DNA from: Maricaulis salignorans
GTDB lineage: Bacteria; Pseudomonadota; Alphaproteobacteria; Caulobacterales; Maricaulaceae
Direction: 5' to 3'
Length of the DNA: 64,000 bases
Assembly (NCBI RefSeq): GCF_900103475.1
Contig: NZ_FNHG01000014.1
Span: 1 to 64,000, forward strand
The translations under genes and the position numbers were made by a program. A model generated the notes under the pieces. It worked only from the letters and a program-made list of their open reading frames with translations, had not been told where the DNA came from and made no database searches. Numbering within the stretch: the stretch's first letter is position 1; every line of letters starts with the position of its first letter. Shown in pieces: positions 1-64,000 of this stretch.

Positions 1-350
1 TGCTGATCACACCCGGCCAGGCCTCGGACAAAACGATTGCGCCCCAACTCCTCGGTGCCTTGCCGCCCGGATGTGTGATCGCCGACCGAGGTTATGACAG
101 CATGGCGCTCGTGAATTTTGTCCGGGACCGCGGCGGCGAGGCGCATATCCCCACCCAGAGCCGGGTTCGCATCCAGCGCAGCGTCCCTCCGAGCCTTTAC
201 CGTCAGCGCAATCTGGTCGAGCGCTTCTTCTGCAAACTCAAACAGTTCCGCCGCATCGCCACACGCTTCGAAAAACACGCCGACAATTTCATGGCCGCCC
301 TCGCGCTCGCCTCAGCCCGAATTTGGATGCGCGCAATTGAGTCCACGCCC
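1..350 (+). mobile_element. Right end of an IS5/IS427-type insertion sequence
   Basis: The transposase frame runs to the junction and the last element-like bases (ATTGAGTCCACGCCC) are followed directly by CTAG. IS427-type elements often insert at TA within CTAG and place the transposase stop at the right terminus, so position 350 is the likely boundary. The left end and its inverted repeat are outside the window, so the terminal repeat cannot be paired. Confidence 0.6.
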
Positions 351-353
351 TAG
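3..353 (+). CDS. IS5-family (IS427-like) transposase, C-terminal part
   Basis: The frame is open from the window edge, so the start lies outside. The visible 116 residues are the C-terminal half of a DDE transposase. They show the second catalytic Asp in an ADRGYDS motif and an exact Y(2)R(3)E(6)K signature (YRQRNLVERFFCKLK), which is diagnostic of IS4/IS5-type DDE enzymes. The protein ends with a helical tail and a TAG stop at the very edge of the element, as is usual for this IS group. The stop shares the palindrome CTAG with the stop of the convergent gene. Whether the full enzyme is intact cannot be seen. Family assignment is by motif only. Confidence 0.85.
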   Translation: MITPGQASDKTIAPQLLGALPPGCVIADRGYDSMALVNFVRDRGGEAHIPTQSRVRIQRSVPPSLYRQRNLVERFFCKLKQFRRIATRFEKHADNFMAALALASARIWMRAIESTP

Positions 354-1399
354 GCGTCGTCGATTTCGGCGAGGCCGCCATATTTGAATCCGGACGCGGG
401 CTGGGGTGTCGGCTCCGTCGGTTTGCGCAATCGGCGCGGGTCGATCCGTCTGTAGGGATGGAGGTCTGAATTGATGCGGGATTTGTCATCCATTCGCATG
501 ATCAGCCAGATGAAATTCTCCCACATGTCATTGCCGCGCCGGTAATGGTTCTTCCCGCGCCGGTGCGGTGGATTCTCCGTCGCTGCGGACTGGTAGATAA
601 TGACGTAGAACAGGGTGTTGAAATACAGCATGAGGCGGCGGCGGCGCTGTCGCTGGATGATGTCGAAATCAAAGATGCCGACACGAATGCTGATCGCGAC
701 ATGTTCGAGATAGCCGAGGAAGTACCGGCAGACTTCGCGAAATGTGTATTCCTTGCCCTCGACAATGACGGTCGGGGCGTTTTCCCAGAGGTCTTTGACC
801 GCGGCCAACGAAAAGGTGAGGTCCCCGATTCCATCCACGCCTTCATGATGCTGTTCCGCTATGAAGGCTTTGAGAGCGCTGGCATAATTGCGATGGCGCT
901 CATTCGAGTTGATGTGACTCAAATGTTCGATGGCGGCGACATGCCGGGTCTTCAGCGCGTTGACATAATTGGTATATAGCCAGCCGGCACTCGCCATGAT
1001 CGCGCTGATCAGAATGAAAATCGGTCCGAGATTGCTGGTATTGAGGGCGGCGTGGCGGATCAGGTCCACGATGGCAAAGCCGAGGACGATCGTTTGCGGG
1101 TAGGCGATCAGGATCAGATTGCGCAGCAACCGCAATTGCAGCGAGATCGGCTTCTCCGCAGTGCGGAAATGATAGGCGGTCTGATGATCGCTGGCCGTCA
1201 GGTCGATCCAGACGGTCGCAACAGCGATGGCGAAGGGCAGAACCAGCGCCGCGGCCATGACCGCCTGCCAGGTCTGCAAAGTCATTCCGGTGCTCTCGCC
1301 GCAGAAAAGCAGAAATAGAACCAGCAGAATGACGCCGGAAATCAGCGCAGTATAGCCCGTGATCGCGGCCATTGCCCGGCCTGATAATTCAAATGTCAT
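350..1399 (-). CDS. Multi-pass membrane protein with DUF4760-like C-terminal region
   Basis: About 349 residues. Two hydrophobic hairpins lie at roughly residues 10-70 and 95-145, followed by a soluble part of about 200 residues. The segment FREVCRYFLGYLEHVAISIR, followed by GIFDFDII, resembles the helical core of DUF4760-type proteins (weak resemblance by eye). The ATG at 1399 is chosen because GGGGGAGG sits just upstream; a GTG at 1426 is possible. It follows the 1427-2542 gene on the same strand and is probably co-transcribed. Its stop lies in the CTAG that joins the insertion sequence, so the native C-terminus may have been altered by the insertion. Function unknown. Confidence 0.6.
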   Translation of the reverse strand: MTFELSGRAMAAITGYTALISGVILLVLFLLFCGESTGMTLQTWQAVMAAALVLPFAIAVATVWIDLTASDHQTAYHFRTAEKPISLQLRLLRNLILIAYPQTIVLGFAIVDLIRHAALNTSNLGPIFILISAIMASAGWLYTNYVNALKTRHVAAIEHLSHINSNERHRNYASALKAFIAEQHHEGVDGIGDLTFSLAAVKDLWENAPTVIVEGKEYTFREVCRYFLGYLEHVAISIRVGIFDFDIIQRQRRRRLMLYFNTLFYVIIYQSAATENPPHRRGKNHYRRGNDMWENFIWLIMRMDDKSRINSDLHPYRRIDPRRLRKPTEPTPQPASGFKYGGLAEIDDA

Positions 1400-1426
1400 C
1401 CGCCTCCCCCGAGGTTTCAGGTCCAC

Positions 1427-2542
1427 TCAGCTATTGCGCTGGCCCCCATTGAACCGGCTCGCGCTGATCGTGCGCACAAAGCTCTCCACCATGTCGGATA
1501 TGTCGTCGAAATAATTCCCGGTTGCTGCGGACTCATCCTCGACCAGTTTGGCAAATTTCTCGGTCCAGATGTCGCCGGGGAACCAGTGGAGGATCGCCCA
1601 GGAATAGATCAGTGCCGGGATCGCCACGAGGGCAGCGATGACACGGAACAGATCCGTGTGGACCGCCAGGCTGCCATCGGGCGCCGCGTAAAGGCTGACC
1701 GCAATCGTGAAACAGACATAGGTCCCGATGGCGATCTTCGCGCCCAGCGAGATGATATGAAACATCTTGATCGTGAAGCGCGCCTTCCAGCCCACAGTGG
1801 TCGCGTACCGGTCGAGATATTCCGAGCGCTTCGAGCACCAGAGGGCGATTTTTGTCCAGAGACTGGCCCGCTTTGCCCAATTATCGCTTTCCAGCAGGGC
1901 GTTGCGCGTACACTTGTCCATCCGGGACATGATGTCGTCGTAGCGGGACTTGACCTTGTAGGCGAATTTCTCGCCATTGATTTCAATCTCGCGCTTGAAC
2001 AGGGCGCGAATGACAACACGCAGGCCGGCGAAGACCACCAGCCCAAACGCGGCGTAGGCGTAGACGAGTTCGCTATTGCTGCCCACGCCCGGGAGCTGGG
2101 CCATCAGCTCGACCAGTACGCCCCAGACCAGCAGGTTCTGCATCTCGGGATAGCCGGCATGAATGGTTGAGCTCAGCACGACCATCAGGATGACATAGGC
2201 CAGAAAAGTACTGACGCGCATCAGGCCATAGCCGACCTGGACGTCAGCAATGGCCTTGTCCGCGATGTCGTGGATGTCATTGTCGGACGGGAAATCATCG
2301 CGCATTGCCTTGCGCAATTGGCGCGAAAACGGAGCGATATGGTCACCGCCAACGCCGAAATGGGCGCGCCCGATCAGCGCGTCGACCTGTTCCAGCTCGG
2401 CGGCGCCCTCGAACTCGAATCCGAGCCCGTTGTCAGGTGTTGTCTCGACCTCTTGCGGCTCGGCCGTGACCTCCGCCGCCGCCACCTCGTTTTCGGGTGC
2501 AGTCTCCCCTGGACCGGGCGTGTCCTCGTCCGTCTCCGCCAT
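1427..2542 (-). CDS. Four-helix membrane protein of unknown function
   Basis: 371 residues from the ATG at 2542, which has GGGGGA eight bases upstream. An acidic, low-complexity N-terminus (about 40 residues) precedes a soluble stretch. Hydrophobic segments follow near residues 110-130, 150-190, 270-290 and 305-325 in the chosen frame. Between the second and third lies a charged, probably cytoplasmic, helical region. I recognise no family. It is directly upstream of the other membrane protein (350-1399), and the pair looks like a two-gene operon. Confidence 0.55.
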   Translation of the reverse strand: MAETDEDTPGPGETAPENEVAAAEVTAEPQEVETTPDNGLGFEFEGAAELEQVDALIGRAHFGVGGDHIAPFSRQLRKAMRDDFPSDNDIHDIADKAIADVQVGYGLMRVSTFLAYVILMVVLSSTIHAGYPEMQNLLVWGVLVELMAQLPGVGSNSELVYAYAAFGLVVFAGLRVVIRALFKREIEINGEKFAYKVKSRYDDIMSRMDKCTRNALLESDNWAKRASLWTKIALWCSKRSEYLDRYATTVGWKARFTIKMFHIISLGAKIAIGTYVCFTIAVSLYAAPDGSLAVHTDLFRVIAALVAIPALIYSWAILHWFPGDIWTEKFAKLVEDESAATGNYFDDISDMVESFVRTISASRFNGGQRNS

Positions 2543-2698
2543 TTCGATTTCCCCCACACGGCCTGCTCGAGGCCGGCCGACATTGTTCGACCGCATCGGG
2601 AAAAGATCAACCCCTTGTTGTAATGCTTCACGAAGCTGCGTGTAGGTGCCTGTTCGGGTTGAGTAATTCTGACCCGGCCGGCACGCTGCGAGGCGGGA

Positions 2699-3136
2699 TC
2701 AGCCCGGGTGAGAGGGCGTGGCGGCGCGCTGGCCGGCGGCGTCGATGATGATCTCGCCATCCTCCTTGGCGAAGGGGCCTTGTGGCCAGCGTTCGAGCAG
2801 ATCGAGTACGGTTTCGCTGGGGCGGCAGAGCCGGACGCCTTTTTGTGAGCAGACGATAGGGCGGTTCACCAGCACCGGATGCTCGAGCATGGCCTCGAGG
2901 ATGCGCGCATCACTGATGCCGGGCTCGAGCAGGCCGAGCTCGGCGGCGGGCGATTTGGTTTCGCGCAGGGCGCTGCGCGGTGTCAGCCCGGCGGCGGCGA
3001 ACAGGGCGAGCAATTGCGGCCGCGTCCAGCCCTGTTCGAGGTAATCGATCACCACGGGCGTATAGCCGGCGGCCTCGATCGTGCGCAGCACATTGCGCGA
3101 GGTGGCGCAGGCCGGGTTGTGATGGATGACGATCAT
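2699..3136 (-). CDS. arsC: Arsenate reductase, glutaredoxin-linked ArsC type
   Basis: 145 residues. It reduces As(V) to As(III) for extrusion. The N-terminus carries the catalytic loop [11 protein letters not shown] with Cys10, followed by the family's LRETK and [10 protein letters not shown] arginine motifs. This is the thioredoxin-fold, glutathione/glutaredoxin-dependent class rather than the LMW-phosphatase class. Its ATG overlaps the TGA of acr3 (ATGA), so it is the last gene of arsR-arsI-acr3-arsC and is translationally coupled to the pump. Confidence 0.93.
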
Positions 3137-4161
3137 GGATTGGCTCCGGGGAAACGGGCGCGCGTCGCATTGGCAATGGCGACCAGGGACAGCATGACCG
3201 GCACCTCCACCAGCACGCCGACCACAGTCGCCAGTGCCGCGCCGGAATTCAATCCGAACAGGCTGATCGAGACGGCAACGGCGAGCTCGAAGAAGTTCGA
3301 GGTCGAGATCATCGCACAGGGGGCGGCCACCGCATGGGGCAGTTTCCAGGCCCAGGCAGCGCCATAGGCGAGCGCGAAGATGGCATAGGATTGCACGATG
3401 ATCGGCACCGCGATCAGGGCGATGATCAATGGCCGCGACAGGATGACCTGCCCCTGGAAGCCGAACAGCAGCACCACGGTTGCCAGCAGGGCCATGACCG
3501 AGGCCGGTTTGATCCGGTCGGTGAAGGCACTCACGGCTGCCGGTCCGCCGCGGCGGATCAGGACGCGCCGTGTCAGCATGCCGGCGATCAGCGGGATGAC
3601 GACATAGAGCCCGACCGAGAGGAGCAGGGTTTCCCAGGGCACGGCGATATCGGTGACGCCGAGCAGCAGCGCGACGATCGGTGCGAAGGCGAATACCATG
3701 ATGGCGTCATTGACGCTGACCTGGACCAGTGTGTAGGCGGCATCGCCGCGGGTCAGCTGCGACCAGACGAAGACCATGGCGGTGCACGGTGCGGCGCCCA
3801 GCAGGATCAGGCCGGCGAGATAGCCCTGCGCATCGGCGGGCGGGATCAGTCCGGCGAAGACATGCTTGAAGAAGAGGACGCCGAGCGCGGCCATGGTGAA
3901 GGGCTTGATCAGCCAGTTGACCGCCAGGGTAATGACCAGGCCCTTGGGCTGTTTGCCGACTTCTTTCACACTGGCCAGATCAATGCCGATCATCATCGGC
4001 CAGACCATCGCCCAGATCAGCAGCGCGACGGGCAGATTGACGTGGGCGATTTCCAGCCCGGCGAGGGCGCCCAGCAGGTCCGGCATGAGCTGGCCCAGCC
4101 CGATCCCGACCGCAATGGCGATCGCGACCCAGGCGGTGAGATAGCGTTCGAACAATCCCAT
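3133..4161 (-). CDS. acr3: ACR3-family arsenite efflux permease
   Basis: 342 residues, about ten membrane segments, driven by proton motive force to expel arsenite. The family's essential cysteine is in [14 protein letters not shown] (TM4) and a conserved glutamate is in VLVEVPVM (TM9). The ATG at 4161 overlaps the upstream TGA as TGATG; an upstream GTG at 4168-4170 is less likely. It sits between arsI and arsC in an operon with no intergenic gaps. Confidence 0.93.
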
Positions 4162-4634
4162 CAGCAGCACGCGCCCTCGCGCTTGACCGACGGGGTGCAG
4201 CAGGCCTGCGTGCCAGTGTCGGCGACAGCGGAGGGGGGCAGGTCGCTGGCGGCAGCGGCGCCGCCATAATCGACCGCCTCGCCGGTGGTGTGGAAGACTT
4301 CCCAGGCGACGCCGCTGGGATCATGGACCCAGCTTTTCTCCGATTTGGCGTAGCAGCAGGTCGTCTCACCCTCTTCGAGCACGGCCGCATCGGCTTTTGC
4401 CAGGCGTTGATAGACTTCAGCCAGTTCCTCGCCGCTCTCGACCTGGATGCCGAGATGCTCGACGCCGGTCTTGGCGCCGCGGGCGCTTATGGCGAAATTG
4501 ACGCGCGGATCCTCGAGCATCCATTTGGCGTAGTCGGGTTTTTCAACCGAGGGCGCGGTGGCGAACAGGGTGGAATAGAAGCCGATCGAACCGGGCAGGT
4601 CATCGACAGCGACGTGGATGTGCAGGCGTTTCAT
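4161..4634 (-). CDS. arsI: ArsI-like C-As lyase (VOC fold)
   Basis: 157 residues of the glyoxalase/dioxygenase (VOC) family, related to CadI. ArsI cleaves the carbon-arsenic bond of trivalent organoarsenicals such as MAs(III) using Fe(II) and O2. Visible ligands fit a metal site: H5 or H7, H60 and E112. The diagnostic vicinal cysteine pair C93-C94, which binds the arsenical, is present. Two further CC pairs (145-146 and 156-157) are in a Cys-rich tail. The ATG overlaps the TGA of arsR. The alternative is a cadmium-inducible CadI-like protein, but the ars operon and the CC pair favour ArsI. Confidence 0.85.
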
Positions 4635-4993
4635 GAGCAGGCTCCCTTGGATGGGGTTGAACAGGCGATGCGATCAGTGACGCCGGCCAGTGGCGCGCAG
4701 ATACCGGCATCGCCCTGGCAGCAATCCTCGACCAGATAGACGATGAGCTCGCCCATTTGTTCGAAGGCGGCGGTGTAGATGATGGAGCGGCCATCGCGGC
4801 GGCTATCGACCAGGCCGGCATTGGCCAGCACGGTCAGCTGGGCCGAGAGTGTGTTGGGGGCGATCTCGAGCTGGCGCGCAATTTCGCCCGCCGCCAGGCC
4901 CGACTTGCCCGCTTTCACGAGCAGGCGGAAGACCGCCAGGCGATTGGCCTGGGCCAGGGCGGAGAGACGAAGCAGGGCGGTTGAAGTTTCCAT
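4631..4993 (-). CDS. arsR: ArsR-family arsenic-responsive repressor
   Basis: 120 residues, winged-helix ArsR/SmtB family (HTH about residues 33-70, wing near RRDGRSIIY). The As(III) site is not the classical ELCVCDL in helix 3. Instead C91, C92 and C99 lie in the C-terminal helix (EDCCQGDAGIC), the arrangement known from the Acidithiobacillus-type ArsR. First gene of the ars operon; its TGA overlaps the ATG of arsI. No Shine-Dalgarno precedes the ATG, and promoter elements lie close upstream, so the mRNA may be leaderless. It probably represses its own operon through the palindrome over its start. Confidence 0.92.
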   Translation of the reverse strand: METSTALLRLSALAQANRLAVFRLLVKAGKSGLAAGEIARQLEIAPNTLSAQLTVLANAGLVDSRRDGRSIIYTAAFEQMGELIVYLVEDCCQGDAGICAPLAGVTDRIACSTPSKGACS

Positions 4994-5001
4994 ACTTCAA
5001 C
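4980..5001. promoter_or_regulatory. Probable ArsR operator
   Basis: A perfect 8-bp inverted repeat, GTTGAAGT-N6-ACTTCAAC, centred on the arsR start codon and just downstream of the promoter hexamers. Size and position fit autorepression by ArsR; binding is inferred. Confidence 0.6.
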
Positions 5002-5002
5002 G

Positions 5003-5028
5003 ATTATGGAAACGAAGGGCCGTGTCAA
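5003..5028 (-). promoter_or_regulatory. Candidate ars operon promoter
   Basis: On the minus strand a perfect -35 TTGACA (5023-5028) is followed by CATAAT (5003-5008, 5 of 6 to TATAAT). The spacer is 14 bp, shorter than usual. Transcription would start around 4995, about two bases from the arsR ATG. Confidence 0.45.
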
Positions 5029-5040
5029 GCGGGATCTGCG

Positions 5041-5379
5041 TCAGGGGCGGGCCATGATCCACAGCACGGCGATGAAGACACCCTTCACCCGCGGCAGGGC
5101 AACCAGCACTATGCCGAACGCGCCCAGCAGGAGCAGGGGCAGGGTGAGCCAGATCGGCGCGCCGCTCATCGATACCATGAAAGCAATCGGCACCAGGAAA
5201 GGGCCCAGCCCGAGAATCGTCCAGGCGGCCGGCCCGTCCTCGGCGCGGATCTCACCGAGCGGTTCGCCGCAGGCCGCACACACCGCGACCGGTTTGAGAT
5301 AGCGGCGATAGAGCGCGCCCTTGCCACAGGCCGGACAGTGCAGATTGAAGGCGCGCCAGATCGGCAGGAGCTTATTCAT
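5041..5379 (-). CDS. DUF983 family membrane protein
   Basis: 112 residues. The N-terminal half has two CxxC pairs (CPAC, CAAC), a zinc-ribbon-like motif typical of DUF983, and the C-terminal half has two hydrophobic helices (about 52-72 and 76-110). The family is common in Alphaproteobacteria and its function is not settled. Its ATG overlaps the end of the SulP gene by 8 nt (ATGAATAA), so the two are coupled. Confidence 0.75.
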   Translation of the reverse strand: MNKLLPIWRAFNLHCPACGKGALYRRYLKPVAVCAACGEPLGEIRAEDGPAAWTILGLGPFLVPIAFMVSMSGAPIWLTLPLLLLGAFGIVLVALPRVKGVFIAVLWIMARP

Positions 5380-7108
5380 TGCGCGCGTCGATCCGGGCCC
5401 GCGCCGCCGTCATGGCCTGCGCCAGAGCCGGTTCATAGCTGACCAGGGGCCTGGTGATTTCGAGCGCAACCAGCTTGTGCTGCACGATGTCCGAGGCACC
5501 CGAGATGATCACCGGAAGGCCGCGCTTCCGGGCCCGGTGCGCCAGGCCCAAAATCATGTGGGCCGCGGTTGAATCGACGAAGGGCACGGCGGCGAAATCA
5601 ATGATCAGGACGCGGTGCGTGTCGGCGATGCGTTCCAGCACCGAGCCGATCGAGGCGGCGGCGCCGAAGAAGAAGGCTCCGCTGATGCGGTAGACCAGGA
5701 TTTCCGCATCCTGCTCGGCCGGCCCCGCCCTGGCGTCGGCCGGAGCGGTGATGCGGTCGGGCTTGTCTTCATCGACGAAGGGCGTCCAGCTCTCGATCGC
5801 CGTGGTTTGCGACATGCGGTGGATGAAGACGACCGAGCCGATGGCAAAACCGACGACAATGGCTTCGGTCAGATCGCGGAAAATCGTCAGGCCGAAGGTC
5901 GCCAGCAGAATGAGCGCATCGGCGCGCGAAGCCCGCAGCAGGATCATGAAGGCGCGTTTCTCCACCATATTCCACGCCACCAGGGCCAGGACGCCGGCGA
6001 GGCAGGCGAGCGGAATGAAGCTGGCCAGCGGCGCCACGATCAGGATGAAGAGCAGCAGAAATCCGGCATGCATGATGCCGGCGACCGGCCCATGCGCTCC
6101 GGCGCGGACATTGGTCGCGGTGCGGGCAATCGTGCCGGTGACACAGATCCCGCCAAACAGGGCCGCACCGATATTGGCGACGCCCTGGGCCACCAGTTCG
6201 CTATTGGAGCGGTGATGCCGCCCGGTCATGCCGTCGGCGACGACCGCGGAGAGCAGGGATTCAATTGAACCGAGCAGGGCAAAGGCAATCGCGCTCGGCA
6301 GCAGGGCGATCAAGCGCGGTCCCGACATCTCCGGCAGGGAGGGCCAGGGCAGGCTGGAGGGGATGCCGCCGAAGCGCGAGCCGATGGTCTCCAGCGGCAG
6401 GTTGAACGCGGCGGTCGCGCCAGCGGCAAGGGCGACCGCGATCAGCATGCCCGGCCAGTGCGGCCGCCAGCGCCGGATACCGAGAATGACCAGCACGGTG
6501 GCGGCCGAGACGGCGATGGTCAGCGCATCCGTCGTCGGCAGGGCATTCCACAGCACCGGGAGTTTTTCGAGCAGCGGGCCGGGTTCCGGCTCGGCGAGTT
6601 GCAGGCCGAGCAATTCCTTGACCTGACTGGCGAAAATGATGACGGCGATGCCCGCCGTGAAACCGACCGTGACCGGGTAGGGGATGAATTTGATATAGGT
6701 GCCCAGTTTGAGAAAGCCGATCCCCATCAGGATCAGTCCGGCCATCATTGTCGCCAGGATCAGCCCGTCCATGCCGAAGGTCTGCGCGGTCGTTGCCATC
6801 AATACGATGAAAGCCCCGGCCGGGCCGCCAATCTGAAAACGGCTGCCACCAAGCAGGGAGACGAAGAAACCGCCGATGATCGCCGTGATAATGCCCTGGG
6901 CCGGCGAGGCGCCGGCGGCAATCGCGATCGCCATCGAGAGCGGCAGGGCCACAATCGCCACCGTCAGCCCGGCAACTGCATCGCTGCGCAGATGCGCGAG
7001 CGTATAACCCTCGCGCAATACGGTGATCAGCTTGGGCATGAACAGCTCGCCCAGCGCGGGGGCGGGCGGTGTTTCGGGCGTGATCGTCTTTTCAGTCGTC
7101 TTGGTCAT
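5372..7108 (-). CDS. SulP-family anion transporter with STAS domain
   Basis: 578 residues from the ATG at 7108, which has AGG five bases upstream. SulP proteins are SLC26-like transporters of sulfate, bicarbonate or other anions. About 12 membrane segments span residues 40-430, including the conserved LRSDAVAGLTVAIVALP start and the FQIGGPAGAF motif. A C-terminal STAS domain follows (about 460-570) with IIDFAAVPFVDSTAAHM, where a Ser/Thr is conserved. The substrate cannot be told; no carbonic anhydrase or sulfate-assimilation gene is adjacent. It lies downstream of a small HTH regulator and upstream of the DUF983 gene. Confidence 0.85.
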   Translation of the reverse strand: MTKTTEKTITPETPPAPALGELFMPKLITVLREGYTLAHLRSDAVAGLTVAIVALPLSMAIAIAAGASPAQGIITAIIGGFFVSLLGGSRFQIGGPAGAFIVLMATTAQTFGMDGLILATMMAGLILMGIGFLKLGTYIKFIPYPVTVGFTAGIAVIIFASQVKELLGLQLAEPEPGPLLEKLPVLWNALPTTDALTIAVSAATVLVILGIRRWRPHWPGMLIAVALAAGATAAFNLPLETIGSRFGGIPSSLPWPSLPEMSGPRLIALLPSAIAFALLGSIESLLSAVVADGMTGRHHRSNSELVAQGVANIGAALFGGICVTGTIARTATNVRAGAHGPVAGIMHAGFLLLFILIVAPLASFIPLACLAGVLALVAWNMVEKRAFMILLRASRADALILLATFGLTIFRDLTEAIVVGFAIGSVVFIHRMSQTTAIESWTPFVDEDKPDRITAPADARAGPAEQDAEILVYRISGAFFFGAAASIGSVLERIADTHRVLIIDFAAVPFVDSTAAHMILGLAHRARKRGLPVIISGASDIVQHKLVALEITRPLVSYEPALAQAMTAARARIDARNE

Positions 7109-7172
7109 GTCCACCTGCCTTGGTCAGGCGGCGGGATCGTCGGCATTTGTCGGCGGTCGCCGTCGCGAAAAT

Positions 7173-7448
7173 CTAGTCTGTCGTTGAAGTCTCATCGGCC
7201 GGGGGCGCCTTGAGCCGGACGCCGCGCCCCGTGCCCTGGCTGGGTGCCTGCTCGCCGATCAGCTCGACCCCGAGCCCGTCGAGCGCCTCGACCACACGCA
7301 CCAGCGATCCGACCACGCCGCGCACATTGCCATCACTGGCCTCCATGCGCTGGATGGTCGGCACCGATACGCCGGCCGCAGCGGCCAGGGTTTTCTGGTC
7401 GATTCCGAGCAAGGCGCGGGCCGCGCGCATCTGGGCTGAGGTGATCAT
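7173..7448 (-). CDS. Small XRE-type HTH regulator
   Basis: 91 residues from the ATG at 7448, with AGGA eight bases upstream. Residues 1-70 form a Cro/C1-type helix-turn-helix (ARALLGIDQKTLAAAAGVS then VPTIQRME). The tail is short and charged. It lies 64 bp upstream of the SulP gene on the same strand, so it probably controls or is co-transcribed with the transporter. A promoter-like sequence precedes it. Confidence 0.8.
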   Translation of the reverse strand: MITSAQMRAARALLGIDQKTLAAAAGVSVPTIQRMEASDGNVRGVVGSLVRVVEALDGLGVELIGEQAPSQGTGRGVRLKAPPADETSTTD

Positions 7449-7473
7449 GGGGATAATCCTGAGGTCTGAACCT

Positions 7474-7501
7474 AGCATATACATTGATTATGATATTTCA
7501 A
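7474..7501 (-). promoter_or_regulatory. Candidate promoter for the HTH-SulP-DUF983 genes
   Basis: Minus strand: -35 TTGAAA (7496-7501), 16-bp spacer, -10 TATGCT (7474-7479), giving a leader of about 20 nt before the ATG at 7448. The surrounding 60 bp are notably AT-rich for this genome. Confidence 0.5.
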
Positions 7502-7623
7502 ACATCATTATTGCTGGTTTTTCTTGGGGTCGGGACGATATCGCCTTCGGGCCTTGCCCAATCGGCCGGCCTCGCTCAAGCTCCGGCGATCAATCAGGTT
7601 TTTCTGGAAAGAGGGGGTGACAC

Positions 7624-8199
7624 ATGTTGAAGGTTTTGAGGTCTGCAAAGGGGCTGCCAGCGAGCGCGCTTCTGGTCGCGACACTGGTCCTGGCGTCTTG
7701 CGGTGGCGAGGCCGATCCAAATTCTCCGGCTGCGGACGAGGCTGCGCCTGCGGCCAGTGACACCGTTGAAGCGGCAGACGTGCCGGCGGCCGATACGCCA
7801 GAGCCACAGGCCGAAACGCCACAGCCGGAAGCCCAACAAGCGGCAGATCCCCTCAAAGGGGCCGCCCCGGCCAGCTCTCCGGCACAATCCATTACCGCAG
7901 CCCAGCCCGCCTATGTCGGCACCTGGGGCAATGACCTGGCCCAGTGCGCCATCGCGCAGGAGTATGAGCAACCGCCTATGATCATGCGCGCTGACGGGTT
8001 TGATCAGCACGAGGCGCATTGCGAATTTGGCACCGTCACCGAAACCGGCCCTGCGCAGTGGCACGTGACCGGACAGTGCAGCGTGGAGGGTGATGAACAG
8101 CCGCTCGACTATAATATGGCGATCGTCGACGGAAATCTGCAGCACTGGTCCGGCGACGCCCGCAAGGATGCCTGGACGCTGGTGAGGTGCCCGGACTAG
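7624..8199 (+). CDS. Hypothetical lipoprotein
   Basis: 191 residues. A type II signal peptide ends in LVLASC with the lipidated Cys at 26. A disordered Pro/Ala/Glu-rich spacer follows (about 30-95), then a compact C-terminal domain of about 95 residues with four cysteines and the opening PAYVGTWGNDLAQC, which suggests a small beta-rich domain. GAGGGGG precedes the ATG. I do not recognise the domain. Single gene, possibly ended by the hairpin at 8215-8251. Confidence 0.7.
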   Translation: MLKVLRSAKGLPASALLVATLVLASCGGEADPNSPAADEAAPAASDTVEAADVPAADTPEPQAETPQPEAQQAADPLKGAAPASSPAQSITAAQPAYVGTWGNDLAQCAIAQEYEQPPMIMRADGFDQHEAHCEFGTVTETGPAQWHVTGQCSVEGDEQPLDYNMAIVDGNLQHWSGDARKDAWTLVRCPD

Positions 8200-8214
8200 G
8201 CCCCGGGACAATTT

Positions 8215-8251
8215 GGGCTGCCTCACCCGCTCTTTTGGTGTGGGGTAGCCC
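8215..8251 (+). terminator. Stable hairpin after the lipoprotein gene
   Basis: A 12-bp stem pairs 8215-8226 with 8240-8251 (two G-U pairs) around a 13-nt loop. There is no U-run afterwards, so it is either a weak terminator or an mRNA 3' stabiliser. Confidence 0.4.
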
Positions 8252-8437
8252 GGTGGCGTTACCAGGAAACGATCAAAAGACGGGCCGGCTGCGGCCCCGG
8301 CGCCAAAGCAGACGGCGGGAGATTCGCCCTGCGTCCAGCGAGCGGTCTTTGGCGGTGCGGTAGACAGAAACGCGACATTATCTTAGAGTGCATTGACGGC
8401 ATCAATCAACCTGCGGGTTGGATGAATGGAGCCAGCA

Positions 8438-9106
8438 ATGACGGATTCAGAAGCGTCCAGTGCCAGATCGAGGGACGCCTGGCAGCGGGATATCCTGCCG
8501 TTCGCCAAGCGGGGTCTCATTGTTCTTGGTGCCACGGTTGTCGTTGGGCTCGTCTTGGCCGGATGGGGTATGTACTCGATCATCACCCAGGGCTCCGCCG
8601 GGACGCGGGAGCTCACAGACACCTACGTGCAGATAGCCACGAGCGATGATCAGTTTGATGCCGTGCGTGCGGGCTCAACGCTCGGGGCTTACCAGGCGGC
8701 ACGTCGGCATGATTTCGCGCGAGCATCGCTACTGACGCGCGACACGCTTCGGCTGGCCGGCTTCCTGATTGGCGCCGCGCTCACATTTGTTGGGTCGATC
8801 TTCATCCTCGCTCAGATTGGCGACAGCACTGAGTCCAACCTGGGGGCGGCCGCGGGGGGATATCAGTTGACCTTGGCGACGTCGTCCCCCGGGTTATTCA
8901 CGATGACGTTGGGTTCGCTCATAATCGGGTTTTCCCTGCTCATACATACCCCAATCGAGGTGAATGATGCTGGCATCGAGGCGTCCTCGAGAGGCGAGCC
9001 GACGACAGAGTCCGGCGAGGCGGCGCAACAGAACGTCGAGGGCGGTGTGGCTCCTTTTTCCAATATAACGCCACAGGATGTTTCGGGAGAGACCGATGGC
9101 GGCTAA
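8438..9106 (+). CDS. Hypothetical inner-membrane protein
   Basis: 222 residues from the ATG at 8438, with GGAG six bases upstream. Hydrophobic helices lie near 25-48, 105-130 and 150-170. The N-terminus is charged and the roughly 50-residue C-terminus is acidic, Ser/Thr-rich and probably disordered. No recognised family. It overlaps the start of the next gene by 11 nt (ATGGCGGCTAA), so the two are translated together. Confidence 0.55.
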   Translation: MTDSEASSARSRDAWQRDILPFAKRGLIVLGATVVVGLVLAGWGMYSIITQGSAGTRELTDTYVQIATSDDQFDAVRAGSTLGAYQAARRHDFARASLLTRDTLRLAGFLIGAALTFVGSIFILAQIGDSTESNLGAAAGGYQLTLATSSPGLFTMTLGSLIIGFSLLIHTPIEVNDAGIEASSRGEPTTESGEAAQQNVEGGVAPFSNITPQDVSGETDGG

Positions 9107-9953
9107 CCGATCCATTCAACGCGCCCTCTTGCACCTGATGATATTCTGTGTGGTCGCAATCGGCGCAGACGGATTTGCTGATGCGACCTGCAAGGACCTC
9201 AATGATCTGCGCGAGGTGATTGATCGGTTGGACGTGCCGACCGAAACCGACACAATGGCACTGTACGCGGTCCATGAAATATATCTCAGGCTGGCAGGCC
9301 CTCTCGGCGGGTGTGGGAATGACAGTGAAGCCGCCGACCGGATTTCCAGATCCACCAGCCGAGCCCCTCAGTTGGCACCCCGCGTGCTGGCACAGCTTTG
9401 CCGCGACCGGCCTTCGGTCTGCGGTGTCGAGAATGTGGTCGGTAGGCCCGATGGAGGGTTCAACACCGTGCGCATAGGCCCCACTGGCGCGTCGGCATCT
9501 ATGCCCCCGGACTTTATTATGGCACGGATATCAGCCAATCTGGTTGAGCAAGCACCCAGCCTGACGGCCCCGCATAACGAACTGATCCTGGAAGCGGCCC
9601 GCGAGCATTGGGCTCAGACGGCCCACCTTGTTGATCGCCCTGTGTTCCAGCGGTATGGCGAGCAGGGGAATCCCCATTTGACCATTGTTTCTCCGACGGC
9701 AATCCGCGAGCAATTCTGGAATGGGCTTGATCAATCGGTGCGAGCAGTGGCGGAACGGGGCAACTTGCCAAGCGCGGACGTCAATCGTCTGGCAGGGGTG
9801 GGTGAGCTTGTGGCCAGGGACCTGCAGAGCAATGAATATCTGCCCGTTCTTCCAACGGTCAAAATCACTGACAGTATTGATATGACAAGAGCTTTATATA
9901 ACTTTTCCGGGAACGCGCAGATGCTCGGCGACGCTGAGGCGGGGCCGTATTGA
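9096..9953 (+). CDS. Hypothetical exported protein
   Basis: 285 residues from the ATG at 9096, preceded by GGGAGA. A signal peptide ends near GFADATC. The mature part has four cysteines (CKDL, GGCG, LCRD, VCGV) within its first 120 residues, which could form disulfides in the periplasm. No family recognised. Overlapping translation with the upstream membrane protein suggests a joint envelope role. Confidence 0.55.
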   Translation: MAANRSIQRALLHLMIFCVVAIGADGFADATCKDLNDLREVIDRLDVPTETDTMALYAVHEIYLRLAGPLGGCGNDSEAADRISRSTSRAPQLAPRVLAQLCRDRPSVCGVENVVGRPDGGFNTVRIGPTGASASMPPDFIMARISANLVEQAPSLTAPHNELILEAAREHWAQTAHLVDRPVFQRYGEQGNPHLTIVSPTAIREQFWNGLDQSVRAVAERGNLPSADVNRLAGVGELVARDLQSNEYLPVLPTVKITDSIDMTRALYNFSGNAQMLGDAEAGPY

Positions 9954-9985
9954 TGGCGTGTTGTGTCGGGTGTTCGCCGCACATC

Positions 9986-10010
9986 CCGCACTAGCAGCGG
10001 GCTAGTGTGG
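9986..10010. terminator. Hairpin downstream of the exported-protein gene
   Basis: Stem of 10 bp (9986-9995 with 10001-10010, one G-U pair) and a 5-nt loop. No U-tract follows. It lies 33 bp after the stop at 9953 in a 298-bp gap. The rest of the gap shows no gene; a smaller GGAGGG-N6-CCCTCC hairpin lies near 10200-10217, after the convergent amidohydrolase gene. Confidence 0.35.
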
Positions 10011-10251
10011 AGTCGCGGCGCTCACTCATATGATGGCGAACAGGCCGCGATTGCGAGTGAGCTGTATCGAAACTGCGCCGGCCGGTGGGATGGGGACTTT
10101 GCTGAATGACGATAGCATCAAGCTTGCCCCCATCCCCCCAATAAGGCTGCGCCATGGCGCACAGCGTCTGACCGCATGGCGCCCCCAACCCGGTTCGCAG
10201 GAGGGCGAAAACCCTCCCCGGGAAGCCGACGCTGCGGTATTCGGGCAAGCC

Positions 10252-12318
10252 CTACTGCGCCATCATCACATTCGGCACCTCGGTAAACGGCCGAATTCCG
10301 AACTCCGGATAGATCTCGCTCGGGTAATAGATCACACCGTCGGAGGCGACCATGGAGATGGTCTTGATTGCGGCGAGGTCTGCGGTCGGATCGCCGGGAA
10401 CGAGGAAGAAATCGGCCAGCATGCCGGGCTCGATGGCGCCGAGTTCGTCATCCACGCCGAGATATTCGGCCATGCCATGGCTGGCCCAGGCGAGGATTTC
10501 CGGGGCCGTCATACCGGTGCGCTGATACAGTTCCAGCTCACGGTGCAGGGTGAAGGAACCGCCCAGATCGGTGCCGGGCACGATGAAAACGCCGGCTTCG
10601 CGCATCATCGATACCGTGGCGAGGACCTGGTCGAAGGCGCCCCGATAATTGGCGTCATCCTCGGCATTGGCGATATCGGCCCAGGCGGCGCGGGCGCTGC
10701 GCTGCTCGTCGACCGGCATATGGTCGATATAATCGACGGCGCCGGGGGTGAGTTCGCCATTGCGTGACAACAGCAGGGCCTCATGGATCGCCAGGGTCGG
10801 ATCAATCGCGACACCGCGTGCCGCCATCGCATTGATCGTGTTCTGCACCGGCTCGCTGGTGAGATCGAGCGCCGGCAGACGGCGCAGCGCGGTCAGCCGC
10901 AGGAGGGAACGCGTATCCTCGCCCTCTTCAAGCACCCAGCCGAGCATGACCTGGTTGATATGGGTCATCTCGTCATAACCGGCCGCAATCATGGCGTCGG
11001 CATTGGTGAAGGCGGGCACATGGCCGGCCACGCGCAGGCCACGCTCATGGGCACGTTCGATCATGGCCGGAACCCAGTCGGGATTCATCGAGTTATAGAT
11101 CTTGATCTGGATGTATTGGCCGCTATCGGCATAGGTGTCGACGGCCGCTACGGCTTCTTCAAGGGTTTCAACGAGAATGCCGTTATTGGAGCTGAACGGA
11201 CTGCGGCCTTCGATGAAGCCGCTGCGGAAGACGCGCGGTCCGGCCAGCTGGCCCGCTTCGATCCGGCCGATCAGGGCCGAGAGCACTTCGTTATTATTGC
11301 CCATATCGCGCACGCTGGTGACGCCGGCGGCAATATTGAGGAGGGCATCAGCCTCACCCATATGGCCATGCATTTCGAACAGGCCGGGCAGGAGGGATCC
11401 GCCGGCACCGTCGAGCTCGACCTCGCCGGCGCGCGTTGCGACATCAAGGGCATCAATCGCGGCAATGCGATCGCCCTCGATCACGACAGAGACCGGTGCA
11501 CCGAGAGCCTGGCTTGCCGGGTCGAAGACGCGGACATTGCGGATACGGACCGGAGCGCCGTAATCATGCGCCGTGCGCGACTGGATATTCTCGAGGCGCG
11601 CGGCACCATAGGCGGCGGCGATGCCGCGCAGGCGTTCGTCCTCGGCTTCAAAACCGGTTTCCAGGATCGCGAAGCCGGGCGTGATCAGGCCGAAAAAGGC
11701 GCGGCCGTGCATCAGGATATAGGTCGGATCCAGGCTGGTGCCGGTCATGGCATAGCTGGTGACCGTCCGCGAGGCCTCGCCATTGCTGACGGGCAAGGTC
11801 TCGATTTCGTTCAGCTGCAGGGCGCCGCCAGGGATGGCGTTGAGAGCGGCGTCGCTCGTATCCATCAGGGCGCGCGCTGCGATCGCCAGCCAATAGGGGC
11901 TGGCATTCTGGGGCACGTAGAAGGCATCGCCCTCGATCACCGCTGCATCGCTGCCGGTGGCATCGGTCCAGCTGGCCTGGTCGTCCTCGAACTCAAAGCT
12001 TTCCGAGATCGGGTTGCCGAAGGTCGAGGCGCCTTCAATCGTCCAGTGGGTCGGCAGGCCGGCCGCGCTCAGGGCCACGGTTTCGGAGATGGTCGGGCCA
12101 CGGCCATTATTGCGGTACTCGTATTCGACGCCATAGCCGGTCCCGGAGGCGGTGATTTCGAGCGCACCGATTTCGGTGCCGCCGACCAGGATGGTAAAGC
12201 GCGAGGCCTCGGTGGTGGCGGTCGCGGTTTCGCTGTCCGGCGTGGTGCCGGAATTGCCACAGGCGGCAAGGCTCGCGGCCAGCGCCAGCGCCAGGCCGAG
12301 TTTGGACGATGCATGCAT
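10252..12318 (-). CDS. Amidohydrolase-family lipoprotein
   Basis: 688 residues. A lipoprotein signal ends in LAAC (Cys20). Residues of about 40-240 form a beta-rich N-terminal domain. The metal-dependent amidohydrolase domain occupies about 265-680: entry motif LLPGLFEMHGHMG (HxH metal site), GVTSVRDMG, VAGHVPA (His), MTHINQVM (His) and PGTDLG (Asp). The sequence resembles imidazolonepropionase/prolidase-like amidohydrolases that are exported in Alphaproteobacteria. The substrate is unknown; a peptide-type or cyclic amide is plausible. Transcribed alone, divergent from the antiporter gene. Confidence 0.8.
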   Translation of the reverse strand: MHASSKLGLALALAASLAACGNSGTTPDSETATATTEASRFTILVGGTEIGALEITASGTGYGVEYEYRNNGRGPTISETVALSAAGLPTHWTIEGASTFGNPISESFEFEDDQASWTDATGSDAAVIEGDAFYVPQNASPYWLAIAARALMDTSDAALNAIPGGALQLNEIETLPVSNGEASRTVTSYAMTGTSLDPTYILMHGRAFFGLITPGFAILETGFEAEDERLRGIAAAYGAARLENIQSRTAHDYGAPVRIRNVRVFDPASQALGAPVSVVIEGDRIAAIDALDVATRAGEVELDGAGGSLLPGLFEMHGHMGEADALLNIAAGVTSVRDMGNNNEVLSALIGRIEAGQLAGPRVFRSGFIEGRSPFSSNNGILVETLEEAVAAVDTYADSGQYIQIKIYNSMNPDWVPAMIERAHERGLRVAGHVPAFTNADAMIAAGYDEMTHINQVMLGWVLEEGEDTRSLLRLTALRRLPALDLTSEPVQNTINAMAARGVAIDPTLAIHEALLLSRNGELTPGAVDYIDHMPVDEQRSARAAWADIANAEDDANYRGAFDQVLATVSMMREAGVFIVPGTDLGGSFTLHRELELYQRTGMTAPEILAWASHGMAEYLGVDDELGAIEPGMLADFFLVPGDPTADLAAIKTISMVASDGVIYYPSEIYPEFGIRPFTEVPNVMMAQ

Positions 12319-12559
12319 GAGAACTTCCCCCGGATATCTTTGGACTTGTGCCCAGCACTAGCACCGAATCCCGGGGCTGTCAGCGCAGCGGGGCCGGGGG
12401 CTCGTCCCCGCCGGTGCGTGCTGTGCGATCATGTCGGCCGGGCCTCGCCCCGCGACCGACTGATAATAGTTGTAGTCGCAGCGCATTTTCGCCCGATTTC
12501 CAGAATTTTCCAATCCCCGCCCGATTGAGCTTTCGCCCGGGCGCGCGCACTGTGCCGCC

Positions 12560-14434
12560 ATGGAATCATTTCTGCTGCAGGCGGCTATCTATCTCGGGGC
12601 CGGCGTCGTCGCTGTGCTGATCGCGCACCGGCTCGGGCTCGGCTCGGTGCTGGGCTATCTGCTGGCGGGGATCGCGATCGCGCCCCTGCTCGAACTGGTC
12701 GGCTCGCACACCGAGGACGTGCAGCATTTCGCCGAATTCGGTGTTGTTATCATGATGTTCCTGGTCGGGCTGGAATTGCAGCCACGCCTGCTCTGGGACA
12801 TGCGGGTCAGGCTGATCGGGCTGGGCGGCATGCAGGTCGCGGTGACGGCCCTGACCCTGGCCGGCGGTCTTGCCCTGGGGATGGACTGGCGGGTCGCGAT
12901 CGCACTGGGCATGATCCTGTCGCTCTCCTCGACCGCCATCGTGCTGCAAACGCTCGGCGAAAAGGGCTGGCTACGCAGCGAGGGCGGCCAGTCGGCCTTC
13001 TCGGTTCTGCTGTTCCAGGACGTTGCCGTGATCCCGATGCTGGCCCTGATGCCGCTGCTGGCTGTCAGCGCCGGCACAGGCGAAATGCCCATGGCCGGCG
13101 GCCCGCTCCTGGCCGATGCGGCTGACGCGCCGGCCGCGGATATCAGCCTGATCATGCACCTGCCCGCCTGGGGACAGGCATTGCTGACGCTCGGGGCCGT
13201 GGTCCTGGTGGTCCTGGTCGGCCGCTATCTGACCCGGCCGGTCTTTCGCGCCATCGGCCGCACCGGCCTGCACGAGATTTTCTTCGCCGCCTCGCTCCTG
13301 CTGGTGATGTCGATTGCCCTGCTGATGGGCTGGGTCGGCCTGTCGGCCGCGCTGGGGACTTTTTTGGCCGGCGTCGTGCTGGCCGACAGCGAATACCGCC
13401 ACGAACTGGTCAGCGTGCTCGAGCCCTTCAAGGGGCTGTTGCTCGGGGTCTTCTTTATTACGGTCGGCGCGGGGATGCAGTTTTCCCTGCTGGCGCAGAC
13501 GCCAGGGCTCATCCTCGGCCTGGTCCTGGCGCTGATCCTGGTGAAGGGCGTGATCCTGTGGGGGCTGACCCTGGTCTTCGGCATTCGCGGACACGCCCGC
13601 TGGCTCTTCACCTTCTCGCTGGCCCAGAGCGGTGAATTTGGCTTCGTCCTGCTGACCTATGCCGTCGGAGTGCAGGTCCTGCCCGATCATATCGCCAACA
13701 TCACCGGCCTGGTTGTCGCGCTTTCGATGATGGCGACCCCGCTGGTCATGATCGTTTTCGAGCGCTGGGTCTCGCCGCATGTCTCGCCGCGCGGCGGAGC
13801 GTCCCGGCCGGCAGATCTGATTGAGGAAGAAGCGCCGGTCATCATCGCCGGTATGGGCCGTTTCGGTCAGATTGTTCAGAGGCTTCTGGTGATGGATGGT
13901 CACCGCCCGGTCGTGCTCGACAATTCGCCCGCCCATATCGAGGTGCTGCGCAAATTTGGTATCCAGGTCTATTATGGCGACGCGCTGCGCCCGGGTCTGC
14001 TGGAAGCGGCAGGGATTGCCAAGGCGCGCTTGCTGATCGTGGCGACCGACAGCCAGGAGCGGGCGGTCGAGCTCGTCCAGCACGTCAAACAGCGCTTTCC
14101 CCATATCCGCATCATCGCCCGAGCAGCGAGCCGGGAGCATGTCTATCAGCTGCGCGCGGCCGGTGCCGACAGTGCGATCCGCGAACTCTTCGGCTCATCG
14201 CTCGAGGCCGGGCGGCAGGCGCTGGAATTTCTCGGCCGCTCGCCGAGCCAGGCCGAGCGCAAGATCAAGGCTTTCGCCGAACATGATGAAGAAAGCCTGC
14301 GGCAACTCTTCGAGGTCTGGGATGCCGATACCGATGTGTTCGACAACGCTGCCTATATGGAGCGTGCTCATTCGCGGGTCGTTTCGCTTGCGGAGCTGAT
14401 GGCGGAAGACGCCGAAGAGCGGCTCGAAAGCTGA
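12560..14434 (+). CDS. CPA2 cation/proton antiporter with TrkA-N domain (KefB/C-like)
   Basis: 624 residues. The N-terminal Na+/H+ exchanger domain has 12-13 membrane segments (about 1-390) with FLVGLELQPRLLW and the conserved SLSSTAIVLQTLGE. A cytoplasmic TrkA-N/RCK domain (about 415-535) starts with IIAGMGRFGQIVQRLL, the GxGxxG NAD-binding loop. Kef-type systems expel K+ in exchange for H+ and are gated by nucleotides or glutathione adducts. No KefF/G partner is adjacent. The ATG lacks a clear Shine-Dalgarno but is the only sensible start. Confidence 0.9.
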   Translation: MESFLLQAAIYLGAGVVAVLIAHRLGLGSVLGYLLAGIAIAPLLELVGSHTEDVQHFAEFGVVIMMFLVGLELQPRLLWDMRVRLIGLGGMQVAVTALTLAGGLALGMDWRVAIALGMILSLSSTAIVLQTLGEKGWLRSEGGQSAFSVLLFQDVAVIPMLALMPLLAVSAGTGEMPMAGGPLLADAADAPAADISLIMHLPAWGQALLTLGAVVLVVLVGRYLTRPVFRAIGRTGLHEIFFAASLLLVMSIALLMGWVGLSAALGTFLAGVVLADSEYRHELVSVLEPFKGLLLGVFFITVGAGMQFSLLAQTPGLILGLVLALILVKGVILWGLTLVFGIRGHARWLFTFSLAQSGEFGFVLLTYAVGVQVLPDHIANITGLVVALSMMATPLVMIVFERWVSPHVSPRGGASRPADLIEEEAPVIIAGMGRFGQIVQRLLVMDGHRPVVLDNSPAHIEVLRKFGIQVYYGDALRPGLLEAAGIAKARLLIVATDSQERAVELVQHVKQRFPHIRIIARAASREHVYQLRAAGADSAIRELFGSSLEAGRQALEFLGRSPSQAERKIKAFAEHDEESLRQLFEVWDADTDVFDNAAYMERAHSRVVSLAELMAEDAEERLES

Positions 14435-14541
14435 GCCGACCGGCGCGCCGCGCCTTGTTTGGCGGGCTATTGGGCTTTCAGCTTTCGGTTGCCGGCGAAT
14501 ATGGTTAACATCCGGCTTCGGGTTCTGGGGAGGGGCCGATT

Positions 14542-16116
14542 GTGCTGCGGACAGTTTTGTTTCTGACGCTATTTCTGATGCTTGCCGGCGGCCCTGCCGC
14601 GGCCGGTGCTGATGATGTGCGTCCGGCCGAAACGGGCGCGGTACTCACAGCGCGCAGCGCGCCGGCGCCTCTGGCGCCCCTGCCAGCCTGGAGCGAAGCC
14701 GCCATCGAGGAACTGGCGATCGCCCTGTTCGATGCGCCCAGTCATGGTTTGCCATCGCTGGACGGGACGGCTGAAGATTTGCTCGACCGCTCGCTGCCCC
14801 ATGAGCACCGCGCTTCCATGGCGACGCGCGCCTTCCTGCGCTTTGGCGGGTGGTTACGCTATGGCCTGACCGATTCGGAGACCCACGCGCTCTATACGCC
14901 CGACGATACGGAGCGTGCCGGGCTGCACAATGCACTCGCTGCGGCGCTGGCCGATGGCGGTGTCGCGCAAACGCTGGACGGCTTCGCGCCGGAGCTTGGG
15001 GAATACCGTGCACTCCGGGCTGAAATGCTTCGGATGATGGCTTTGCAGCCAATCTGGCCACGCATCGAGCCAGGTTCGAGCCTTGCGCTCGGTGATCGCG
15101 GCCCGCGGGTTGATCAATTGCGCGCCCGGCTGGCGGCGGTCGGTGTTTACCGGGAAAACTGGGCCGCCGGTGAGGCCTTCGATGTGCGGCTCGAGACGGC
15201 GGTGCGACGCTATCAGGGCCGAGGCAATCTTTCGCCGTCCGGGCAGATGGATCAGGCGACGCTGCGCGAACTGAATATTACGCCGCAGGAGCGCATGGCG
15301 CAGTTGCGCGTCAATCTCGAACAGCGTCGCTGGCAGAGCCGGGAGCCGGGTCGCCGCCATATCCGGGTCAATCTGGCCGACTTCACCCTTGAGGCCTGGC
15401 AGGATGGTCAGCTGGCGCGGCGGCACCGCGTCATGGTCGGGCGCCAGGTCAGCTCGACGCCGGAGTTCTCCGAGGACATGCAGTATCTTGTTCTCAATCC
15501 CTGGTGGGGCATTCCGGGCGGGCTGGCCCAGAGCCGCTTCCGGTCATTCCGCCGGAATCCCGGGCTGGCTGCCCAGATGGGGTTTCGCATCTATGATGCG
15601 AGCGGCACCCAGATCTCGGTCTATGATATCGACTGGAGCCGCTGGGGGCGCGGCTGGCCCTACCGAATGTCGCAACCGCCGGGCAGCAATAATCCGATGG
15701 GTGAGGTGAAGTTCATTTTCCCCAATAGCCACAATGTCTACATTCATGACACCACCGAGCGGGACCGGTTTTCCGAGACGCGGCGCGATTTTTCCGCAGC
15801 CTGCATCCGTGTGCATGACCCGCTCGTCCTCGCCGAATGGGTGTTGAGCAGCCAGCCGGGGTGGGACGCCGAACAGATCGAACAGGTCGCCGCCGGCAAT
15901 ACGCCGACTGTGGTCTGGCTCGATGAGCGCCTGCCGGTGCACATCAACTACTGGACCGTGGTGAGCGATGCCGATGGCGATGTGCGCTATCTCAATGACC
16001 TCTACCGGCGCGACGGTGCCGTGATACGCCGGTTCGAGGGCGCCTATGCGCAGGCCTCTGGCCCGGAGAACGGACGAATCGCCAGCCGGGGCGGGGTGCA
16101 GGCATCGCTCAACTAA
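14542..16116 (+). CDS. L,D-transpeptidase, YcbB/LdtD type
   Basis: 524 residues starting at GTG, with GGGGAGGGG well placed upstream. Exported: the signal peptide ends near AAAGA. A helical region of unclear role is followed by a peptidoglycan-binding repeat (about 185-245) and a YkuD catalytic domain (about 275-450). Catalytic residues visible: H402 in YIHDT and C421 in FSAACIRV. The usual SxGC reads SAAC here, so the Gly before the nucleophile is Ala. The enzyme makes 3-3 cross-links in peptidoglycan. A CtrA-type half site (ATGGTTAA, 14501-14508) lies upstream. Confidence 0.85.
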   Translation: MLRTVLFLTLFLMLAGGPAAAGADDVRPAETGAVLTARSAPAPLAPLPAWSEAAIEELAIALFDAPSHGLPSLDGTAEDLLDRSLPHEHRASMATRAFLRFGGWLRYGLTDSETHALYTPDDTERAGLHNALAAALADGGVAQTLDGFAPELGEYRALRAEMLRMMALQPIWPRIEPGSSLALGDRGPRVDQLRARLAAVGVYRENWAAGEAFDVRLETAVRRYQGRGNLSPSGQMDQATLRELNITPQERMAQLRVNLEQRRWQSREPGRRHIRVNLADFTLEAWQDGQLARRHRVMVGRQVSSTPEFSEDMQYLVLNPWWGIPGGLAQSRFRSFRRNPGLAAQMGFRIYDASGTQISVYDIDWSRWGRGWPYRMSQPPGSNNPMGEVKFIFPNSHNVYIHDTTERDRFSETRRDFSAACIRVHDPLVLAEWVLSSQPGWDAEQIEQVAAGNTPTVVWLDERLPVHINYWTVVSDADGDVRYLNDLYRRDGAVIRRFEGAYAQASGPENGRIASRGGVQASLN

Positions 16117-16528
16117 CCGAATCGGCGACGCGATCCTGTTCCAATGAGCGTCAGGTGACACGCCTCCGTCCGCGCACACGCTCAGGGTGATGCCGCAGTG
16201 CAGCATTCGAGACTTTGTACGGTTGTCCGCCTCCAGCCGCCGCCCCACCCGGCCGGATCCATGCTCTGGCAGGTTTATTCGTCAATATTGCCGCCATTTG
16301 GCCGACGGACCTCGCCCAGCTTTCGCCGCAAAGGTGTAGCGTCTCTGCAACGGCATCAGAAATTTGCACCGAATACGTGTTTTCTCGGACTTCGTTGTGG
16401 CGAAGCTGGACAGGTTGTTGTAATGAAATGAATGGGAAATATCCGGAGTGGGTGTTTTCGATTTTCTCGGAACGTTTCCGGGAATCCACTTTCACACCAA
16501 GGAGACGCGAGTCTCCGGAGGGGGTATA
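16117..16528. other. Long non-coding leader before the OmpA-like gene
   Basis: 412 bp without a convincing gene; the frame open on the minus strand is antisense to the OmpA gene and lacks protein-like features. The stretch presumably holds the promoter and a structured 5' leader for the downstream gene, including the hairpin at 16501-16516. Confidence 0.5.
16501..16516 (+). promoter_or_regulatory. 5'-UTR hairpin with GNRA tetraloop
   Basis: GGAGAC-GCGA-GTCTCC forms a perfect 6-bp stem closed by a GCGA (GNRA) tetraloop. It abuts the ribosome-binding site GGAGGGGG (16517-16524) of the OmpA-like gene. Such hairpins often stabilise abundant outer-membrane-protein mRNAs; a role in translation control is also possible. 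Confidence 0.5.
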
Positions 16529-17605
16529 ATGAAAAATCGGCTTTTTACGGCGGTCGCCGTCGGAGCCTTCCTGGCAGCGGCTCCCGCGTTCGCTGACGAA
16601 GGCTGGTATGGTCGTGGTGCTGCCGGTTATGGCGGCCCAGGCGACACTGATGTGTCTGGTTCGCTGAATGGCGAAATCAATGGCGAAGGCAATTGGCGCG
16701 AAGCGGCAGCAATCGGTTACGAATGGGCCGATGGTTTCCGTTTTGAAGGCGAATTGGCGCATCGGTATAACAATACCGGCGCGGTTGGATCTTTCGAAGA
16801 TAGCTCCAGCAAGTTCCAGATCTGGTCGTTGATGGCCAATGCCATCTTTGATTTCAATCCAAATGGCTCCTACCACCCTTACGTCGGTGTCGGTGTCGGT
16901 ATTGCTGAAACCAACGCGACTCTGTCCGGTTGGTCTGCGGGCACCATGCCAGTTGGCGCGACGCCAGCTGACTATGTGATCTCGACGGACAGCGACAGCC
17001 CGTTCGCTTGGCAAGTCATGGCCGGTATCGGTTGGGAACTCTCCCAGCGCCTGACCCTGGATACCGAATACCGGTATTTCTCGGCTGGCAGCTCTGACTA
17101 CTCCCCAGGCGTGAGCGTTGATGCGCTTGCTGGCCATGAGGCATGGGTTGGTCTGCGTTATTCCTTCGCAGCTCCGCCACCACCACCGCCTCCACCACCG
17201 CCACCACCACCGCCACCACCGCCACCACCGCCACCGCCACCACCACCGCCACCAGCGGTCGTGTGTAACGATGTGCAGTTCCCAGTCTACTTCGAGTGGG
17301 ATCGTGCGGACCTGACGGATCAAGCGCGTGCAGTTATCGCACAAGCTTCGAACCAGCGCGGTTCTTGCGGCGTGACACGCGTTTCGGTTTCGGGCTTTAC
17401 CGACCGTTCCGGTGCAGCATCCTACAATGTGGGTCTGTCCGAGCGCCGTGCCCGCGTTGTTCGTGATGAACTGGTTCGCCTCGGCGTTCCTGCCAGCACG
17501 ATCTCGCTGGAAGCCTTCGGCGAAACCCGCAATGCGGTTCAGACGCCAGACGGTGTGCGCGAGCCGCTCAACCGTCGTGCAGAAGTGGTCATCGTCCTCA
17601 ACTAA
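16529..17605 (+). CDS. OmpA/OprF-like outer-membrane protein with 27-proline linker
   Basis: 358 residues. The signal peptide ends in AFADEG. Residues of about 24-212 form an 8-stranded beta-barrel typical of OmpA/OprF-like porins (WYGRGAAGYGG to WVGLRYSF). An unbroken run of 27 prolines (216-242) follows, then a C-terminal OmpA domain that binds peptidoglycan. The diaminopimelate-binding Asp and Arg are visible in GFTDRSGAASYNVGLSERRA. The protein tethers the outer membrane to the wall. Codon use is less GC-biased than in neighbours and the ribosome-binding site is strong, which fits high expression. A strong terminator follows. Confidence 0.93.
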   Translation: MKNRLFTAVAVGAFLAAAPAFADEGWYGRGAAGYGGPGDTDVSGSLNGEINGEGNWREAAAIGYEWADGFRFEGELAHRYNNTGAVGSFEDSSSKFQIWSLMANAIFDFNPNGSYHPYVGVGVGIAETNATLSGWSAGTMPVGATPADYVISTDSDSPFAWQVMAGIGWELSQRLTLDTEYRYFSAGSSDYSPGVSVDALAGHEAWVGLRYSFAAPPPPPPPPPPPPPPPPPPPPPPPPPPPAVVCNDVQFPVYFEWDRADLTDQARAVIAQASNQRGSCGVTRVSVSGFTDRSGAASYNVGLSERRARVVRDELVRLGVPASTISLEAFGETRNAVQTPDGVREPLNRRAEVVIVLN

Positions 17606-17628
17606 TCTTGAGTATGATGCCTGAAATC

Positions 17629-17662
17629 GGGCGGTCCGGCTTTTTGCCGGGCCGCCCTTTTT
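17629..17662 (+). terminator. Rho-independent terminator of the OmpA-like gene
   Basis: GC-rich stem pairing 17629-17640 with 17646-17657 (one G-T pair) around a TTTTT loop, then a run of five T. It lies 23 bp after the stop codon. Confidence 0.9.
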
Positions 17663-17819
17663 CTTGGAATAATCGTGCCGTAAAACCGGTTGATACGGGC
17701 AGGGTGGGCCGGTTTTTCCGGCGTCTTCAGGACAGGCTTGACCCGCGCTCGAAGCTGGTTCTAATCCCTCCGACACGCAGCGGGGTGGCCCCGCCCGGCG
17801 CGATTTCGAGGACATACCG

Positions 17820-19106
17820 ATGAGCAAACCCGACAAGCCCTACCGCAAACATGCCGTGGCCGGCCATACGCTGAGCCCCGAGACCCAGATGATGAGCTAT
17901 GGCTATGATCCCAAGCTCTCGGAAATGTCGATCAAACCACCGATCTTCCTGACCTCGACCTTCGCATTTGAAACCGCCGAGGCTGGCGCCTCCTTCTTCC
18001 GTGTGGCACTGGGCCAGGCCGAAGAAGGTGATCCGGAATCGGCCGGCCTGATGTACTCACGCTTCAACAATCCGAACATGGAAGTGCTGGAAGACCGTCT
18101 CGCACTCTATGATGCGGCTGAAGAAGCGGCGGTGTTCTCATCCGGCATGGCAGCGATCTCGACCACTTTGATGGCGCTGGCACATTCCGGCTCGGTGATC
18201 CTGCAATCGACGCCGCTTTATGGCGGCACGGAAAGCCTGTTGCGCAAATTCCTGCCCAATTACGGCATCAAGACGGTCGACTTCTTCGCTGCGGCCTCAG
18301 AGGCCGAAATTCGGGAAGCGGCGGAGAGCGCCATGGCGCTCGGACCGGTCTCCGTCATCTACACCGAGACCCCGACCAATCCGACCAATGATCTGGTTGA
18401 CCTGGCGGCCTGCAACCGCATCGCCGACATGATCGCCGAGATGCAGGGCAAGCGCCCGTGGATCGTGGTCGACAACACTTTCCTTGGCCCCGTCGGCCAG
18501 GCGCCGCTCAAGCTTGGCGCCGATGTCCTGGTCTATTCGCTGACGAAATATGTCGGCGGCCACAGTGATCTGATCGCGGGTTCTGCACTGGGCGCGTCAG
18601 AGCCGATGGCGCTGGTGCGCGGCTTGCGCGGCTATCTCGGGACCAATCTGGATCCGCACACCTGCTGGATGCTGCTGCGTTCGCTGGAAACCGTGAAAAT
18701 CCGCATGGATGCCGCGGCGCTGGGTGCTGAAAAGGTCGCCGCCTTTCTGCGCGATCATCCCAAGGTGAAGCGCGTGCGCTATCTGGGCTTCCTGGGCGAG
18801 GGCAATCGTGATGCGGAGGTCTTCAAGACCCAGTGTATCTCGGCCGGTTCGACCTTCGCCTTCGATCTGGCTGACGAAGCCAGCGCGTTCCGGATGCTGA
18901 ACGCCCTGCAAGTCATGAAGCTCGCTGTCAGCCTCGGCGGCACCGAGACCCTGATCTGTCATCCCGGTTCGACGACCCATCGCGGTGTTGATCCGGAATT
19001 GCGGAAACGCCAGGGCTTCTCTGAAGGTCTGGTCCGGATCTCTGTCGGCATCGAGAATCCCGATGACCTGATCGCCGACCTGGCGCAGGCACTCGACAAG
19101 GCCTGA
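17820..19106 (+). CDS. Cys/Met-metabolism PLP enzyme (methionine gamma-lyase-like)
   Basis: 428 residues, PLP-dependent Cys/Met metabolism family. The Schiff-base lysine is K243 in SLTKYVGGHSD; MYSRFNNPN (the active-site Tyr/Arg region), SSGMAAIS and ETPTNPT are also present. The family splits or builds thioether amino acids. The long form with an extra N-terminal part (about 30 residues) resembles the alphaproteobacterial methionine gamma-lyase/cystathionine gamma-synthase-like group; the exact reaction cannot be decided from sequence. GAGGAC precedes the ATG. The leader has a GCGGGG-TGG-CCCCGC hairpin (17780-17794). A separate transcription unit, ended by the hairpin at 19120. Confidence 0.85.
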   Translation: MSKPDKPYRKHAVAGHTLSPETQMMSYGYDPKLSEMSIKPPIFLTSTFAFETAEAGASFFRVALGQAEEGDPESAGLMYSRFNNPNMEVLEDRLALYDAAEEAAVFSSGMAAISTTLMALAHSGSVILQSTPLYGGTESLLRKFLPNYGIKTVDFFAAASEAEIREAAESAMALGPVSVIYTETPTNPTNDLVDLAACNRIADMIAEMQGKRPWIVVDNTFLGPVGQAPLKLGADVLVYSLTKYVGGHSDLIAGSALGASEPMALVRGLRGYLGTNLDPHTCWMLLRSLETVKIRMDAAALGAEKVAAFLRDHPKVKRVRYLGFLGEGNRDAEVFKTQCISAGSTFAFDLADEASAFRMLNALQVMKLAVSLGGTETLICHPGSTTHRGVDPELRKRQGFSEGLVRISVGIENPDDLIADLAQALDKA

Positions 19107-19119
19107 GCCGAATTTGACA

Positions 19120-19155
19120 GTCTAGCCCCGGCGGATATGTCCGCCGGGGCTAGAC
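19120..19155 (+). terminator. Terminator hairpin with perfect 16-bp stem
   Basis: Bases 19120-19135 pair perfectly with 19140-19155 around a TATG loop; a T-rich CTTCTTTT stretch follows a few bases later. It separates the PLP lyase from the ast genes and may act in both directions. Confidence 0.8.
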
Positions 19156-19184
19156 CACTTCTTTTAAACCATTATCACTGAGCC

Positions 19185-20453
19185 ATGCTGAATCCTCTGG
19201 AGCTCAATGCTGACGAGCGCGCCGTCCTCGACTGGGTCGATACGCGCAGCGATGCGATGATCGAGACCGTCAAGGCCTGGTCCGCGATCAATTCCGGCAG
19301 CCGCAATCCCGAGGGGCTGGAGCGGATGAGGGCCTGTCTCGAGACCGCATTTGGCGAACTCGACGATGCCCGTATCGATGCCGTCGAACTGCAACCGTCC
19401 ACCGTGGTCGAACCCGATGGCCGCGTGCATGAACAAGCTTATACGCCGTCCTTCCGCTGCCGCATCCGGCCGGAAGCGCCCATCCGCATTGCCATGACCG
19501 GACATCACGACACGGTGTTTCCGCTCTCCAGCGCCTTCCAGTCGACGACGCTCTGGGATGAGGACACGCTCAATGGGCCGGGCGTGGCTGATATGAAGGG
19601 CGGGATATTGGTGATGCTGCACGGCCTGCTCGCCCTGCAACGCTCGCCCTGGAAAGACCAGATCGGCATCGATGTGCTGATCAGCCCGGATGAGGAAATT
19701 GGTTCCCTCGGCTCGGCGCCGGTGCTGGCCGAAATCGGTGCCCGCGCGGATATCGGCATGACCTATGAGCCGGCCCTGGCCGATGGATCCCTGGCCGGCG
19801 CCCGCAAGGGTTCGGGCAATTGGTCGCTCAAACTGTCCGGCCGCGCTGCCCATGCCGGCCGCGAACACCATCTTGGCCGCAATGCGCTCGCCGCAGCCTG
19901 CGCCTTCGGTCTCGAGCTGGACGGGTTGAACGGCCGCCGCGAAGACGTCACCTTCAATCTCGCCCGCATTGATGGCGGTGGGCCGCCGAATGTGGTGCCG
20001 GATAATGCCGTGGTGCGCTTCAATATCCGGGTCAAGACCGAGAATGACCGGATCTGGGTCCTGGCCGAACTCGAGCGTCTGCTCGATATGGTGCGCATCC
20101 GTGACGGGATTGGTGCCGAGCTCTATGGCGGTTTCACCCGCCCGCCCAAGCCGATGAGTGCGGCCAATGCCAAAATGTTCGAATGGACCCGCGCCGCCGG
20201 ATCGAGTCTGGGGCTGGATATTCGCTGGCAGGATACGGGCGGCGTCTGCGAAGGCAATAATCTGTGGGCGGCCGGCTGTCCCAATGTCGACACGCTCGGT
20301 GTGCGCGGGGCGGATATCCATTCCGATCGCGAGATCGTGAAACTGTCCAGCTTGGGCGAGCGCGCCAAGCTCTCGGCCGTGATGCTGATGAAATTTGCTC
20401 AAGGCCGGTTCGACGCGCGCGAAGCGCGCGCACTGGTGCAACAACAAGACTGA
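19185..20453 (+). CDS. M20-family metallohydrolase of the ast cluster
   Basis: 422 residues, M20 zinc peptidase/deacylase. Metal-site residues: H107 and D109 (GHHDT), D136 (GVADMKGG), E170-E171 (PDEE), with the dimerisation/lid domain at about 210-320. It opens the operon M20-astA-astD-astB, 16 bp ahead of astA. The usual final enzyme of the pathway, AstE (succinylglutamate desuccinylase, M14-like), is absent here. An M20 deacylase releasing succinate from N-succinylglutamate is therefore a reasonable replacement, inferred from position only. No strong Shine-Dalgarno; the ATG gives a full-length protein. Confidence 0.8.
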   Translation: MLNPLELNADERAVLDWVDTRSDAMIETVKAWSAINSGSRNPEGLERMRACLETAFGELDDARIDAVELQPSTVVEPDGRVHEQAYTPSFRCRIRPEAPIRIAMTGHHDTVFPLSSAFQSTTLWDEDTLNGPGVADMKGGILVMLHGLLALQRSPWKDQIGIDVLISPDEEIGSLGSAPVLAEIGARADIGMTYEPALADGSLAGARKGSGNWSLKLSGRAAHAGREHHLGRNALAAACAFGLELDGLNGRREDVTFNLARIDGGGPPNVVPDNAVVRFNIRVKTENDRIWVLAELERLLDMVRIRDGIGAELYGGFTRPPKPMSAANAKMFEWTRAAGSSLGLDIRWQDTGGVCEGNNLWAAGCPNVDTLGVRGADIHSDREIVKLSSLGERAKLSAVMLMKFAQGRFDAREARALVQQQD

Positions 20454-20469
20454 CGGGTCGGGGAAAACA

Positions 20470-21480
20470 ATGCTGATCGTACGCGCCGCCAAGGCGGCTG
20501 ATATCGATGCCTTGAGCCTGTTGGCCGAGGAAGCCGGGACCGGTTTCACCAGCCTGTCCGTCACACGCGATGTGCTGGCAGAACGGCTGGAGAAGTCGGA
20601 GGCGGCCTATCTGTCTGACCCGAAGGGGCAGACCGAGGATACCTATCAGCTCATGCTGGAGGACACGGAAAGCGGCAAGATTATCGGCTGTTCGGCGATC
20701 AAGGCGATGGTCGGTGTGTCGAAACCCTATTGGGACTTCAAGATCATCACGATCGCCCAGCATTCCGTGGACGCCCAGCGCCGGTTCGATATGGACGCCA
20801 TGCTGCTGGTCAATGACTTCGCCGGATCGACCGAGGTCGGCACGCTCTTCGTGTCCGAAGCTGGCCGCGGCGGCGGTGCCGGGCGCCTGGTCGCCCAGTC
20901 ACGTTATCTGCTGATGGGCGCCGCGCCGGAACGTTTTGGCGAGAAAGTCCTGGCCGAATTGCGCGGGGTCGTGCTCGAGGATGGTTCCTCGCCGTTTTTC
21001 GACCATGTCTCGCGGCCCTTCTTCCACATGGATTTCGACGAGGCCGACCGGTTGAGCGCCTCGACCGACAATCAATTCATTCTCGATCTCGGCCCGCAGC
21101 ATCTGATCTATGTCGATCTTCTGCCGGAGTCCGTGCGCGAGGTGATCGGTCAGCCGCACCGCGATGGTGTCGGCGCCATGAATTTGCTGCGCTGGGAAGG
21201 CTTCCATTACGATAAATACGTCGACATTTTCGATGGCGGACCACTGGTGTCGACCTGGACGGAAAATATCCGGACCCTGCGCGAGAGCCGTGAAGTCACA
21301 GTGCGCGCCGCGACCACGGTCGGTGGTGTCCAGGGCATATTGTCGACCGACAGGATTGAAGACTTTCGCACGTGCGCCGTCGAGGCCGTCGATGACGGCG
21401 ATGTGCTCGGTATCTCCTATGAAGTGATGCAGGCGATGGATTTGCGAGACGGAGAGCGCGCCCGATTCTGGCGCCGGTAG
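20470..21480 (+). CDS. astA: Arginine N-succinyltransferase
   Basis: 336 residues from the ATG at 20470, preceded by GGGGAAAA. AstA transfers succinate from succinyl-CoA to arginine, the first step of the arginine succinyltransferase route. The whole length follows the AstA pattern: VRAAKAADIDAL start, TGFTSL, GTLFVS (GNAT-like fold), FDHVSRPFFHMDF, and a C-terminal LRWEGFHY. It sits between the M20 hydrolase and astD with 10-16 bp gaps. Confidence 0.93.
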   Translation: MLIVRAAKAADIDALSLLAEEAGTGFTSLSVTRDVLAERLEKSEAAYLSDPKGQTEDTYQLMLEDTESGKIIGCSAIKAMVGVSKPYWDFKIITIAQHSVDAQRRFDMDAMLLVNDFAGSTEVGTLFVSEAGRGGGAGRLVAQSRYLLMGAAPERFGEKVLAELRGVVLEDGSSPFFDHVSRPFFHMDFDEADRLSASTDNQFILDLGPQHLIYVDLLPESVREVIGQPHRDGVGAMNLLRWEGFHYDKYVDIFDGGPLVSTWTENIRTLRESREVTVRAATTVGGVQGILSTDRIEDFRTCAVEAVDDGDVLGISYEVMQAMDLRDGERARFWRR

Positions 21481-21490
21481 AGGTAACACA

Positions 21491-22936
21491 ATGAATTTCA
21501 TCAATGGACATTGGCGCGACGGAACAGCTGCTGCCTTCACCTCGACCAATCCGGCCGATAATTCGCTGGTCTGGAAGGGCCAGGCCGCAGGCGCTGATGA
21601 TGTCGCCGAAGCCTTTGCAGCTGCGCGCCAGGCATTTTCGGCCTGGGGCCGGACCTCCTTGGCTGACCGCATTACGGCCGTGGAGCGCTATAAGGCTGAG
21701 CTGAGCAGCCGCAAGGACGAGCTCGCGGATCTGATCGCGCGCGAAACAGGGAAGCCCCTGTGGGAAACGGCCGGCGAAGTTGGTGCGATGATCGGCAAGG
21801 TCGATATTTCCATTGCCGCCCATGCCGACCGCACCGGCGGCTATGAGAATGATACGGCCTTCGGCTTCGCCCGCATGGCGCACAAGCCGCTTGGCGTGAT
21901 GTTTGTGCTCGGCCCCTATAATTTCCCCGGCCATCTGCCCAATGGGCATATTATCCCGGCCTTGCTGGCCGGCAATACGATCGTCTTCAAACCGTCGGAG
22001 ATCACGCCGGGTGTCGGCGAAGCCATGATCCGCGCCTGGGATGCGGCCGGGCTTCCGGCTGGCGTCATCAATCTGGTTCAGGGCGCGCGCGAAACCGGTG
22101 CTGCGGCGCTGGACAATGGCGAGCTCGACGGCGTGCTCTTTACCGGCTCCTGGGGCACGGGCAAATTCATCCACGAGACATTCGCCGGCCGTCCCGGCAT
22201 CCAGCTGGCGCTGGAAATGGGTGGCAATAATCCGCTGGTGATCTGGGATGCCGCCGATGCGCGCGCCGCAGCCAGTATCGCGGTGCATTCGGCCTATATC
22301 ACAGCGGGCCAGCGCTGTTCCTGTGCCCGCCGCCTGATCGTGCCGCGCGGCGAGGCTGGCGATGCCGTGATCGCCGCCATCATCGAGATGGCCGACCGGC
22401 TGACGATCGGCAAGTGGAATGACGCGGTTCAGCCCTTTATCGGGCCACTGGTTTCCGCCCGCGCCGCGCAGGCCGTTCTGGACGCCCAGGACGATCTCAT
22501 CGCCCGCGGGGCCATCGCCCTGCGCAAGGTCGAGCGCGATGCGCTTGGCGATGCCTTCCTGCGTCCGGGCGTGCTCGATGTTACCGGTATCGACGTGCCC
22601 GACGAGGAAGTTTTCGGGCCGATGCTGCAGGTCACCCGTGCTGCCAGTTTCGAGGATGCGATGCAGGTCGCGAACAATACCGCTTACGGCCTGTCCGCCG
22701 GCCTGGTGTCTGACAGCCGCGATCTGTGGGAACGCTTCTGGGTCGAGAGTCGCGCCGGCATCGTCAACTGGAACCGCCCGACCTGCGGTGCGGCGTCCAA
22801 CATGCCGTTCGGCGGGCCAGGCCAGTCAGGCAATCTGCGCCCGAGCGCCTATTACGCGGCCGATTATTGCGCTTTCCCGGTTGCCACCCAGGCGGCGCCT
22901 GAGCCGGAATATATGGCGATCAAGGGCATTGACTGA
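21491..22936 (+). CDS. astD: Succinylglutamate semialdehyde dehydrogenase
   Basis: 481 residues, NAD-dependent aldehyde dehydrogenase that oxidises N-succinylglutamate 5-semialdehyde, step four of the ast route. Catalytic cysteine C276 in GQRCSCARR; the general-base Glu lies in ALEMGGNNP; the NAD-binding segment is GPYNFPGHLPNGH. Third gene of the operon, with AGAGG seven bases before the ATG. Confidence 0.93.
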   Translation: MNFINGHWRDGTAAAFTSTNPADNSLVWKGQAAGADDVAEAFAAARQAFSAWGRTSLADRITAVERYKAELSSRKDELADLIARETGKPLWETAGEVGAMIGKVDISIAAHADRTGGYENDTAFGFARMAHKPLGVMFVLGPYNFPGHLPNGHIIPALLAGNTIVFKPSEITPGVGEAMIRAWDAAGLPAGVINLVQGARETGAAALDNGELDGVLFTGSWGTGKFIHETFAGRPGIQLALEMGGNNPLVIWDAADARAAASIAVHSAYITAGQRCSCARRLIVPRGEAGDAVIAAIIEMADRLTIGKWNDAVQPFIGPLVSARAAQAVLDAQDDLIARGAIALRKVERDALGDAFLRPGVLDVTGIDVPDEEVFGPMLQVTRAASFEDAMQVANNTAYGLSAGLVSDSRDLWERFWVESRAGIVNWNRPTCGAASNMPFGGPGQSGNLRPSAYYAADYCAFPVATQAAPEPEYMAIKGID

Positions 22937-22956
22937 AGCTGTGAGAGGCCTGTGCC

Positions 22957-24297
22957 ATGACTGCCATTGAAGCCAATTTCGACGGGCTCGTCGGGCCGAC
23001 TCACAATTATGGTGGGCTGTCAGAGGGCAATCTGGCGAGCGCGCGCAGCGAAGGTCTGGCATCCTCGCCGCGCGAAGCCGTGCTCGAAGGCATCGCCAAG
23101 ATGAAATCCCTGGCCGATATCGGCCTGCTCCAGGGGGTGATGCCGCCGCATGAGCGGCCTTATCTGCCCCTGCTCAGGACCTTGGGGTTTTCCGGCAGCG
23201 ATACGCAGATCATCGAGCGGGTCTCGCGCGAGGCGCCGCATTTGCTGCGCCGCGCCAGCTCGGCCTCGGCGATGTGGGCGGCCAATGCGGCCATGGTATC
23301 GCCTTCGGCTGACAGCGCCGATGGCCGCGTGCATTTCACCTCGGCCAATCTGCTGACGACCGGGCATCGCGCGATTGAGGCGCCGCAGACGCAACGCGCC
23401 CTGGCCCGTATTTTCGCCGATGATGAACGCTTCTGCGTCCATGAGGCCTTGCCCTATCAATCGGACTTCGCCGATGAGGGGGCCGCCAATCATGTCCGCC
23501 TTTGCGCGGATCATGGCGAGGCCGGGGTTGAATTGCTGGTCTGGGGACGCGACGCCGCCTCCAGCTATGATGGTCGATTCCCGGCGCGGCAGACGCGCCA
23601 GAGCTGCGAAGCGATTGCCCGGCGGCATCAGCTTGATCCGGCCCGCACCGTCCTGGTGCAGCAATCGCGGACCGCGATCCAGGCGGGCGCCTTCCATAAT
23701 GATGTGGTCTGCGTCGGCACGCGCACCTGTCTTTTCTATCACGAACAGGCTTTCGAGGACCGTAAGGGTGCGGTCGCCGCAATCCGGCGCGCCGCAGATG
23801 GCCTGTTCGAGCCGGATTTTGTCGAAGTGCCAGCCAGCGAAGTGTCGCTCGACGATGCGATCACCTCCTACCTGTTCAATTCCCAATTGCTGCAGGTCCC
23901 CGGCGAAGACCGTCTCGTCCTGCTCGCCCCGGAAGAGACCCGTGAAAACACGGCGACGCGGGCCTATTGTGATCGTCTGGTCAGTGGCAACGGGCCGATC
24001 GGTGCCGTTCATTTTGCCTCGGTCCGGCAATCGATGCGCAATGGGGGTGGACCCGCCTGTTTGCGGCTGCGTGTCGTGCTGACGCAGTCCGAGCGCGAGG
24101 CGCTGTCGGCAAATGTGATCATGACGCCTGACCTGTTCGCAGCGCTCAATGCGTGGGGCGCGAAACATTACCGGGAGAGCTTGATGCCCGCCGACCTCGC
24201 GGACCCGCAATTACTGGTCGAGAGCCGGCAGGCGCTGGATGCGCTGACCGGCCTGCTCGACCTCGGATCGGATTTCTATCCCTTCCAGCGCGGTTGA
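22957..24297 (+). CDS. astB: N-succinylarginine dihydrolase
   Basis: 446 residues, matching the E. coli enzyme (447). It releases two NH3 and CO2 from N-succinylarginine to give N-succinylornithine. Opening motif FDGLVGPTHNYGGLSEGN is characteristic. Catalytic H247 (GAFHND) and C368 (GGGPACLRLR) align with the known His248 and Cys365. Last ast gene present. The transaminase astC is missing from the window; ArgD elsewhere could take that step. Confidence 0.93.
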   Translation: MTAIEANFDGLVGPTHNYGGLSEGNLASARSEGLASSPREAVLEGIAKMKSLADIGLLQGVMPPHERPYLPLLRTLGFSGSDTQIIERVSREAPHLLRRASSASAMWAANAAMVSPSADSADGRVHFTSANLLTTGHRAIEAPQTQRALARIFADDERFCVHEALPYQSDFADEGAANHVRLCADHGEAGVELLVWGRDAASSYDGRFPARQTRQSCEAIARRHQLDPARTVLVQQSRTAIQAGAFHNDVVCVGTRTCLFYHEQAFEDRKGAVAAIRRAADGLFEPDFVEVPASEVSLDDAITSYLFNSQLLQVPGEDRLVLLAPEETRENTATRAYCDRLVSGNGPIGAVHFASVRQSMRNGGGPACLRLRVVLTQSEREALSANVIMTPDLFAALNAWGAKHYRESLMPADLADPQLLVESRQALDALTGLLDLGSDFYPFQRG

Positions 24298-24382
24298 GGC
24301 CCGTTTGCAAAGATTGCGGGCATTTCACCCGAATCAGGATCGTATCGCGGCGAACCAGTTGCGGTTGTTATGGGGAGACGGT

Positions 24383-24808
24383 GTGAGCCAAGGCGTTCCA
24401 ATCATTCTGATCGATGACGACCCGGACGAGCACTTCCTGTTCAGGACAGATCTTGAGGATGCCGGGTTTGAGCTCGATTTCGAGAGTTTCACCCACCCCG
24501 AGGCGGCCCTGGCCCATTTGTTCCGGCGGGCCGGCGGGCCTGTTCTGGTCCTGACCGATATGGGGTTGGCCGGTGATGATCCGATTGAATTCATCAGGCT
24601 GGCGAGCGGCGTGCTGCATGGCGGTGCGATTGGTGCGTTTTCGGGCGCGCTGAACCCGGACAAGGAAGCGCGGTGCCGCGAGGCCGGCGCCAGTTTCTAC
24701 ATCGTCAAGCCGATCTCGGGCGAAAAGCTTGAGGCCGCTCTTGCGAATACGCAATCCCTGGGCATTGAGACCCTGGCCGACGGGCGCCGGCGTCTGATCT
24801 GCCGCTAG
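24383..24808 (+). CDS. Single-domain response regulator
   Basis: 141 residues from the GTG at 24383 (GGGAGA six bases upstream); an earlier in-frame start overlaps no signal. Receiver fold with acidic pocket D11-D13, phospho-acceptor D59 (VLTDMG) and K109 (IVKP), and no output domain. Closer to the Rcp1/REC family that passes phosphate to a partner than to DNA-binding regulators. No kinase is adjacent, so the partner is unknown. Confidence 0.8.
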   Translation: MSQGVPIILIDDDPDEHFLFRTDLEDAGFELDFESFTHPEAALAHLFRRAGGPVLVLTDMGLAGDDPIEFIRLASGVLHGGAIGAFSGALNPDKEARCREAGASFYIVKPISGEKLEAALANTQSLGIETLADGRRRLICR

Positions 24809-24864
24809 GCAAGCTCCAGGACGGCTCAGGGTCGCCTCTGCGAGAGTGAGCCGCTGGCGACTCC

Positions 24865-25746
24865 CTAGAGCGCTGCGGCCTGTTTCAGCAGCCCGCCGGC
24901 CAGGGCATATTCCTGGCTGCCTTTGCTATACACCTTGTCGCCCTGGATGATCTGGGATGGCTTGAGGTCGCTCTGACCGCGCAGGCGCTGATAGATCGAC
25001 TCAAAGTCCTGATAGGTCGCCTCCATCAATTCCTCGAAACTGTCGATCACGAAATAGCTCTGCTGAAAATCATCATAGCGGTAATCGGTTCGCATGATCC
25101 GCTCGATATCGAAATGGATGCGGTTGGGCGAGCGCGCTTCGAGGCTGAAGATCGACTCCGCACGCGATGAGACGATGCCGGCGCCATAGATCCGTCGCCC
25201 CTCGGGCGTGTTGATCAGGCCGAACTCGACTGTGTACCAGTACAGGCGGGTAATCTGCTTGATGGCATCGAAGCCGATCGAGCGCAGCCCGCCGCGGCCA
25301 TAGGCGGCCATATAGTCGGCGAAAACCGGCAGGCTGAGTAGCGGGACGTGGCCGAAGACGTCGTGGAAAATATCGGGCTCGGGCAGATAGTCGAGTTTCT
25401 CGCCATCGCGAATGAAACGGCCCGAGACGAAGCGGCGATTGGCGAGGTGTTCGAAGAATTCCTTCTCCGGGATGAGCCCGGGCACAGTCACCACGGTCCA
25501 GCCGGTCAGAGCTTCCAGCTTTTCATTGATGCGCCGGAAGTCAGGAATGCCGCCTTCATTCAGGTTGAGCAATTCCAGGCCTTTGAAGAATTCCGGGACG
25601 GCCCGGTTGCCGAGGATCTTCATCTGCCGTTCGTACAGCGTGGTCCAGATGGCGTGTTCCTCGGTCGAATAGCGATCCCATTTCTGCTCGATCGTGAAAT
25701 CCGCAGCCGGAGTTTGTTCGGCGACGACGGGATCATTGACGGGCAT
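24865..25746 (-). CDS. phhA: Phenylalanine 4-monooxygenase
   Basis: 293 residues. Converts phenylalanine to tyrosine with O2 and a tetrahydropterin cofactor, using non-heme iron. The facial triad is visible: H128 and H133 (HDVFGH) and E174 (YTVEFG). The bacterial single-domain form lacks a regulatory ACT domain, as here. No pterin carbinolamine dehydratase (phhB) is beside it. It faces the ast/response-regulator block convergently. Confidence 0.93.
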   Translation of the reverse strand: MPVNDPVVAEQTPAADFTIEQKWDRYSTEEHAIWTTLYERQMKILGNRAVPEFFKGLELLNLNEGGIPDFRRINEKLEALTGWTVVTVPGLIPEKEFFEHLANRRFVSGRFIRDGEKLDYLPEPDIFHDVFGHVPLLSLPVFADYMAAYGRGGLRSIGFDAIKQITRLYWYTVEFGLINTPEGRRIYGAGIVSSRAESIFSLEARSPNRIHFDIERIMRTDYRYDDFQQSYFVIDSFEELMEATYQDFESIYQRLRGQSDLKPSQIIQGDKVYSKGSQEYALAGGLLKQAAAL

Positions 25747-25845
25747 GGCGGTTATCCTGAGCGAGATTTAGTTTCGTTTGTAACCAATATACGCCGCTTT
25801 GCGCCGGGACGAAACGGGTGATTGGACCTTGCGCTGTCGCAGACA

Positions 25846-25877
25846 GCAAAACGCCGCCCCCGGGAGAGGACGGCGTT
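25846..25877 (-). terminator. Terminator of the crystallin-like gene
   Basis: On the minus strand, AACGCCG (25871-25877 complement) pairs with CGGCGTT (25850-25856 complement) around a GC-rich loop, followed by TTTTGC. Confidence 0.65.
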
Positions 25878-25905
25878 CTGTGCTCAGCCATCGCGCTGTT
25901 GCGGA

Positions 25906-27168
25906 TCAGTTCGTGCAGAGCAGGTCGACCATCGGTTCACACCGTCCTGCGCGGCACTCCTGGTTGGCGCCAATAAACCAGGTGCGGCTGCGGCTGTAGC
26001 GGTCCACGGAGAAGTGGGCCGCCCGGCTATAGCCGGCCGACCGGCAGACGCGGCGGGCGACTTCCTCGTCGCAGAAACGTCCACCTTCGCCAAGGCACCG
26101 GTCAATGCCCATACCGTTGACTTCCGGCCGGGCGAAGAAGGCGGCATCGACGCCGCGCACACCACCGCGCACATTCATGCCGCGATCGCTATCGGGGCCG
26201 GGATAGCCGTTGCCGCCGCCCGGTCCCGGGTAACCATTGCCGGGGTGGCCATAGGCGCCATCCACGCGGCGCAGCGAGGAGATCGTATTGCGCAGGTAGT
26301 AGCGCGTCAGATCCTCGACACTGTCGCCTTCGAAATACTCACAGCGGCCGCGGTAGTCCGCATGCTCGCAGACCTGCCAGGTCTCGCCGCGGGCAACAGC
26401 GAGGCTATCGGCACGGTCATTGAAGCCAACCCGTTCCAGGGTGGTCGTGTCCTGCTGGACGTCGACGCGCTGGCCAGTGAAATCGGCACCGTCGAAGAGC
26501 CAGACACCATTGCGCGGCTGTGGTCCGTAATTCCCGCCCGGACCGCCTGGGCGCGGGCCACCGGGATTGCCGTTATAATCCGGTTCCACCGAACTGATCC
26601 GGCCCGCCAGGCCGCCAGGGATGGTGGGGAGATCACCATTCACCTGCATGCAGGCCGCGCGGAAATTGGAATCATCACAGACGCGCCAGCTGCCGCGCCC
26701 GCTATAGCGGATCGACTGGGTGGCATCATTGAAGCCAAGCCGGCTCAGATCGGACTGGGAGTCGGTGACAACGACGGCGCGACCGGAAAAATTGGGTCCG
26801 GAATAAAGTGTGAGGGAATTGCCGCGGCCGGGCCGGCCCGGATTGGTCTGGGTCGGCGCGACTGGGCGGACGCCTGTGTAGAGGTTATCATAGCGGCCGA
26901 GATGGGCCTCACTGCTCGTATAGGTGAAGCAGCCACCGGAATAATTGGAATCGACGCAAAACTCCCACTGACCCGACACGATCCGGAAGGAACTCGTGCG
27001 ATCATTGAAGCGCATCGCGGACAGATCGCTTGTCGCCCGATTGATTGTCAGGCTCTGGCCCTGGAAATTGGGCTGGTCGAAGAGAATGATTTCCTGGGCA
27101 CTTGCAGCGCCGGTGGCGCCAGCGAGTAGCAGAGCGGCCATGGCCGTCAGTCGATAGCGTATCTTCAT
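25906..27168 (-). CDS. Secreted protein with three beta/gamma-crystallin-like domains
   Basis: 420 residues. Signal peptide ending ASAQE. Three similar units (about 26-100, 115-195, 220-300) each begin with a Greek-key pattern such as ILFDQPNFQGQSL, LTLYSGPNFSGRAV and VWLFDGADFTGQRV, continue with DLSxxxFND, and carry cysteine pairs in CVDSNYSGGC-like motifs. These resemble beta/gamma-crystallin domains, which bind Ca2+ and are stable outside the cell. Gly/Pro-rich linkers separate the units. A final Cys-rich domain (about 340-420, ending WFIGANQECRAGRCEPMVDL) is not recognised. Single gene with its own terminator; function unknown. Confidence 0.75.
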   Translation of the reverse strand: MKIRYRLTAMAALLLAGATGAASAQEIILFDQPNFQGQSLTINRATSDLSAMRFNDRTSSFRIVSGQWEFCVDSNYSGGCFTYTSSEAHLGRYDNLYTGVRPVAPTQTNPGRPGRGNSLTLYSGPNFSGRAVVVTDSQSDLSRLGFNDATQSIRYSGRGSWRVCDDSNFRAACMQVNGDLPTIPGGLAGRISSVEPDYNGNPGGPRPGGPGGNYGPQPRNGVWLFDGADFTGQRVDVQQDTTTLERVGFNDRADSLAVARGETWQVCEHADYRGRCEYFEGDSVEDLTRYYLRNTISSLRRVDGAYGHPGNGYPGPGGGNGYPGPDSDRGMNVRGGVRGVDAAFFARPEVNGMGIDRCLGEGGRFCDEEVARRVCRSAGYSRAAHFSVDRYSRSRTWFIGANQECRAGRCEPMVDLLCTN

Positions 27169-27307
27169 CGGTGATCTCCGTCAGTACAGGATGGTGAGTG
27201 TATCGCGATAATCATGGCGCAGGAAAGCTGAACTCAATTGCACAACCGTGTTCAGGGGGCATTCAGGCGTCGGGGCCGGGTGGCTGGGCACCCGGCTCCG
27301 ATCCCGA

Positions 27308-29449
27308 TCAGCGATTGCCATTTCCGTCTGCGGGGTCTTCGGCGGGCGCGGGGTCGGGTGGCGGCGTATTGCGTCCACGATTGAGCAGTCCACGCAGGAG
27401 TTGTTGAGCCGGGTCCTCGGCCTGGGGCTGGGCGGGTTCCTCACTGCCTTCCGGCTGATCGCCGGCGGGCTCGCTGCTGCCACCCAGACCCAACGCGTTG
27501 AGCAGGGTGTTGCGGACAGCGTCTTCCGGTGTCGTTGCGTCACCGCTCGAGCCGCCCAGCGCGTTTCTGACGGCGCCGGTGAGCAGGGCCTGACCCACGG
27601 CTTCGGTGTCGACGCCGATGTTGACATTGTTGAAGCCACCGCGAATTCGCACCGGTACGGTGATCCCCTGCAGGTCACGATCGCCTCCCTGTCCCTGGAT
27701 TGAGGCCACGGCGCGTGGCTGCAGGCGGTAATCCACGGTTTGTTCGGGCAGGTTTACCCAGCCACTCCCTGTGATCCGCAGGAGCGGGCTGAGCAGCAGA
27801 AGATCGGAATTGCTGATGCGTCCGGCGTTGGCGGTGAATGTACCGGTGAGGGCGCTGAAATCCGTCTCTGCGCTCTCGCCCGTGGCGGCCGGCGTTTCTG
27901 AATCGCCGGCCGAGCTATTGCCATTGCCGGAGACGAAGCTGGAAACATTGCGGATGGTCTGGGCCACGTTGAGGCCGGTGATCGCGCCATCGGAAAAGCT
28001 GAACTGACCATTGCCGGCCAGACCTTGAATGATGGCGGCCTGGCTCGCGCCGGAACTGGTGAAGGCCAGTTCCATGGCCCCCGTTCCGCGCAAGCGCTCA
28101 AAGCCCGCGACGGCGGTGAGGAAGGGTTCTGCGTCAAGCCCTGTCAGGTCAGCGCGCAGCGAATAGGAGGGGGTGCGCGAGCGGCCATTGACGACGATGT
28201 CGGCCGTGCCGCGTCCCTCGTAGAGCGCGATCTGGGTTAGATTGGCTTCCAGCCGGCGATTGAGGACGCGCATGCGCAATTCGGTCTCGCTGACCTCGAT
28301 CTCGCCGAATTTCAGCGTCCCGACGCTGAGCCGCAAATCGGCATCGACGAGGCCGAGTCCGGCCAGGTCAATCGGAGCTTCGCTCCAGGGGGCAATGCCG
28401 GCCGGGTCGGCGGCAGGCTCTGCAGCCGGCTCGGGCAGATACGGGGTGATGTCGAGAATTGCCAGACTCAGCGCGCCGTCGAGGCGCGGCTTTGCATTTT
28501 CCAGATTGACGGTCAGGCGGCCGGAGCCGGCAATGTCGTCGAGCCGGATGGCGTCGGCCGTCAGGGCGATATGGGCCGGGTCTCCGGCGATGCGGCCGCT
28601 GGTGCTGAAACGGCGCAGGCCGTCACCCGGCGGCATGTCGACGCCGGCAAAGCGCGCCAGATTGCGAATCGAGGGCACGGTTGTATTGAAGGCGCCATCG
28701 ACGGACAGATCAGCAGATTCGCGGAAATTGCCGTCAAAATGCGCGGTCACCAGATTGCCGCCCAGGTCGAACAACAGGCCGGTCTCGCGACCTTCAAAGA
28801 AGCCCCGCAGCGAGGCGATGCGGGCGCTGAAGCTCATGCGCTCGCCATTGGCGCTCAGGGCACCGTCCAGCTGCATCGGACCGTCCAGGGAGGGAAGACC
28901 CATGGCGAGGTCGAGGCCGGTGATGTCATGGCTCTGATCGCCATCGGAATAGCTGATCGTGCCGTTCTCAATGCGGACATCGCCGAAACTGGCTTCCAGC
29001 GGCAAGGCGCCGGGCCGGCGAAAACCGCCATCGCCCCCAGTCGCCGCCGGTGGCGTATCCCCAGCTTCCGCCATCGTCCAGTTATTGCGCCCGCCGCGCT
29101 GCTGCAGCCGGATCACCGGGTCGATCAGCACGAATTCGGCAATCTCGATCCGGCGCGACAGGAGTGGCTCCAGCTTCACGGCCACCCGCATTTCACCCAT
29201 TTCCGCAAACGACGCATCCCCAAATCCCTCGGCATTGGCGATCGAGACATTGCTGGCCCGGATCTCGATGCGCGGCAGAAGGCGAAGTTCAAGCTCGCCA
29301 TCCAGCGTGACATCGCGATGCAGGGCCTCGCTGGCGGCAAGCCGGACGCGCTCCTGATAGAAGGAAGGTGGCAGGACGAAGGGGATGATGATCGCCGCAC
29401 CGATGACGAGCACGATCAGGACGAAGATGACTTGCAGCAGGCGTGTCAT
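27308..29449 (-). CDS. AsmA-family envelope protein
   Basis: 713 residues from the ATG at 29449, with GGAG nine bases upstream. An N-terminal membrane anchor (about 4-28) is followed by a long periplasmic beta-rich body with the AsmA entry region (VRLAASEALHRDVTLDGELE) and a C-terminal AsmA domain near 480-620 (GLAGNGQFSFSDGAITGLNV). The tail is Pro/Glu-rich and disordered. AsmA-like proteins form hydrophobic grooves that move phospholipids between inner and outer membranes. Divergent from the M48 protease gene. Confidence 0.87.
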   Translation of the reverse strand: MTRLLQVIFVLIVLVIGAAIIIPFVLPPSFYQERVRLAASEALHRDVTLDGELELRLLPRIEIRASNVSIANAEGFGDASFAEMGEMRVAVKLEPLLSRRIEIAEFVLIDPVIRLQQRGGRNNWTMAEAGDTPPAATGGDGGFRRPGALPLEASFGDVRIENGTISYSDGDQSHDITGLDLAMGLPSLDGPMQLDGALSANGERMSFSARIASLRGFFEGRETGLLFDLGGNLVTAHFDGNFRESADLSVDGAFNTTVPSIRNLARFAGVDMPPGDGLRRFSTSGRIAGDPAHIALTADAIRLDDIAGSGRLTVNLENAKPRLDGALSLAILDITPYLPEPAAEPAADPAGIAPWSEAPIDLAGLGLVDADLRLSVGTLKFGEIEVSETELRMRVLNRRLEANLTQIALYEGRGTADIVVNGRSRTPSYSLRADLTGLDAEPFLTAVAGFERLRGTGAMELAFTSSGASQAAIIQGLAGNGQFSFSDGAITGLNVAQTIRNVSSFVSGNGNSSAGDSETPAATGESAETDFSALTGTFTANAGRISNSDLLLLSPLLRITGSGWVNLPEQTVDYRLQPRAVASIQGQGGDRDLQGITVPVRIRGGFNNVNIGVDTEAVGQALLTGAVRNALGGSSGDATTPEDAVRNTLLNALGLGGSSEPAGDQPEGSEEPAQPQAEDPAQQLLRGLLNRGRNTPPPDPAPAEDPADGNGNR

Positions 29450-29581
29450 GGTAGCGGACTCCAGGCCGGTTACTTGCAGATGCCGCGCGATCACCATTCC
29501 CGCCGATTTCGGGCGAGACGGAATGGCAGCGCTACGATAGTCTTACGGTCAATTGACGGAAAACCGAAGGGGGAGTTGAGG

Positions 29582-30376
29582 ATGAGTAAGGGCAAACTAA
29601 CAGAACTGATCCGCCGCCGCGAAATTTTGATGGGTCTGGCCGCCGGGACGATGCTTCCATTTATCGCCGGCTGTGCCGAAAATGCGGCCCTCGGGCGCAG
29701 CCAGCTGATGCTGGTCTCCGACTCACAGCTGGCGCAATTATCGGCCCAGGCCTGGCGCGAAAGCCTGCAGCGCGAGCGTGTCTCGCGCGATCCCGCCTAT
29801 ACCCGCCGGCTCGACCGCGTGGGGCAGCGGATCGTCAATGCCTCCGGCCAAACTCATCTGGATTGGGAATTCGTGGTCTTTGACAGCGATACCGTGAATG
29901 CCTGGGTCCTGCCCACGGGCAAGGTCGGGTTTTACAAGGGCATTCTGGATTTGATGGAGACTGACGATCATGTCGCCACCGTGATGGGCCATGAGATCGG
30001 TCATATCGCCGGCCGCCACTCGGCTGAACGTGCCAGCCAGCAGATGGCCGCCCAGATCGGTATGAGCCTGGTGAGTACAGCGCTCACAAGCAATGCCGAC
30101 ATTGCCTATAGCGACCAGCTCGGTGCCGCGCTCGGCATGGGGGTAAGTCTCGGTATTATCCTGCCTTATTCGCGCCAGCACGAGTTTGAAGCCGATCGTC
30201 TCGGCGTCGATTACATGGTCGCTGCCGGCTATGACCCGCGCCAGGCGATCGACTTCTGGATCGCGATGTCGACCACCCATCAGGGCGGCCAGCTGGAATT
30301 CGCTTCGACCCACCCGTCCGATGAACACCGGATCGAGGCGATGCGCGCGCATATGGCTGCGCGGGGCTATGTTTGA
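29582..30376 (+). CDS. M48-family metalloprotease lipoprotein
   Basis: 264 residues from the ATG at 29582 (GTTGAGG and GGGGGAG upstream). A twin-arginine-like start RRRE precedes a lipobox IAGC (Cys about 29). The M48 zinc motif is HEIGHIAGRH with the third ligand in EFEADRLGVDYM. This is the short, Oma1/BepA-like catalytic core without TPRs. Likely a periplasmic, lipid-anchored protease in envelope quality control. The longer open frame upstream is an artefact antisense to asmA. Confidence 0.88.
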   Translation: MSKGKLTELIRRREILMGLAAGTMLPFIAGCAENAALGRSQLMLVSDSQLAQLSAQAWRESLQRERVSRDPAYTRRLDRVGQRIVNASGQTHLDWEFVVFDSDTVNAWVLPTGKVGFYKGILDLMETDDHVATVMGHEIGHIAGRHSAERASQQMAAQIGMSLVSTALTSNADIAYSDQLGAALGMGVSLGIILPYSRQHEFEADRLGVDYMVAAGYDPRQAIDFWIAMSTTHQGGQLEFASTHPSDEHRIEAMRAHMAARGYV

Positions 30377-30484
30377 GGCGGGATGAAGCAGGCCTGCAAA
30401 TGGCCTGATTGCATGGTTGCCACCGCACGATGGTGGCGCTAGTTTCCCGCGCCTCACGCCCTGTGCAACAGGTGCGTGCCCGGT

Positions 30485-30561
30485 GCCGCCTTAGCTCAGT
30501 TGGTTAGAGCGCTAGAATGTGGATCTAGAGGTCCCCCGTTCAATTCGGGGAGGCGGTACCA
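30485..30561 (+). tRNA. tRNA-His (GTG)
   Basis: 77 nt with the CCA encoded. Anticodon GTG at 30519-30521 in a 7-nt loop closed by CTAGA/TCTAG. D-arm AGCTCAG-TTGGTTAGAGC and T-loop TTCAATT closed by CCCCG/CGGGG. Acceptor stem GCCGCCT pairs with AGGCGGT, giving G1:U72, then A73. The base at -1 is T, so the G-1 found in most bacterial tRNA-His is not encoded. Confidence 0.95.
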
Positions 30562-30591
30562 TTTTCGACCACCCAACCTGTATTTGTCGGG

Positions 30592-33195
30592 TCAGCGAGG
30601 CTGTTGCGACGTGTTCTGTTCGGCACCCGGAGCGGTATCCGGAATTGCCGTCTGCGCGTGGGTTTCGAGAAATTCAATTAGTGAATTCAAAGGCATTGCC
30701 TTGGCCAAAGCCCACCCCTGGGCCCAGTCGCAACCCATCAGTTTGAGCAGGGCCAGGGATTCGAGCGTTTCAACACCCTCCGCCGTCATTTCCAGCCCAA
30801 GACCATGCGCCAGATCCGAGGTCGACTTGACCAGCATGCGGTCGCGCTGTGACGAGGCCATGTGGGTGACGAAAGCGCGGTCGAGTTTCAGCTCGTGGCT
30901 TGGCAGGGTTTTCAGATAGGCCAATGATGACAGACCGGAACCATAATCATCAATCGCCAGCCTGATACCCGCTGCCGCCCATTTCTCCAGATTGGCCAGG
31001 GCCCGCTCGGGATTTTGCATCGCGGCGGTTTCCGTGACTTCAAAGGAAATGCGCTCAGGGCCCTGGGTTGCGATGTGCAGGGCGAGTTCCGCGAAATCCG
31101 GGTCCGAGATGAGCGAGCCGGAAATATTTACCGCAAGGCTGATTTCGTGACCGGCCTTCCACAGGGCTTGTTGATCGCGCACGACCTGTTCGATCGACCA
31201 GAGCGTGAATTCGCGAATGTGTCCGGTTTCTTCAGCCAGGGGAATGAAATGATCGGGGAAGATGACGCCCTGTTCCGGGTCGGTCCAGCGACACAGGGCC
31301 TCGGCAGCCAGATATGTGCCTGATGCGAGGTGCAATTTCGGTTGATACTGCATCGCCATATCGCCATTGCGAGTCGCTCGGATCATCCGGCTCATCAGCG
31401 TCAGATTCTGGTCCGGGTCACCAAACTGCTCGGCGTCGAACACCGCGGCAGCGCTGGACATGGCCCGGGCCTGATCAATTGCGATCACAGCTTTCATGAC
31501 GCATTCCTCGCCAACCGTGCCGGCATACAGGCCTGCTGTAACAGCCACGTCGATATCGACGCCGTCGAGTGTGATCGGGCTGTTGAAGCAGACCCGGATC
31601 CGGTCGGCCGCCGGCAGGACCGCGCTGGCGTCCGGAACGGCGATGATGATGCCGAGCATGTCCGGACCCAAGGCTGCGACCATTTCGGCGCCAAGATTGG
31701 CCCGAATCCGTTCGGCCATCGCGATTTTGAGCTGAGCGGACCGGGTGAAACCCAGGGCGATCTTCAGATGTTTGAACCGTTCGATGCCGAGGGCGATCAG
31801 CGTGACAGGACCACCGGTGCTGGCGGCGAGTTCGGCGATGGCGCGTTCGGCCGCCGGGCGTGAGGGCAGGGCGGTTTCAACATCCTGATAGAGGGCGGTC
31901 TCCAGCACCAGCTGGCGCTCACGGGACGCGCGCTGCCGCATGAAGATCAGCATCAGTATGGCTATCGAGAGCACCAGAAGGGCACTCACTGCGATGAGAC
32001 GTTGCCGGGCGTGGGCGTTGGCCAGGCGCAAATCCTGTTGCGAACCCTCAAGGCGAAGTTGTTCGATCCGCAGATTTTGCTGGGCGAAGTCAAATTGGGC
32101 AGCCAGCAGGCTTGTGTTGGCCGAGGCTGCGACATCACGCGCCTCGTCATCAAGGCGCTTGAACGCGCGCAGATGCGGCAGGGCCGCGTCGGCATCGTTC
32201 AGGGTCTGGAAAATGTCGGCAGCCGCGGCGTGAAACTCGGTGAAGCTATGCGTCGTACCCGCGATCGAGACACCGTCAAAGGTCCGGTCAATCTCGTTGC
32301 GGGCGCTTGGCAGGTCGCCGCGCCCCAGAGAAATCTGCGCCCGGGTCCCCCAGAGAAAGCGTGTCCACTCGCTGCCATCGACATCGCCAATGATCGCAAA
32401 GGCATTGTCTATGGTCGTTGCGGCGGCGTCCAGCTCGCCGAAAACGATCTGAAGTGAGGCAATATTGTTGAGAATGCGGGCCTGGAGCGTGTCGCTGTCC
32501 ATTTCTGCGGCAATCGCGTAAGCGCGCTGGAAGCGGTCGAGCGCTTCGTAGTATTCGCCCAATTCACGATAGGCATTGCCCAGATTGTTGTTGGCGGCGA
32601 GATCGAGCGCGGGGTCGCCGGGATGACGGTTCATTGCGTCGAGATAGTAACTCTCGGCACGCCGGTATTGATGCGCGTCATTGTAAATTGAGCCAATCGA
32701 CTGAAGCACAATCGACTCGCTGCGCGTATCGCCGATTTCTAGATAGACCTCATAGGCGCTCTGAAAGTTCTCCAGCGCCAGCCCGTACTCGCTGACCACT
32801 TTGTAGATGCGGCCGAGCGAAACGAGGATGTCTGCGAAAAGTTTGGTTGGGGCCGGATCGGCTCCGAGCTCGGCCAATGCCTGTTGGGCGATCGGCCGGG
32901 CCTCGACGGGGCGTCCCAGACGCGTCAGCGCTTCAGATTTCAACCACAGGACCGTGGCAAGTTCACTGTCGACTTCGCCCGGGTCAGGGCGTGCTGCGAG
33001 AATGGCTTCGGCGCGGTTGATATGGGCCAGTGCGGCATTCGGGTCGCCCATCATATTCGCCCGGGCCGACGCGATTTCCGTTTCGAATGTCGCCGCTTCA
33101 ACCACCAAAATTTCGGAGGTCGCTTGCAGGGCTTGAGCCGGGCTGGCCAGCAACCAGAGTGCGCTGACAGCTGTGACCGCGAGATGCCTGATCAT
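30592..33195 (-). CDS. TPR-sensor EAL-domain phosphodiesterase
   Basis: 867 residues from the ATG at 33195 (GGAG ten bases upstream). Signal peptide, then a periplasmic array of TPR helices (about 20-370; VLQSIGSIYNDAHQYRRAESYY is one), a coiled coil, one transmembrane helix (about 400-422), a GGDEF-like domain that has lost the GGDEF signature, and an EAL domain (about 600-850). The EAL active site looks complete: EALCRW, VNISG, FEVTE, DDYGSG, LKLDRAF and AEGVET. It should degrade cyclic-di-GMP in response to a periplasmic signal. Convergent with tRNA-His. Confidence 0.87.
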   Translation of the reverse strand: MIRHLAVTAVSALWLLASPAQALQATSEILVVEAATFETEIASARANMMGDPNAALAHINRAEAILAARPDPGEVDSELATVLWLKSEALTRLGRPVEARPIAQQALAELGADPAPTKLFADILVSLGRIYKVVSEYGLALENFQSAYEVYLEIGDTRSESIVLQSIGSIYNDAHQYRRAESYYLDAMNRHPGDPALDLAANNNLGNAYRELGEYYEALDRFQRAYAIAAEMDSDTLQARILNNIASLQIVFGELDAAATTIDNAFAIIGDVDGSEWTRFLWGTRAQISLGRGDLPSARNEIDRTFDGVSIAGTTHSFTEFHAAAADIFQTLNDADAALPHLRAFKRLDDEARDVAASANTSLLAAQFDFAQQNLRIEQLRLEGSQQDLRLANAHARQRLIAVSALLVLSIAILMLIFMRQRASRERQLVLETALYQDVETALPSRPAAERAIAELAASTGGPVTLIALGIERFKHLKIALGFTRSAQLKIAMAERIRANLGAEMVAALGPDMLGIIIAVPDASAVLPAADRIRVCFNSPITLDGVDIDVAVTAGLYAGTVGEECVMKAVIAIDQARAMSSAAAVFDAEQFGDPDQNLTLMSRMIRATRNGDMAMQYQPKLHLASGTYLAAEALCRWTDPEQGVIFPDHFIPLAEETGHIREFTLWSIEQVVRDQQALWKAGHEISLAVNISGSLISDPDFAELALHIATQGPERISFEVTETAAMQNPERALANLEKWAAAGIRLAIDDYGSGLSSLAYLKTLPSHELKLDRAFVTHMASSQRDRMLVKSTSDLAHGLGLEMTAEGVETLESLALLKLMGCDWAQGWALAKAMPLNSLIEFLETHAQTAIPDTAPGAEQNTSQQPR

Positions 33196-33416
33196 TTCAG
33201 AATCGCTCCGCTCTTGGAGACCGGCAAGGCACAATGCGGCTGCAGGTCAGACCTGCGAGCGGTGTGGTAGCAGCGATGATCTCTGGCGCGGGGCATTGCG
33301 GTCCTGATTGCGGCCGGATGGTCTGGTCAGGCTACAAACTTGAAGTGGAATAGTTAAATTCACGCGAAGACGGGCGTACTGGTCCTGGGCAGGCGCGCGC
33401 GGCCTGAGCTGGCAAG

Positions 33417-33452
33417 AGAAAACCGCCGCCTCAAAGGCTTGAGACGGCGGTT
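33417..33452 (-). terminator. Terminator of the subtilase autotransporter
   Basis: Minus strand: AACCGCCG...CGGCGGTT stem of about 14 bp (33421-33452) with one mismatch, followed by TTTTC. It lies 30 bp after the stop codon of the autotransporter gene. Confidence 0.85.
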
Positions 33453-33481
33453 CCTTACTCTGCGAAATCTCGGCCTGCCGG

Positions 33482-36340
33482 TTAGAATTCCAGCCGGAAC
33501 CGTGCGCCGCTCGCCATGCCGGCTACATCCTGGGCCGATGTTTCCCCGGCCAGTTCAGCACGGGTGAAGAGGCTTAGATCGGCGCGGCCGTCGAACATCG
33601 GGGTGGCGTAAAGAACTTCAGCGAAGAGGGGGCGTTCACCACCCAATTCCCAGCGCTGGAGGTCGGGGCCCAGTTCGCCTGTTTCGCGGTCGACAATCCG
33701 GGTCGAGCTATATTCAAGCGCGCCGGACTCGACGTGCAGGGGCTGGATAATGCTGAAGCGCACGGCATCCACAGAGGTGAAGAGCCCGTCGCGCCGTGCG
33801 GTCAGCTGGAATGCACTGGAAACAGTGCCGTCCGGCAGGCTCAGCAGGGAGTCGTCGAAGTTGACTGAGCGGGTGCGAGCCAGGGTAGCAGAACTGCTCA
33901 GGGTCACCGCCAGGGGCAGGCGGGTCTCCGCGCCGACCGTCAGGGCGTCCGTCGTGGCTCCGCCCGCCAGGCCGAGGCCGCTACTGCCCTGGGCGCCAAG
34001 CAGACCCGTTGCTTCATTCAGGCTCGTATAGGTCATATGAGCCGTCAGGCTGTCATTGAACTCATGCGACACGCTGGCGAGGAATGCGGTCGCCTGATAG
34101 CCGGCGACGCCCTCGACGAGGGCTTGCTCCTCGCCGCTGATCGGGTTGACGAACAGGCGTTCATCCTGCGAGGTGGTGACGCCCAGAGCCATCCGTGTGC
34201 GATCTCCCAGAGGGATGGTCGACATCGCATAGGCACCGCCGGAAGCGAAGCCGAGCACTGGATTGACGCCGCCCGTTTCAGGTCGGTGATCAGAGAACAA
34301 GCCGAAACCGTCCTGCGGGTTCAGGGCCATGGCGCCTTCGCCGGCGCCAAGGCGGAACTCTCGTCCGGTCTCGGTGTCTCGAAAATTCACACCGGTCTGG
34401 AATGGCAGGCCGCTGCTCGAGACCGGTGCACGTGGATCGGCCGCCGCGGCGACACTGGTGATTTGCATCCGGCCGTCTGCCGAGAGCTGGTAGCTGGTTT
34501 CGCCGGTATCGTTGAACTGTCGGCCATTGACGAGCCACCAGGTGCGTTCGCGCAGATAGGTTTCGGCATTGGCGCGCATATTCCGGTCGCGGCTGGAATC
34601 ATCGAACATGAGATCGGCAACCGAGATTTCGAAGTCGCGATAGGTATCGCCGATTGGCTCAAAAACGGTGATCGAGTTGTCGCGAGCCGAGCGGAATGAC
34701 AGACGCCCGCTGGCCAGCGAAATGACATCGATCGATTGCTCGCTGTAACCCCTGCGCCGGGATCGTTCCAGATGGACCAGGTTTGTCATGTCGATCGGCG
34801 ACATGGCGGCGTCGATATCGAGCATGCCCCAGCCATAGACTTCGTCGACGCCCGGTGCGCCAAGATCTTCGGCCGTGAACAACAGCACATCAGCCACGTC
34901 GGAAGCCTCGAGCCAGTTCCAGCGTCCCAGCACCAGCGCTGCGGCGCCAGTGACCAGCGGCGCTGCGAAGGAGGTTCCGGACAGGCGCGTGACACCACCG
35001 GAGCCGTCAGAGACCAGCAATAGCTCGCCGGGTGCGACCAGGAAGCGGTCCATCAGCCGGTTGCCGTCCCGGCATCGTCCGCGCACCGTCAGGCACGCCG
35101 TGCCGGGGCGGTTTGAGAAGGAGGAGATTTCGCCATTTGGATTGACCGACCCGACGATGATCAAATTGCTCAGGGTGGATACGCCTGTCCAGTCAAGGTC
35201 AGCGGTCTGGCTGACGCCGTCATTGCCGGCGGCGACGACGAGCAGGACGTCATCGGTCGCACGAGCGACGCGCTTGTCGCTGAAAATGGTGCCCCATTGC
35301 TGATGCAGGGTCCAGCCGGGCAGCCCGAGCGACATGTTGATGATATCAGGGCCCGGGCGGGCCAGCTTCAGCAGACCGGAGCGAACATCAGCCCAATTCG
35401 TGCTCAGCGTTTCATCGAATGGATTATAGGTGCGGAGGGTCACGTCCGGGGCGACGCCCATCACACCGCTGCCATCATGGGGCGCAGCGATCAGACTGGC
35501 GACGGCCGCACCATGATTGAAGTCAAGATAGTCGCGTTCGCCATGGGATGTCCGGACATCCATGCCGTCATCGCTCTGGAAACTGAAGTCGAGCAGGCCG
35601 ACCAGAACACCATCACCGCCACCGGCGGCCTGTGAGAGTGCAGGGGACCAGTTGATGGCCGGCATCCAGTGGTCGAAGCGATCCGTGCCGGAGAAGTTCA
35701 TCAGGCCATCATAGAAGGCCAGGAAGAAGGCGGAACGCTGCTGCGCCGTAACCTGTTCCAGGGAGTCCGGGGCGCTCGGATCAATTCCGTGGCGGACCAG
35801 CAGGTCCTGGAGGAAGTGATTGCGGAAGGACTGTCCGGTCTGCGCTTCGATGGACGCGCCGAAGACTGTTTCAGCCTGACCGAACAGGCCTTCCAGCTGG
35901 GCTGCCAGGGAGGCCGAATCTCCGGTGAATGGGTCGATATCGCCCCAGAAGGCGTCGATATCACCCCACAAGGGGCCGACATCGCCCCAGAAGGCATCAA
36001 TATCACCATGGAAGGGATTAATGTCGCCATGGAACGGGTCGATATCGCCCCAGAAGGCGCTGATATCCCCGTGGAATGGATTGATATCTCCCCAGAACGG
36101 GCTGATATCGCCCCAGAATGGCGAGATGTCGCCGTAGAATGGGTTGATGTCACCGTGGAACGGGTTGATGTCGCCATGGAAGGGATTGATGTCCCCATGG
36201 TAGGGCAGGACGAATTGTGCGTCGTCCCCTGACGCCCCGGGGCCTGATCCGTTCCCGGCCAGGGCGGCGGGGGCGAGGATCGAGCCTGCGGAGGCCGTCA
36301 GCATCAGCGTGGCCGTTGTCTGCAGAAGGAAATTTTTCAT
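33482..36340 (-). CDS. Subtilisin-like (S8) autotransporter with heptapeptide repeats
   Basis: 952 residues from the ATG at 36340 (AGG six to eight bases upstream). Signal peptide to about residue 28. Residues 48-138 are 13 tandem heptapeptides of the form [HWY]GDI[NSD][PA]F. A subtilase domain follows (about 230-520) with catalytic D251 (GLLDFS), H276 (NHGAAVAS), oxyanion N373 (AAGND) and S457 (LSGTSFAAP), plus a C416-C423 pair. The last 400 residues are beta-rich and end ARFRLEF with a terminal Phe, as in outer-membrane beta-barrels, so this is probably a self-secreting protease. Isolated gene with a terminator. Confidence 0.85.
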   Translation of the reverse strand: MKNFLLQTTATLMLTASAGSILAPAALAGNGSGPGASGDDAQFVLPYHGDINPFHGDINPFHGDINPFYGDISPFWGDISPFWGDINPFHGDISAFWGDIDPFHGDINPFHGDIDAFWGDVGPLWGDIDAFWGDIDPFTGDSASLAAQLEGLFGQAETVFGASIEAQTGQSFRNHFLQDLLVRHGIDPSAPDSLEQVTAQQRSAFFLAFYDGLMNFSGTDRFDHWMPAINWSPALSQAAGGGDGVLVGLLDFSFQSDDGMDVRTSHGERDYLDFNHGAAVASLIAAPHDGSGVMGVAPDVTLRTYNPFDETLSTNWADVRSGLLKLARPGPDIINMSLGLPGWTLHQQWGTIFSDKRVARATDDVLLVVAAGNDGVSQTADLDWTGVSTLSNLIIVGSVNPNGEISSFSNRPGTACLTVRGRCRDGNRLMDRFLVAPGELLLVSDGSGGVTRLSGTSFAAPLVTGAAALVLGRWNWLEASDVADVLLFTAEDLGAPGVDEVYGWGMLDIDAAMSPIDMTNLVHLERSRRRGYSEQSIDVISLASGRLSFRSARDNSITVFEPIGDTYRDFEISVADLMFDDSSRDRNMRANAETYLRERTWWLVNGRQFNDTGETSYQLSADGRMQITSVAAAADPRAPVSSSGLPFQTGVNFRDTETGREFRLGAGEGAMALNPQDGFGLFSDHRPETGGVNPVLGFASGGAYAMSTIPLGDRTRMALGVTTSQDERLFVNPISGEEQALVEGVAGYQATAFLASVSHEFNDSLTAHMTYTSLNEATGLLGAQGSSGLGLAGGATTDALTVGAETRLPLAVTLSSSATLARTRSVNFDDSLLSLPDGTVSSAFQLTARRDGLFTSVDAVRFSIIQPLHVESGALEYSSTRIVDRETGELGPDLQRWELGGERPLFAEVLYATPMFDGRADLSLFTRAELAGETSAQDVAGMASGARFRLEF
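35927..36199 (-). repeat. Thirteen tandem 21-bp repeats coding for GDINPF-type heptapeptides
   Basis: The in-frame 21-bp units encode HGDINPF, YGDISPF, WGDIDAF and similar. Units 1-3 and 9 are identical at protein level; unit 11 (WGDVGPL) is the most diverged and a fourteenth, TGDSASL, fades out. The repeat lies between signal peptide and protease domain, outside the cell after export. Confidence 0.9.
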
Positions 36341-36583
36341 GTCGATCCTGTCCAAAAAAATTATTGGCGTCTTGGATCAATCATGGGGCTCTGAATGTAA
36401 GGCGATGCTAACAAGCGCGGTTAGCAAACCCTTAATCGGCGTAGCGGTTTACAGAGGCTTTATGGCTACCGACAAATGCGCCGCTTTTATTGAGCGCTGC
36501 ACCAATCCCGGCCGACCGCAAACTCTGCCCCTTTGATGGGGAGTGTCGAGATGCGGACCCGACCGGGCCTGGTTGTGTTCGTA

Positions 36584-36985
36584 CTACCGGATCGGCGCGG
36601 AGGTGTCCGAGCCAGCTGCGGCTTCTTCCGCTGCGCGTTGTTCGATCAGTGCGCGCGCGGCATCGACACTCTCGACGGCCTCGATCGTGTCGATGGCACA
36701 ACGACTGTCCTCGCGCGTTGAAACATATTCGAGGAAGGGCGTGTAGAGTGTCGTCGTCGACGGGAAGCTGAGGCCGACTTCGACGCCATGACGCAAGCCC
36801 GCGCAGCGGCTGCGCATGGTGACAAGGTGGTGACGATTCGGGCCTCCATTGAGGACCAGATGTTCCTCATCAATGACGCTGTAGCCAGTGATATTGACAA
36901 GGCGGATGCGCTCTGCAGCTGCCGGAGCGCTGAGGACCAGCAGGCCCGTCAGTGCGGCGGCGACGGTGATATGCGTTCGTTTCAT
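36584..36985 (-). CDS. Small exported protein, DUF6491-like
   Basis: 133 residues from the ATG at 36985 (GGGAG six bases upstream). Signal peptide ending PAAAE. Mature part: IRLVNITGYSVIDEEHLVL, then HHLVTMRSRCAGLR and a second Cys in SRCAID. This layout, a short beta domain presenting two conserved cysteines, resembles the DUF6491 group of Caulobacterales proteins; the match is by eye. Function unknown. Divergent from the transglycosylase gene. Confidence 0.6.
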   Translation of the reverse strand: MKRTHITVAAALTGLLVLSAPAAAERIRLVNITGYSVIDEEHLVLNGGPNRHHLVTMRSRCAGLRHGVEVGLSFPSTTTLYTPFLEYVSTREDSRCAIDTIEAVESVDAARALIEQRAAEEAAAGSDTSAPIR

Positions 36986-37094
36986 TTTCAACTCCCGCTT
37001 CCTGATGTTTTTCGCGAGCGGATTGCCTTTTGCGATCGCGAGCAAGCCTGTCATCTTTAACGTGCATTATGCGCGTCAGCAAGCAATATCATCG

Positions 37095-37109
37095 TTAACG
37101 CGCGGTTAG
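37095..37109. promoter_or_regulatory. CtrA-like box between two divergent genes
   Basis: TTAA-N7-TTAG, one base from the CtrA consensus TTAA-N7-TTAA. It lies 58 bp before the transglycosylase start and 110 bp before the divergent small gene. A second near-match, TTAG-N7-TTAA (36421-36435), lies upstream of the autotransporter. Confidence 0.4.
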
Positions 37110-37166
37110 GCGAAGGGGCGCGATGCTTGTCCACGAATCGATTCAGCAAAATTGCGGAGGTCTGAC

Positions 37167-37967
37167 GTGGTCAGCCCGATTGAAGTAAGCCAGCAGGAAT
37201 CCACGACGCGTCTGATCCGTCAGGCGGCGCAGGAGACCGGCACAGATTTCAACTTTCTGCTGCGCACGGCGGCGCGCGAAAGCAATTTCGACGCCAGCGC
37301 GCAGGCTTCGACCTCCAGCGCAGCGGGGATGTATCAGTTTATCGAGCAGACCTGGCTGGGTGTGATGCAGCGCCATGGCGCCGAGCACGGGCATGGCGAT
37401 GCGGCACAATCCATTACCCGGGATGAGGGCGGCCGCCTGGCTGTCTCCGATCCGGCTGAACGGGCGCGAATCCTCGACCTTCGTTTCGACCCGGAAACCG
37501 CCGCCCGTATGGCTGGTGAACTGGCTTCGGAGAATGCGCAGGTCATCGAATCCCGACTGGGCCGTCCTGCCTCTGGCGGAGAGCTTTATGCCGCGCACTT
37601 TCTCGGCGCCCATGGCGCAGCAGGCCTGATTGCTGCCGCAGAACGTTCGCCCGGGATCCGGGCCGACGAACTGTTTCCCCAGGCTGCGCAGGCCAATCGG
37701 CCGATCTTCTATGACGGGTCGCGGCCGCGTTCGGCGAGTGAGGTGCTGGCTTCGCTGACCCGGGAGCGGCCGGTCGTCAGCCTGCCGGATACGGGCCCTG
37801 CCCAGCCGGTTACGCCAAGGGTTGGCTCGGGTGCGCCGGGCGGACTGTATGCCGGACGTGTCAATCCGGGCAGCCAGCGTGTTGGCGATGGTGAGTTGTC
37901 CCCGGCCCTGATGGAGATACTCGCTTCGCTGGACGCTCCGGCCGCAGGACGTGTGCGTGAAACGTAA
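37167..37967 (+). CDS. Lytic transglycosylase (SLT-type), probably flagellar
   Basis: 266 residues from the GTG at 37167 (GGAGG six bases upstream). The N-terminal 110 residues match an SLT lysozyme-like fold: catalytic Glu in ARESNFD, then SSAAGMYQFIEQTWL. The C-terminal part is Pro/Gly-rich and unstructured. There is no signal peptide, as in transglycosylases exported by a flagellar or other dedicated system. The CtrA-like box upstream would fit flagellar or cell-cycle control; that is inference. Confidence 0.8.
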   Translation: MVSPIEVSQQESTTRLIRQAAQETGTDFNFLLRTAARESNFDASAQASTSSAAGMYQFIEQTWLGVMQRHGAEHGHGDAAQSITRDEGGRLAVSDPAERARILDLRFDPETAARMAGELASENAQVIESRLGRPASGGELYAAHFLGAHGAAGLIAAAERSPGIRADELFPQAAQANRPIFYDGSRPRSASEVLASLTRERPVVSLPDTGPAQPVTPRVGSGAPGGLYAGRVNPGSQRVGDGELSPALMEILASLDAPAAGRVRET

Positions 37968-38047
37968 ACAGAGTGGAGTGCCGACAAGCTTTCATTAAGC
38001 ATGTCGGCGTTAAGCTTCATTAAGTTCTGAAAGAATTCGGGAAAACC

Positions 38048-39184
38048 ATGACCGTCGTAGCGCTGCGAAATCGCCTGACTGAAACCGATGTCCGCCGCCT
38101 GGTGCGAGGACAAACGGATGAAGAGCGAGCCCTGGCGGCGCGCAAGATCTGTCACCGTATCGACGCTGCGAGCCTGTCCGATGTTGAGCGCGCAGCGGCC
38201 CGCGATATTCTTGACCTGATCGCGCGCGACGCTGCCGAGCTGGTCCGGCGGGCGTTGGCGGTGACGCTGCGCCAGTCGCCTAACCTGCCGCGCGACATTG
38301 CCGTGAAGCTCGCGTCAGACGTCGACTCTGTTGCTGCTCCTGTGCTGCTATCCTCGCCTTCACTGACCGATGAAGACCTGATCGAAATCCTTCACGGGGC
38401 GAGTTCGGCGAAATTTTGCGCCGTGGCGGCCCGCGACCAGGTGTCGGCGATCGTCGTGCACGAAATTCTCGATTCAAAGGATGAGGGTGCGGTCGGGATC
38501 GCGGCGTCCAATGACGGGGCCGAATTCGATGAAGCGGCCTATCAGCGGGCCTTCAGTGAATTCTGCGAATGCCAGGCGGTGATGGACGCTTTTGTCGCCC
38601 GCTCCCACCTTCCGCTGGACATCACCGAACGCCTGATTTCGCACATCAGCGACCAGGCGCTTGACCGTCTCGTCAAGAATCATGCCCTGCCGCCGCAGCT
38701 CGCGGTCGAGATCGCCGAGGGCGCACGTGAGCGTGCGACGGTCGATCTGGTGGACCAGGCCGGACTGGCACATGATCCGAAGCATTTCGTACAGCAATTG
38801 CGGATGAACAGCCGGCTGACGCCATCACTCATCCTGCGGGCCCTGTTCCGCGGTCATGTGGCGTTTGTCGAGCATGCTTTCGCCGAATTGTCGGGTCTGC
38901 CGCACGCGAAGGCCTGGTTGCTGGTTCATGATGCCGGGCCATTGGGCCTGCGTGCGATCTATGACCGGACCGGCATGCCGCCGCGCCTCTATCCGGCGAT
39001 CCGGGCCGGGCTCGACGTGTATCATTCCACCGAGATGCCCCATGACGGCGAGAGCCGTGAACACTTCCGCCGCGTGCTGGCGGAGCGGGCCATTACGCGG
39101 TTCCAGGGTATTCCCGAGGAAGATCTGGATTACATGCTGCGGCGGTTCGCCGAAGACGCTCAGCCTCTGGCCGCGGCTGGCTGA
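38048..39184 (+). CDS. DUF2336 domain protein
   Basis: 378 residues, all alpha-helical, with the alphaproteobacterial DUF2336 pattern: repeated short helices such as RRALAVTLRQSPNLPRDIA and DITERLISHISDQALDRLV that look like degenerate HEAT-type repeats. No catalytic motif. A paralogue lies at 41076-42170. Its 3' end overlaps the convergent HPt gene by 25 bp through an inverted repeat. Three TTAA motifs lie in the 60 bp upstream. Role unknown. Confidence 0.8.
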   Translation: MTVVALRNRLTETDVRRLVRGQTDEERALAARKICHRIDAASLSDVERAAARDILDLIARDAAELVRRALAVTLRQSPNLPRDIAVKLASDVDSVAAPVLLSSPSLTDEDLIEILHGASSAKFCAVAARDQVSAIVVHEILDSKDEGAVGIAASNDGAEFDEAAYQRAFSEFCECQAVMDAFVARSHLPLDITERLISHISDQALDRLVKNHALPPQLAVEIAEGARERATVDLVDQAGLAHDPKHFVQQLRMNSRLTPSLILRALFRGHVAFVEHAFAELSGLPHAKAWLLVHDAGPLGLRAIYDRTGMPPRLYPAIRAGLDVYHSTEMPHDGESREHFRRVLAERAITRFQGIPEEDLDYMLRRFAEDAQPLAAAG

Positions 39185-39189
39185 GCGTC
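39155..39189. terminator. Hairpin shared by two convergent, overlapping genes
   Basis: GACGCTCAGCC (39155-39165) and GGCTGAGCGTC (39179-39189) form a perfect 11-bp stem with a 13-nt loop. It contains both stop codons. Because it is symmetric, the DUF2336 protein and the HPt protein end in nearly the same peptide (DAQPLAAAG and DAQPAAARG). No T-tract on either side. Confidence 0.55.
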
Positions 39190-39684
39190 GTCCTTCCAGG
39201 GCGCCGCGAATTCTTCTGCCATGATTTCAAGCTGATCAGCCAGTTCGGCAGCGACCGGATCGGTGCTGTCGCGGATATTCTGCACCAGGGCCGCGCGGAT
39301 CGCATTGACATGCGCAAGCACGAGGCCGATCGGTGCGACGGCGCGTTTTTCCGGCATGTCGATCATCTTGGTCATTGATGAGGCGATGCGGGTGATGATC
39401 GGGAATTCATAGGTCGAGCCGAGGCCGCGCAAATCGTGGGCGCGGATGAAAAGCTCCTCGCCTTCGGACCCCTTCAGCCCTTCCTTGCGGGCAATGCTCG
39501 CCGACTTCTCAAGCTTTTCGACCTCATCCTCGAGCCAGAGCGCGAAGTCCGACCGCATATCATTGAGGGCGTTGTCCGCCTTCTCGATCAGGTGCAGGTC
39601 GGCGGCCCCGATCGGCCCACCAATCTTGATCTGTAGCATATTGGGCGCGGCAATCATTTCGACATCGGGATTGATCTTGGCCAT
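39160..39684 (-). CDS. HPt-like phosphotransfer protein
   Basis: 174 residues from the ATG at 39684 (AGAGG upstream). Helical bundle with a histidine in the HPt context FIRAHDLRGLGSTYEFPII (H83). HPt proteins relay phosphate between receivers. The gene lies 13 bp after the receiver gene 39698-40198 on the same strand, so the two likely work as a pair. An N-terminal extension of about 45 residues is unassigned. Alternative: a related, phosphorylation-free chemotaxis helper. Confidence 0.75.
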   Translation of the reverse strand: MAKINPDVEMIAAPNMLQIKIGGPIGAADLHLIEKADNALNDMRSDFALWLEDEVEKLEKSASIARKEGLKGSEGEELFIRAHDLRGLGSTYEFPIITRIASSMTKMIDMPEKRAVAPIGLVLAHVNAIRAALVQNIRDSTDPVAAELADQLEIMAEEFAAPWKDDAQPAAARG

Positions 39685-39697
39685 GCGTGAGATCCTC

Positions 39698-40198
39698 TTA
39701 GTGGGAAGCGGTGAGTTGGACGGCCGAACAGGGCAGGTCAGACCGGTCGGTCTCCCGGCGTTCAGGGCCGACATAGGAATCGGTTTCGACAAAGCCCTGG
39801 TCACCGGTCAGTACGTCGCGCAGGCAGCTGGCGAGGGCCGAGGCGGTAACGGGCTTGATCAGGAAGGCGTTGACGCCGGCGCGGCGCGCCTGGCGAATCT
39901 TGTCGGTGCCGTCATAGGCCGTCAGCATGATGACCGGCAGGCCGGGGCAGGGGCTGGAAACCGGTGAGCGGATACTGCTGACAAGATCGATCCCGTCGCG
40001 CGGTTTCATTTTCCAGTCAGTGATGACCAGATCAACCGGTTGTGTTTTCAGGATGTCGAGGGCTTGCGCCACCGAACCGGTCTCGATCACCTTCGCGCAA
40101 CCGAAAGCCTGCAGTGAGACCCGGAGGACGCCCCGCAGTGCGGCATTGTCGTCCACGACCAGAATACGGGTCTGGGACAGGGTAGCTTCGAGCGCCAT
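39698..40198 (-). CDS. CheY-like response regulator
   Basis: 166 residues. Receiver domain with D16-D17, phospho-acceptor D61 (VITDWKM), the T/A switch (MLTAYDG) and the conserved Lys in FLIKPV, then a 40-residue tail containing YVGPERRETDRSD. The GPERRxxxR tail is frequent in alphaproteobacterial single-domain receivers linked to chemotaxis or cell-cycle signalling. Upstream partner of the HPt gene. The Shine-Dalgarno is weak. Confidence 0.83.
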   Translation of the reverse strand: MALEATLSQTRILVVDDNAALRGVLRVSLQAFGCAKVIETGSVAQALDILKTQPVDLVITDWKMKPRDGIDLVSSIRSPVSSPCPGLPVIMLTAYDGTDKIRQARRAGVNAFLIKPVTASALASCLRDVLTGDQGFVETDSYVGPERRETDRSDLPCSAVQLTASH

Positions 40199-40282
40199 TT
40201 GTATCGTCTCGCCGGTGCAGGTGCGAATTGGGTTACTTGCCGAGACTGTACCGTCTGGTGCTTAACACCGCCCTAAGCAGGG

Positions 40283-41047
40283 CTAACTTTCAAACTGTTC
40301 TGCCAGGATCCGCTCCGCCAGATCGCGGCCACGGTCGAACAGGATTGTCAGCGTCACATCATCCGCCTCGACAACGTCCACCCAGCTCACCTCGCGGAAT
40401 TCCTGGTTATCGGCAACGGCGTGCACCGGGCGCAGGCGGGGTTCGGAAATTTCAAACCCGACCTTGGCGCTATGCGGCAGGAGGGCGCCACGCCAGCGGC
40501 GCGGGCGAAAGGCACTGATCGGCGTCAGCGCCAGGACCTTCGAGTTCAATGGCAGGATCGGGCCATGGGCCGACAGGTTGTAGGCGGTTGAGCCCGCCGG
40601 TGTCGCGACCAGGACACCATCCGCCTGTAACTCGCCCATCCGGGCACGGCCATCGATCTTGATGCGGATTTTGGCGGTCTGGCGCGTGCCCCGCAACAGC
40701 GAGACCTCATTGATCGCCAATGCCTGGAACGGGTGACCATAGACATCCTCGCCGGTGGCGCGGAGCGGGTGCAGACGGGCGTGCTCGGCATCGGCCAGGC
40801 GGGCGAACAGATCGTCTTCGCGGAACTCATTCATGAGGAAGCCGACCGAGCCGAAATTCATGCCATAGACGCTGGCACCCGACTTCATCGCCGCATGAAG
40901 GGCGTCCAGCATGAGCCCGTCACCGCCGAGTGCGACGATGATCTCGGCCTCTTTCAGATCGACATGACCGTATTGCTGCTCCAGCCGGAGTTTGGCGGCC
41001 TTGGCATCGGGGCGAGGGCTGGCGAGAAAAGCGAGTGTAGGGGGCAA
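40283..41047 (-). CDS. nadK: NAD kinase
   Basis: 254 residues if started at the TTG at 41047, which matches the usual alphaproteobacterial length; no ATG or GTG is available between 41047 and the upstream stop at 41076, and the first ATG upstream would overlap the previous gene by 80 bp. The ATP/NAD site is clear: [27 protein letters not shown] and [14 protein letters not shown]. It phosphorylates NAD to NADP. Follows the DUF2336 gene by 28 bp on the same strand. Confidence 0.9.
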
Positions 41048-41075
41048 GGGAGCGTCCGTTATGACCGGCGCGTAT

Positions 41076-42170
41076 TCAAGACCTGCTTCCCAGTTGACGC
41101 AAGGTGTTGGCAGCTTTCTCCGGCCCGTACATGCGGAAGACATTGGCGGCCGCATTCATGGCCTCGCCCTCGAGCTGCTGGTGCATGCGGCCGCCGCGTT
41201 GCAGCGCCCGGTGAACCGTCGGGTAGTCGGTGCGATCGAGACCGCAAGCCTGGCAGGCCATGGCAGCCGCGCGCACGCCGCCCATGGCCAGCGCCACGCG
41301 CCATTGTGCCGGCGTCAAACCGCAAAGCCGGGCGACCGCGTGGTCAAACACTGCGGGCTTGCCGGCGCGCAGGGCCGTCAGCGCGTACTTGCCCGTCAGG
41401 GCTCCGGACTTTTCGGCGGCGTCGATGGCCCGGACAGCCTCGTCGTCCACGCCGGCCGAGGTCGCGCTCAAGGCAGCCTTGACGGCGAGGCCTTCGACAT
41501 ACTCCTTGTCGAGGCCAAAGCGCCGGTACAAATCCTCACGCCAGTTTTCCGGCAACATGATGCAGAGCTGTGTCGCGTATTCAGCTGGCAGGTCGTGGCG
41601 CCGGGCCAGCGCTTCGCGCAGCTTCATATGGTCCTTGGCGACGGTCAGGCAGATGTCGAGCGCCGACTCGCTGATCTGGGCCGTGTTATTATTGGCCAGG
41701 GCCCGAAGAATGACGGCTTCGCCCGGCTTCACGAGAACATCGGTCACGGCGAGGCCGAGATTGGGCCGGCTCGCAAGATGGCGCCTGTGGTCGACCGAGC
41801 CGGTTTCTGCGAGGCTGATCATGTCCTGCTGGGTCAGGCGCGGGCTTTTGCGAATAACGACGCAGGCGATATCGATTTCGTCGAAGGCAAAATGCCGGAT
41901 CGCGGAATGCGGTGCCCAATCCGATGCCGCGAGCTTTTCCACCATGGCGAGTTTGGTCGGGCCGTCGATCGCACCGGAAAGCGTGATCAGCAACTCGCCG
42001 ACGACGGGTTCGGCGGTCGGCGTCAGCGGTTGTGCCAGGCACATATCCGTGACCCCCATCGCAAGCTGTTGGCGCTTGGAGGGGTCTCGCAATTGTGCGA
42101 GTTGGGCTATAGCTTGTGCAGAGTTGCTGACCATGGACCTGGCATGAGTTTGCTTGTTCTTGTGTAGCAT
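41076..42170 (-). CDS. DUF2336 domain protein (second copy)
   Basis: 364 residues from the ATG at 42170; a second ATG at 42134 is equally possible as neither has a good Shine-Dalgarno. Helix-repeat layout like the protein at 38048: [51 protein letters not shown]. The two copies are clearly diverged. Divergent from egtB with only about 57 bp between starts; upstream of nadK. Confidence 0.75.
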
Positions 42171-42227
42171 TAAGGCTGATCGGCCTTGAAAACTTGTTAA
42201 TGAGGCTGAGCCGGGAGGCAACTGGCA

Positions 42228-43493
42228 GTGAAGGACGTGTCCGAACCAATACTCTTGGTTGAATATTCGCGCGTCAGGGCGAATACACAAGCAATGGTAG
42301 AGCGTCTCGACTGTGAGGACATGGTGATTCAAACCATGCCCGATGTCAGCCCAACCAAGTGGCATCTCGCCCATACCAGCTGGTTCTGGGAGACTTTCCT
42401 GCTCCTGGAGGAGCTCGAGGGATATCGGGAATATAGTTGCGAATATAATTATTTATTCAATTCGTACTATGACGCGATCGGAGAGCGTCACCCGCGCAAC
42501 CAGCGCGGTTTCCTTTCCCGGCCCGGACTGGCCGACGTGCTGGGCTACCGCCGGCATGTCGACGAAGCGATGACGCGGCTGCTCTCGAGCCTTGAAGGAG
42601 AGCCGCTTGAACGGCTCGAACCCCTGTTGCGTCTGGGGTTGGCGCATGAAGAGCAGCATCAGGAGCTCATTCTCACCGATATCAAACATGTGCTGTCGCA
42701 CAATCCGTTTGCGCCGCAGGCATTCCCGGAAACCGGCCGCGGCGCGGCGAGCGATGAGGCAGGCGCCTCCTGGATCGGGTTTGATGGCGGGCTGTTTGCC
42801 TTCGGCGTCGAGGGCTTGCCCTTCCAGTTCGACAATGAAGGTCCGCGTCACGAAGCCTTGCTGACCCCTTTCGCACTGGCGGACCGGCCGGTGACGAATG
42901 GGGAATATGCCGCCTTCATCAATGATGGGGGCTATCGCACTCCTTCGCTCTGGCTGTCGGACGGCTGGGCCCGGGTCAATGCAGAGGGCTGGCAGGCGCC
43001 GCTCTACTGGCATGAGCGCGACGGGGCGTGGCGCCAATTTACCTTGCATGGCGAGGCGGCGCCGCAGCCGGATGCTCCGGTCGCGCATCTCAGTTTCTAT
43101 GAAGCGGCTGCCTATGCCGAATGGGCCGGCGCGCGTCTGCCCTCGGAGCGCGAATGGGAGCTTGCCGCCCAGCGTGGCGCGGGGCCGGACGGCCGCTTCG
43201 CGATGCCGGGCTGGTCGGCGCATCCCGATGTCTGCGAGCCGGGTAGTGGGCTGCGTCAGATGTTCGGCGGTGTGTGGGAGTGGACCCGGTCCGATTATGC
43301 GCCCTATCCGCGCTATCGGCCGGCGGCCGGTGCGGTCGGCGAGTATAATGGCAAATTCATGAGCGGACAGTACGTGCTGCGGGGCGGATCCTGCGCAACA
43401 TCGCAAGGGCATATCCGCCCGACCTACCGCAATTTCTTCCCGCCGCAGGCGCGTTGGCAGTTTTCCGGCCTGCGGCTGGCAAAGGACATTTGA
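42228..43493 (+). CDS. egtB: EgtB-type iron sulfoxide synthase
   Basis: 421 residues starting at GTG, with GGGAGG nine bases upstream. An N-terminal DinB-like helical bundle carries the iron ligands H49 (LAHTSWFWE), H140 and H144 (HEEQH), and a C-terminal FGE-sulfatase fold (about 175-420) ends with GGVWEWTRSDY and LRGGSCATS. It joins trimethylhistidine (hercynine) to a thiol with O2 to build ergothioneine or a related thiol-histidine. The partner methyltransferase EgtD is not adjacent. Confidence 0.9.
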   Translation: MKDVSEPILLVEYSRVRANTQAMVERLDCEDMVIQTMPDVSPTKWHLAHTSWFWETFLLLEELEGYREYSCEYNYLFNSYYDAIGERHPRNQRGFLSRPGLADVLGYRRHVDEAMTRLLSSLEGEPLERLEPLLRLGLAHEEQHQELILTDIKHVLSHNPFAPQAFPETGRGAASDEAGASWIGFDGGLFAFGVEGLPFQFDNEGPRHEALLTPFALADRPVTNGEYAAFINDGGYRTPSLWLSDGWARVNAEGWQAPLYWHERDGAWRQFTLHGEAAPQPDAPVAHLSFYEAAAYAEWAGARLPSEREWELAAQRGAGPDGRFAMPGWSAHPDVCEPGSGLRQMFGGVWEWTRSDYAPYPRYRPAAGAVGEYNGKFMSGQYVLRGGSCATSQGHIRPTYRNFFPPQARWQFSGLRLAKDI

Positions 43494-43567
43494 CCGAACC
43501 CGCCCGGCATCGGATGATTGCCCTCACAAAAACATAAAACGGCAACACCTTGCGGGAGGTAACAAGT

Positions 43568-44335
43568 ATGGACGATCAAACGACGCTGTCGGTTCAGGAT
43601 CAGGTTTCGGCCGAAGAGTGGAAAGCGCGCTGCGACCTGGCGGCGCTTTATCGCCTGGTGCGGATGCATGGATGGGATGATCTCTTCTTCACCCATATCT
43701 CGATGCGCGTGCCAGGCCCGGAAGAGCATTTCCTGCTCAATCCCTTTGGCCTCCTCTATGAGGATGTGACCGCGTCCAATCTGGTCAAGGTTGACCTTGA
43801 GGGGAATGTGCTTCCGCCGTCACGCTATGGCATCAACCCGGCCGGTTTCACCATTCATTCCGCCATTCACGCGGCCCGGCCGGATGTGCATGTCGCGCTG
43901 CACCTGCATTCCGATGCCGGCGTTGCGGTGGCAGCCCAGAAGGGTGGTCTGAGGCCGATTTCGCAGCTGGCCATGAATGTTTACAATGACGTCGCTTACC
44001 ATGGCTATGAAGGCATCGCGCTGGAAGCCGACGAAAAAGAGCGGCTTGTCGCCGATCTGGGCGACAAGAATCTGATGATCCTGTCGAGCCATGGCACCTT
44101 GTCGGTTGGCGATCACCCGTTTAGCGCGTATATTCGCATCTACCTACTGGAGCGTGCGTGCCGTATCCAGGTGATGGCGCAAGCTGGCGGAGAGCTGATC
44201 GAATGGGATCAGAAGATGCAGGATCGCGTGTTTGGCCAGTCCTCGGAGATCGCGGGCAACGAGTTCTTCAAGGAAATCGCCTGGGCGGCTCTGCTCGACC
44301 GGGTTCGCCGGGAGAGTCCTGGCTTCGACGCCTGA
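43568..44335 (+). CDS. Class II aldolase/adducin family protein
   Basis: 255 residues from the ATG at 43568 (GGGAGG eight bases upstream). Zinc-aldolase fold with the His pair in HLHSDAG, the third His in SSHGTLSVG, and a catalytic Glu in the early FTHIS/LNPFGL region. Bacterial members without an epimerase or kinase neighbour often act on unidentified hydroxy-acids. The end overlaps the downstream exported protein. Substrate unknown. Confidence 0.85.
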   Translation: MDDQTTLSVQDQVSAEEWKARCDLAALYRLVRMHGWDDLFFTHISMRVPGPEEHFLLNPFGLLYEDVTASNLVKVDLEGNVLPPSRYGINPAGFTIHSAIHAARPDVHVALHLHSDAGVAVAAQKGGLRPISQLAMNVYNDVAYHGYEGIALEADEKERLVADLGDKNLMILSSHGTLSVGDHPFSAYIRIYLLERACRIQVMAQAGGELIEWDQKMQDRVFGQSSEIAGNEFFKEIAWAALLDRVRRESPGFDA

Positions 44336-45099
44336 TCCTGGCGCTGGCGCTGTTCGCGGCCACGTCCCCCGCCAATGCCGGGGCGTGGCCGCAAGCGCGC
44401 GGCGAAGGGTTGATGATAACCACGACATTGTTTGATCGCGCCGACCTGTCCTTCGATGATGCGGGGGAGCGGCGCGATGACGGGTATTTCTACAAGGATG
44501 AACTCGCCCTCTATCTCGAATACGGGCTGAGTGATCGTTTTACCCTGGTCTCGCGGGCGGCGTGGCAGACTGTGGAGCGCCGCAGGGGCCCCGATTTCGA
44601 TAGCGCCCAGGGCTTCGCGGCCACCGAGATCGGCTTGCGCGGCGCGCTCTATTCCAGCGCGCGGCAGGTCGTTTCGCTCCAGGCGATGGCGGTGCTGCCC
44701 GGTGAGGGCGAGAATATCTCCAATCAACCGCTGGGCGATGGTGGCAATGCCTGGGAGGTCCGGGCGCTCTGGGGCGCAAACGTCGCCGATGACGGGTTCG
44801 CCGACGCCCAGCTTGCCTATCGCCAGCGCGATGGCGTGTATTCAGATGAGGCGCGGCTTGATCTCACCCTGGGCTGGCAGCCGGCCCGGCGCTGGCATGT
44901 GCTGGCCCAGTCGTTTTCCGTCTGGAGTCTGGATGCGGCCCGGCCCGGGGCCCCCGAGTTCGAGCAACACAAATTGCAGGTATCGGTCGGCCGCGAGTTC
45001 GGGGCGGTTGAATGCCATCTCGGCGCGACGATGACGCCGTCTGGACGCAATACGATTGAGGAACGGGCGCTCTTCGTCTCGGTCTGGCGCCGCTTCTAG
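44203..45099 (+). CDS. Exported beta-rich protein, probably outer-membrane
   Basis: 299 residues in the longest plausible form. The ATG at 44203 is the last canonical start, but the hydrophobic signal (LILALALFAATSPANA, about residues 44-60) then begins too late. A CTG at 44332, overlapping the aldolase stop as CTGA with GGGAGAG upstream, would give a normal signal peptide and 255 residues. The mature part has alternating beta-strands, an LYLEYGLSDRFTLVSRAAW segment and a final VSVWRRF with terminal Phe, as in small outer-membrane barrels. No family recognised. Confidence 0.6.
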   Translation: MGSEDAGSRVWPVLGDRGQRVLQGNRLGGSARPGSPGESWLRRLILALALFAATSPANAGAWPQARGEGLMITTTLFDRADLSFDDAGERRDDGYFYKDELALYLEYGLSDRFTLVSRAAWQTVERRRGPDFDSAQGFAATEIGLRGALYSSARQVVSLQAMAVLPGEGENISNQPLGDGGNAWEVRALWGANVADDGFADAQLAYRQRDGVYSDEARLDLTLGWQPARRWHVLAQSFSVWSLDAARPGAPEFEQHKLQVSVGREFGAVECHLGATMTPSGRNTIEERALFVSVWRRF

Positions 45100-45587
45100 T
45101 CGCCCTGGGCGGTCGTCGCTGCCATATAGGCAATCACGTCGCGGCGATCCTGCGCATTGCGCAACCCGACAAAGCTCATCCGGTTGCCCGGTACGAGTTC
45201 ACGCGGATTTTCGATCCAGGCGTCCAGCGTTTCCAGGTCCCAGGTCAGGCCCGCCTCGCGCAGGGCGCGCGAATAGCTGAAGCCGGCCGCACTGGCCGCA
45301 GGATGGCCGATCACATCGTGCAGATTGGGGCCGACTGTATGGCGACCACCCTCATTGAGTGTATGGCAGGACTGGCAGCGCCGAAACTGGCGTTGCCCAT
45401 TGGCCAGGTCCGGACCCGATGTGGCCAGGGCGACGGCCTGCTCAACCGGTGCAGCGTCTGGAGCGGTCAGGTCTGCGCTGACTGATTGCGCTGCGGCGGA
45501 GGTGCCGCCTGACGCGGCCGGGTCTGCGCCATCGCTGCAGGCAAGCAGGGCGAGCGAGGCGAGGACAGGCAACAGAATTCGGGACAT
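45096..45587 (-). CDS. Class I cytochrome c lipoprotein
   Basis: 163 residues from the ATG at 45587 (GGAGAAG upstream). Lipobox LLAC with Cys17, a disordered spacer to about 55, then a mono-heme cytochrome c fold: C71-x2-C74-H75 and axial Met137 in PGNRMSFVG. Membrane-tethered periplasmic electron carrier; the partner oxidase is not in the window. Its stop overlaps that of the convergent gene in CTAG. Confidence 0.88.
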   Translation of the reverse strand: MSRILLPVLASLALLACSDGADPAASGGTSAAAQSVSADLTAPDAAPVEQAVALATSGPDLANGQRQFRRCQSCHTLNEGGRHTVGPNLHDVIGHPAASAAGFSYSRALREAGLTWDLETLDAWIENPRELVPGNRMSFVGLRNAQDRRDVIAYMAATTAQGD

Positions 45588-45793
45588 ATTTCTTCTCCGC
45601 ATGCGATGTGAGTATCCGGTATAGTGCGACCGCGAGGCAATGCCATGTGGCAGCATGCCGCTCTCGGCTGCTCGCCAGGTTTGGCAGGTGGAGATGCAAT
45701 TTTTCTTGCAGTGGGGCAGGATTTGGAGTTCCACATCGCCGATCAGGGACAATCGGTCCGTGAAGGGCTGGATTGGCCGATCAAGGGGGTCGC

Positions 45794-46636
45794 ATGAATC
45801 GCGTTGACGAGCTCAAGGCAGTGCTGATGTGCGGTGCCGGGCATTCCGGATCGACGCTGTTGGGCATGATTCTGGGCAGCCACTCACAGGCGTTCTACGC
45901 CGGTGAGGGGGCCAAGGTGCGCAATCTCGGTGACGAGAAAAAGCCGCTGCGCAAGCGGGTCTGCAAGATTTGCGGCGAAGGCTGCGAGGTCTGGGCCGGC
46001 TTTCGCTGGGACCGCGAGCGCCCGCTTTATGAACAGATTTCCGCTCACGTTCATCGCACAGTCATCATCGATTCGACAAAAGATGAGGCTTGGATCGAAG
46101 CGCGTGCCGCCGAGATGAACCAGGCTGGAGGACAGGCCTTCCTTCTCTTTCTCACCCGGGATGGCCGGGCCGTCGTCAATTCACGGATCCGCAAATATCC
46201 CGATCGCGGCGCCGAGGCGCAGATCCTGCAATGGATGGGCAAAATGGCGTTGAGCAAGGCATTGTTCGACCGGTTTGAGGGCCCCAAATTGCAGATCAGC
46301 TATGAAAACCTGTCGACCCGGACCGAGGCCGAGGTGCGCCGCGTTTGCGATTTGCTGCAGATCGGGTTCGAACCTGCCATGCTGCGTTTCGCCGAACAGT
46401 CGCACCATGTGCTGGGCGGCAATAGCGGCACCCAGTTTATCGCCGCGAAAACGCGGTTTGACGATCCCGACGAGGCTTTTGTCAGCCTGACGGACCGCAC
46501 CAGTGCCTATTACGAGAATCATTCCGGCGGAATTGAACTCGATCTGCGATGGAAGCAGGAACTTGATCCCGCGCATCTGGCCTTGTTTGAAGACCTGGCC
46601 GGATCGTTGAACGCGCAGTTCTGTGTTGGAGCATAA
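45794..46636 (+). CDS. Sulfotransferase-family protein
   Basis: 280 residues from the ATG at 45794 (AAGGGGG upstream). The 5'-PSB loop GHSGSTLL (16-23) binds the PAPS phosphosulfate donor, and the 3'-PB region is TRDGRAVVNS. A cysteine cluster CKICGEGCEVW (about 59-69) is unusual for this fold. It transfers sulfate to a sugar, lipid or peptide; acceptor unknown. First gene of a three-gene plus-strand operon with the fused glycosyltransferase and the exporter. Confidence 0.8.
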   Translation: MNRVDELKAVLMCGAGHSGSTLLGMILGSHSQAFYAGEGAKVRNLGDEKKPLRKRVCKICGEGCEVWAGFRWDRERPLYEQISAHVHRTVIIDSTKDEAWIEARAAEMNQAGGQAFLLFLTRDGRAVVNSRIRKYPDRGAEAQILQWMGKMALSKALFDRFEGPKLQISYENLSTRTEAEVRRVCDLLQIGFEPAMLRFAEQSHHVLGGNSGTQFIAAKTRFDDPDEAFVSLTDRTSAYYENHSGGIELDLRWKQELDPAHLALFEDLAGSLNAQFCVGA

Positions 46637-46643
46637 GCATATT

Positions 46644-48080
46644 ATGGCAAAAGTTGACCTGGTTTTCCGGCAGATTGACGAGCGTACGCGCGACGTCGCC
46701 CTGGCCCTGGCGCAGGAGCATATCCGGCCGGAAAACACCTTCGTCCTCGACGATGTCCGCCCCTTCACCGAATGCGTCAATCAGATGCTCCAGATCGAGC
46801 ATGATTGCGATTACGTCGTCTATGTCGATGCCGACTGCCTGATCCTGGAGGATATGCGCGCCTTCATCGATGCCTGCGATGCGCCCTATGTCGACGCCTA
46901 TGTCAGCGACCGTTTCCGCGGCCGTCTGCATTGCGGTGTCCATATCACCCGCATCGATGTGGTGCGGGCGATGGCGGCGACGAAAGTGCCCGAGAATGAT
47001 CTGAAATACGTGCTGCGTCCGGAATCGCGCCTGCGTAATCTGGCGATGAAGCCAATGGGCTCGAGCAAGCAATTCCGCAATTTCGACATTCTGCACGACC
47101 ATTTTCAGTCCTATCACCATGTCTTCATGAAATACGCCCTGCGCCAGTTGCGCAGCCGCACCAAGATCCAGGCGCAACGCCTGACCCGCGCGATGCGGGC
47201 CTGGAAGACCGAAGACGGGGAGATGTGCGATCTGACCATGGCGCGCCACGCGGTCGAATTCGCCCGCAAGTCTGTGCCGGCCTCGGCGACACCGACAGAA
47301 GTGCATGATTTCATCGAGGCCCTGCCGCAGCATGCCAGCGCCGAGATCGCGCGCATGGGGCTTGAGGAAAAGGGCGATTTCACGCGCCAGGAACTGGATG
47401 CCTGGCTGGTGGAAAACCGCGGCCGGGTTGCCTACGGCCAGAGCGCCCAGAAGCCGAAAGTCTTCGGCCTTGGCCTCAGCCGCACCGGCACGCGCAGCCT
47501 GACGGGTGCCCTGCAAATGCTCGGCTTCGACTGCTCGCATTATCCGATCGACGAGGACACTTATATCGAGCTGTCCAACGCGCAATATGACCTGACCCTG
47601 CTGCGCGATCTCGACGGGCTGACAGACATCACGACCATTCCCTTCTACCCGCATTTCGACAAGCTCTATCCGGGCAGCAAATTCATCCTGACCGTGCGCG
47701 ACAAGGATGACTGGCTCGCCTCCTGTTCGCGGCATTGGTACAACCGCCCGGCCTTCAAGGATTTCGATGATCCTGATGAGGGCATCCATTTGCGGATGCG
47801 CCAATTCCTGCGCGCCGCGGTCTATGGTTGCTATAATTTCGATCCGGACCGCTTCTCCCACGTCTATGACGAGCACGTCCGTTCGGTGATGGAGTATTTC
47901 AAGGATCGGCCGGAAGACCTTCTGATCATTGATATCTGTTCCGGCGAAGGATTCGACAAACTGTCCGGCTTCCTCGAACGGCCGGTTCCGGCGGCACCCT
48001 TCCCGCACAAGGGCGCGGTCCTGTCGGCGATGATGACGGCCGAAGCCGGGACCGAGTCGCAATCGGTTCGTGTGGCCTAG
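46644..48080 (+). CDS. Glycosyltransferase-sulfotransferase fusion
   Basis: 478 residues from the ATG at 46644, 8 bp after the previous stop. The first 200 residues are GT-A-like with a DxD motif (DAD, 62-64, in VYVDADCLI). A second module (about 270-465) is a sulfotransferase with GLGLSRTGTRSLTGAL as PSB loop and FILTVRDKDDWLAS as the PB motif. A single chain could therefore add a sugar and a sulfate, or select substrates for its neighbour. Domain order and fusion are visible; the reaction is inference. Upstream of the exporter by 6 bp. Confidence 0.75.
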   Translation: MAKVDLVFRQIDERTRDVALALAQEHIRPENTFVLDDVRPFTECVNQMLQIEHDCDYVVYVDADCLILEDMRAFIDACDAPYVDAYVSDRFRGRLHCGVHITRIDVVRAMAATKVPENDLKYVLRPESRLRNLAMKPMGSSKQFRNFDILHDHFQSYHHVFMKYALRQLRSRTKIQAQRLTRAMRAWKTEDGEMCDLTMARHAVEFARKSVPASATPTEVHDFIEALPQHASAEIARMGLEEKGDFTRQELDAWLVENRGRVAYGQSAQKPKVFGLGLSRTGTRSLTGALQMLGFDCSHYPIDEDTYIELSNAQYDLTLLRDLDGLTDITTIPFYPHFDKLYPGSKFILTVRDKDDWLASCSRHWYNRPAFKDFDDPDEGIHLRMRQFLRAAVYGCYNFDPDRFSHVYDEHVRSVMEYFKDRPEDLLIIDICSGEGFDKLSGFLERPVPAAPFPHKGAVLSAMMTAEAGTESQSVRVA

Positions 48081-48086
48081 ATCATC

Positions 48087-49919
48087 ATGTCCAGAACCGG
48101 TGAGTCAGAGGATGCCGTGACGCCGCCGGTTCCCGGATTCGCCGAGGCCGCCGGCCATGCCTGGCGCACGCTGGGCCTGACCTGGTCGGCCAGCCGTGGC
48201 CTGACCATCCTCATCGCCGCCCTGACGGTCTTCGTTGCCCTGCTGCCGGCGCTGGCGCTCTACCTGTCCAAACTGGTGATGGATGGCGTCGTCACGGCGA
48301 TGGACAGTGCCAGCCCGGCCGATCGGGATCTGGCCCAGCTCTGGGTCGCAGCCGAAGCGGCGACGCTGGCCGTCCTGCTCGCGGCGCGACGCCTCCTGAC
48401 CTTTTACAAGACCCGCCTGCACGCCGAGCTCGGCTTCGCCGTCACCTCGCTCATTCTGCGGAAGTCGGCAGCCCTGTCGCTGGCCCAGGTCGAGGATGCG
48501 GCGGTGCAGCAGCAATTCCTGCTGGCGCGGCAATATGCGGCGAGCCGGCCCTATAATCTGGTCAATCGCCTGTTCGACGCGGCCCAGCAAGGTCTGACCC
48601 TGGCCTCGGTCGCCGCCTTGCTGGCCGGTTTTTCACCCTGGCTCTTCCTGCTTGTGGTCGCCGGCGGCCTGCCGCTCTTTATCGGCAATCTCCACTTCGC
48701 CGGCACCGCCTACCGCTTCTACACCGGCCGTTCGCCGCAAATGCGCGAGCGCAGCTATCTGGAAAGCCTGGTCACGACCGAGGCCGCCGCGCGCGAGCGC
48801 CTGCATTTCGGTTTCGGCGATGAATTGCTGCGCCGCTATGGCGAGCTCTTCCACTCCCTGCATGCCGATGACAGCGCCCTGCATGCGCGCCAGGCCTGGA
48901 TCGCCTCGGCGCTGGGCGTTCTCAGCTCGGCGGTGTTTCTTGGCGGCAAGGTCTGGATTGTCTGGGTGACGATTGGTGGCGCTATCTCGCTGGGCCAGAT
49001 GGTGATGCTGGTCGGCCTGCTCAAACAGGGACAGGCGAATGTCTCCTCGCTGATGGCGGCCTTCAATGGCGTCGTCGAGGATCTGCTCTATGTCGCCAAT
49101 CTGTTCGCGGTGATGGAATTGCCCGAGGAGGATCGTAGCAGCGGCGCCACCGCCGGGCCGGATCCGGAGGACGGGCTGCGCTTCGACAAGGTCAGCTACA
49201 GCTATCCCGGTCGCAAACGCCCGGCGCTGGACGCGGTCAGTTTTCATCTGCCCCATGGCAGCCGGCTGGGTATTGTCGGCGCCAATGGTTCGGGCAAGAC
49301 GACGCTGGTCAAGCTCGCCACCGGCCTCTATGCGCCCGATAGCGGCCGCGTCACGCTTGACGGTCTGGATTTGCGGGACTGGCAACGCGCCGCGCTGTCG
49401 CGGCGTCTGGGCGTGATGTTCCAGCCCTATATGAATTACAAGCTGACCGCGCGCGACAATATCGCCGCCGGGCGCGGCCTCGCCGAGACCGATGCGGCAA
49501 GCCTCGCCCGCGCCGCCCGGCTGGGTCTTGCCGAGGAGCTGATCGCCGAATTACCGTCCGGTCTCGACACGCGGCTGTCGCGCCATTTCCTGGACGGACA
49601 TGATTTGTCCGGCGGCCAGTGGCAGCGCCTCGCCATGGCGCGTGCCTATCTCAATGATGAGGCCGATATCCTGATCCTGGACGAGCCGACCGCCGCCATG
49701 GACCCCGCCGCCGAAGCCGAATTCATGCAGCGTCCGCTCGATGGCAAATCGGTGATTCTTATCTCACACCGCCTGTCCAATCTGCGCCATGCCGACCAGA
49801 TCATCGTCCTCGACAAGGGCAAGCGGATCGAGATGGGCTCGCACGACACACTGATCGCGCAAGGCGGGCTCTATGCGGACCTGTTCGAGAGCCAGGCGGA
49901 TCCTTACCGCGAAGGGTGA
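48087..49919 (+). CDS. ABC exporter with fused permease and ATPase
   Basis: 610 residues. Six membrane helices (about 35-340), then an ATP-binding domain with Walker A GANGSGKTT, signature LSGGQ, Walker B ILILDEP and an H-loop SHRLSN. The MsbA/lipid-A-type exporter architecture moves amphiphilic or lipid-linked molecules. In an operon with two sulfate/glycosyl-transfer genes, so a sulfated glycolipid or glycan precursor is the likely cargo. Last gene before the chromosome/element boundary. Confidence 0.85.
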   Translation: MSRTGESEDAVTPPVPGFAEAAGHAWRTLGLTWSASRGLTILIAALTVFVALLPALALYLSKLVMDGVVTAMDSASPADRDLAQLWVAAEAATLAVLLAARRLLTFYKTRLHAELGFAVTSLILRKSAALSLAQVEDAAVQQQFLLARQYAASRPYNLVNRLFDAAQQGLTLASVAALLAGFSPWLFLLVVAGGLPLFIGNLHFAGTAYRFYTGRSPQMRERSYLESLVTTEAAARERLHFGFGDELLRRYGELFHSLHADDSALHARQAWIASALGVLSSAVFLGGKVWIVWVTIGGAISLGQMVMLVGLLKQGQANVSSLMAAFNGVVEDLLYVANLFAVMELPEEDRSSGATAGPDPEDGLRFDKVSYSYPGRKRPALDAVSFHLPHGSRLGIVGANGSGKTTLVKLATGLYAPDSGRVTLDGLDLRDWQRAALSRRLGVMFQPYMNYKLTARDNIAAGRGLAETDAASLARAARLGLAEELIAELPSGLDTRLSRHFLDGHDLSGGQWQRLAMARAYLNDEADILILDEPTAAMDPAAEAEFMQRPLDGKSVILISHRLSNLRHADQIIVLDKGKRIEMGSHDTLIAQGGLYADLFESQADPYREG

Positions 49920-50505
49920 GGGGGGTGCCGGCGGCTATTGGCAACAACACATCGCCGCGCGTCCGCAAAAATCGAATGGTGCCGGCTGAGGGCTCCGCAC
50001 AACTGGTCCAGCGGTATCTCATATCGGCTCATGAACGCCCACCAGCAAAGGGATTGCGGATGAGACAACGTCTCAGCCGGTCTCACAATATGGCATGTGA
50101 TCCCACGATTTTGTTGGTCGCGTTGTTGGTCTCGTTTTTTGGTGCGAGGATGCCTCGTCCCCTCGGGAACCGCCAAGAAGGTTGCAAGTGAGGGATGCGA
50201 ATTGACCTCAACGCACAGCTCGAGAGGTGAGATCAACGCCAAAAATGCCATCCAACTGCAATTAGTTTGCTTGAATCACAAGTTGAAAACGCATTTGGAA
50301 AAATATTTTACTTAATAAGTAGAATAAAATTGGCGTCATCTATATATCTCCGACCAACAAAAATGATAATTGGCACACATTTAAAATGTCAAAATACTTA
50401 TTATAAGCAAAATTTTATTCAAATGATTATTAATGGCGTGTACAGGCCGACCTATGCTTGACTCACAAATTTGTCGTTACTATCTCCACGGTATAGGAGA
50501 TTGTC
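49920..50505. other. Intergenic stretch holding the left border of the inserted element
   Basis: No convincing gene. GC content is host-like to about 50,190 and drops sharply after about 50,250. The AT-rich part contains three perfect short palindromes (50310-50320, 50377-50389 and 50397-50407). No tRNA or tmRNA end, the common target of P4-type integrases, is visible, so the attachment site is not identified. Confidence 0.55.
50465..50474. promoter_or_regulatory. Palindrome and promoter-like sequence before the integrase
   Basis: ACAAATTTGT, a perfect 10-bp palindrome, lies 31 bp before the integrase ATG. TTGACT just upstream could be a -35. A Shine-Dalgarno AGGAG stands six bases before the ATG. 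Confidence 0.35.
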
Positions 50506-51786
50506 ATGAAGTTAACGACGACGAAATTGAATGCTTTGCGTGCCCCCGAGAACGGATCATCACTCAAGCGGTCAGACGGGCGTGGCCTATTTATATGGGT
50601 GCACCCGACAAATACCAAGACGTGGAAGTATTCATGCCGTTCTGGTGGCAAGCAGAAGACCTTTACTCTTGGCAACTACCCAGAGATTGGGTTGGCGGAT
50701 GCCCGTGAAATGGTCACCAAGTTGCGGTCAGCTCAACAGACCGGCCAAGATACGAACGAAGCCCTTCGGGTGATTAAGAACGGCGGTTTGGAAGCGGCGC
50801 CCTCGCTGAGGTCCTTTGTCGATGAGGTCATTGAGCATGCGCAGCGGGAAGGAATGGCTCCCGCAACCGAGTCCAAAAAGTGGTGGCTAAGGGACGCGAT
50901 CCCGACCGTTTTGCTCGACAAAGCGATTAATCGCGTCACACGCGCTGAGTTGGCTGAATTTGTTGGGAGGCTCGTAAGCTTAGGTCACCTCGACAAGGCC
51001 CGCAGGGTTGCAAGACTCTTGGTGAAAGCGTGCGACCGTGCGGTCATTAAGGGGTGGTTGAGCGACAATATTGCGGAACGCCTCTCCTGTCTCGTTCCCG
51101 CAAGAGCCGCCCGCCATCACCCGGCTATCGTTGATCCGTATGAGGTGGCGGGTGTTTTGGGCAAAGTCTACTATTACGGCGGATCGAGTGCTGCCCGCAT
51201 GTGCCTACGGCTGGAGCCTTACCTGCTCTTGCGGCCCGGTGAAGTCAGAGCTGGCCGATGGTCTGAGATTGACTGGAAGAACTCTGAGTGGGTCATCCCG
51301 GCGGAGAGGATGAAGATGTCTCGTGACCACATCGTTCCGCTCAGTCCATTTGTAGTTGACCTCCTCCGTCGCCATCGTTCCCAAAATCCCGAGGGAGAGC
51401 TGATCTTTCCATCGAGACGTTCCGCGGACGTCTATCTCTCTGAGAACACTATGAATCAGGCGCTCTGGCGGTTGGGATATAAGGGACGTATGACGGCACA
51501 CGGATTTCGGTCAATGGCGTCCACCCTTTTGAACGAAATGGGCTGGAATTCAGACTGGATCGAAGCGCAGCTCTCCCACTCCCAACGAAATGCCGTCAGA
51601 GGCGCGTACAATCGGGCTGAATATTTGGAGGGTCGGCGCACGATGATGCGGTGCTGGTCTGAATATCTGCTCGAGCTAGAATCTTACGCCCTCGGGAATA
51701 GCCCCACTCTGCCAATCCTGTTGAGGTACGGGCCATTGGGGCAGTCTGATCAGCTTCCACCTTACACGGAGGCACCAGAACAATGA
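50506..51786 (+). CDS. P4-type tyrosine integrase
   Basis: 426 residues. N-terminal DUF4102 arm-binding domain (about 1-85, with GLFIWVHPTNTKTWKYS and TFTLGNYPEIGLADAR), SAM-like core-binding domain (100-200) and catalytic domain. Active-site residues: R243 (LLRPGE), K270, H332-R335 (HGFR), H358 and nucleophile Y368 (GAYNRAEYLEGRR). P4-type integrases place satellites and islands near tRNA genes. First gene of int-alpA-HUH; its TGA overlaps the next ATG. It should carry out integration and, with an excisionase, excision. Confidence 0.93.
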   Translation: MKLTTTKLNALRAPENGSSLKRSDGRGLFIWVHPTNTKTWKYSCRSGGKQKTFTLGNYPEIGLADAREMVTKLRSAQQTGQDTNEALRVIKNGGLEAAPSLRSFVDEVIEHAQREGMAPATESKKWWLRDAIPTVLLDKAINRVTRAELAEFVGRLVSLGHLDKARRVARLLVKACDRAVIKGWLSDNIAERLSCLVPARAARHHPAIVDPYEVAGVLGKVYYYGGSSAARMCLRLEPYLLLRPGEVRAGRWSEIDWKNSEWVIPAERMKMSRDHIVPLSPFVVDLLRRHRSQNPEGELIFPSRRSADVYLSENTMNQALWRLGYKGRMTAHGFRSMASTLLNEMGWNSDWIEAQLSHSQRNAVRGAYNRAEYLEGRRTMMRCWSEYLLELESYALGNSPTLPILLRYGPLGQSDQLPPYTEAPEQ

Positions 51787-52004
51787 GCGCCTTATCAGAG
51801 ATACAAGTTTGTCCCCTGCGGACAGGTGATGAATTGGTCAGTGCCCGCCAAGTCGCCAGCCTGTTGAAAATTAGTAGGGCGACGTTCTACCGCTGGAGGC
51901 GTCGTCCTGATTTTCCAATTCCCTTGCGCATTTCGCCGTTCACAGTTCGGTACTGGCGTTCAGAGGTTATTGTTTTCGTTGAGTCAAAGCGAGGGCTGCA
52001 ATAA
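51783..52004 (+). CDS. AlpA-like excisionase/regulator
   Basis: 73 residues, MerR-like winged helix with RQVASLLKISRATFYRWRRR and FPIPLRISPFTVRYWRSEV, the AlpA pattern. In P4-like elements such proteins regulate integrase expression or act as directionality factors. The ATG overlaps the integrase stop (ATGA) and the stop overlaps the next start (TAATG). Confidence 0.85.
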   Translation: MSALSEIQVCPLRTGDELVSARQVASLLKISRATFYRWRRRPDFPIPLRISPFTVRYWRSEVIVFVESKRGLQ

Positions 52005-52588
52005 TGGCTGGTTGCAAGCAATACGTTTCACAAAAGGCGCAGGATGACTTCGATACCCGGTCAACATGGTCGCTTTATCGAACATATGCCGTAGAGCGCC
52101 TTGCTGAAAATATTGCCAATGATCGGGCGTATCTGGTGACGATCACATTTGATCCGGGGCTTCGACAAAAAAGTCCGGTCATCGAGGATGTCCTGCATCC
52201 GTTGATCGAAGGGTGTCTTAGTCACTGCTGGAATGCTGTCAACGAGGTGAATTTTGGCAAGCGAGCATTCCATAAGGCTGGCGATTACAAGGATCAGTTT
52301 GGACGTGGCGTTTTTACCGTCGAGCGCCACTCAAAGGATGGATCGACGTATGTTGGTCCGCACATTCACGGCACAATATTCGTCTCCAACGCTCGACACG
52401 GAGTGATCAAAAATCCGCGCAAACGGATGAAAGAAAAACTTGAACGGATCGGTCGAAAAATCTGGCCGGCCTTTGATGTCCACATCGCCGAACTTTTCGG
52501 CGCGAATGATCGACTTGAGGGCCTTAAATACGCGCTTAAAGAACACGGCTGCGAAACGCGGTCACTGTTTCGGGAGGGGCGTTTCTAA
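52004..52588 (+). CDS. HUH-type single-strand endonuclease (replication initiator)
   Basis: 194 residues. Three motifs of rolling-circle initiators in order: motif 1 YLVTITFD (43-50), motif 2 HIH (H120, H122) within GPHIHGTIF, and motif 3 YALKE with Y176 and K179. The Tyr is the likely nucleophile and the HxH pair binds a divalent metal. The protein is small and has no helicase domain, so replication, if it happens, would rely on host functions. Tight coupling to alpA and int suggests element replication or mobilisation. Lower GC than the host. The match is by motif only. Confidence 0.7.
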   Translation: MAGCKQYVSQKAQDDFDTRSTWSLYRTYAVERLAENIANDRAYLVTITFDPGLRQKSPVIEDVLHPLIEGCLSHCWNAVNEVNFGKRAFHKAGDYKDQFGRGVFTVERHSKDGSTYVGPHIHGTIFVSNARHGVIKNPRKRMKEKLERIGRKIWPAFDVHIAELFGANDRLEGLKYALKEHGCETRSLFREGRF

Positions 52589-53154
52589 GGCCTTGAAACG
52601 CACCTTTCGTCTGTCCGGATCATCGTGCCAAAGGTGCTCCGGAAAACTGGCCGGTGTGCACATCGGTCAAAATGAGGCCCCTGTGGCAGAGGCTTCGACC
52701 ATCTAATCGATTGCAACGATTAGGTTATTTGTGATGTCGGCGTGACGATTGGCAACAATCGTCCTGTGCGTGGGTCTGTAAGGATAACGCACGCCGGCTC
52801 AAAATATCTATCAAACTTCACCCGTTTATTTGAGTGAGGTTTGTATTCTATGGTTGAAGAGTAAGAGACAAATAGGTGATGAAAATCAAGACTATCTGCA
52901 TCAAAAAAAACTTGAGAGAATTATAGGTATGAAGCTCCAAATGTGTGGGAGAAAAAAGTCAGTAGCTCTGTCTCAAATTGGCTAACAATTGGAACGTATT
53001 TGACGGCGTTATCCTGATGCAGCCTTTTCTAAATATTACCGACAATTCGCAATCATTTGAACCGGGTAACTGAGGTGGTCCCGTTTCGACCTTTTGCAAA
53101 GGACTTCTGAGACCGTTCCTCCTGCGATCGCCAAGTTGGTGCTTGGCCCTGTGC
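52589..53154. other. Non-coding AT-rich stretch with two related palindromes
   Basis: 566 bp with no convincing gene in any frame. It contains two similar inverted repeats (52703-52723 and 52744-52763), described separately. No further structure recognised. Confidence 0.6.
52703..52763. repeat. Pair of related inverted repeats after the HUH gene
   Basis: Repeat 1: CTAATCG-N7-CGATTAG (52703-52723). Repeat 2: GACGATT-N6-AATCGTC (52744-52763). Both carry a CGATTG...CAA core in the same orientation, 20 bp apart. Their place 115-175 bp after the HUH endonuclease would suit an origin, nick-site hairpin or regulator site. Confidence 0.45.
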
Positions 53155-54051
53155 CTACCGGGCGTGGAATGACATCAAATCGTTGATCTTGGCGTAGAGT
53201 TCACCGGGTAGCTCGACCTGCTCATTTCCGAGGCGGTTTAATCTTCTGTCCAACTCTGATGGCCAGTCATTCACATAAACACTCTCATCCTGAATGCCGG
53301 CATCACCAAATACTTGGATGATTGTACTGCGGTCTGAGGGCGAGACTGGCATATTGTCGGGGGCGCTCATTTGGCTAATTACGCTTCGACCACCGACCCT
53401 TGGCGTGACCGATACCACAATCTGCTTTTCTCCATTGAACACATAGAAGCTTTGCTCACCGCTCAAGGCCTCGCCAATAAAATTCCGGAGACAAAGGTGA
53501 AGTTTGAGCCCGCATGAACGAAGCGAGTCCACGGTGCGGATCGGTGTGACACGGGGGTCAATAATTTTCGGCGCTTCTGGAAACGGAATGCAGCGGTCGA
53601 GGAAATGCGATGACGCCTTGTCCCAAAAGTCGGATCGGGATTGTGAAGTTTGTAATTTCGAAATCAGGGAACGGGATCGATCGATGCAGCCCATCGATAT
53701 CCGGGAAATAATGGTGGCCTCATCTTCATTGCGGATGAATCGGATGACTCTCGGAATTCGAAATGGGCCGGGAAGTCGGTGCAAAAGGCGAACAAGGTTT
53801 GGAGAGACTGCTGGCGTGTGGCGCAAAATTCCGATCGCATTTTCGCTTTCGAGCAAATCGGAAAGCAGCCGGTAGTCAGCTTTTTCCCAAAGCGGCAGTG
53901 TCAGGGCTTTCAAGATACTCACGGTATCCGGGCTGAGCCGTGGGTCGGCCAAGCAACCGGCTTCCCTCCAGTCGCGAATGTGGTTGAAGGCGAGTTGGGC
54001 GTTGCCATTGCTGGCTATCGGGTTGGATATCATCATTGCGGCCGCGTGCAT
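53155..54051 (-). CDS. Unknown protein of the integrated element
   Basis: 298 residues starting at the ATG at 54051; a shorter start at 54036 is possible. Mostly helical in the first half (ILKALTLPLWEKADYRLLSD and so on). The second half has a mixed part with CGLKLHLCLRNFIGEALSGE and FYVFNGEKQIVVSVTPR, faintly like the Cys-containing loop of PcfJ-type plasmid proteins, but not enough to assign. No signal peptide or membrane segment. Opposite in strand to the integrase operon. Function unknown. Confidence 0.55.
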   Translation of the reverse strand: MHAAAMMISNPIASNGNAQLAFNHIRDWREAGCLADPRLSPDTVSILKALTLPLWEKADYRLLSDLLESENAIGILRHTPAVSPNLVRLLHRLPGPFRIPRVIRFIRNEDEATIISRISMGCIDRSRSLISKLQTSQSRSDFWDKASSHFLDRCIPFPEAPKIIDPRVTPIRTVDSLRSCGLKLHLCLRNFIGEALSGEQSFYVFNGEKQIVVSVTPRVGGRSVISQMSAPDNMPVSPSDRSTIIQVFGDAGIQDESVYVNDWPSELDRRLNRLGNEQVELPGELYAKINDLMSFHAR

Positions 54052-54264
54052 CTACATGGATGATCTCTCGAGGAAATCGAGGTGCGGGAAGGGCCATAAG
54101 CGGGCAATATCTAGCGCCATCGTACCCGCAACATGCGATAGTGCATGCGATGTCCGGGGCATTTTCTGATCTTGATTTACGAGATTGGTTTTTCTCATGG
54201 GGCCTCACCGCAGACTGCCGCAATACATGCGCGATGAGTAAAAATCAAGTGGAAAATCAGTATG

Positions 54265-56949
54265 TTATGACGGTTTCGCTTTCAGGCCAGCCAATGTTGA
54301 GCTCTCAGTGACCTGATCGTGTGCGATCAAAAGGTATTGCCAGCGTTTTCCATCGGCATCGCTGGCGTGTTCATTCGCGTATTCGACCCATTTGGAGGCA
54401 GCACGTGCCTTGGCCTGAACCAGTTCATCGTCAAGTTCGTTGCGGGCCTTGATCTCCACGATCAGCTTTTCGGTTTTGGTCTCGACTACGAAGTCAGGTT
54501 CATACCCGCGACCGGATTGATACTCGATCTGGAACTGCCTTGCGGCCGGCTTCAGCCATTTGATCACGGACGGTTCGCGGTCTGAATCAATCAGTACGGC
54601 AAATCGACGTTCGTCGTCGGAATCAAATTTTTGAATTGAGGAACCGCATTTGCTGAATCCCGAGAAGAGAAATTTCTTGGTATCTGACTTCGGTGTCACT
54701 GTTTCGCGGAAATCCCTCAACTTGTTCTGGGCAGTCGCATTGTAGGATTGGGGTTCAAGCGATCGAAAACCCATGGTCACACGGGCGCGATAATCGGTCG
54801 GGGTTTCCCAGTAATTCTCTTTCATTTGTTGGAAGATGAAGTCGGCAATGTTCTTTCCATGACCGAGGGCGACATTTTCCACCTCGTCATCTGACTTGAG
54901 ATAGGTCCTGAGGTGAGCCGTCATCTGACCGGCCAGCTTGTAGAGAAGATCAGCTTGGGTGTCGTAATCGACTTCATCATTTTCGATCAGGTGCCTGACG
55001 ATATAATTCTCGAGCCGCTCTTCTGTTGGACCGTCAACGCTACGTGCGAGAACCCTTTGGGATTCAGTCCGTATATTCCGCACAAGAATTTCATTGGAAA
55101 TAGGCTGCCAGTGTTTTGACTCCACACCGGCGAGATCAAAGTCATTAAAACCGAACGACACTTCACGCGTTGGAATGACGATGATTTGCGGGATTTCGAT
55201 CGTGTGGGCGAGAACGGCGTCCAGAACTGCTGCCGTGATTTTGGCCGCATCCGGTTGGTCATCCATCTGATCCACCAGATCACGTGAGCTTGTGATCTCC
55301 TTCTGAACCTCACTGCGTATCTGGGCGATGCTCTCAGGCGACGTCAGGCTACCAAGAGACGGCGATTTGCCGGCATGCCGCTGGATGGCCCGTTTTGCTG
55401 CGTAAGCGGCCTGTCGGTCTGCCTCGGTGACGAATAGCGGTGGTGAAATTTGCGTTTTCGCATCGTCCACGCCTTCAATGTCGGGTTTGAGACCAAACAA
55501 AATGCTGTCGAGCCGGCTTGGAGCTTCAACAACACGAGCCCGTTGGGCCGGAATGTCTCCGCCGGGGCCGATTGTGATCCGCTTCATCTTGACGATGGAC
55601 TGGTCTTCGCGGGCTTTCTTGACCACTTCGTCAAACCGGTCATGGGCGATCACGGTGAGGGTGTCTACGGCTTCCTCGCCGGTGCGTTCTCCGTAGGGAA
55701 GTCGCAGGCCGCGTCCCAATGTCTGTTCCGTCAGAATATCCGAAGCTGAGGCCCGCAAAGGAACAATTGTGTAGAGGTTGGTGACATCCCACCCTTCTTT
55801 GAGCTTGTTCACATGGATGACGATCTCGGTGAGATTGTCGGTCTCAAGGCCGACCAATCGCTCGACGGCCTCGTCGCTCTCTTCGCCTGAAAGATTAGAG
55901 TGAACGACAGCGACACGCTTTTTGTAGCGTCCCGAGAAGAAGTCATCGCTATCAATCATTGCGCTCAGTTCGTCGGCATGTGTGGTGTCCTGAGCGACAA
56001 CCAGAATGAAGGGGTGAACCAGCGGCCGGCCTGATTGGCGGTGATAAACATCCAGTTCCGCTTTCAGGTTCTCGTGATAATGCACGGCGTCTTCGAGCAT
56101 GATCGTCTCGACCTGCTCGGGAGTGAAGTCCGCCTTGTTGAAGTTTGCCCGCGTCGCGACCGCCGGCTCCTTCACATAGCCATCCGCCATGGCATTGCCG
56201 AGGCCATAGTTCAGAATGACATTCTTGAACGGCTTGGACTGGGCGCCAACGGTTTTGGGCGTCGCCGTCATCTCTAGTCCGAGGATCGGCTTCAGCTCGG
56301 CAACGGCTCTCATGCCGGCTTTGGCACGATAACGATGGGCTTCATCCATCATCAGGACGAGGTCGGGCAATCCGGCCAGATAATCAAAATAGGATTGCCC
56401 GATATATTCGTGCAATTTTTTGATCTTGCCCTTGTCCTTGTTGATCTTGTCGACGTTGAAAATGTTGATCACGACATCGCCGCCGAACATGTCGCGTATC
56501 TTCACGCCCCGGCCTTCCTGCCATGTATCGCCGGTCACAATGATCGGAGGCTGTTGGGCGAATTGGGAAATACCCTTGAAGACATATTTGGGTGATGACG
56601 GGTTGGAAAAGTCATCGATCAATTTTTGGTAGATCGTCGTGTTCGGGGCCAGAATGAAGAAATTCTTCGACCGTCCACTCAGGAACAGGAAGGCGCACAT
56701 CGCGCCCATGAGCCGGGTCTTGCCGACGCCGGTTGCAAGGGCGAAGCAGAGCGAAGGGAAATCTCGCTCGAAGTCTTCTACGGAGGGGTATTGTGACTTG
56801 ATGTCTGCCAATGCCTCTTCGAGATCAACGGCCTTCGACAAATCGATCCGGGTGAAGACATCGCGCAGGATATCCAGTGAACGCTCCTGCGGTTTGCGTA
56901 GCGAGAGGCGCTGGCTGATCTGCTGGACGAGCTTTTCATCGCTGATCAT
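54265..56949 (-). CDS. Type III-like restriction enzyme, Res (helicase-nuclease)
   Basis: 894 residues. SF2 helicase core: motif I ATGVGKT (72-78), DEAH box (202-205), and a late motif QTLGRGLRLP. The C-terminal nuclease is PD-(D/E)xK with D819 (YEPDFVV), E832 and K834 (VEIKAR), so it looks complete. Type III Res translocates or signals along DNA after Mod recognises an unmodified site and then cuts. Its ATG overlaps the Mod stop (ATGA). It is the last gene of the four-gene defence operon. Confidence 0.9.
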   Translation of the reverse strand: MISDEKLVQQISQRLSLRKPQERSLDILRDVFTRIDLSKAVDLEEALADIKSQYPSVEDFERDFPSLCFALATGVGKTRLMGAMCAFLFLSGRSKNFFILAPNTTIYQKLIDDFSNPSSPKYVFKGISQFAQQPPIIVTGDTWQEGRGVKIRDMFGGDVVINIFNVDKINKDKGKIKKLHEYIGQSYFDYLAGLPDLVLMMDEAHRYRAKAGMRAVAELKPILGLEMTATPKTVGAQSKPFKNVILNYGLGNAMADGYVKEPAVATRANFNKADFTPEQVETIMLEDAVHYHENLKAELDVYHRQSGRPLVHPFILVVAQDTTHADELSAMIDSDDFFSGRYKKRVAVVHSNLSGEESDEAVERLVGLETDNLTEIVIHVNKLKEGWDVTNLYTIVPLRASASDILTEQTLGRGLRLPYGERTGEEAVDTLTVIAHDRFDEVVKKAREDQSIVKMKRITIGPGGDIPAQRARVVEAPSRLDSILFGLKPDIEGVDDAKTQISPPLFVTEADRQAAYAAKRAIQRHAGKSPSLGSLTSPESIAQIRSEVQKEITSSRDLVDQMDDQPDAAKITAAVLDAVLAHTIEIPQIIVIPTREVSFGFNDFDLAGVESKHWQPISNEILVRNIRTESQRVLARSVDGPTEERLENYIVRHLIENDEVDYDTQADLLYKLAGQMTAHLRTYLKSDDEVENVALGHGKNIADFIFQQMKENYWETPTDYRARVTMGFRSLEPQSYNATAQNKLRDFRETVTPKSDTKKFLFSGFSKCGSSIQKFDSDDERRFAVLIDSDREPSVIKWLKPAARQFQIEYQSGRGYEPDFVVETKTEKLIVEIKARNELDDELVQAKARAASKWVEYANEHASDADGKRWQYLLIAHDQVTESSTLAGLKAKPS

Positions 56950-58589
56950 GACTTGTCTCCGCTCCGCTCGGTGAACAAGGGAAGCCCCTCGTCAGGGTCA
57001 TCCGGTTCCGCCATCGGGAGGTTCGCGACATTCAGGCTGTAATCGTCACGGCCCCATTCGCATTTACGCAGGATCGTCTGAGGTATTTTCACGATCGTCA
57101 GATTGTCGAAGGCGTCCGCATCGGCCTTGAAGGCCTTGCAGCAGACCAATAGCGATCGATCCGGGCCGACATCTTCAGAAAGCTTGGTCAGCGCCGCATG
57201 GGTGAGGGATTGGGTTGTGACGTAGATAAAGTCCGTCTCGGTTGAACGGCCGTGCATCCAATAGTCTTCGGCATCGTCACTGGGCGCATAGGTGAATCCC
57301 AAATGCTTGCACATAGCTTCAGCCAGCATCTCGGGGCGATATTCCTTTGAAATGACCCAATTGCCGTACTTGTCCTGCTCAAGCAGGGACGGGGCCAGAT
57401 TGAAATAGCGAAAGCCGCCGCCGCCTTTCCAGTCCATAGACATTGAGATGCCGCCGGTGTCTTCGCCATCGATCACCCGCTGCAGCCGCGGCCGGCAATG
57501 CGTGTCGCAATGGTCGCCCAGCTCGACCATGATCCATTTGCGACCCATCTTGTGGGCGACCGCGCCGGTAGTTCCCGACCCGGCGAAGGAATCGAGGACT
57601 AGGTCCCCGGGTTCGGTGGCGAGCTGGAGAATGCGCTGAATTAGCGCCTCAGGTTTGGGGGTCGGAAAGGGGTCTCGTGGGAACAACGCGACGGACTCTT
57701 TTTTGGCGTCTTGTGTGTGCCCGACTTCTTCGTAACCCCAGCAGGTTTGGGGGACACGCCCGTCTTTAACTTCGGATAGGAAACGCTTCAAGCGAGGCGT
57801 TCCTGAACCATTTTTTGTCCAATATATCCTGCCATCTTTATCAAGTTCCGCTAATTTCTCGGCAGAAACGGCCCAATAACGGCCAGCCGGAGGCCCCTCG
57901 ATTATTTCTCCGTTTGGCGTCGTAATACTATAGATTCCCTTGCTGTATGCATTTCTTGCAGAAATATTGTCTGATGTCCAAGGGCCACGTGGGTCGTTGT
58001 CAGTATTTTTGTATATAGAATTTTGTTTTTGCGTTCTTGGGAGCCAGTTTATGTCAAAATGATGCTTCTGCTTTGCGTACACAATTATATAGTCATGATC
58101 GACAGATATATAGTTCGCGCTAGATTTCGGGGCATAATTTTTTCGCCAAATAATTGTGGCGATAAAGTTCATTCTCCCAAAAATTTCATCCATCAAAATT
58201 TTTAAATATGCGAACTCATTGTCATCAATAGATATCCAAATGCTTCCATCGTCTGAAATTAAATGTCTGAGAATTATAAGCCTCTCTTTTATTAAGGAAA
58301 GCCAAATGCTATGCTCTAGCCCATCGTCATAATGTGAAAATGCGCTACCTGTATTGTATGGCGGGTCAATATATACGCACTTTATTTTTCCAGAATAATC
58401 TTGCTCCAAGGCCTTTAGTGCCAATAGATTGTCGCCATGAATAAGCATGTTCTCGAAGGAGTCGTCTTGCGACCGTTTTTGCTCGGCGTGATACGACTTT
58501 TCTGGGTCTTCAATCAGAATTCGGGGCTCCAACCTCGGCCGGTCATTCTTTCCAATCCAAGTGAGTTCGAGCTTGGTTTTCTTGGCCAT
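56946..58589 (-). CDS. Type III-like DNA methyltransferase, Mod
   Basis: 547 residues, beta-class adenine methyltransferase: catalytic DPPY at 75-78 before the SAM-binding FAGSGTT at 335-341. The region between them (about 150-320) is the target recognition domain and sets sequence specificity. The C-terminal 150 residues are less conserved. It protects host sites and recruits Res. Starts 2 bp after the stop of the upstream unknown gene and overlaps Res, so all are translated from one message. The GC content of the TRD part is clearly lower. Confidence 0.9.
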   Translation of the reverse strand: MAKKTKLELTWIGKNDRPRLEPRILIEDPEKSYHAEQKRSQDDSFENMLIHGDNLLALKALEQDYSGKIKCVYIDPPYNTGSAFSHYDDGLEHSIWLSLIKERLIILRHLISDDGSIWISIDDNEFAYLKILMDEIFGRMNFIATIIWRKNYAPKSSANYISVDHDYIIVYAKQKHHFDINWLPRTQKQNSIYKNTDNDPRGPWTSDNISARNAYSKGIYSITTPNGEIIEGPPAGRYWAVSAEKLAELDKDGRIYWTKNGSGTPRLKRFLSEVKDGRVPQTCWGYEEVGHTQDAKKESVALFPRDPFPTPKPEALIQRILQLATEPGDLVLDSFAGSGTTGAVAHKMGRKWIMVELGDHCDTHCRPRLQRVIDGEDTGGISMSMDWKGGGGFRYFNLAPSLLEQDKYGNWVISKEYRPEMLAEAMCKHLGFTYAPSDDAEDYWMHGRSTETDFIYVTTQSLTHAALTKLSEDVGPDRSLLVCCKAFKADADAFDNLTIVKIPQTILRKCEWGRDDYSLNVANLPMAEPDDPDEGLPLFTERSGDKS

Positions 58590-58591
58590 GA

Positions 58592-59848
58592 TCAGTCGTC
58601 ATCCGTATCCGCGTCGGCATCGCGTGCCGCTCGCTGGTCAAAATAAAATTGCAATTCACGTTCAGCGTCGCGTTGCAGTATTTCCTGAAATGCCGCTTCA
58701 TCAATAGGCGGCTTCGGATTGTCGTGGAAATCCATAACTCTGCCCGTCGAGCCGGTCAGTGCGTCCAGCACCTGTTGTTGGTCACATTCTGCGATTTCCG
58801 GGCGCAGATCGATTGCATCAGGCGCTATTGAACGGCTGAAAGAAAGGCCTTCCCCGGTGATGTCGAGCGACGCATCAGCAGTGTCGTGTTCATCAACGAC
58901 TTCGGAACTGGTGGAATCCACGTCTGCAGGAGCCTTCCACCGCCAGCGTTTCGTGGTGGCGAGTTTGTGATTTGCCGACTTCCTGTCTTTCACCCTCTGA
59001 GCCGCGGCCTTCAGGTCCCGATCATAAAATGTGTTGGACGTCCGGTCCTTGTTGGGCACGAAACAGCTGGTTTGCTGTAGCTCGGCGATGAGGGTCTGAC
59101 GTTCGTCGTTCCAAGGAATGACGTGGGTCCTTCCTTCGCGCAACCATGGTACGATCGTGCGGTGTGGCTCGGCCTGCCACTTCACACGAAAGTAAACTGT
59201 ATAGAGCTCATCAATCTCGCCCTTGGCGCCAGTTGATTCAAGCACTCCGTCCTCAATCGCATCAACAGCGTGGCGGGCCGCCCGCATCTTTCTCCGGAAT
59301 ATGTCGGGTAACTGGCGCGCCATTTCTTGAAGGCGTTCTGCCTTACGCTGCAAGATGGGGCGGTCATTCTGTCGGGCAGAGTAGCGCATATCCCGGCGGA
59401 TCATTTGGAGGGCACGGTCGATCTCATTCGACAGACGATTCAGGTCCCGTTCGTGTTGCTCAACGACCTTGTCGGCGTCCAGATGGGCGTGATCCAGAAT
59501 GCGCTGGCACCGCCGATCACACAAACCCAAGAAGTCCCAGTAGAGGCCGTCGACGAGTTCATCCAGCTCCTCCGGTGGGGTATGCTCCACTTCCGTCGGA
59601 AGCGACATGGGCATTTGAAGCAGGCATGAGGCGGGATAGCTCGAGAGCGAATAACCGGCATCTGTCAGGCAGGCGAAGCGGGTCTCCTCCCAGCTGCCGA
59701 TCGGAGTTTCAAGGCTGACCCGGAACGCCTTCAACCACCCCGATTGGCGCTTGAAGAGCTGGAGGAAGCGCCCCGGTCCCTCATACCCGTCGAGAAACAG
59801 ATCAATAGCGAACGGGTACCCGCAGAGATGTTCGCCGAATAGCCTCAT
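58592..59848 (-). CDS. Coiled-coil protein coupled to the type III and SNF2 genes
   Basis: 418 residues, no recognised family. A helical or coiled-coil stretch rich in Arg/Glu occupies about 120-200 (VVEQHERDLNRLSNEIDR, LQEMARQLPDIFRRKM). The C-terminus is acidic and ends in DADADTDDD. No catalytic motif or signal peptide is seen. It lies 9 bp after the SNF2 gene and 2 bp before Mod, so it is translated between helicase and methyltransferase. A bridging or regulatory subunit is plausible but unproven. Confidence 0.7.
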   Translation of the reverse strand: MRLFGEHLCGYPFAIDLFLDGYEGPGRFLQLFKRQSGWLKAFRVSLETPIGSWEETRFACLTDAGYSLSSYPASCLLQMPMSLPTEVEHTPPEELDELVDGLYWDFLGLCDRRCQRILDHAHLDADKVVEQHERDLNRLSNEIDRALQMIRRDMRYSARQNDRPILQRKAERLQEMARQLPDIFRRKMRAARHAVDAIEDGVLESTGAKGEIDELYTVYFRVKWQAEPHRTIVPWLREGRTHVIPWNDERQTLIAELQQTSCFVPNKDRTSNTFYDRDLKAAAQRVKDRKSANHKLATTKRWRWKAPADVDSTSSEVVDEHDTADASLDITGEGLSFSRSIAPDAIDLRPEIAECDQQQVLDALTGSTGRVMDFHDNPKPPIDEAAFQEILQRDAERELQFYFDQRAARDADADTDDD

Positions 59849-59857
59849 GGATTGGGC

Positions 59858-62743
59858 CTATTCCACTGACCAACGGATTACGAACAGGTCTTGAACGCTT
59901 GGCTTGCGGTTTAGGCTTTCAGCAATGTCGTCCAGCATTTCTTCAACTTGACGCCGGATTTTCACTCGTTGCTCGTGTTTGCTGAGCACGAGGTCATCAC
60001 GATCGGCTTCGCGGCGTTTGACCTTTTTGCCCAAGGCCAGCTTTTCCTCCATTGAGAGGCCGGCGGCGCGGCGTTGCTTTCGGAGTTCCTTTATTTCCTC
60101 CTCGACTTCCTTGATCCGCGCATTGAACTCGGTCTCGAGGTCCTTCGCATACTCATCCAGCCGGAATTCCTCGTCTTCCAGCCACTTAGCATTTTCCATA
60201 TTCACCTGCTTGGAAAAGCTATCAAATAGGGCGTCCTTCATTGATTGCAGGCGCCGGATTGGCTTCAGACCTTCGGCCGGGCGTGCTCCGGATGCCGGTA
60301 CCCAGAACATACGGTCAGCTGTCTCCTGTGGGACTTCCTCGCCGTCATCAGTGAGGCAGGCCAAGAGCATTTCTTCCCGCACCGCGTTGGGTGTGTCGAT
60401 TTTGGCTTTCGCCGCGATCAGCCACCCGGATCGTTCTTTAAGCTTGCGGACATCGACAATCTGGCCGGCAAATGGGTACTGATCGGGCGCAAAAGTGATA
60501 TGAATGACCTCATGGTTCAGGTCATATCCCTTGGCCCGGTCCACCACTTCGGCGGCAAGATTGTCGTCCGCCAATCTGAAGAACTGCCAGTCGTTTTCAT
60601 CGGCGACGGGCCACTCTGTCGTATAAGTTTTTCCCTGAAAATCGAATCGAGGGCTATCGGGGGCGTGGAACTTTGCATCCGGCAACTCGGCTTTTGCGAC
60701 GGTTAGCAGGCGACGGTTGAAGTCAGTCAAGGAGGCGTTGATGTGACCGGCTGTGTTTTTGAGGCGAGCGACAACAGCTTGATCGAGTTCCTCAAGCACC
60801 TTTGCTCGAGCGTCTTCCATTTCCGCGTCGATCTTGTCCTGAATCCTTTCCTTCAGAAGGTCGACTTCGAGTTGTATTTGCCCGTCATCTCTAGCGTTCT
60901 GCACGATCGCCAGCACAGCCTTTTCGAAATCGACACCGTTCTCGATTGTCCCGAGTATCTCATCGCTGGAACCGAACACGCCGTCGAAGAGTTTGAATTT
61001 TTCATCGAGTAATTCGTGGATTCGTTTCTCGGCCGCGTTGCTCAGATTCAGCATGTTGACCACGGTCACATCGATCTTCTGCCCATACCGGTGACAGCGG
61101 CCAATTCGCTGTTCCACTCTTTGCGGATTCCATGGAAGGTCGAAGTTGACCAGCAGGGAGCAGAATTGAAGGTTGATGCCTTCCGCTCCACTTTCGGTTG
61201 ATATGAAAATGGTCTTTTCATCGCTCTTGAAAGCCTCGACGAGGGCTTGCTTGATATCTGCGGCACGGGACCCAGACACTTTGTCCGTGCCTTTGTGCTT
61301 TTCCACCCATGCGGCATAGATCGCCCGGCTTTCCGAATCGCTGTTTGATCCATTCAGCAGGACGATTTGGCCTCTAAATCCGTTATTTTCCAGAAGGTCA
61401 GAAAGGTAGCGCTGGGTTCTGACACTTTCGGTAAAAATCACAGCCTTTCGCTGCCCACCTTTTTGCTCGATTTCATCAAGCGCGGAGGGAAGGCGAGCGG
61501 CCAGCTCATCGCCTTTAGCGTTTTTGCCGATACCCTCGGCCAATTCCAAGAAGCTCTTTAGAAGCTGGATTTCCGCTTGAAGCTTAACTGGGTCGATGAT
61601 TTCGGGGAGATCGGTCTCCTCCTCAAAGAGCGATCTCCCGTCCTCACCGGATGAGAGATCGCTTCCATATTCCTCGGCAATATCATCGAAATCATCCAGA
61701 TCATCGATGATGGAGGTGTTGATGGCTTCCTTATTCTCGAGGCGATGGATGAGGTTTCGGAGGTAGTGGGTGACCGCGAAAGTCGAAGACCCCAGCACCT
61801 TCCTGATTTGAAGAATTACGAGGGGATTGGTTCTGTCGCCATACGAGACTGTGTCGTTGCGTTGAAGGAAGGCGGACACCAATTCGTATAATTGCTGTTC
61901 TTCTTCGTTTGGATTGAAATTGAAGGTCACGGCGGTCCGCGCAGTATAGTTGATGTGCCCCGCTTCTTGAACCTGTCTGCGAAGGCTTCGGTGGCAAACG
62001 GGCTCAAGCCTTGCTTTCAATCGATCCAAATCCTCTTGTCCTGTGCCTGCCCCGGTGTACAGGGAGCGGAAGGCTGCAGGCCCGCCGAAATGCGTCTCGT
62101 CAATGACGGACACTAAGCCATAGAGCTCCATCAAGGAATTCTGCAGAGGCGTTGCAGTAAGCAAGATTTTGAATGGGTTTTTCAGGGCGTCTCGCAACAC
62201 CTTTGCCCGAACCGAACCGTCCTTTCGGTAGACATTGCGGAGCCGATGGGCTTCATCAAAAACTGCCAAATCCCAAGGTGTGGCAGCAATCTCGTCGGCT
62301 TTGCTGGAAGCGAACTCATACGAAACGACGATTATGCCCTTGGTGTCGTAGAAGGGGCGCTTGACGCCCTTCTTGACCAAGTCGCGATAGACTATCGCAT
62401 CGATGATTTTGCTCGGCAGGGAAAACTTGTCGATCAATTCCTGTTGCCACTGCTTCCGCAATGACGCCGGTGCGATCAGGAGAATGCGGCGCTGCTGTTC
62501 AGCCCACCTCTGGGCGATCACCATGCCTGCTTCAATTGTTTTCCCGAGGCCAACTTCATCCGCCAGAATTACCCCCTTCGACAGAGGGGACTTCAGGGCG
62601 AAAAGGGCCGCTTCTACCTGATGCGGGTTCATATCCACGCGAGCCGATGAGAGCGACTTCGCAAATGCCTCCTCATCGAGGCCGGCCAGAGTAATGTGGT
62701 GAGCAAGATAGTGGGCGTGATGCCTCGTGAATTCAGCTGTCAT
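59858..62743 (-). CDS. SNF2-family DNA translocase (RapA/DrmD-like)
   Basis: 961 residues. N-terminal ATPase with motif I GKT (67-69) in ILADEVGLGKTIEAG, motif II DEAH (163-166), LLTATPLQNS, and C-terminal motifs FISTESGAEGINLQFC and RVEQRIGRCHRYGQ. An acidic loop (DDLDDFDDIAEEYG, about 350-370) and a C-terminal coiled coil (about 850-910, EVEEEIKELRKQRR) follow. SNF2 proteins move along double-stranded DNA and displace bound proteins. The stand-alone version in DISARM (DrmD) is similar in size, but the other DISARM genes are absent. First gene of the four-gene operon. Confidence 0.85.
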   Translation of the reverse strand: MTAEFTRHHAHYLAHHITLAGLDEEAFAKSLSSARVDMNPHQVEAALFALKSPLSKGVILADEVGLGKTIEAGMVIAQRWAEQQRRILLIAPASLRKQWQQELIDKFSLPSKIIDAIVYRDLVKKGVKRPFYDTKGIIVVSYEFASSKADEIAATPWDLAVFDEAHRLRNVYRKDGSVRAKVLRDALKNPFKILLTATPLQNSLMELYGLVSVIDETHFGGPAAFRSLYTGAGTGQEDLDRLKARLEPVCHRSLRRQVQEAGHINYTARTAVTFNFNPNEEEQQLYELVSAFLQRNDTVSYGDRTNPLVILQIRKVLGSSTFAVTHYLRNLIHRLENKEAINTSIIDDLDDFDDIAEEYGSDLSSGEDGRSLFEEETDLPEIIDPVKLQAEIQLLKSFLELAEGIGKNAKGDELAARLPSALDEIEQKGGQRKAVIFTESVRTQRYLSDLLENNGFRGQIVLLNGSNSDSESRAIYAAWVEKHKGTDKVSGSRAADIKQALVEAFKSDEKTIFISTESGAEGINLQFCSLLVNFDLPWNPQRVEQRIGRCHRYGQKIDVTVVNMLNLSNAAEKRIHELLDEKFKLFDGVFGSSDEILGTIENGVDFEKAVLAIVQNARDDGQIQLEVDLLKERIQDKIDAEMEDARAKVLEELDQAVVARLKNTAGHINASLTDFNRRLLTVAKAELPDAKFHAPDSPRFDFQGKTYTTEWPVADENDWQFFRLADDNLAAEVVDRAKGYDLNHEVIHITFAPDQYPFAGQIVDVRKLKERSGWLIAAKAKIDTPNAVREEMLLACLTDDGEEVPQETADRMFWVPASGARPAEGLKPIRRLQSMKDALFDSFSKQVNMENAKWLEDEEFRLDEYAKDLETEFNARIKEVEEEIKELRKQRRAAGLSMEEKLALGKKVKRREADRDDLVLSKHEQRVKIRRQVEEMLDDIAESLNRKPSVQDLFVIRWSVE

Positions 62744-62916
62744 AGGGCCCCGGTAGTCGACATGAGTACGGAAATTACGACGACACCGCTCCGGTCATCG
62801 TGAGTCTGACTTGATAGTGTTGAGGGTTTTTCTATTGTGAAACAAGAACAAGTTGCATTTTCTCGAAGATCGTTGAGGTTGTTGGTGAATCGAGGCCCGT
62901 CCAGAGGGGATGAAGG

Positions 62917-64000
62917 ATGAGTACGACAGTTTATCGCAAGGTCGATCCGACACTTGGCGGGCTTATCGCCCAGATTAATCAGGGCGACATCGGTCTGCCG
63001 GACCTTCAGCGCCCCTTCGTCTGGCCCAATGTGAAAGTTCGCAATCTATTCGACTCCATGTATCGAGGCTTTCCGGTCGGATACCTGCTCTTTTGGGAGC
63101 CTGCTGAAGTGTCCGGGGCACGTGGCATCGGCGATCAGACACATCAAAAATCTGCACGCTTGCTGATCGTTGACGGGCAACAACGTTTGACCTCGCTCTA
63201 TGCCGTGATGACCGGCGTGAAGGTCGTCGACAAGAATTTCGTTTCTCGCACTATCGAAATTGCCTTTGATCCGCTTTCCGAGAAGTTTGAGGTGGCTGAT
63301 GCGGCAATTCGTCGGGACATTCGATATATCAGCAATATCAGCCAGATTTGGGCGCCAGATGCCGATATTTTCGCCATCGCGACCGACTACATCGAACGTT
63401 TGAATGCGGCACAGGAATTGTCGCCTGAGGACGAACGGAAAATCCAACGAGCGATCATGCGACTCAATCAACTGATCAGCTATCCGTTCACCGCTCTCGA
63501 GCTTTCGTCCGCTGTCGATGAAGAACAGGTCGCCGAGGTCTTCGTCAGGATCAATTCCGAGGGCAAGAAGCTCAACCAATCAGATTTTATTCTGACGTTG
63601 ATGTCGGTCTCCGCAGATGATGCCCGGGCGGCTTTGGAGGCGTTCTGCAGGGCGGCAAGGCAACCCTCTACGACCGGCCCATCTCCCTACAACCCCTTCA
63701 TTACCCCTGACCCGGACCAGCTCTTGCGTGTTTCCGTCGGCGTTGCGTTCAGGCGGGCCAAGCTCAAATCGGTTTACTCACTGCTACGTGGGAAAGACCT
63801 GCAGACAGATGAGTATGATCCCGAGATTCGGGACCGCCAATTCGCCGTTCTTCGTGCTGCTCAGGACAAGGTTCTGAATTTGCAATACTGGCATGACTTC
63901 CTGAAAACGGTCAGGCAGGCGGGTTACCGCAGCTCGAAGATGATCACTTCGGGAATGAATCTGATATTCGCGTACACGCTCTATCTCCTTGGTCGGACGG
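62917..64000 (+). CDS. DUF262 (GmrSD-like) protein, 5' part
   Basis: Open to the window end: at least 361 codons from the ATG at 62917, with GAGGGG seven bases upstream. N-terminal DUF262 domain with QRPFVW (31-36) and the nucleotide-binding-type motif DGQQRLTS (86-93), then VFVRINSEGKKLNQSDF, the signature seen in the GmrS half of GmrSD modified-cytosine restriction enzymes and other phage-defence proteins. A DUF1524/HNH domain, if present, would lie beyond 64,000. Divergent from the SNF2 gene, with about 170 bp between them. Confidence 0.85.
   Translation, partial: MSTTVYRKVDPTLGGLIAQINQGDIGLPDLQRPFVWPNVKVRNLFDSMYRGFPVGYLLFWEPAEVSGARGIGDQTHQKSARLLIVDGQQRLTSLYAVMTGVKVVDKNFVSRTIEIAFDPLSEKFEVADAAIRRDIRYISNISQIWAPDADIFAIATDYIERLNAAQELSPEDERKIQRAIMRLNQLISYPFTALELSSAVDEEQVAEVFVRINSEGKKLNQSDFILTLMSVSADDARAALEAFCRAARQPSTTGPSPYNPFITPDPDQLLRVSVGVAFRRAKLKSVYSLLRGKDLQTDEYDPEIRDRQFAVLRAAQDKVLNLQYWHDFLKTVRQAGYRSSKMITSGMNLIFAYTLYLLGRT

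Follow-up and report, generated by a model that had tools for sequence, protein, structure and literature searches.

The window, the 64,000-nucleotide stretch of Maricaulis salignorans DNA analysed here, carries a four-gene operon that is very probably a Type III restriction-modification (R-M) system joined to a dedicated RapA-type SNF2 ATPase and a stand-alone copy of that ATPase's C-terminal domain. The SNF2-Mod-Res combination is already known, and the separate C-terminal-domain protein, which seems not to have been described before, is the new part. We assign a probability of roughly 0.5 to our best overall explanation, which couples this identity to a mechanism where the motor would clear occupied DNA for restriction and the fourth protein would serve as an adaptor.

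A composite Type III operon on a mobile island

The ORF listing places the four genes on the minus strand with gaps of 9, 2 and -4 nt, as the original prediction had them, and its reading of a composite Type III operon is borne out by profiles, intact motifs and a recurring gene order. Since the same order recurs across phyla, a chance arrangement is excluded. The SNF2 ATPase (59858..62743, 961 aa) is identified as RapA/BrxHII/DrmD-like from its ORF, profiles (SNF2-rel_dom, 6.1e-33), motifs and predicted structure. Its motifs GLGKT (residue 65), DEAH (163) and RIGRCHR (546) are intact, and the predicted structure comprises a helicase core at residues ~30-660 and an alpha+beta C-terminal domain with two long helices at ~747-960. 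Profiles and structure search place it nearest to DrmD, BrxHII and RapA; in the Foldseek search with the predicted structure, RapA took ranks 1-4 and 6 over ~1060 columns, with a best E of 3.9e-24.

Mod (56946..58589, 547 aa) is a Type III methyltransferase according to profiles (N6_N4_Mtase, 2.2e-52; PADLOC MTase_III PDLC03636, 749 bits) and motifs, in which DPPY (75) precedes FAGSGT (335), the order of the beta class. Res (54265..56949, 894 aa) joins an SF2 motor to a C-terminal PD-(D/E)XK nuclease, as seen in profiles (ResIII, 2.4e-20; PADLOC REase_III PDLC03648, 815 bits) and in the motifs GVGKT (74), DEAH (202) and PD-x(n)-ExK (818). Both proteins thus have the motif arrangement of their Type III counterparts (DPPY before FxGxG in Mod, SF2 plus PD-(D/E)XK in Res), and mod lies directly upstream of res, co-oriented and overlapping it by 4 nt, as in Type III systems.

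The operon sits on a 26.3-kb island at a tRNA-Thr gene. Repeat comparison identified a 17-bp direct repeat at 49976..49992, which marks the left end of the island, and its right copy at contig position 76297, where the 3′ end of the tRNA-Thr forms the other end. The island encodes its own tyrosine integrase, identified from its ORF and profiles as a protein of 426 aa, at 50506..51786 on the plus strand.

Conservation of the SNF2-Mod-Res association

If mod-res pairs had occurred mostly without the SNF2 gene, or if the SNF2 had formed a unit of its own elsewhere, the original prediction of built-in partners would have lost its ground; neither pattern was found. Among the 53 SNF2 loci counted, which exclude 8 of 61 loci (L058-L065) as too weak or fragmentary, the contig ends within 3.3 kb in 9, leaving 44 with room downstream. 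Mod and Res follow in 38 of these 44, Mod is cut at the contig end in 2, a Mod fragment is present in 1, and only 3 have neither gene. From the other side, every plasmid record with a near-full-length Res of the window's lineage also carries the SNF2 (23 of 23). This comparison of sequences supports the SNF2 as a standing partner of Mod-Res rather than a bystander. The fourth gene has a different distribution: it is confined to 13 loci, which together form one clade, and is absent just outside that clade (L122, L067), which makes it dispensable for SNF2-Mod-Res. The expected four-gene synteny therefore stands for the SNF2-Mod-Res order, whereas the fourth gene is an optional component.

Mod-Res pairs from three or more PADLOC lineages accompany the SNF2. 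It was found in 7 of 385 genomes of the class, where the downstream genes belong to lineage a (window), lineage c (L085, L088) or lineage b (L086); another locus (L087) shows no Type III genes in the stretch covered, and two more (L080, G187) lie at contig ends. Res was matched in the same 385 genomes only by the window's own protein and one contig-end fragment, a search in which few candidates per genome were scored and misses are likely. The SNF2 phylogeny is a quick tree of 61 proteins with long branches flagged, and fragments, near-duplicates and broken proteins were left out of it (L029, L035, L036, L040, L043, L045, L048, L051, L053, L080, L094, L096, L098 and L100). All trees were built in this quick manner, a second one also having flagged long branches, and the one bearing on the absence of the fourth gene outside its clade used a chosen subset of 27.

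The combination of SNF2, mod and res, which the original prediction had taken to be novel, was reported by Murray et al. 2021 (PMC8259958). These authors describe an extra SF2 ATPase gene lying 5′ of mod, both in Eco86II and across over 500 genomes, and leave its role open. Their third group of Type III systems, which has such an extra ATPase, includes Eco86II (E. coli NCTC86) and BspHIV, and both characterised members, Eco86II among them, produce m4C. The Eco86II ATPase is unneeded for methylation, both methylation and in vitro cutting occur in its absence, and partially purified active Eco86II yielded no ATPase peptides (PMC8259958). A stable complex with the ATPase is disfavoured by this lack of peptides in an active preparation and by the ATPase-independent methylation.

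Such activity without the ATPase could also mean that the operon is an ordinary Type III R-M system, accompanied by an SNF2 and a fourth gene that are separate co-travelling defence genes with no role in restriction. Type III lineage b, found mostly without this SNF2, and the relatives that lack the fourth gene are compatible with such an arrangement. We nevertheless consider it quite unlikely, given that the pairing is kept in the great majority of loci and in all the plasmid Res records counted above and that the SNF2 has been paired repeatedly with different Mod-Res lineages. A conserved pairing of this kind, re-formed with different partners, makes a shared function hard to avoid.

The fourth protein, a stand-alone paralogue of the motor's C-terminal domain

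The fourth gene (58592..59848) encodes 418 residues on the minus strand. Originally described as a coiled-coil unknown, it proved to be a real ORF, and its domain HMM refines the description to a paralogue of the SNF2's own C-terminal domain. This stand-alone domain spans residues ~10-225 (~59171-59848); beyond residue ~228 lies a tail that is mostly of low confidence in the structure model. The HMM of the domain matches the C-termini of 54 of 66 full-length SNF2 proteins (1.1e-28 for the window's SNF2), switching the filters off brought in the remaining 12 at E values between 2e-11 and 6e-3, and no match fell in proteins other than the SNF2 or the fourth protein. The predicted order of strands and helices is also common to both, so that sequence homology and structural order alike place the fourth protein in the SNF2 C-terminal domain family. 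Foldseek returned RapA at rank 1 for the fourth protein, a weak match (E 8.3e-3, probability 0.72), and a sequence profile of these C-terminal domains did not recover RapA from PDB sequences. Profile databases gave no family above cut-off for the protein and no toxin, nuclease or enzyme family; the idea that it might be DUF4391 was rejected, as no family matched.

Comparison of the window with 8 of the 12 other four-gene loci gave identities of 22-35% for the fourth-protein domain, against 37-50% for the SNF2 C-terminal domain and 54-65% for whole SNF2, Mod and Res. Judged by these identities, the fourth protein is fast-evolving. The tails also differ among relatives. A tail matching the DNA-binding region of GcrA (4.8e-17 in L009) occurs in sphingomonads, and one matching the GreA/GreB C-terminal domain (2.1e-7 in L005) occurs in rhizobia; among the 63 ORFs scanned, each family was matched by only 3. 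GcrA binds sigma70 and methylated GANTC sites (PMC7987155). The window's own tail showed no family in profiles and no recognised fold in the predicted structure.

A search with the fourth protein returned no relative in genome contigs, viral contigs or plasmids. The L012 protein, a GcrA-tailed relative from Sphingobium lactosutens, matched 11 plasmid records, one of which (the record of L066) shares the main domain and 10 the GcrA tail only. The window's fourth protein found matches in three of the 385 genomes of the class: its own genome and two others, both with weak scores (E 2e-4 and 3e-4). At the level of the order, the fourth-protein profile matched 286 of 299 genomes; among the matches listed, almost all lie in the GcrA-tail columns and probably represent housekeeping GcrA. 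Three loci in these order genomes are clearly of the four-gene type (window, L120, L121).

The transcription-linked character of the GcrA-like and GreA/GreB-like tail families (PMC7987155) would suit a fourth protein that is a transcriptional or dosage regulator, for example one that holds back Res after island transfer until methylation has run to completion, with SNF2 binding retained by descent only. Its gene lies within the operon, 9 and 2 nt from its neighbours, and the operon rides on a mobile island, where a delayed Res would be useful. Against such a regulator, what is conserved in the protein is the motor-tail domain rather than one that binds DNA, none of the latter kind is present in the window's tail, and promoter-like sites, scored over 54000-63200, did not rise above chance; nor did terminator-like ones. 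We regard this role as distinctly improbable.

The slot between snf2 and mod

The position occupied by the fourth gene is filled differently in other loci, with Schlafen-like, Fic, IetAS, AbiD/AbiU-like or PLD-like genes, or with none. Examples are IetA/IetS, AbiD with an AbiU-like AIPR protein, Schlafen AlbA_2, Fic, DUF4276 with an AAA protein, VapC and AIPR, and the Abi family. The slot is empty in many loci, such as L018, L019, L021, L039, L055, L068, L069 and Eco86II. It houses known abortive-infection modules and could guide the search for further ones.

Known or likely effectors in this slot (IetA/IetS, AbiD, Fic, VapC and others) could point to a two-layer defence, in which the SNF2 would sense failing restriction through stalled or displaced complexes and license the slot protein. 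An Abi effector there would lead to cell death; for the clade of the window, the slot would encode a regulator derived from the motor's tail. Yet many loci, among them L018 and Eco86II, have no slot gene at all, the window's slot protein lacks any toxin, nuclease or enzyme family, and the nesting may be mere defence-island shuffling. Taken together, this renders a two-layer defence unlikely.

Proposed mechanism and significance

We favour a mechanism in which the SNF2 clears DNA and the fourth protein is an adaptor, a tentative suggestion that we infer from the comparisons above and hold to be possible but rather doubtful. Mod would mark one strand of an asymmetric site, and DNA that lacks the mark would be cut by Mod-Res as in other Type III systems. 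The SNF2 would not be the cutter and, by the Eco86II precedent, would be dispensable both for methylation and for the in vitro cleavage of naked DNA. In the cell it would instead act on occupied DNA, walking along double-stranded DNA in a RapA-like manner and stripping obstacles (RNA polymerase, phage DNA-binding proteins) that block the sliding of Res or hide its sites. The domain of the fourth protein would share the contact surface used by the motor's C-terminal domain, and its variable tail would couple the machine to a signal, either marked DNA (GcrA-type) or RNA polymerase (GreA/GreB-type). A bolder version, which we rate as improbable, is transcription- or mark-coupled restriction, whereby a separable duplicate of the C-terminal domain of a RapA-type motor would direct that motor through lineage-specific tails (among them the GcrA domain, linked to m6A and sigma70, and the GreA/GreB domain, linked to RNA polymerase) and so steer restriction toward or away from transcribed or marked DNA.

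These observations provide handles on the extra ATPase of Type III systems, which is RapA-like, accompanies at least three Mod-Res lineages and in one clade has a copy of its C-terminal domain split off as a separate protein, for which certain relatives carry tails known to read methylated DNA or akin to RNA-polymerase-binding domains. The extra ATPase thereby becomes testable: does it clear roadblocks, and is restriction coupled to transcription or marks?

Comparison with known systems

The layout differs from DISARM and BREX, as originally predicted, with DUF1998/MZB and PglZ both unmatched in the genome. DISARM was rejected because the window's SNF2 scores below the NCBIfam cut-offs for DrmD (NF038318, 612.9 bits against 950; NF038317, 248 against 610) and DrmB (DUF1998/MZB) found no match in the genome, its control being positive in 8 of 14 genomes. 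BREX was rejected on the unmatched PglZ, whose control was positive in 2 of 14. What the operon shares with DISARM (DrmD) and ARMADA (ArmA; PMC12458937) is an SNF2/RapA-type helicase, a methyltransferase and a second SF2 helicase; in the window, however, a Type III Res that includes a nuclease takes the place of this second helicase. RapA itself aligns with the predicted SNF2 along its length. Published structural searches recovered only RapA as a homologue of the C-terminal domain; in the window the domain is present as a protein of its own as well. An E. faecium plasmid locus (L093) has the same order of SNF2-type helicase, smaller protein, Mod and Res (HKD+Snf2 - DUF4391 - Mod - Res), but its helicase includes a PLD/HKD part and falls in a different SNF2 family (C3a139, 448 bits), the smaller protein is unrelated and its Type III genes are of lineage b.

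Classical Type III systems (EcoP15I and kin) likewise combine a beta-class Mod with a Res made of an SF2 motor and a PD-(D/E)XK nuclease, in two genes rather than the window's four. Sequence similarity of the window's Res to that of EcoP15I (4zcf) is confined to residues 363-422 (E 2.2e-4), and elsewhere the two are far apart. In Eco86II, too, the gene for the SF2 ATPase lies on the 5′ side of mod and res; at the NCTC86 locus (L103) the three genes are separated by 20 and 2 nt. The Eco86II SNF2 is homologous to that of the window over the full length (39% identity, 620 bits), while the Mod proteins align only in part (27% identity, 115 bits) and Res is near background (27 bits, E 0.007). With ATPases that are homologous throughout and Res proteins that show little resemblance, the motor has exchanged its Mod-Res partners. 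In Eco86II, no gene separates SNF2 from Mod; in the window, the fourth gene, a copy of the motor's own C-terminal domain, lies between them.

Organization and genomic setting of the operon

ORF listing bore out the four genes of the original prediction: SNF2 (59858-62743), a 418-residue protein (58592-59848), Mod (56946-58589) and Res (54265-56949) lie on the minus strand, spaced by 9, 2 and -4 nt. Profile and motif searches found intact motifs in Res and Mod, which belong to Type III families, and in the SNF2 ATPase, and no family match above cut-off for the 418-residue protein.

GC content drops near window position 50000, from about 0.65 to about 0.53, and rises again near contig position 76000. 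One copy of a 17-bp direct repeat starts the low-GC region at 49976, and the other, at contig position 76297, sits where a tRNA-Thr gene has its 3′ end; this was the sole repeat of at least 13 bases reported by a script between 49601-50520 and 62701-contig end. A tyrosine integrase (50506-51786) lies just within the left end. The operon is thus carried by a 26.3-kb island integrated at the tRNA-Thr gene, covering window positions 49976-64000 and continuing to contig position 76313. A second defence-type gene adjoins the operon divergently (62917-64000, on to contig position about 65172; L104:218-2473); its 751-aa product begins with GmrSD_N (DUF262), has an RHH motif mid-protein and ends with Schlafen AlbA_2. 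The island ORFs 53155-54051 (-), 52004-52588 (+) and L074:1949-4626 showed no family above cut-off, and L074:1250-1948, adjoining the last of these, is a DUF6946 gene.

SNF2, Mod and Res are conserved as a unit

The SNF2 query matched 61 loci in genome contigs, with hosts that, by record titles, include Alpha- and Gammaproteobacteria, Bacteroidota, Planctomycetota, Verrucomicrobiota and Armatimonadota. After exclusion of eight weak or fragmentary loci, and of nine of the remaining 53 in which the contig ended within 3.3 kb of the gene, 44 had room downstream. Mod and Res followed on the same strand in 38 of them, including some with one gene in pieces (e.g. L034, L035, L045); two more had Mod cut by the contig end, one had a Mod fragment, and three had neither Mod nor Res.

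On plasmids, SNF2 reached at least 80% coverage in 44 of 906 matched records, and a comparison of hit lists found 43 of these 44 among the hits for three Res lineages as well, one Res match (H146) being partial. In the remaining record (H6), SNF2 is fused to the end of Res: a 1233-aa ORF of Thioclava plasmid p5 (L094:8992-12693) comprises SNF2 (DrmD profile, 30-658) and the Res nuclease end (857-1203). No methyltransferase is annotated in that stretch, and the ORF may have arisen by deletion or be a natural fusion. Conversely, the window's Res matched 110 plasmid records, 23 of them with coverage of at least 80%, every one of which recurs in the SNF2 list; these 23 are not independent, as 15 are near-identical Salmonella plasmids and seven genera are represented overall. 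Gene order varies, SNF2 lying after Res, by coordinates, in Conchiformibius (H44/H136). In E. coli, distant blastn with the SNF2 gene of locus L071 matched 251 of 5426 genomes, only two over 80% of the query; all four E. coli loci opened contained Mod and Res genes, with a frameshift in the L100 Res.

The fourth protein is related to the tail of the motor

Searching its own genome with the 418-residue protein returned, besides itself, the C-terminus of the adjoining SNF2 (E 1.4e-11). An HMM built from its first 225 residues matched the C-terminal domain of 54 of 66 full-length SNF2 proteins (1.1e-28 in the window), and the other 12 gave E-values of 2e-11 to 6e-3 with filters off and the search limited to those 12. 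Among the ORFs of the loci, this HMM had no match outside SNF2 pieces and fourth proteins. The predicted fold of the fourth protein (pLDDT mostly >84 for residues 10-220) and that of the SNF2 C-terminal domain (residues 747-960; mean pLDDT of the whole SNF2 model 77.7) have a common order of elements: strand, helix, two strands, helix, (short) strand, two long helices, strand.

By profile, SNF2 is nearest to DrmD (PADLOC 615 bits; NCBIfam 613 bits, below the cut-off of 950). In Foldseek, RapA took ranks 1-4 and 6 over about 1060 columns, and most other chains listed align to the SNF2 model over fewer. The best PDB match of the fourth-protein model was likewise RapA, weakly (E 8.3e-3); the sequence profile of the C-terminal domains did not reach RapA.

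In the domain tree, a branch (99) sets apart the 11 stand-alone copies identified when the tree was built; the SNF2 domains closest to them are those of their own clade. The terminal branch of the window's copy measures 1.72 versus 0.58 for its SNF2 counterpart; long branches meet there, and caution is warranted. Two further copies, from the same family, occur in L120 and L121, the latter short (287 aa). All 13 loci with the fourth gene, these two included, form a single clade of the SNF2 tree (99), just outside which lie L122, where the slot between snf2 and mod has no gene, and L067, with a PLD-like gene. Comparing the window with 8 of the 12 other four-gene loci gives identities of 22-35% for the domain, 37-50% for the SNF2 C-terminal domain, and 54-65% for SNF2, Mod and Res. 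The fourth protein and the motor's tail are paralogues, and the former is evolving faster than the remaining operon.

Beyond the common domain, the tails of the fourth proteins vary between loci. Those of rhizobial L005 and L007 match the GreA/GreB C-terminal domain (31 bits, cut-off 26.9), and those of sphingomonad L009 and L012 the GcrA DNA-binding region (63 and 58 bits); each family matched 3 of the 63 ORFs scanned. The family search gave no match for the L066 protein, the window's tail or the L120 protein. The GreA/GreB C-terminal domain binds RNA polymerase. For GcrA, methylated GANTC sites and sigma70 are described as binding targets (PMC7987155).

The slot holds different genes

Slot contents differ between loci, and some loci have none. 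Schlafen AlbA_2 with HATPase was found in 16 of 63 insert and flanking ORFs, a set that includes some non-slot ORFs, such as the L042 RhuM protein between Mod and Res. Further slot genes encode Fic, DUF6880 or DUF4276, the last alongside an AAA protein, as read from ORF sets likewise not confined to the slot; others encode a PLD/NgoFVII-like protein (L067), an Abi family protein (L070), and AIPR with VapC (L095). In E. coli, the slot holds IetA and IetS (L099:11780-15157), the same pair annotated as AAA and S8 peptidase (L100:10367-13744), or AbiD and an AbiU-like/AIPR protein (L097). The L097 operon (L097:8808-19353) runs from an HTH gene annotated mads1 through SNF2, AbiD and AbiU-like/AIPR to Mod and Res, and that label suggests a naming overlap with the MADS system. 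L120 (13791-14861) and L121 (281-1351) carry a 356-aa gene that abuts SNF2 on its upstream side, and the L121 copy of this gene has a Fic/DOC domain.

SNF2 exchange among Type III pairs

The Mod-Res partners of SNF2 belong to three PADLOC lineages, a (PDLC03636/PDLC03648, the window's), b (PDLC03634/PDLC03647) and c (PDLC03646/PDLC03654), to which other loci were assigned by BLAST against reference members; the 38 Mod and Res loci comprise 31, 5 and 2, respectively. For lineage c, 25 plasmid records reach coverage of at least 80%, and at least 17 of them are also among the listed SNF2 records, including Aeromonas pE31A, where a second SNF2 adjoins the lineage c pair. This second operon (L123:4130-15572) has an AAA and DUF4276 pair between Mod and Res; the plasmid's lineage a operon has a similar pair, but between SNF2 and Mod. 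Two of the other eight records were opened (Halobacterium DL1, Priestia), and on the Priestia plasmid (L091:3096-12192) a GajB/UvrD-like helicase stands at SNF2's position before the lineage c Mod-Res. In lineage b, SNF2 is the exception: a near-full-length SNF2 lies within 7 kb in 4 of the 60 records listed (130 reach coverage of at least 80%). Among the matches listed, pE31A is a fifth by record, its listed SNF2 being distant, and the Monoglobus match is partial; one opened record has Mod and Res only.

A quick tree of 61 SNF2 proteins needed 6 lineage changes for 53 labelled rows, the minimum possible being 2, and its starred branches by themselves force 4 changes for lineage a and 4 for c. 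Against Eco86II, the Type III system of E. coli NCTC86 with an extra SF2 ATPase, the window's SNF2 is 39% identical over its full length (620 bits), whereas Mod is 27% identical over part of its length (115 bits) and Res reaches only 27 bits. The tree and this discordance show that SNF2 has been swapped among Type III Mod-Res pairs.

A possible mechanism and known systems

Beyond the observed parts, conservation and kinship of the operon, we infer a mechanism in which SNF2 would act in a RapA-like manner on occupied DNA, supporting Res, and the fourth protein would be an adaptor, sharing the contact of the motor's tail and adding a target specific to its own tail. Against it stand the purification of Eco86II without the ATPase (PMC8259958) and the window's fourth protein, whose tail has no recognised family. 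The main alternative, a two-layer scheme in which SNF2 would couple failed restriction to a slot effector, appears unlikely to us, and a RapA-like motor with an adaptor is the reading we tentatively prefer.

The composite system originally predicted holds in that SNF2, Mod and Res are conserved as a unit; its novelty does not extend to this three-gene core, already in print (Murray et al. 2021, PMC8259958). The NCTC86 locus carries an SNF2-related protein of the window's family, Mod and Res, and a report on Cronobacter names an SNF2 helicase together with Type III genes on an integrative element (PMC12757443). Searches of the open-access literature found no naming of the four-gene system, the fourth gene or the slot; within the reach of these searches, the identity of the fourth gene, the partner exchange and the slot have not appeared in print. 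An E. faecium plasmid of lineage b (L093:1921-11168) carries HTH, HKD+Snf2 helicase, DUF4391, Mod and Res genes, a four-gene layout parallel to the window's, but one whose first two parts (HKD+Snf2, DUF4391) are unrelated.
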